A DNA stretch of 21,464 nucleotides from a virus (IMGVR_UViG_3300017952_001955:1-21464), one strand, 5' to 3'. Numbered from the stretch's first letter, positions 1-21,464 are shown. Numbers and translations: made by a program. Notes: generated by a model not told the origin, from the sequence alone.

Positions 1-260
1 ATCGTAAATATCAATACCACCGTTAACTGCAGGACCCGTGGGACCAAGGAAATTATCAGGAACAGTTGTATTGACCTGAACAGTGGGAAGTGCATAACCC
101 TGACCAGCGTTCTTCACGTCAATACGTGCGAGACCAACCAGTGCCTTGATGCGAGCACCAAAACCAGAGGAAGAAATTACATCAACCTGAGGTCTGTCGC
201 TGTAACCATCACCAGAACCAGTAAGAATTGCCTCGGTTACGCGCCCGCGTGTAATCTCTG
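1..260 (-). repeat. GSGY beta-repeat block 5 at the left edge (continues outside window)
   Basis: Residues from about 6120 to the edge hold TGSGDGYSDRPQVDV, a GFGARIKA link and then NAGQGYALPTVQV, i.e. two more units. The last visible residues include a GPTGPAVNGG stretch. The block shows that the protein does not end soon after the window edge. Confidence 0.6.
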
Positions 261-3200
261 CAAGTGCTTGAGCACCACGACCCTGAACTGCACCAGAGTA
301 TTCAAATGTGATCAGAGAGTTGGAAGATTCGATCAGAGCGACTGTTCTGTTCTCTTCTTCACCTTCGATGATCAGTTCGTCACCAGCTTCGATCGGAGGA
401 ACGACTGTTGCCGCGATAACGTCAACGTCAGAACCGATGTAGGAGAAGGCAACGAAGGTCGAACCTGCGCGAGGAATCTCAGAGAAGATGATTCTAGAAC
501 CAACGATCTCGAAACCGATTCCTGGTTCCTGAATAACACCGTTCAACTGACAGATGATGTTGTTCTCAGGTCTGATCGTGTTGGACTGAACACCGTCAGT
601 CAGAGTCAGCGAGTAGAACACACCACCAAGTTTCAGGTTGAAGGAGTTACGCAGCGAGTCGAAGTCGAACGAGATGTCATCCAACTGACGCAGTTTGCCC
701 ATATAGACGCCGTGGAAGGTGGAACCAACTGCAGGTGCTTCAGTGAACTGGATATTGTCCGAGAACGCTGTGAAAGCGTAGTCTGCACCAGGAGGTTGGA
801 GGATACCGTTCACGAAGATCATCATATGACCTGCGGGATCGGGGAAGTATGCAGTGCCGTTATCCTGAGTTAGTTTGAAGTTCGTCTGAACACCGTCGAA
901 ACCCCTGAAGTAACGAGCAACGCGACCACGGAGGAATCTTGCTTGCGAACAGGCACCACGGAATCCATTGTCACCAATGATCTGAGCATTCTTCTGGAAT
1001 GTACCCTGGGTGCCTTCCAAATGCAGAACTGCGCGAGTACCAAACTGGGAGATCTTAGCGATCTTACCGTATGCCGATGTGGGCGTAATTGTAACAGCAC
1101 CAACCTGTGTATATACGGACGGGAACAGGGATCCAGGAGGAATCTTCGCGAGCGTATAGTTGGAATTGGATGCAATATCGCTAATGGTTACACCCTCAGG
1201 TGCTCCAGTCTCGTTCGCGATATAAACGTAGTTGTTATCCGTATCCAATTCGGTAACAGTTGCTGTCCAACCGATCTGAATACCACCAGAGAGGATCTGG
1301 AGAGTATCACCCACGAGGAATGTGTCACTTACACCCGTATCAGTAATCAGAGAACCATAAGTCAATCTTGTGATGTCTCTACCGTGTACATACTCACCGA
1401 AATCTGGGAGGGTAACAAACGATTCAATTTCAATGATTTGATCGGTAACAGAACCGTAGATGACATCACCAGGTGCCCACTCACCCGTAACAGTTTCAAT
1501 ATCATATGTGATACGACCGTTTTGGTTGTCGATCAAAGCACCATTGTTATTTCTAACGATTAGTGCATTTGCCTTAGAGGGGGTATTAAAGGAGAAGATC
1601 TTGTCCGTCGCGATGAATTCGCCCTGGCGGAAGTTAACCAAGATTCTGTCGTGCTCAGAAACATAGTCTGCAGTTGCACCAGAGGTTGTACCCTCAAGCG
1701 TACCTGAGAATGTGCCTTGGGGAGACAGGATCTTGACATAAGTTGCATTATCGGTTGCAAGGATGACACCTGTATTTGCGGTAGCACCTTGTACAACGAT
1801 TGCCTCGCCGTTCGCGAAGGAAGCACCACCGACATTGGCAGCACTAAAGTTATTCAGTTCAAGGTACTTGACCTGGTACATAATGTCTGCCAGGTTATCT
1901 TGTACGCGAACAATTTCAGCGTAAGATCCAGTGGTAACACCGTAGATAACGTCTGCGAGGTTAAATCCACCATTAATAGGTGTAGGAACGTCGCGATCAC
2001 CATATGTGGTAGTTACACGCTCAATACCAGTGTCTCTGAAGACTTCTAGGGTATGAATCTGACCAACTACACCTGGGGTAATGGTGAGTGCTTCACCGTC
2101 AATATATTCTGCCAAGTAGATCTTGGTGGAAGTAGTAGACGGGTGGATGTAGTAGAACTCACGATTCAACTCAGGAATTGCAGATCCGAGAACGACGTAC
2201 TTAACCTTGTCATATGCCTCAAACGGATGGGAGGTAACATCAATACCATTACCAGAGACTGCAACACCTGCGTCGAAGGTGTACTTAATGTACGCGGACG
2301 GATACTGAGAACGCTGTAGAGCAGTCAGAATCAGGTGGAACAGTTGATTGAGTTTATGAACAGAAGTTTCGGTTGCACGAAGCTCTCTATCGGTATATGT
2401 GGGTTGATTAGACCAGGTACCAGGGTTGGGAGCATTCTGGCGAATAACCGCACTCATATGATCACGCAGGCGTTGTGCGTGATAAACCAGGCGAGTTCTA
2501 AAGACTCCAGGGAATGCGATGAAGTTTGCTTCAGAGTCGAACCAGCTATTTGTAAGTTGAGTTACTCTTGCATTGCCATCGGTGACAAAATCATAGATGA
2601 CTGCCTTAATGATGGGATCTGCAAACTCAATGTTTCCTTGATATCCAGGATACTGGGACAATGTTTGCTCAAATGCTTCGTATCTGATGTACGTATCGTT
2701 ATACAGGAGAATGCGAGCAGTCTGATCATATTGTCTGGTACCCTTACCGAGAGTCTCAAGGAGGATATCGAAGAGAGTGTTGGAAGCAGAAAGAACGTTG
2801 TAGCAAGTACCTGCCGCGTAGACGGTATTGTTTTCTACAGGAACTGTTCTAGTAATGGTCGTGAGGTGACTACCATTACCTGCAGCAGCAGTATCGATAG
2901 TGTTAATCAGAATATCCCAGAGGGTAGTAATCGTAGAAGCTTGTGCTACGCAAGTTCCGCTGTCATCAGTTGCGTAAGTAACCGTGAGGTCACGCTCAAC
3001 GCCACGATCGCCAGTCATTGGCCATTCCAGAGGCAGAGTTCTGGTAATGCCGTCGAGATACCCTTGAGGATCGGCAGTGTTGTTGAACAAGTTGATAACG
3101 ATGTTCATCAGGGTATCAATCGCAGCAGCTTCGTTCACGCAAGCACCAGGGGTGATTGTCGTATCAATTTGCTGTGTACCTTCGGTTGTCGCGTTAACCA

Positions 3201-6200
3201 TAACAGTCTGACCACGCATTACCTGAGTAGCAATAATGCGTGCCTCACCGAAGATGTATCTGGTTTCATTCGACTGCGAAGTGACGTGATTGATAGCGTT
3301 CGCGTTAGTGATATAGAACTCGGTTGCGTACCAAACTTTGTTGTTACCACCGTGTCTCAGATTGAAGCACATTGCCTCAAGCACGTCAATAACGTCATCA
3401 ACACAGTTCTGATAACCACCAGGGATGGACAAGGAGGGGAAGTTGATCAATCCACGTCCAACTGCAGTTGTAGCAATGAATCTGAGATTGTTCAGGATTT
3501 CATTAGATGCATCATAGAAACCATCGTCGTTTGCGTTCTCAAAGTATGTGTCACGAGGAACGGGTTGACCCAGACCAGAAGTCGTAGCATCCTCATAGGG
3601 TACGAAACCAAGTCTGTTCTGCATCGCGAGGATTGCCATATCGCGTGCCATCTTGAAGGCATACATTGTCTCTTCAGACTGATTCGCGACGTGCTGAAGA
3701 CCCATATCTGTATTCAGATAGAGTGCTGCAGCATCATAGGTCTCACTGTTACCACCAAAACGAATGTCGTGAGCGATTGCCTCAAGGATGTCAACGATGT
3801 CATCTTCACAATGATCCTTACCGCCAGGTACCTTGAATCCGTTGGTTGTGAACGCTGACAACTTAGTGGTTATATCAACTGCTTCACCAGCGATTGCCCT
3901 TGCGTTACGCAGGATCATATTAGAAGCATCAATGTCTCTATTAGTACCTGTGTATGCCTTAGGATCAATAGTAATGGTAGTATCACGATATGCAGATTCA
4001 TCAGTCCACTGTGCTTGATAATAATCAGTTGTGTCTAGTGCAATATCGGTGGGGTTTTCATTTCTGCTGATCAGCAGGTTCTGAATTGCTTTCTCAACCA
4101 GACCCTTGGCAAACTCAACAGCATCAAGCATTGGCAGGAGTTCATCTTCGACATAAACGATATTCGTTTGATTGTCGAGATAGAAGTCAATGACTGCCTG
4201 AGTTTCAAAGTTGCCACCTGTTACCAAGTCACCTGCGATAGCAGGCAGAATATACTGTTTGAGGTCACGTACACACTTGGTTCTACCACCAGGAATGGTC
4301 AGTTTATTGACAGTGGAGAATCCAACCAAAATGTTGTACTTGTCCTCAATGTAGGAAACAGTTTCATCCGCGATAAAGTCACGGTTGAAGTAGATCAAGT
4401 CTGCTGCATCACGGAATCTGTGACCTGTAGGACCAATGATATCGAGCATATCATCGACCAGATCAGTAACAAAATCTTGTACTGTTTGAGATGCAGGAGA
4501 TGCGAAGTAGTTGGGGACACGTACGCCAGTGGAATATGCGCCAGACAGATCTGCTTCGTCCAGAGTGATTACATCGACACAGAGTTTTGCAACTTCTCTC
4601 CAGACAAAGATTGACTGAAGTTGCTCACCACCAATGTGCTTCAGAGCACCAGATCCTTCCAGATATGCACGACCAACAACGGTGGTTTCATAGTTACCAC
4701 CATTGATCATATCTTCAATGATTGCAGGGAGGATATACGACTTAGTATCGCGAAGGCAGATATTTTCGCCAGCATAACCACCAGCACCGTCACCTGGAAT
4801 GACAAAATCGGGATAACGATTTCTCAGGCGACCAACTGCTTCTTCAGCAATCCAGTTGATGTTCTTGCGAATGACTTCAGCACAATCTCTAAACTCCTGA
4901 CGACCCAGATCAACACCTTCAGTGGTGATTTCGGATCTCCAAAGTTCAACTTCATCCGCAGTAGCAGAAGAGATAGTATGAGCAACATATGTTGCGTAGA
5001 TTGCACCATCTTCAAGTGCGAAGGGTGCTTCACCCAGAAGTGCGAAAGATACACTCAGATCATTATCATTGAAGATGATGGGGGGAGTAAACGCAGAAGA
5101 GTAGCTGGAGGTTCCTTTTCTGACGATCAGGTTATCAATCCAACCACCGAATACCTCACCATTAGAGTATGCAGCACCAACTTTAATTTCTTTGTCTACA
5201 TTGTAGTTGTTAGTGTCTGTATAATCGCTACCGACTTGAGCACCATCAACAAAGAGTTTGGTAACATTGGAAGTGCGAGTAACAGCAACGTGATACCAGG
5301 TATTAGCAGTAGGAATTGCACCAGCAGCGGTGATAACGTCAACGTTACCAACACCGAATCTGAGAGATGTGCCACTCATAAAGAGTGAGACTTGAGTGTC
5401 GGTACCTGCACCATTTCTGAAATCAACGATACGCTGAGTTCCAGAAATACCAGAAGGACGGATCCACGCTTCTATAGTATAATCACCTTCACCAAAAGTG
5501 ACTCTATTGGACTCAGGGTAGGAAAGGTAAGAACCAGTACCAGAGAATCTCAGTGAACCAGAGTCAGTTTTATATGTGAGAGCATCCTGAGTTACGTTCG
5601 AGATGGTCAGTTTCGAGTTGGTGATGTACTCACCTGCTTGCAGAGTACCAGTAATTCCCTTGGAGTAGATCCACTTGTTACCAGCATTAGAACCAATAAC
5701 ATCGTAGGTAGCACCAGAGGTCATTGCCTTGATGACATCACCGAAAGCAAAGAATCCACCCGAAGACTTGTCTCTGTATGCGTGCTTGGTGCAACGCAGA
5801 GTCTCAGCATCTTCAAAAGCGTAGGGGGGTTCTACGCGAGGAATGTTGGTGATTGCCCACTGATAAGTGGTGGGATCAGCACCAGTGGGATCCTGCAGAG
5901 TATCTGTCAGGATCTTCATCAGACTGGTGATGGTATTGACCTGACTTACACAGCTATTTGTATAACCGTCGAGGGCAGTAGAGGGTTCTGTTCTGGTTAC
6001 ACCTGCAGTGAATGCTGCGAGGGTACCAGGAGATGCTGTAGTACCCAGAGCACTGATCAGGGTATTCATCAAGGTAGTGATTGCAGAAGCAACTTGCTGA
6101 CACGCAGGAGATGCAGTGTCTGCAGTAATTGTCAGATCATATACCTGATTCCAACTGTGAGAACCTGCCTTAACGATTGCATTGTTTCTCATCACGTCGA

Positions 6201-9200
6201 TTGCCATATCGCGTGCCTTAGTGAAGGCATTCACGGTATCGTCTTCATAACCAGCAACGTGTGCACCCAGGAGATACTTCTCAGTAGCATCCCAAATAAA
6301 GTCGTTACCACCGTGAGCAACGTTATATGCAAGTGCTTCAAGAACATCAACGATGTCTGAGAGGCAATTTACATCACCACCAGGAACAACCAGAGAAGGA
6401 TTCTGAGTCTTAGCGTAATGCAGTGCTTCGTGTGCAATGAACCACTTGTTAGCAAGGATAAGATCGCGTGCATCAGCGTGACTATTGTCAATTACACCAT
6501 ATTCTGCAGTAATCGTGTTATCGATATACTGAGTCAGAGTGGTGAAGTTTGCCGAGTGTGGTTGGTTGCGTACACACTTGATTGCAAGATCGCGTGCTTG
6601 CTCGAATGCATATACCGTTTGAGGGATTGCGCCATCCAAGTGATAGACGTTGTTGCCCTGAACATAGGTTGCTGCTGCATCCCACATCTCAGAGTTACCA
6701 TCATAGAGGATAGAATATGCAATGATGTTGATGATATCGATAATGTCATCCTGACAATCTCTATCACCGCCGATAGAATCTACTTGGAAAGCAGGGTAGT
6801 AATCCTTCATTGCTCCCACTGCCTCTTCTGCGATGAATCTTGCGTTCTTAGTCAGCAAGTTATTTGCATCAAAGGAGCGTGTATCATCAACAATCTTCAG
6901 AGAAGAGTTGTTGTAGTAGATTTTCTTGTTGCGAATCTTGTCACCAGCAGCAAATTGAGAACCAACAAGGTCGGTATAACGAATTTCCTGGTTTCTTACC
7001 TCCTCAAAGTCAAGGAAGTCCTGGTTATTGGTAGATTCTGCATCATACAATTCGACAGGTTTGATAACTGTCTCCGAAATATTGTCAAGAATGACGTTCG
7101 GATAGGTAATAGAAGGTACACGCTGGAATACTAGACCAAAGAACGTGGATGCAGGAGACAAATCAACGGTATCGATGATTTGTGCGCTTACAGGATCCTG
7201 GTATGGAGCAATGGAGGTAATTCTTGCAGCAATTTTGGAGCGTGCAGAGTAAATAATGTCGTTAAACTTCAGTTGGAAGTCACCAGTTTCATATTCTGCG
7301 GTACCAGAAGTACGAGAAACAAGCAATACGTTAGAAATAACACCATCTTCCAAGTTGCTACTTTCAGTAACTGCAAAATTACCGTTCAGATTGGTAATGG
7401 TTTCTCCCTGCTCATAGATTGTTTTGCTGTTTACAGGAGCAACAGCAGCCAAAAGACCGTCAAATCCAGTTGCAGAAGACAGAACATTGTCATTGATACC
7501 AAATGTTCCCTCAACATTAACTACATCGATGTAGTCTGTACCAGAATCAATCACAGTTGCAGTTGCTTCGGTCTGCAGAGAACGGACAATTTTACCTACA
7601 GTTGGGAAAATGCCACTTGTGCTTGCGAAGGTAAAGCGAGTGATGTTGATTTGAGCGTACTCAATAGTACGGAACTTGATTCTAGACGGTGCTTTGGGTG
7701 GCTCAGCAAACACAATGCTAGGACCAGCGGTCGTGAAAGAGGTGCCAGGCGATTGTGCAACACCATTAATCAGAATCAGCATCTGATCATCAGTTGCTGT
7801 AATCGACTCACCCTCAACAGTCAGAGGGAACTGGGTCTTGATGCCATTGAAATCGTTCTCAATGTTGTCCAGTTTCTTAACAATAGAGGTCAAAATTTCC
7901 TCAGAGTTGGTCAGACGCTTCTGTCTGAACAGAACTTCAGTATTGTTAAACTCTGTATAGATGGGTTGCGAGTTTGCAAACGATGTAATCTTATTAACAT
8001 CGGTGGCACTGAAGATGTTGACCTCTTTGATCAGGTCCGAAACAACCTTACGACCAGAGATATCCTTACCTGCGCTCAGTGAAAGTTCACCGAACATATT
8101 GAAACCAACGGGGTGGTTTGTTTCCAGGATGGACTTTCTCCATTCGTTAATCGGAGTCTGAGACTTGATAACGTAAGAGAAGTTCTGATAGAAGAAAGAG
8201 TCTTGAATCTTCTGGACAATTTCGGAAGGTTTACCCACGTCATCGATAAACTGACCAGTTGTGGTAGTCATCGAGTCAATATTCAAGGTACCACGAGCAA
8301 TCGAGAGGTTATCAATCAAACCAGATGCACGAGACACCTGACCAGTAACTCTCTCGCCCTCTACCCAAGTACCATTGTAGTTCTCAAGTTTCAGGATGCG
8401 AGGACCGATTTGCCAACCCTCATTATTGGAAACGTAACCTGTTGCAGTTGCAGTCTCAATGGTGCTGCCTTGATAAACAAGTTCACCCTTCAGGAAGCGA
8501 GAAGTTTCAACGATTGCTTCTGCTTGACCACCGAACACTTCGGTAAGAAGGATCTGACGACCATCACCTTGTGTCAGGAAAGAAATAAAGTTACCAGACT
8601 CAGCATCAACTTTTGTCAGAGCAATTCTCAGTTGGTCGGGTTCCAGGGAGTTGGCATTACCCGCGATTGCAAAGTAAGTAGTGTTTGCATTCAAGCTAAC
8701 CAGACCTGCGCTACTCGGTTTTGGCAGAACGCCAACAGTAGAACCAAGATCTTCTGCTCTCAACTGAATTTCTGCACCAGTGGTGATGCCGTGCGGGAAG
8801 TTAAACTGCAGGTAACCCAAGTCAAGGTTAACAACATAGTTAAATTCGGATTTCAGAGTAACAGACGGTTCGGAAGAGTAACCAGAACCAGGGTTCTTGA
8901 TGATAACTTCAGAAAGTCTATTGTTCTTGACGATTGCCTCTGCTTCAGCACCTGTACCGCCACCACCTTCGATCACAACTCTAGGAACAGAGGTATAACC
9001 AGAACCAGGATTAGTAACTTTAATTTCGGACAGAATAGCGGTATTAAACAGCTGAAGGTTTACTGGGAAAGTAATTTCGGGTCTCAGAGTGTAGTCGTGT
9101 GAATAACCGAAACCAAATTCGTTGTTCTTCAGTTTCTTAATCTTACCGATGCTTCTACCTTGCAGGAAGACGGATGCACCCGAACCTTCATCTGGAATCA

Positions 9201-12200
9201 CAACTTCCAGATCACCACCAGAACCTGCCAGCAGGGGTCCAAGGATTCCAGGAATAGCGTCAATATCAACAGACGCAAAGGTATATCCCTTACCAGCAGA
9301 TGTTAGAACAACATTGGTGATAGTACCTGTCAGTTCACCGTCATCAGCAACTGTAATGTTGCACAAAGCACCTTCCCCATCGCCTTCAATGGGAACGTTA
9401 TAGTAAATACCATTTACGTATTCGGTACCACCAGATGTGATACGAATTTTCTCAATCTCTCTATTAGATGCAATATCTGTAACAATAGGTAGTTTCTGAT
9501 AGAAACCACCTGGGTTGACAAGTTTAATGTCAGAGATAGGTCCGATTGCCTTGGTAGAAGTCGTAGAGTACGACGCTCTGGCAAGACCAGTCTCAGTGGT
9601 ACCCAGAGGTGCAGTTGCTTTCTCGGGTTCGTTCAGAAGCTCAAAGCTAAACTCGGCGTCACTAATAATTTCTTCAACTCTAAATGTGCCCTTGTAAGGT
9701 GTTTGGATAACGTCAATAAACGAAGTATCACTTACAGGAGAAGTATCTGGAGTAGTTCTGGAAGGATCAAAGTAGTAAGAGATGTTGGTAACATCATCGT
9801 TAACAATGAACTTAACCAGAGGTTTGGGTGAAGTTTGGTCGGTCAGACCAGGAATACCTTCTCTAACGATGTTGACGAACGGATATTCCAGTTTGTACTG
9901 GTTATCCTTGGAGAATGAGATAAAGTATCCAAAGTTGGAAGTATCATCAAGGTCAAATACATACTGGTGTCCACGAACAAACAGCAGTTTGGGATGCTTA
10001 GCGTAAATGTTTACACTACCAATCGTATTGCTGTTGAATGTCGGATCTTGTACAGCAGTCGATCTCAGTCTGTAAGTAAACTCTCTGCTATTGAATACCT
10101 CTTCAATGAAGAATGAACCGTTGTACTCATTGGTAGCAAAACCTTCGATAAAGACGATTTCATTTTCTTCAAAGTTATTCTTGGTAGAAGACAAGCAATA
10201 AACAAGATCCGTATATGCCAGAGGAGCATTGGGGATAACATCCTTGTCAAGATTTGCAGTCAAGGTAAACTTCTTAACACCAGCGAGACCACCAATGGTA
10301 ACAATCTTTCCAGTATTATCGAATGAAAGGGTTACGCCAACTGCCTCAGCATCGATGGTATCTCCTTTGATAAATCCAGCATCACTATAGATTTCATCAA
10401 TCTTGATGATGTAATCGGTAGGACTAAACTGCCTCCAAGTTGCATACTGGGAAAGAATACCGCCATTGTATGCAGTATTTGCAAGATCTTCGGTGAAAGT
10501 ACCCGCAACGGATGTATAAACCCAGTTGACATTTCCATCAGAAACTGTACCCACAAGATGTGTGGGAGCAGTGGGACCAGAAATACCAGTGCTAGATGCG
10601 GTGTAGATCTTGCCGTCACTGTAAACTTCATCTCCAGTATTATATGTGAAGTTCTCTGTCCACTGAGGTGTGGTTGTTTCAACTTCAAATACTCGCGCAA
10701 TCAGGTTGATATCATTTGCAGTAGACTTCAGTTTCTTGGTTTGATCGAAGTTACCGATAATTCTACCAATTTTACAGAAGTTAGTTCCGACTTCAACAAT
10801 AGTACCGTAAGCACTCACAACATCCTGACCACCAATCGTGGTGTATTGCTGCAAGACCGAACCCTTAGTGAAGGTTGCAGGTTGATTGAACGAAATAGTC
10901 TTAACAGCATCGATGCTTGTGTACAGAGCATCACGCAGATAAAACTTAGGAATAACTGTTGTGGACAACAGCAATTTCTTACCTAGAGGTGTGGGAATAG
11001 TTGCCGTTCTGGTTTCGTATGTTTCGTCGTGGGATGCGAATGAATATACACCCTCAACGTTGTTGGAAACAACATCACCATAGTCCAGAATCTGCAAACC
11101 TGCAGGTCCAAGTGCCCAATCGCTAGATGTAATTGCCTGAGTGTTATATGTGAAGTTATTGATAGCTGTGCCGATCTCAATCGACATATCCGCTGCAATA
11201 GTAGTCAGTGCATAGGTACCAGTCTTGGTCTGCTCACGATCCAGTTTGAAGGTGAATGCATCAGTTTCCCTATTACTACCAACTGCCTGTGTAGGAGTAA
11301 AGGTGTCATCATACTTAACCAATGTCGAGATAGACAGGTTATCAATCCAACCATCAACAGATGTGGCAGCAGCAGGGGTTGCATCACCGCCAACATAAAC
11401 TTCAGCAAGGTTAGTGTCAACGGTCGTACTGGTAACACTCAGAACAGATGTACCATTGAGGAAGATCTCATACTGATAGTTACCAACACCAGGAGAAGAC
11501 TTGACAAAAGCAACGTGAACAAATCCTTGGTTGTTAAATGCAGTCCAGTTAGTTGTGCTTGTGGAATAATAAGTATTTGCACCCAACTCCAGTTTTACTT
11601 TACCGAAGTTTGCATCTCCAGAAGTACCAACAATACTTACGATTGCATTAGATCCTGTATTAGGAATGACTTTGAACAGGATAGGATTAGATGCTTGGGC
11701 ATTATATTGAGCTGTTTCCAGCGCCATAAACGCTTCACAAGTAAATGATGTCGCAACATCAGCACCATAATCTAAGTGCAAAGACGTAGCAGCAGCACCT
11801 GTGTACACAGACTGAGTACCATACTGGAACTTAGTATTATCCAGAGAAGGTGCAGATGTCCAAGTAGCAGTCAGAGCAGAATTGAATGTCTGGTCTTCAT
11901 CAACTGCGGTATCAAAGTCGAAGAGAGCAACTTCGTTCGATTCAATCTTGTTACCAACGATGATGGTATCACCAGAACTATCATTGGTTACATTGGTAGG
12001 TCTGAAACCGATACCAGAATCTTGCTTCAGGTATGCTGCAGTAAGAACATTGTTGGTGTTCCAAGATACCTTGAACATAATTGCACGATGATCATTGAAT
12101 GCATACTTGACATATGCACCAACGTCAATGTTACCAAAGACATCAAACTTGACACCTGTAGAGCGAATCTCCTCAAAGTTTCCTGTGGGAGCAAACATCT

Positions 12201-15200
12201 TTGTTACCGCAGGTGTTTTATAGTCATCTGGGGTAAACTTCATATACAGAACGCCAACCTTATTGCCAGTGGCAATTTGAGTTGCTGTAGCAGTCAGGAA
12301 TCTGCTGCCATATTCGTCAATAGTAATCTTAGGTTCGGAGAATCTGAATGCAGTGTTGCCAAACTGTCTGCTCCAGGTTACTTCAATAGTTGCGGTATCG
12401 TAGTAAGTTTCACCCACGATGATGTTGCCAACACCAGTAGGATCACTAATACCAACAAACAGTGTGCTGTTATTGCCAATGTAATGAAGATCATTCAGTG
12501 TTTCATCACTACTTGTGGAACAGATCTTACGCTTTTCTTTGATTGTACCATCAAGATCCATCAAAGCAATCCACATATCGTTGGGATTGAGTGAGTTGGT
12601 ATCTGTGTAACCAGCGATATACAGTTGACCGTCATCATCCAGTGCAACACCACTCATATAATCACGACGGGTACCACCAGAGATACCAGCAATTTCTCTC
12701 TGCCACTGAATGACTGCAGTAGGATTGTTGAACCCATCAAATCCAGAGATGAACTTAGCAACTACCAGATCAGGGTTGTAGTTCGGGTTAGATGTATGGG
12801 GTTTTGTCTCACCAACAACATAGATTGAATGGGGAGAAGTGTTCTCAACGTAAATTCTAGTGAATACACAATCCTTATCTCCCGTTGCAGGTTGCAAAGG
12901 CAGCATTGTACGAGTCCACAGAAGACGACCGTCACTGTTGAACTTAGCAATCAGACCAGCAGAGTCTCCAGTAAGATCATCTGTCTGACCAACAACATAG
13001 AAAGTGCGATCTTCCGCAATAGCAACATCAGAGATCTTACAGATCCTATCAAAACCACTGCTATTTTCTTTCAGGACAGATAGTGCATATGCTGCTTTCT
13101 TGAATCTCTGGGGGTGAGATACTCTGATTTCTGGGGGATTGTCCTTATCATACTCAGATCCAGAGTTAATGATCTTAACTGTGTTAACAGCACCAGACTC
13201 TTCTCTGGTAATTGACAGGGCAAAGTCTTGACCAGATCCACTAACAACTTCGTAGGTGGGAGGAATATCTTCAGAATAACCGAGACCCTGTTGGGTAACA
13301 GTTACGCGCTCAACACCAGATACGACCTTGACACGGTATGTCTTGTTGGTTTGATCGATGATGGGAATACTGTCAACGATAATACCATCGCCTGCTCTGA
13401 GATCGTGCTCACCAGTTGTTGTAATACGACCATAAGGAATATCATCCTCAACAAAGGATGTGTATGCAGCAATGTCAATACCCTTAACCGAATTGACCTT
13501 TGCAGATGCACCATAACCACCAGTACCTTCATTGTCAAAGTACAGTTTATCGTTAACCTTATACGATACACCTGGATTCTCAACCACAAAACCACTAATT
13601 TGAGCATCCTCAAACTTAGTAGTGGTCTCAATTTCGATGTCAACTTGAGATCTGGTGGAGACACGAGGGTAGTAATCGAAGAGTTGCAGCACAGGTTCTT
13701 CGGAGATTTCCAGAAGAGTTTCAATTTCAGACTGCTGCAGAACACCATCACGGTTGATATCTTCAATCTCAAAGACAAAGGTATCACCAAATTCTGTTAC
13801 CAGTTGATCGGTATCAGCGTTGGGTTGACGATCAATGTCGATATCAACATCTTCATAAGGATCTCTATAACGGACAACACCCTGAGGAATGTTCGTCTGA
13901 ACAGCATCTTGATTGTAATTCCACTTATCAGGTGTGGAGTACAGTTGAGGACCAGCAATATAAGGGAATACTGGAAGACCTGCTTCAGATGCGTCAATAG
14001 AAACGAAATACGCATATACACCTTCGGGATAGTCGGGTGTCTTACAATATCTACCGTTATATTGGTCCAGATCACCCTGTTGGAAGACATACTCATAGTC
14101 TTCAATAAAGGAACCTGCAGGATAAGATGCCAGGACAGGACCATCAGCGCGAACAGGGTTCGGGTTTGTATCCTCATCATATAGAAGAACTGGTTTGATT
14201 CTGTAAGAAGAAGTGACCCTCTTAATACCAGAAGACTGGTCTGCGGCATCAATATAACCGTAAGGACCGTAGATTGGGTTACCATCAAATGCCCAACCAA
14301 TGATCGGGGAGTGTCTCAGACCAGATGAAAGTTCTTTCAACTGTCCTGTAGAAGCCTCACGGAATACATTGTCACCGAGAACATATCTCAGTTGCTTAGG
14401 ATCAGACAGGTGAGCATACTCGCCACCATACTGAGTGTTATATCCAGCAAAAACATATCCACGAGAAGGATCAAGGAGACCATCAAGTTCATTTTCCAGG
14501 TTACGAGTCCACTCAAATACATTTGCTTTGAATGTCGCAAGTTCGCCAATCGCTTCCAGGCGAATTGTAGTGGTTCCAGTGCTGTATCCAATACCACGGT
14601 TTTCTACGGTAACACCAAGAACTTTGCCCTTATCTTCACCAATGGTACCGATAATTGCTTTACCAACAGCACCATAACCATCGCCATTGATGACGACTCT
14701 CGGTGGAGATGTATATCCTCTACCAGATGCAATAATAGCGATAGAGACGATACGACCGTTGATAATAATCGGTTGTGCAACAGCACCCTCACCAGAATTC
14801 AATTTAATTTCAGGAGAAGATGTGTAACCAGAACCAGATGAAGTCAGAGCAATAGATTTGATCGGACCTCTAACTTCGGCAGTTGCTGTTGCGCCAGATC
14901 CCCCGCCACCAGAAATTGATACAGTAGGAGCAGAGGTGTACTGTTCACCAGGAGTTTCTACCAGGATCTTACTTACAGTACCATTCGTGATAACAGCAGT
15001 TGCTGTTGCACCGAAACCACCGCCACCAACAATAGAAACCAGGGGTGAAGATGTGTATCCAGTACCACCAGCAGTAACTTCAACGCTGAAGAGGGATCCA
15101 TTAACAGTTACATTTGCTTCGGCACCTGATCCTCCACCACCATTAATTTCAATAGCGGGTTTGTTTGCAGCGTCATAACCTTTACCAGAATTGGTAATAT

Positions 15201-18200
15201 CGATACCAGTGATGCCACCAAACTGAATCTTGTTCTCAGATTTATAGGACCAAGCAGCAACACCATTAACCCAAGCACCAATAGGACCAAACGAAATGTT
15301 CTCTCGACGAGAAACTGTCTCAACATTCAGTGGGAAACGAGATAGTTTGCGCTGGTTACCAGGAAGAAGTGCAGATCCAATGAAAGGACCAACCTTATAG
15401 TTGGGAATACCAGTTGTAGCAATATATGCGTGAGTATTATCGAAGAAAGTGTTTTGTACGTTAGTTGTATAGTCTTCAATGGAATCATTGATACTATCAA
15501 CGTCGGACTTACCTTTATTAAGGTCAACCGACATCAGGATGTTACCCTGAGGTGCATTCGGAGCAGGTGCACTAATCTGATACGAGAAGATAGTGTCACT
15601 GATACGAGAAGTGACAGCGAATGTGCCGTTAAAGACTGTTGGGTTTGCACCGTAAATGGTTACCGAGTCTCCAACCAGCAGACCGTGCTTATTAGTTGTA
15701 TAGACAGTTGCAGTCTGATTATTAAGACCACCAGGTTCAATATTGTTGACCTGAATCAGTTTCTTGACGTTATACAACCAAGAAGTGATTTTCTTATTAA
15801 TGGAAGAAGAACCCAGCGATGCAACGTTCAGTTTGTCACCTGCCAGATAGTAGGAACCAGTATCATTCAATACGGTACCATTTGCTTCTGCAATACCAAG
15901 AATACGGAGTTTAACTTCGTTATCAAGACCTTTGTTGATATAGCAGAAGATGTCAGAGTAAATTTCTGTACCTGCGTCCCAATCCTCTACAATACCGTTC
16001 TTAGAACGAGTACATTCGATAAACTGGTTCAGAGACTTCTCTTTATATTGAACATACTCATTATCACCAAGAATAATCAAACCATTTCTTTCTGGCCAAC
16101 CAATAGTAGAGTCAACCGTAATAATAGAATCGGTTGTGTTCAGAGGTTCTACAAGAGTGGTCTTGTAGGGAATAGTGAACTTACCAGAAAGGGTTTCTTC
16201 TGAAATTGAAAGTTCGTAGATAGTACCAACACCAGTATTGATAGCAATAACGTTTTCAACCAGACAGGTTGCATTTCCAACATTAATATCAACTGGATCC
16301 GCATACTGGAACAACTGAGAATCTTGGATGTCAAGTGGGTTGCCAGAAATAATTTCTGCACGAATAATCGTCTCTACACTCCAAGTTGCAGAAGACGGTT
16401 TGATCAGTTCATCTTTAGGATAAGAAACATCAATCTGTTCCGAGAAGAGGACCTTGAAGAGATATTCTGTTGCTCTCTTGGTACCTTTAGACAGATAGAA
16501 GTCTTTAATTGTCTTGATAATCTGCGGAGCATTGACTTTGGTGTAGTCAATAGGCGCATTAGGCAAGAACTGGTTTACAAAACGATTGTATAGAGTTTTT
16601 ACGAATAGTGTATCCAGATTCTCGATTACTGTGCCTGCTTCGTGAGAAGAAACGATGCTATCAGATTCTTTAGTATAAACCTGGTTTGCTCTAATATCAT
16701 ACGAGGTTGTGGACGACACACCACGCTTACAGTTACGGAACTGTGAGGGTTGATAGTCTCTACCTTGGGAATGAATAGTAAATCCAGTAACTTCACCAAA
16801 ACCAACGTTACAGGATGCTGCAGCCGCTTTAGGTTCTGCAATGAAGACAGTAGGAGGATTATCTTCAGAATATCCATCACCAAAACTGGTGATATTGATA
16901 TCAGTAATCTCACCATTGAAGATAGTTGCTACAGCAGTTGCTCCTGTACCACCGATGTTATCTCCAGAAAGATTCTTACGATTATCTACGATATAAACAG
17001 AGGGAGCATCAGTGTAACCTTGACCGCCAGTAAGCAGTTCGATATTTGTTAGTTTGCCACCAGTTACTTGAACATCGAGGATTTGTGCGCCAATAGGATC
17101 AATAATACGGCATCTAGGCGCAGTAAGGTACCCTCTACCACGGGAAATCATAACAATCCCGTCTACTTGCCCTTCGGCATTCAAAGTTGCATATGCAGAC
17201 GCAGAAATTGCATTTACCGCATTCTCAGAAGGCGGATCGATATAAACTTGAGGTGCAGTTGTGTATCTCAGACCACCTTCGAGTACGGTGATAGAACCAT
17301 CAACCACGGAACCTTCCGCATCAATCTGAGAATCACTAATCTTTGCTCCACCAGGATTGAGGAATCTGATAGAGGGAATGGAGTCATATCCAGAACCAGA
17401 AGACTGAACATTGATACCAGATACTTGACCAGTAGTATCATCAACAGTTACTGTCGCTCTAGCAGGAATGCCAGAAGGATCTGCGGGTGTATCGAACTCA
17501 ATTAGAGGGGGATTTGCGGAAGTATAACCTTGACCACCATCAATCAGTTGAATATCCTTGATACCATTGACAAGTGCTTCCGCAGTTGCGTTTTCACCAG
17601 TCGTATCATCTGGAGTCAGAACGGTAACTTTTGGTGTGAAATTAATTTGATATCCGCTACCACCATTCTTTACGATGAGGTCAATCAGTTGTCCATTCTC
17701 AATTTTACTGATTGCTTCTGCATTTTTGCCAAATTCTGGTGCAATAAGCTCAACAGCACGAACTGTAAGTTCATCATTGACACTAAGAGAAGATTTGAGG
17801 ATAATATTATCCTGATAGATCGTATAATCCACAAATGGCGTTTTTACCCTACCATTAATTGCTACAAGACAAGAAACTGTCGAAAGTGGAATATATCTAC
17901 TACCATTTAGAGTCAGATTGTATTCTGCTCTCTCTTCGTTAGCGTTTGCAACTGTAATTGCATCCAGTTCTCTTACAGGTACACTTGTGTAACCAATAAG
18001 ATACTCAAGACGAGTAATTTCCGTAGATCCTTGAATAATCGTTGGAGGAGTCTGGAAACGAATCTGCGCTCCTTCCAAAAAGTAATCTACATTCGGTTTC
18101 AGTTGAATACCATTGACAACAACACGCAGATACTCTGGTGCCTCAGGTGTAACGGGCGTTCCACCGAGTGTAAGAGGGAATTGTGTTCTGGTACCATCAA

Positions 18201-18618
18201 AAAGAGTTTTGATGTTCTCAAGTTCTTGAATTTTTTTGTTAAACTCAAGAAGATTGACTCCAGGAGTGAAAACTACCTCAGGAGACTTGGTGATACTCTC
18301 GTAGAAGATGATTTCATCATCAATTTTGATAGTACCGTCCTTTTCGAGGAAGTAATCAATGTTTTCTACCGTAATGTTGTTATCATACGGTGAAACACGG
18401 TTCAGAACGACAGAAGATGATGCCAGGAAGTTGGGATCATACTCATCCGAACTAATATCTGTATAAGACAGAATATTATTGAGAATATCGTAAGGCTTGC
18501 CATACTTTTCCTGAGATTTGTAGTATTGAACTAGCAAATCTACAAAAGCCTGATCTTCCTCCCTGATAAAGGCAGGAATTTGGTCTTGTAACCTTTGGGA
18601 TACCTTAACTGACTTCAT
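1..18618 (-). CDS. Giant modular virion structural protein (partial, C-terminus outside window)
   Basis: An uninterrupted frame of 6206 codons starts with ATG at 18616-18618 and is still open at base 1. The start lies 23 bases after the gp6 stop; upstream is only a weak purine stretch (AGAAGAA), so coupling to gp6 translation is likely. The N-terminus reads MKSVKVSQRLQDQIPAFIRE. No signal peptide or membrane segment was seen. Domains in order: helical head (residues 1-60), beta module (140-208), GSGY repeats (298-626), helical SKGT element (667-740), Gly-rich repeats (1135-1357), YHYH (1430-1565), EF-hand loop (1620-1631), propeller-like region (1847-2224), LamG (2260-2450), CBM-like (2649-2705), GSGY (3025-3260), beta module (3590-3655), helical repeats with Cys-TLM repeats and a LamG domain (3917-5397), two beta modules (5907-6060), GSGY (6120-end). 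By position it corresponds to T4 gene 7, but no gp7 similarity was recognised. Inferred role: baseplate-attached structural or host-contact protein. Confidence 0.93.
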   Translation of the reverse strand, partial: MKSVKVSQRLQDQIPAFIREEDQAFVDLLVQYYKSQEKYGKPYDILNNILSYTDISSDEYDPNFLASSSVVLNRVSPYDNNITVENIDYFLEKDGTIKIDDEIIFYESITKSPEVVFTPGVNLLEFNKKIQELENIKTLFDGTRTQFPLTLGGTPVTPEAPEYLRVVVNGIQLKPNVDYFLEGAQIRFQTPPTIIQGSTEITRLEYLIGYTSVPVRELDAITVANANEERAEYNLTLNGSRYIPLSTVSCLVAINGRVKTPFVDYTIYQDNIILKSSLSVNDELTVRAVELIAPEFGKNAEAISKIENGQLIDLIVKNGGSGYQINFTPKVTVLTPDDTTGENATAEALVNGIKDIQLIDGGQGYTSANPPLIEFDTPADPSGIPARATVTVDDTTGQVSGINVQSSGSGYDSIPSIRFLNPGGAKISDSQIDAEGSVVDGSITVLEGGLRYTTAPQVYIDPPSENAVNAISASAYATLNAEGQVDGIVMISRGRGYLTAPRCRIIDPIGAQILDVQVTGGKLTNIELLTGGQGYTDAPSVYIVDNRKNLSGDNIGGTGATAVATIFNGEITDINITSFGDGYSEDNPPTVFIAEPKAAAASCNVGFGEVTGFTIHSQGRDYQPSQFRNCKRGVSSTTSYDIRANQVYTKESDSIVSSHEAGTVIENLDTLFVKTLYNRFVNQFLPNAPIDYTKVNAPQIIKTIKDFYLSKGTKRATEYLFKVLFSEQIDVSYPKDELIKPSSATWSVETIIRAEIISGNPLDIQDSQLFQYADPVDINVGNATCLVENVIAINTGVGTIYELSISEETLSGKFTIPYKTTLVEPLNTTDSIITVDSTIGWPERNGLIILGDNEYVQYKEKSLNQFIECTRSKNGIVEDWDAGTEIYSDIFCYINKGLDNEVKLRILGIAEANGTVLNDTGSYYLAGDKLNVASLGSSSINKKITSWLYNVKKLIQVNNIEPGGLNNQTATVYTTNKHGLLVGDSVTIYGANPTVFNGTFAVTSRISDTIFSYQISAPAPNAPQGNILMSVDLNKGKSDVDSINDSIEDYTTNVQNTFFDNTHAYIATTGIPNYKVGPFIGSALLPGNQRKLSRFPLNVETVSRRENISFGPIGAWVNGVAAWSYKSENKIQFGGITGIDITNSGKGYDAANKPAIEINGGGGSGAEANVTVNGSLFSVEVTAGGTGYTSSPLVSIVGGGGFGATATAVITNGTVSKILVETPGEQYTSAPTVSISGGGGSGATATAEVRGPIKSIALTSSGSGYTSSPEIKLNSGEGAVAQPIIINGRIVSIAIIASGRGYTSPPRVVINGDGYGAVGKAIIGTIGEDKGKVLGVTVENRGIGYSTGTTTIRLEAIGELATFKANVFEWTRNLENELDGLLDPSRGYVFAGYNTQYGGEYAHLSDPKQLRYVLGDNVFREASTGQLKELSSGLRHSPIIGWAFDGNPIYGPYGYIDAADQSSGIKRVTSSYRIKPVLLYDEDTNPNPVRADGPVLASYPAGSFIEDYEYVFQQGDLDQYNGRYCKTPDYPEGVYAYFVSIDASEAGLPVFPYIAGPQLYSTPDKWNYNQDAVQTNIPQGVVRYRDPYEDVDIDIDRQPNADTDQLVTEFGDTFVFEIEDINRDGVLQQSEIETLLEISEEPVLQLFDYYPRVSTRSQVDIEIETTTKFEDAQISGFVVENPGVSYKVNDKLYFDNEGTGGYGASAKVNSVKGIDIAAYTSFVEDDIPYGRITTTGEHDLRAGDGIIVDSIPIIDQTNKTYRVKVVSGVERVTVTQQGLGYSEDIPPTYEVVSGSGQDFALSITREESGAVNTVKIINSGSEYDKDNPPEIRVSHPQRFKKAAYALSVLKENSSGFDRICKISDVAIAEDRTFYVVGQTDDLTGDSAGLIAKFNSDGRLLWTRTMLPLQPATGDKDCVFTRIYVENTSPHSIYVVGETKPHTSNPNYNPDLVVAKFISGFDGFNNPTAVIQWQREIAGISGGTRRDYMSGVALDDDGQLYIAGYTDTNSLNPNDMWIALMDLDGTIKEKRKICSTSSDETLNDLHYIGNNSTLFVGISDPTGVGNIIVGETYYDTATIEVTWSRQFGNTAFRFSEPKITIDEYGSRFLTATATQIATGNKVGVLYMKFTPDDYKTPAVTKMFAPTGNFEEIRSTGVKFDVFGNIDVGAYVKYAFNDHRAIMFKVSWNTNNVLTAAYLKQDSGIGFRPTNVTNDSSGDTIIVGNKIESNEVALFDFDTAVDEDQTFNSALTATWTSAPSLDNTKFQYGTQSVYTGAAATSLHLDYGADVATSFTCEAFMALETAQYNAQASNPILFKVIPNTGSNAIVSIVGTSGDANFGKVKLELGANTYYSTSTTNWTAFNNQGFVHVAFVKSSPGVGNYQYEIFLNGTSVLSVTSTTVDTNLAEVYVGGDATPAAATSVDGWIDNLSISTLVKYDDTFTPTQAVGSNRETDAFTFKLDREQTKTGTYALTTIAADMSIEIGTAINNFTYNTQAITSSDWALGPAGLQILDYGDVVSNNVEGVYSFASHDETYETRTATIPTPLGKKLLLSTTVIPKFYLRDALYTSIDAVKTISFNQPATFTKGSVLQQYTTIGGQDVVSAYGTIVEVGTNFCKIGRIIGNFDQTKKLKSTANDINLIARVFEVETTTPQWTENFTYNTGDEVYSDGKIYTASSTGISGPTAPTHLVGTVSDGNVNWVYTSVAGTFTEDLANTAYNGGILSQYATWRQFSPTDYIIKIDEIYSDAGFIKGDTIDAEAVGVTLSFDNTGKIVTIGGLAGVKKFTLTANLDKDVIPNAPLAYTDLVYCLSSTKNNFEENEIVFIEGFATNEYNGSFFIEEVFNSREFTYRLRSTAVQDPTFNSNTIGSVNIYAKHPKLLFVRGHQYVFDLDDTSNFGYFISFSKDNQYKLEYPFVNIVREGIPGLTDQTSPKPLVKFIVNDDVTNISYYFDPSRTTPDTSPVSDTSFIDVIQTPYKGTFRVEEIISDAEFSFELLNEPEKATAPLGTTETGLARASYSTTSTKAIGPISDIKLVNPGGFYQKLPIVTDIASNREIEKIRITSGGTEYVNGIYYNVPIEGDGEGALCNITVADDGELTGTITNVVLTSAGKGYTFASVDIDAIPGILGPLLAGSGGDLEVVIPDEGSGASVFLQGRSIGKIKKLKNNEFGFGYSHDYTLRPEITFPVNLQLFNTAILSEIKVTNPGSGYTSVPRVVIEGGGGTGAEAEAIVKNNRLSEVIIKNPGSGYSSEPSVTLKSEFNYVVNLDLGYLQFNFPHGITTGAEIQLRAEDLGSTVGVLPKPSSAGLVSLNANTTYFAIAGNANSLEPDQLRIALTKVDAESGNFISFLTQGDGRQILLTEVFGGQAEAIVETSRFLKGELVYQGSTIETATATGYVSNNEGWQIGPRILKLENYNGTWVEGERVTGQVSRASGLIDNLSIARGTLNIDSMTTTTGQFIDDVGKPSEIVQKIQDSFFYQNFSYVIKSQTPINEWRKSILETNHPVGFNMFGELSLSAGKDISGRKVVSDLIKEVNIFSATDVNKITSFANSQPIYTEFNNTEVLFRQKRLTNSEEILTSIVKKLDNIENDFNGIKTQFPLTVEGESITATDDQMLILINGVAQSPGTSFTTAGPSIVFAEPPKAPSRIKFRTIEYAQINITRFTFASTSGIFPTVGKIVRSLQTEATATVIDSGTDYIDVVNVEGTFGINDNVLSSATGFDGLLAAVAPVNSKTIYEQGETITNLNGNFAVTESSNLEDGVISNVLLVSRTSGTAEYETGDFQLKFNDIIYSARSKIAARITSIAPYQDPVSAQIIDTVDLSPASTFFGLVFQRVPSITYPNVILDNISETVIKPVELYDAESTNNQDFLDFEEVRNQEIRYTDLVGSQFAAGDKIRNKKIYYNNSSLKIVDDTRSFDANNLLTKNARFIAEEAVGAMKDYYPAFQVDSIGGDRDCQDDIIDIINIIAYSILYDGNSEMWDAAATYVQGNNVYHLDGAIPQTVYAFEQARDLAIKCVRNQPHSANFTTLTQYIDNTITAEYGVIDNSHADARDLILANKWFIAHEALHYAKTQNPSLVVPGGDVNCLSDIVDVLEALAYNVAHGGNDFIWDATEKYLLGAHVAGYEDDTVNAFTKARDMAIDVMRNNAIVKAGSHSWNQVYDLTITADTASPACQQVASAITTLMNTLISALGTTASPGTLAAFTAGVTRTEPSTALDGYTNSCVSQVNTITSLMKILTDTLQDPTGADPTTYQWAITNIPRVEPPYAFEDAETLRCTKHAYRDKSSGGFFAFGDVIKAMTSGATYDVIGSNAGNKWIYSKGITGTLQAGEYITNSKLTISNVTQDALTYKTDSGSLRFSGTGSYLSYPESNRVTFGEGDYTIEAWIRPSGISGTQRIVDFRNGAGTDTQVSLFMSGTSLRFGVGNVDVITAAGAIPTANTWYHVAVTRTSNVTKLFVDGAQVGSDYTDTNNYNVDKEIKVGAAYSNGEVFGGWIDNLIVRKGTSSYSSAFTPPIIFNDNDLSVSFALLGEAPFALEDGAIYATYVAHTISSATADEVELWRSEITTEGVDLGRQEFRDCAEVIRKNINWIAEEAVGRLRNRYPDFVIPGDGAGGYAGENICLRDTKSYILPAIIEDMINGGNYETTVVGRAYLEGSGALKHIGGEQLQSIFVWREVAKLCVDVITLDEADLSGAYSTGVRVPNYFASPASQTVQDFVTDLVDDMLDIIGPTGHRFRDAADLIYFNRDFIADETVSYIEDKYNILVGFSTVNKLTIPGGRTKCVRDLKQYILPAIAGDLVTGGNFETQAVIDFYLDNQTNIVYVEDELLPMLDAVEFAKGLVEKAIQNLLISRNENPTDIALDTTDYYQAQWTDESAYRDTTITIDPKAYTGTNRDIDASNMILRNARAIAGEAVDITTKLSAFTTNGFKVPGGKDHCEDDIVDILEAIAHDIRFGGNSETYDAAALYLNTDMGLQHVANQSEETMYAFKMARDMAILAMQNRLGFVPYEDATTSGLGQPVPRDTYFENANDDGFYDASNEILNNLRFIATTAVGRGLINFPSLSIPGGYQNCVDDVIDVLEAMCFNLRHGGNNKVWYATEFYITNANAINHVTSQSNETRYIFGEARIIATQVMRGQTVMVNATTEGTQQIDTTITPGACVNEAAAIDTLMNIVINLFNNTADPQGYLDGITRTLPLEWPMTGDRGVERDLTVTYATDDSGTCVAQASTITTLWDILINTIDTAAAGNGSHLTTITRTVPVENNTVYAAGTCYNVLSASNTLFDILLETLGKGTRQYDQTARILLYNDTYIRYEAFEQTLSQYPGYQGNIEFADPIIKAVIYDFVTDGNARVTQLTNSWFDSEANFIAFPGVFRTRLVYHAQRLRDHMSAVIRQNAPNPGTWSNQPTYTDRELRATETSVHKLNQLFHLILTALQRSQYPSAYIKYTFDAGVAVSGNGIDVTSHPFEAYDKVKYVVLGSAIPELNREFYYIHPSTTSTKIYLAEYIDGEALTITPGVVGQIHTLEVFRDTGIERVTTTYGDRDVPTPINGGFNLADVIYGVTTGSYAEIVRVQDNLADIMYQVKYLELNNFSAANVGGASFANGEAIVVQGATANTGVILATDNATYVKILSPQGTFSGTLEGTTSGATADYVSEHDRILVNFRQGEFIATDKIFSFNTPSKANALIVRNNNGALIDNQNGRITYDIETVTGEWAPGDVIYGSVTDQIIEIESFVTLPDFGEYVHGRDITRLTYGSLITDTGVSDTFLVGDTLQILSGGIQIGWTATVTELDTDNNYVYIANETGAPEGVTISDIASNSNYTLAKIPPGSLFPSVYTQVGAVTITPTSAYGKIAKISQFGTRAVLHLEGTQGTFQKNAQIIGDNGFRGACSQARFLRGRVARYFRGFDGVQTNFKLTQDNGTAYFPDPAGHMMIFVNGILQPPGADYAFTAFSDNIQFTEAPAVGSTFHGVYMGKLRQLDDISFDFDSLRNSFNLKLGGVFYSLTLTDGVQSNTIRPENNIICQLNGVIQEPGIGFEIVGSRIIFSEIPRAGSTFVAFSYIGSDVDVIAATVVPPIEAGDELIIEGEEENRTVALIESSNSLITFEYSGAVQGRGAQALAEITRGRVTEAILTGSGDGYSDRPQVDVISSSGFGARIKALVGLARIDVKNAGQGYALPTVQVNTTVPDNFLGPTGPAVNGGIDIYD
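430..666 (-). repeat. FDG-QFPLT beta module, copy 4 (degenerate)
   Basis: Residues 5985-6063: FDSLRNSFNLKLGG, then IICQLNGVIQEPGIGF, then IIFSEIPRAGS. The FDG start has become FDS, and the region between strand and turn is longer, but the N-G-x-x-Q-x-P turn is intact. Confidence 0.55.
680..900 (-). repeat. FDG-QFPLT beta module, copy 3
   Basis: Residues 5907-5979: FDGVQTNFKLTQDNG, then MMIFVNGILQPPGADYAF, then IQFTEAPAVGS. Directly followed by the fourth copy. Confidence 0.6.
2752..3141 (-). repeat. Cys-TLM repeat, copies 3-5
   Basis: Three more units start with Cys at 3139-3141, 2950-2952 and 2803-2805. They read ACVNEAAAIDTLMNIVINLF (ending ITRTLPLE), TCVAQASTITTLWDILINTI (ending ITRTVPVE) and a truncated TCYNVLSASNTLFDILLETL. 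They follow helical copy F and precede the degenerate copy G, mirroring copies 1-2 after helical copy B. Confidence 0.65.
5080..5575 (-). other. LamG-like lectin domain 2 (concanavalin A-like fold)
   Basis: Residues about 4348-4513. Key segments: GSLRFSGTGSYLSYP, DYTIEAWIRPSG, NTWYHVAVTRTSNVTKLFVD, and a closing GGWIDNLIVRKGTSSYS then FTPP. It shares the WIDNL and FTP closing motif with the first LamG-like domain but has better consensus. It is inserted between copies B and C of the helical repeat. Confidence 0.85.
5824..6102 (-). repeat. Cys-TLM repeat, copies 1-2
   Basis: Two units of 41-43 residues start with a Cys at 6100-6102 and 5950-5952. Pattern: A-C-x-x-V-x-x-I-T-x-L-M-x-h-L, then a loose linker and V-T-R-T-E-P or a variant of it. 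Copy 1 reads ACQQVASAITTLMNTLISAL; copy 2 reads SCVSQVNTITSLMKILTDTL. They follow helical repeat copy B. Confidence 0.65.
7650..7850 (-). repeat. FDG-QFPLT beta module, copy 2
   Basis: Residues 3590-3656: FNGIKTQFPLTVEG, then MLILINGVAQSPGTSF, then IVFAEPPKAPSR. The preceding helix contains IVKKLDNIEND, similar in place and nature to that before copy 1. Confidence 0.65.
8840..9550 (-). repeat. GSGY beta-repeat block 4 of the giant protein
   Basis: About five units over residues 3023-3260. The first (PGGFYQKLP) and second (SGGTEYVNG) are degenerate; the last two (NPGSGYTSVP, NPGSGYSSEP), around 9000 and 8890, flank a GGGGTGAEAEA run and are almost identical to block 2. Confidence 0.65.
10505..10672 (-). 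other. CBM5/12-like carbohydrate-binding-type module
   Basis: Residues 2649-2705 read W-x(4)-YNTGDEVYSDGKIYTASS, then GISGPTAPTHLVGTVSDG and NVNWVY. The W, Y, GD-x-V, G-x-x-Y, PTH and DG-x-x-W-x-Y positions are those of the short aromatic modules common in chitin-binding enzymes and phage tail proteins. Confidence 0.6.
11260..11835 (-). other. LamG-like lectin domain 1 (concanavalin A-like fold)
   Basis: Residues about 2262-2453. It starts with KFQYGTQSVYTG (a usual opening of Laminin_G_3 domains), continues with FTCEAFMALE and VHVAFVKS...YQYEIFLNGT, and closes with DGWIDNLSIS followed by a Y-x-x-x-FTP tail. Such domains bind sugars in many phage tail and host surface proteins; the ligand here is unknown. 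Confidence 0.75.
11940..13080 (-). other. Beta-propeller-like repeat region (SBBP/delta-60 style)
   Basis: Residues 1847-2226. Repeated units read: h-Y-h-V-G-x-T, then D-x-hh-x-K/A-h, then D-G, then W-x-R. Readable examples are FYVVGQTDDLTG...LIAKFNSDGRLLWTRT (about 13010-12910), SIYVVGETKP...VVAKF...IQWQRE (about 12840-12690) and QLYIAGYTDT...IALMDLDG (about 12630-12550). Two or three weaker units follow, with GETYYDTATIEVTWSRQ near 12400. These repeats usually form propeller blades. Role in the virion unknown. Confidence 0.55.
13110..13625 (-). repeat. GSGY-type repeats, block 3 (degenerate)
   Basis: Three weaker units: one with NPGVSYKV near 13570, one with QGLGYSED near 13290 and one with NSGSEYDKDNPPEIRV near 13140. 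A short segment around 13400-13440 resembles the HGL-x-x-GD module seen elsewhere in the protein (THEHDLRAGD-like; the actual residues are GEHDLRAGDGIIV). This block links the EF-hand region to the propeller-like region. Confidence 0.5.
13726..13761 (-). other. EF-hand-type calcium-binding loop
   Basis: Residues 1620-1631 are DINRDGVLQQSE. Positions 1 (Asp), 3 (Asn), 5 (Asp), 6 (Gly), 8 (Leu) and 12 (Glu) all fit the canonical 12-residue loop, and the flanks (FEIED before, IETLLEISEE after) can form the two helices. A single loop, without a partner EF-hand nearby, also resembles dockerin-type or structural calcium sites in surface proteins. Confidence 0.6.
13925..14330 (-). other. YHYH domain in the giant protein
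   Basis: Residues 1430-1565 match the YHYH family (found in many marine phage and bacterial surface proteins, function not established). The visible signature is HSPIIGWAFDGNPIYGPYG, followed about 60 residues later by LDQYNGRYCKTPDYPEGVYA and then VFPYIAG. A Tyr/Phe-rich, His-containing lead-in (EYAHLSDPKQLRYVLG) just before it is also usual for phage copies. Confidence 0.8.
14550..15225 (-). repeat. GGGGSGA/GSGYTS repeat block 2 of the giant protein
   Basis: About six units over residues 1132-1357, the most regular copies in the protein. Four of them contain GGGGSGA, GGGGFGA or similar followed by alternating Ala-x-Ala-x strand, and a GSGYTSSP-type turn. The period is about 39 residues. 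At DNA level the 13-base run at 14880-14892 recurs exactly at 14997-15009, 117 bases away, showing recent duplication within the block. Confidence 0.75.
15560..15735 (-). other. HGL-GD beta module of the giant protein
   Basis: Residues about 962-1020 read ATVYTTNKHGLLVGDSVTIY, then FNGTFAVTSRISDTIFSYQI. The pattern (HGL-x-x-GD-x-V-x-I-x-G, then Y/F-NGTF-x-V) recurs in weaker form near 10150 (EYNGSFFIEEV...FTYRL) and 9690 (YKGTFRVEEI...FSFEL). It is a common small beta module in phage structural proteins. Confidence 0.5.
16410..16620 (-). other. Conserved helical SKGT element of phage baseplate/structural proteins
   Basis: Residues about 667-737 read as helix, then IIKTIKDFYLSKGTKRATEY, then LFKVLFSEQIDVSYP. 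The FY-x-SKGT-x(5)-FLF-x-LF-x-E-x-YP pattern recurs in large myoviral structural proteins, usually soon after the IP-FIRE head. Function unknown. Here it is preceded by a block of Gly-rich beta repeats. Confidence 0.55.
16740..17725 (-). repeat. GSGY beta-repeat block 1 of the giant protein
   Basis: About seven diverged units over residues 298-626. Each unit has an I-x-x-I/V strand, a Gly-x-Gly-Tyr turn, a P-x-V strand and then a Gly/Ala-rich link. Readable turns are GSGYQ, GQGYTS, GSGYDS, LRYTT, GRGYLT, GQGYTD and GDGYSE. Such repeats are common in phage fibre and baseplate proteins and probably build an elongated beta structure. Confidence 0.7.
17995..18201 (-). repeat. FDG-QFPLT beta module, copy 1
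   Basis: Residues 140-208: FDGTRTQFPLTLGG, then YLRVVVNGIQLKPNVDYF, then IRFQTPP. A helix (FNKKIQELENIKTL) leads into it. The module has the look of a small beta domain of phage structural proteins in which V-N-G-x-x-Q-x-P marks a tight turn. Confidence 0.65.
18430..18618 (-). other. N-terminal helical head of the giant protein
   Basis: Residues 1-62 include the pattern SQRLQDQIPAFIREEDQAFV followed by LLVQYYKSQEK. As I recall, this kind of head (polar start, IP-FIRE, then a long helix ending in YY) is common at the N-terminus of large structural proteins of T4-like cyanophages and other myoviruses, where it probably docks the protein to the baseplate. The docking role is inference. See the separate SKGT element, which is normally close to this head. 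Confidence 0.55.
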
Positions 18619-18641
18619 TTTTTGTTATTCTTCTGTCTAAG

Positions 18642-20735
18642 TTAGAAGCAAGCGTCGAACTCGGGGAACTCGAACACTGTCGTCGGATAATCAATGATAT
18701 TTATCGAGGTTCCGTCGAAGTTAATTGGCGTAAAGTCGAACGGATCGAAGTTGGGGACTACGGTTCCATCGATTGTGTAGTCGATGGTAATAACCTGTGG
18801 ATTGAAGATCACAGGGTCTACTCCAGTGCCGATTGTGACCGCTCCAGAAGCGACTAGAACCGTAATCGGGATGCGTGAGGTACCATCTGGAGTGCTAGCA
18901 ACATTTACAGGTCCAAGACAAACTTCGCCACTCTTATAGTTGACTGTTCCGACACCTTTTTTGAGAATAACTTCTTTTTCATCCAATTTTGTGACCATAA
19001 TCAATTCACCACGTCCGTCATCTCGGACATTTACGGGAAGAAGTGCTGAAGTGTCACCATCAATAAATGTACTGGTGCTCAGAACTGAATTTGCAGTCAG
19101 TTGTTGTGATTGTACGGCAAGATCGAGCAGATTTTCCGTATATCCTGTCGAATAGAAGGTACCACTCTTAACAGAAGAGAATTTCGGGTCACAAGTACCA
19201 GCGCCTTCACCAGATCCAGTCGTTCCACCAGAAATATCACCAGGATTTACGATCTCATTGTCAAAATCGACACATTGAGTGAACGTTGACCCAAATGGGA
19301 ACCCTTCAATGTTCAAACCAAGGGTCATTGATGTCTGGTTACCAACAATAGCGTTGTCAGAAGAGTCAACCATCGTCATAAATGCCGATGTATCAATTCT
19401 TCCGTTAAATCTGTTGGCAGAACCTTGAGTATTGTACTGATCAATAGCGCCTAAGACCTTCGATGCCAGCTCATTGTTGGAAAGATTCGTAGATCTACCA
19501 TCAAAGAAGACGTAAGACTTGGGACGGATGTACATAGAGACAGGATCGATGATGACAGGTTCGATTGCTGCCATCGAATACTTCAGAAGATCCGCTTTGA
19601 TGCGCTTTTTGGTAGTTTCGTTCAGTGCAGAACCACTCTTGGTCTTAACTGCAATGAAAACCTTGCCGTAAATGGGAGGAGAAAGTCTTTCACCACCATA
19701 TGCAGTCACAGAACGTGCCTGAGGGTACACATATTTGGTAATGTACTCATAGTCAGTCTCAGTAACCGCTCTATTCTGCGCTGAGAATGCCCTAGGAGCG
19801 TTGAATTTGATGCTAACGATGTCTTCACCCTCTTCGCCGTCCTGAGAGGCGTCTACGGTCGCTATAGTGATCTGTGAGGAAGGGATAACACGGTTTAGGT
19901 TATCAATCGCACGACCAATAAAGGTAAACTTCTTACAACCGTTAGCAAGAGGACCGTCAGTACGTACATACTTGAGTCTGATGATCTCACCAGCAATCAA
20001 TTCTCTACCAATGATACCGTCACCAAAGATGATCTTATACCTCAGGTCATCAGTTTCTTCCAAGAAGTATCCACGAGTGGTACCATCAACACCTACAATG
20101 TCATTAATACGATTGTATGTGTCAATCTCCTCAGATTGAGCGTTAGGTGAAATAGAAACGTACAGAAGATCTGTATCAACATTGTCTACAGGAATCTCAT
20201 ACCCGCGCTTCTTAACGTCCTGCACGGTGTATGTGTAGTTCAGCAGGTTACCCTGATATGCAACAGTTTTGGGGAATGACGCAATACCTGTCTGTTGATC
20301 TACTGCGGTTGTAATTGCAACAGGGAGAGTAAACAGGAATGATTGACCGTCTACAGAAGAAACAAATACATCACCCTGAGGAAGGGTTACCGTAGCGGGA
20401 TATGCATTGCTACTACCCACCAAAGAAGTCTGCACAGAGAAGTTCAGACACGCCTTTGACGCTTTGATGGATCTTGGTGTATAATTAAGTTGCTTCGCAA
20501 TCTTAACAACGTTGTCTCTAATCGTTGCAGATTCTAAGAATGCTTCATTCATTGCCATATTGGCATTGAACGAAGCGTAGTAAGTGTTATATGACAGTAC
20601 GTCTAGCAGATAAGACGCAGCAGAACCATCAAAATCATAATCCGTAAACTCTTCACGAGTTCTTAGATAAGATCTGATAGACTCCTTAATCTCTGTAAAA
20701 TCCAGAGAGGTTAAATTGGAAGGAATTGCTGCCAT
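18642..20735 (-). CDS. 6: Baseplate wedge protein gp6 (Baseplate_J-like)
   Basis: This 697-residue protein is close in size to T4 gp6 (about 660). In T4, gp6 joins neighbouring wedges into a ring around the baseplate hub and takes part in the change of shape on infection. The N-terminal 100 residues show the gp6 pattern: DFTEIKESIRSYLR, DYDFDGSAASYLLDVLSYNT, then a run of helix ending in NYTPRS. The middle has the Baseplate_J signature: a GEIIRLKYVRTDG segment near residue 250, FNAPRAFSAQNRAVTETDY near 310, and GGERLSPPIYGKVFIAVK near 345. The part after about residue 480 is more variable and holds a flexible Gly/Thr/Ser stretch (GGTTGSGEGAGTC). The start lies 3 bases after the gp25 stop, with a weak AGAGAG-type site inside the end of gp25, so the pair is probably translationally coupled. 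Confidence 0.97.
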   Translation of the reverse strand: MAAIPSNLTSLDFTEIKESIRSYLRTREEFTDYDFDGSAASYLLDVLSYNTYYASFNANMAMNEAFLESATIRDNVVKIAKQLNYTPRSIKASKACLNFSVQTSLVGSSNAYPATVTLPQGDVFVSSVDGQSFLFTLPVAITTAVDQQTGIASFPKTVAYQGNLLNYTYTVQDVKKRGYEIPVDNVDTDLLYVSISPNAQSEEIDTYNRINDIVGVDGTTRGYFLEETDDLRYKIIFGDGIIGRELIAGEIIRLKYVRTDGPLANGCKKFTFIGRAIDNLNRVIPSSQITIATVDASQDGEEGEDIVSIKFNAPRAFSAQNRAVTETDYEYITKYVYPQARSVTAYGGERLSPPIYGKVFIAVKTKSGSALNETTKKRIKADLLKYSMAAIEPVIIDPVSMYIRPKSYVFFDGRSTNLSNNELASKVLGAIDQYNTQGSANRFNGRIDTSAFMTMVDSSDNAIVGNQTSMTLGLNIEGFPFGSTFTQCVDFDNEIVNPGDISGGTTGSGEGAGTCDPKFSSVKSGTFYSTGYTENLLDLAVQSQQLTANSVLSTSTFIDGDTSALLPVNVRDDGRGELIMVTKLDEKEVILKKGVGTVNYKSGEVCLGPVNVASTPDGTSRIPITVLVASGAVTIGTGVDPVIFNPQVITIDYTIDGTVVPNFDPFDFTPINFDGTSINIIDYPTTVFEFPEFDACF
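18698..18705 (-). promoter_or_regulatory. Candidate late promoter inside the end of gp6, upstream of the giant gene
   Basis: Minus-strand GATAAATA about 80 bases upstream of the giant gene's ATG, within the last 20 codons or so of gp6. It would allow the 18.6-kb gene to be transcribed separately from gp25-gp6. Chance occurrence in coding sequence cannot be excluded. Confidence 0.45.
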
Positions 20736-20738
20736 TTG

Positions 20739-21149
20739 TTAGGTTCTCTCTAAGAGGAAATCAACTGTTTGTATAAGAGTTTCACCAACGATAGTGTAAT
20801 CAAGTTCAACTTCAATAGTATTAGTTTCTTCACCCTCCTTGACCCGTACACTATTGAGTACGACTCTGGGTTCAAATCTTTTGACTACGTTGGAAATCTC
20901 TTCTCTGATGTCCTCAGCAAGAAATACATCAAATGGTTCAAAGAGCATTTCTCTCAAGCGAGAACCTTTACGGGGTTGGAAAGGTCTCTCATAAAATCCA
21001 GTGAGAACAAGGTTTCTCACAGACTGCTTAATAGCATTCTCATTTTTAACTACAGAAAAATCTTCAGTATTGGGGTTCGGTCTGAATCCAATACTGAAGT
21101 CTTTGAACGCTCTACTGAGCGTCCTCTCTGCTCTAAATTTGTATGCCAT
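20739..21149 (-). CDS. 25: Baseplate wedge protein gp25 (gp25-like lysozyme family fold)
   Basis: The 136-residue length matches T4 gp25 (132). gp25 belongs to the GPW/gp25 family and in T4 forms the inner core of the wedge together with gp6 and gp53. Typical features are visible: an N-terminal stretch with FSIGFRPNPNTEDFSVVKNE, the NAIKQSVRNLVLT segment, the family motif ERPFQPRKGSRLREMLFEP near residues 54-72, and a C-terminal beta part ending in a hydrophobic segment (TLIQTVDFLLERT). The start codon shares one base with the stop of the 61-residue gene (TAATG arrangement), and no strong ribosome binding site precedes it, which suggests translational coupling. gp6 follows after 3 bases. Confidence 0.95.
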   Translation of the reverse strand: MAYKFRAERTLSRAFKDFSIGFRPNPNTEDFSVVKNENAIKQSVRNLVLTGFYERPFQPRKGSRLREMLFEPFDVFLAEDIREEISNVVKRFEPRVVLNSVRVKEGEETNTIEVELDYTIVGETLIQTVDFLLERT

Positions 21150-21334
21150 TAATGCCAGCGTTCGACGTAATCATCGAAACCACCTGCACCTCCACATTGT
21201 CTAGAATAGCGATCCTTAGGGGGATCGTTGGGTTTCGTTCGGTTTAAGTATTTATCAGCTCTTGGATCAGTTATGAGTACCATACCTGACTCAATGAACT
21301 CTTGAGATTGATCTGGAATTGGATGGTTCGCCAT
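21149..21334 (-). CDS. Small hypothetical protein, 61 residues
   Basis: Not recognised. The product is hydrophilic, rich in Asp, Pro and Arg, with a Cys-Gly-Gly-Ala-Gly-Gly patch near residue 47 and the C-terminus DDYVERWH. No membrane segment or domain is visible. The start is supported by a good ribosome binding site (GGGAG at 21341-21345, 6 bases upstream of ATG). Its stop overlaps the gp25 start by one base, a compact arrangement typical of a real phage gene. A late-promoter-like element lies about 55 bases upstream of its start. Being in one unit with baseplate genes suggests a virion-assembly role, but that is only inference. Confidence 0.75.
   Translation of the reverse strand: MANHPIPDQSQEFIESGMVLITDPRADKYLNRTKPNDPPKDRYSRQCGGAGGFDDYVERWH
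21249..21256 (-). promoter_or_regulatory. Candidate late promoter inside the 61-residue gene, upstream of gp25
   Basis: A second minus-strand GATAAATA, about 100 bases upstream of the gp25 start. It also encodes Asp-Lys-Tyr in the small gene, so it could be chance; its value is that it fits the spacing of the other two copies. Confidence 0.35.
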
Positions 21335-21388
21335 TTCGTTCTCCCTACTAAGTAGTAGAACTTTTATAGCGGTTACTATCGCTGTGGT

Positions 21389-21396
21389 TATTTATC
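21389..21396 (-). promoter_or_regulatory. Candidate T4-type late promoter upstream of the 61-residue gene
   Basis: Minus strand reads GATAAATA, a 7 of 8 match to the T4 late element TATAAATA and a full match to the NATAAATA form described for T4-like cyanophages. It overlaps the stop codon of the basic-tail protein and lies about 55 bases upstream of the next ATG. This is the best placed of the three copies because it begins the only gap of any size between genes. Confidence 0.55.
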
Positions 21397-21464
21397 GCTT
21401 GCCTTGACCGCGATACTTCTTCTTCGCTTTGTTACGACTCGTGGCAGCATACTTTGTATTCTTA
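21392..21464 (-). CDS. C-terminal 23 residues of an unidentified basic protein (partial, 5' end outside window)
   Basis: A minus-strand frame enters from the right edge and ends at TAA (21392-21394). The visible tail is KNTKYAATSRNKAKKKYRGQ followed by GKR, so 10 of 23 residues are Lys or Arg. It sits upstream of the 61-residue gene in the same direction. A head-completion or neighbouring baseplate gene is possible by T4 gene order, but 23 residues are too few to name it. The reading frame is the only one of the three minus frames with a sensible tail that stops just before the gap. Confidence 0.6.
   Translation of the reverse strand, partial: KNTKYAATSRNKAKKKYRGQGKR

Follow-up and report, generated by a model that had tools for sequence, protein, structure and literature searches.

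The 21.5-kb virus record IMGVR_UViG_3300017952_001955 of IMG/VR (21,464 nucleotides, the whole of which is called the window below) encodes a helical repeat inside a single giant reading frame, and the question that it raises is to which protein family the repeated unit belongs and what it could contribute to a virus particle. The repeated units are divergent representatives of the phycobilisome/phycobiliprotein family, that is, bilin-binding globins, and the combination of profile, PDB and structure searches leaves little doubt about this homology. The proposal that some of them bear a bilin is more cautious, and is weighed below against alternatives.

The giant tail gene and its seven units

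The window is a fragment of a T4-like marine cyanophage. Its minus strand carries, in this order, gp25, gp6 and one giant ORF of at least 6206 aa, which is open at the window edge and gives a strong PHROG 701 profile match. The same gp25–gp6–giant order is found in S-SZBM1, S-WAM1, P-TIM40 and P-HM1, and in P-RSM6 and P-SSM4 the giant gene likewise lies after gp6 or before gp8/gp9-type genes. Isolate records label it gp7, baseplate wedge initiator, structural or hypothetical protein. Given this gene order and these annotations, it is therefore a tail/baseplate gene of a T4-like marine cyanophage. The order gp25–gp6–gp7 by which T4 gp7 is recognized is present in the window, together with only a weak match to PF23786 Baseplate_wedge (E=0.008). 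Records of the baseplate wedge protein at the gp7 position in T4-like cyanophages (PHROG 701 and relatives) share the gene order and the strong profile match, but they are named only virion structural protein, gp7 or hypothetical, and phycobiliprotein domains go unmentioned in the annotations and papers examined. The features are listed in window coordinates, with residues of the giant ORF.

20739..21149, minus strand: gp25-like baseplate wedge protein (PF04965, E=2.3e-14), context
18642..20735, minus strand: gp6-like baseplate wedge protein (PF21379, E=5.4e-17), context
1..18618, minus strand: giant tail/baseplate structural protein, 6206+ aa, C-terminus past the window; PHROG 701 virion structural protein
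6556..6879, minus strand: unit A, residues 3914-4021, motif CQDD, Cys at 6754-6756; PF00502 E=5.4e-4 over 126 residues
6175..6480, minus strand: unit B, residues 4047-4148, motif CLSD, Cys at 6364-6366; from pairwise alignments and unit profile
4558..4890, minus strand: unit C, residues 4577-4687, full bilin motif CLRD, Cys at 4756-4758; PF00502 E=2.4e-4, phycobiliprotein matches in the PDB
4069..4416, minus strand: unit D, residues 4735-4850, full bilin motif CVRD, Cys at 4273-4275; phycocyanin alpha matches, model resembling phycobiliproteins
3604..3936, minus strand: unit E, residues 4895-5005, motif CEDD, Cys at 3808-3810; from pairwise alignments and unit profile
3202..3516, minus strand: unit F, residues 5035-5139, motif CVDD, Cys at 3403-3405; from pairwise alignments and unit profile
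2428..2727, minus strand: unit G, residues 5298-5397, degenerate, without the Cys/Asp motif; profile E=1e-10

The seven units span positions 2428-6879. The seven-copy helical repeat that an earlier note had read by eye from the translation is real, and the marks by which it was described, such as PGG-Cys, are all present. Pairwise alignment places the copies far beyond shuffled sequences, with z = 11-39 over 200 shuffles for every pair among A-F and weaker values (1.5-9, 200 shuffles) for copy G, and a profile built from the units finds each of the seven copies at E from 1e-10 to 1e-27. Copy G, which had been called decayed, does lack the Cys and Asp, yet the relatives L002, L005 and L007-L010 conserve it in this state. 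The spacing is uneven: B and C are separated by a LamG/ConA-like domain together with another small helical repeat, further stretches of which stand between F and G.

Kinship of the units with phycobiliproteins

The earlier view that no named phage tail domain has this pattern held, PF00502 Phycobilisome being the sole matching Pfam family, and the same match to a named domain put an end to the idea of an undescribed domain family. On the ORF, PF00502 scores E=1.7e-9 (38.3 bits, cut-off 22.2). Single units are borderline at 20-22 bits (about 5e-4 for A and 2e-4 for C), and of 39 units taken from this window and 16 cyanophages 14 match the family, other families giving stray single matches only. 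Units C and D matched 27 PDB chains, every one a phycobiliprotein, and unit D gave phycocyanin alpha matches in which its Cys is aligned on the attachment Cys. With a profile of these 39 units, 164 distinct PDB chains were matched, the best 60 of the 164 being all phycobiliproteins (best E 1.2e-7); the unit Cys falls on the Cys that bears the chromophore in their KC-x-RD motif. The hhalign comparison of the units with 144 cyanobacterial CpcA/CpcB-type phycobiliproteins gave a probability of 96.8% and E 2.8e-10, and a phycobiliprotein profile at E 0.01 passed 24 of 126 non-redundant units versus none of 1260 shuffles.

Structure prediction points the same way. The AlphaFold2 models, one of the C-D tandem (pLDDT 84) and one of unit D (pLDDT 83), are almost wholly helical. 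In Foldseek searches phycobiliproteins dominate the matches to the tandem model (probability 1.00, TM by target up to 0.72) and make up the top 50 of 50 for unit D, single E-values being modest (0.03-0.4).

The units thus share with phycobiliproteins (PF00502; CpcA/B, CpeA/B, ApcA/B) the sequence profile, the helical fold, a GG located 18-19 residues past the Cys and, in part of the copies, the KCxRD motif. They differ in length (about 105 aa versus about 160 aa), in many copies lacking the Arg, and in their setting as tandem copies inside a virion protein of more than 6,000 aa, a gene context unlike that of phycobiliproteins. The first 35 or so residues have no counterpart in sequence, the match beginning at about phycobiliprotein residue 36, and the model shows a helix ahead of unit D. 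The N-terminal part of phycobiliproteins is the one that mediates subunit pairing between alpha and beta, and alpha-beta assembly is not indicated for the units. Bacterial bilin-binding globins (CxRD; CxQD in photoglobins) belong to the same superfamily and, like the units, are found with bilin genes; they adjoin reductase or heme oxygenase genes, whereas in phages the units belong to a tail protein and have cpeT as partner.

Searches by tblastn with the units matched 342 and 357 of 50,697 phage records. Apart from one marine single-cell virus, these bear the name Synechococcus, Prochlorococcus or Cyanophage. The gp6 of the window matched 2338 T4-like phage records in the same type of search, and about 1,880 of these, from other hosts, had no unit by tblastn. 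One pattern scan of cellular genomes, which reaches close relatives only, found none.

The attachment motif and the lyase gene cpeT

The PGG-x3-Cys-x-x-Asp core of the repeat is, by homology, the bilin-attachment motif C-x-R-D (Cys84-Arg86-Asp87). Phycobiliproteins and related bilin globins attach bilin by this motif, and in phycobiliproteins its Cys binds ring A while Arg and Asp contact the chromophore (PMC10151467). Hence the earlier note was right in that Cys and Asp are conserved, but not in suggesting a metal site, as the pair aligns with the bilin-attachment Cys84 and Asp87. Within the window, CxRD is found in C and D, CxDD or CxSD in A, B, E and F, and neither in G, so that the Arg is missing in four of the seven copies and the Cys in one. 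Among 598 unique phage units there are 461 with CxRD, 79 with CxDD, 26 with another CxxD and 31 without Cys, a CxRD frequency that is inflated because one seed search used that motif; in 415 of the 461 the residue before the Cys is Lys. An unbiased test is provided by 53 C-D tandems gathered with seed patterns free of the motif: the tandems are about 50% identical overall, and neither copy departs from CxRD in any of them. The set A1 was too diverse for pattern searches, and closer subsets were used. Some phages depart from the pattern, as the units of Syn9, P-SSM7 and P-RSM4 have CEDD/CKTD without CxRD. P-SSM4 has three units, all without Cys, and nevertheless keeps cpeT and the bilin reductase gene pcyA; it is the main counter-example to bilin loading.

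CpeT is a T-type lyase already known as an auxiliary metabolic gene of cyanophages, and the gene considered here is the same. The S-PM2 protein matches the lyase CpcT (PDB 4o4o) at E=3e-20. In S-PM2, S-CAM1, S-CAM3, S-CAM4, S-RIM44 and ACG-2014i, cpeT is located just upstream of the unit-bearing tail gene, and in 82 environmental and isolate loci it lies 14 bp-3.6 kb upstream on the same strand. A further 18 S-PM2-type loci have no cpeT upstream, and the inspected examples look like other tail loci. Genome-wide, the CpeT family is found at E 0.001 in 15 of 16 unit-bearing records; in the sixteenth, S-SSM6b, a weak 155-aa match passes the cut-off once its pieces are joined. In a set of 23 T4-like phages (22 cyanophages and the pelagiphage HTVC008M), cpeT is present in all 19 unit-bearing cyanophages, S-RIM44 being counted once, and missing in all four unit-free members (P-SSM2, S-SM2, S-SSM7 and HTVC008M). 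Such a split would arise about once in 8,900 cases if the phages were independent, a figure that serves as a guide only because they are related; the correlation is confounded by phylogeny, and the cpeT calls in S-SSM6b, P-SSM7 and ACG-2014f are weak. P-SSP7, Syn5, P-SS2, S-TIM5, Ma-LMM01 and T4 have neither units nor cpeT. In cluster C phages (S-CREM2) an S-type lyase takes its place (PMC10665884).

A blind test was offered by a published gene table (PMC3037559, Table 3), which gives P-SSM2, S-SM2, S-SSM7 and Syn1 as lacking cpeT and includes P-SSM7 and P-RSM4 among the phages that have it. The first three proved to be without units, and P-SSM7 and P-RSM4 to have four each, the truly blind cases being S-SM2, S-SSM7, P-SSM7 and P-RSM4, as P-SSM2 had been scored before the table was read. 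Syn1 has units and, contrary to the table, also cpeT by tblastn, and its entry is therefore out of date. A link with the bilin reductases PebS/PcyA instead of CpeT was considered and rejected: a reductase of this family occurs in only 5 of 16 unit-bearing phages, and P-SSM2 has pebS with neither units nor cpeT. The usual assumption is that CpeT acts on host phycoerythrin, whereas in these phages it is distributed like a virion protein that has candidate acceptor sites. Co-occurrence, and the closeness of the two genes, make it reasonably probable that CpeT is functionally linked with the tail protein that bears the units.

Pigment, scaffold or decoy in the virion

The explanation that we prefer is that a string of phycobiliprotein-family domains has become part of the giant tail/baseplate protein that T4-like marine cyanophages encode at the gp7 position. 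The bilin would come from the host or, in some phages, from the phage enzymes Ho1, PebS or PcyA, and late in assembly phage-encoded CpeT would attach it to the Cys of those copies that have CxRD (in the window, C and D), giving a finished tail with covalent bilin. The remaining copies (CxDD, CxSD or no Cys) could be structural or hold a bilin otherwise. That the domain was recruited into the tail and probably bears bilin in its CxRD copies, loaded by CpeT, is somewhat favoured on present evidence, and covalent bilin on at least these copies is slightly more probable than not.

The main rival supposes reuse without chromophore: a phycobiliprotein-type globin would serve the tail as a stable helical module, its Cys and Asp being retained because folding or packing needs them, and CpeT would have its target elsewhere (host phycoerythrin) or assist folding. 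It owes this rank to P-SSM4, to the phages with CEDD/CKTD units, to the reductase mismatch and to the lyase site, since T-type lyases have been reported for the beta-Cys153 site and not for the Cys84 site (PMC10452541). Copies without Arg or Cys do persist, among them copy G, all P-SSM4 units and the CxDD units, and Prochlorococcus hosts have no standard phycobilisomes (PMC2984593). However, a bare helical spacer would need no such set of residues as the Cys, Asp, intervening Arg and preceding Lys that most phage units keep together and that leaves the motif invariant in both copies of the tandems, and cpeT tracks the units, not the phage family as such. We regard chromophore-free reuse as a real but less probable account.

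It could also be argued that the units mimic phycobiliprotein subunits as a decoy or docking device, binding phycobilisome parts, linkers or lyases of the host at assembly or after entry. Their confinement to cyanophages would suit this role, but they also occur in phages of Prochlorococcus, a host without phycobilisomes, are enclosed in a giant virion structural protein and show no sequence match to the N-terminal subunit-pairing part, all of which makes it very unlikely. An unrelated helical repeat with a metal or disulfide site could explain why each unit has one conserved Cys and one Asp, but neither a second Cys nor a His is conserved. Every profile and structure search leads to phycobiliproteins, and an unrelated or new fold with a metal site is ruled out by the profile, structure and PDB searches, so that hardly any credence is left for it.

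If CpeT-loaded bilin is the right explanation, a pigmented tail would stabilise the particle or respond to light, and the most attractive version is that it helps to make adsorption light-dependent. Model fits indicate that P-HM2 adsorbs in the light, with practically no adsorption in the dark, and P-SSP7 has no light/dark difference (PMC7112961); another paper reports light-dependent adsorption for several marine cyanomyoviruses (PMC2984593). P-HM2 has the same unit-bearing gene as P-HM1 (80% DNA identity), and P-SSP7 has no units. Unit-free P-SSM2 reportedly adsorbs in the dark, which would fit. With two or three phages as its basis, a role of the units in light-dependent adsorption is speculative and rather improbable. 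The same low probability holds for the full proposal that many marine T4-like cyanophages have a covalently phycobilin-pigmented tail, loaded by their own CpeT, that renders the virion light-responsive, for instance by gating adsorption.

The domain family is known; what appears to be new is its place as repeated domains of a virion tail protein that retain the attachment site. The open-access papers searched gave no account of such domains in the tail of a phage, and the finding would be categorically new only if bilin were found in virions. To our knowledge, such a virion would be the first virus particle with a pigmented bilin protein. The mostly intact attachment sites suggest that virions of ocean cyanophages may carry a light-absorbing pigment. 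The role of phage pcyA and pebS has been called a mystery and that of cpeT unresolved (PMC3037559). For CpeT, a virion protein with candidate bilin-acceptor domains, present or absent together with cpeT, offers a direct and testable answer, and the unit-bearing tail protein is a candidate for the physical basis on which some cyanophages adsorb in a light-dependent way. If the full proposal of a pigmented, light-responsive tail is true, it would mean a photoreceptive virus particle and would provide the missing acceptor for the phage bilin pathway.

Other domains and repeats of the giant ORF

The giant ORF, a tail/baseplate protein, combines its seven phycobiliprotein-family units (A to G) with the following features:

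Window 5776-6111 and 2635-2961, minus strand: second small helical repeat, with one more copy at ORF residue 5162
Window 5128-5541, minus strand: LamG/ConA-like lectin domain (PF13385, E=8e-19)
Window 13993-14439, minus strand: YHYH domain (PF14240, E=2.4e-30)
Giant ORF residues 408-1299 and 3109-3244: GxGY[TS]...GGGG-GA-A-A, a Gly-rich beta motif that recurs

The small helical repeat, whose pattern is C-x3-V/A-x3-I-x-T-L-M-x-I-L, adjoins the phycobiliprotein-family units in about five copies, each of which carries one Cys of its own. The lectin-like domain is an insertion that separates unit B from unit C. Another stretch of the ORF, around residue 2440, also resembles a LamG/ConA-like lectin domain.

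Half-units, cpeT and gene number in other cyanophages

Tandem half-units of about 37 residues, which comprise only the first half of the unit, end in PGD and lack the Cys part, account for 264 of the 1035 profile matches. They are found in S-PM2-type loci (e.g., loci L020, L019 and L018). Syn1 was entered as lacking cpeT (PMC3037559, Table 3), but tblastn located an annotated copy of this T-type bilin lyase gene at 19938-20462 of its genome (NC_015288). S-PM2 itself (records L015 and W09) harbors two separate unit-bearing genes, at 46.0-48.4 kb and 156.7-160.7 kb, with 13 unit matches in total over both, and P-HM1 and S-RIM44 likewise seem to have two such genes each.
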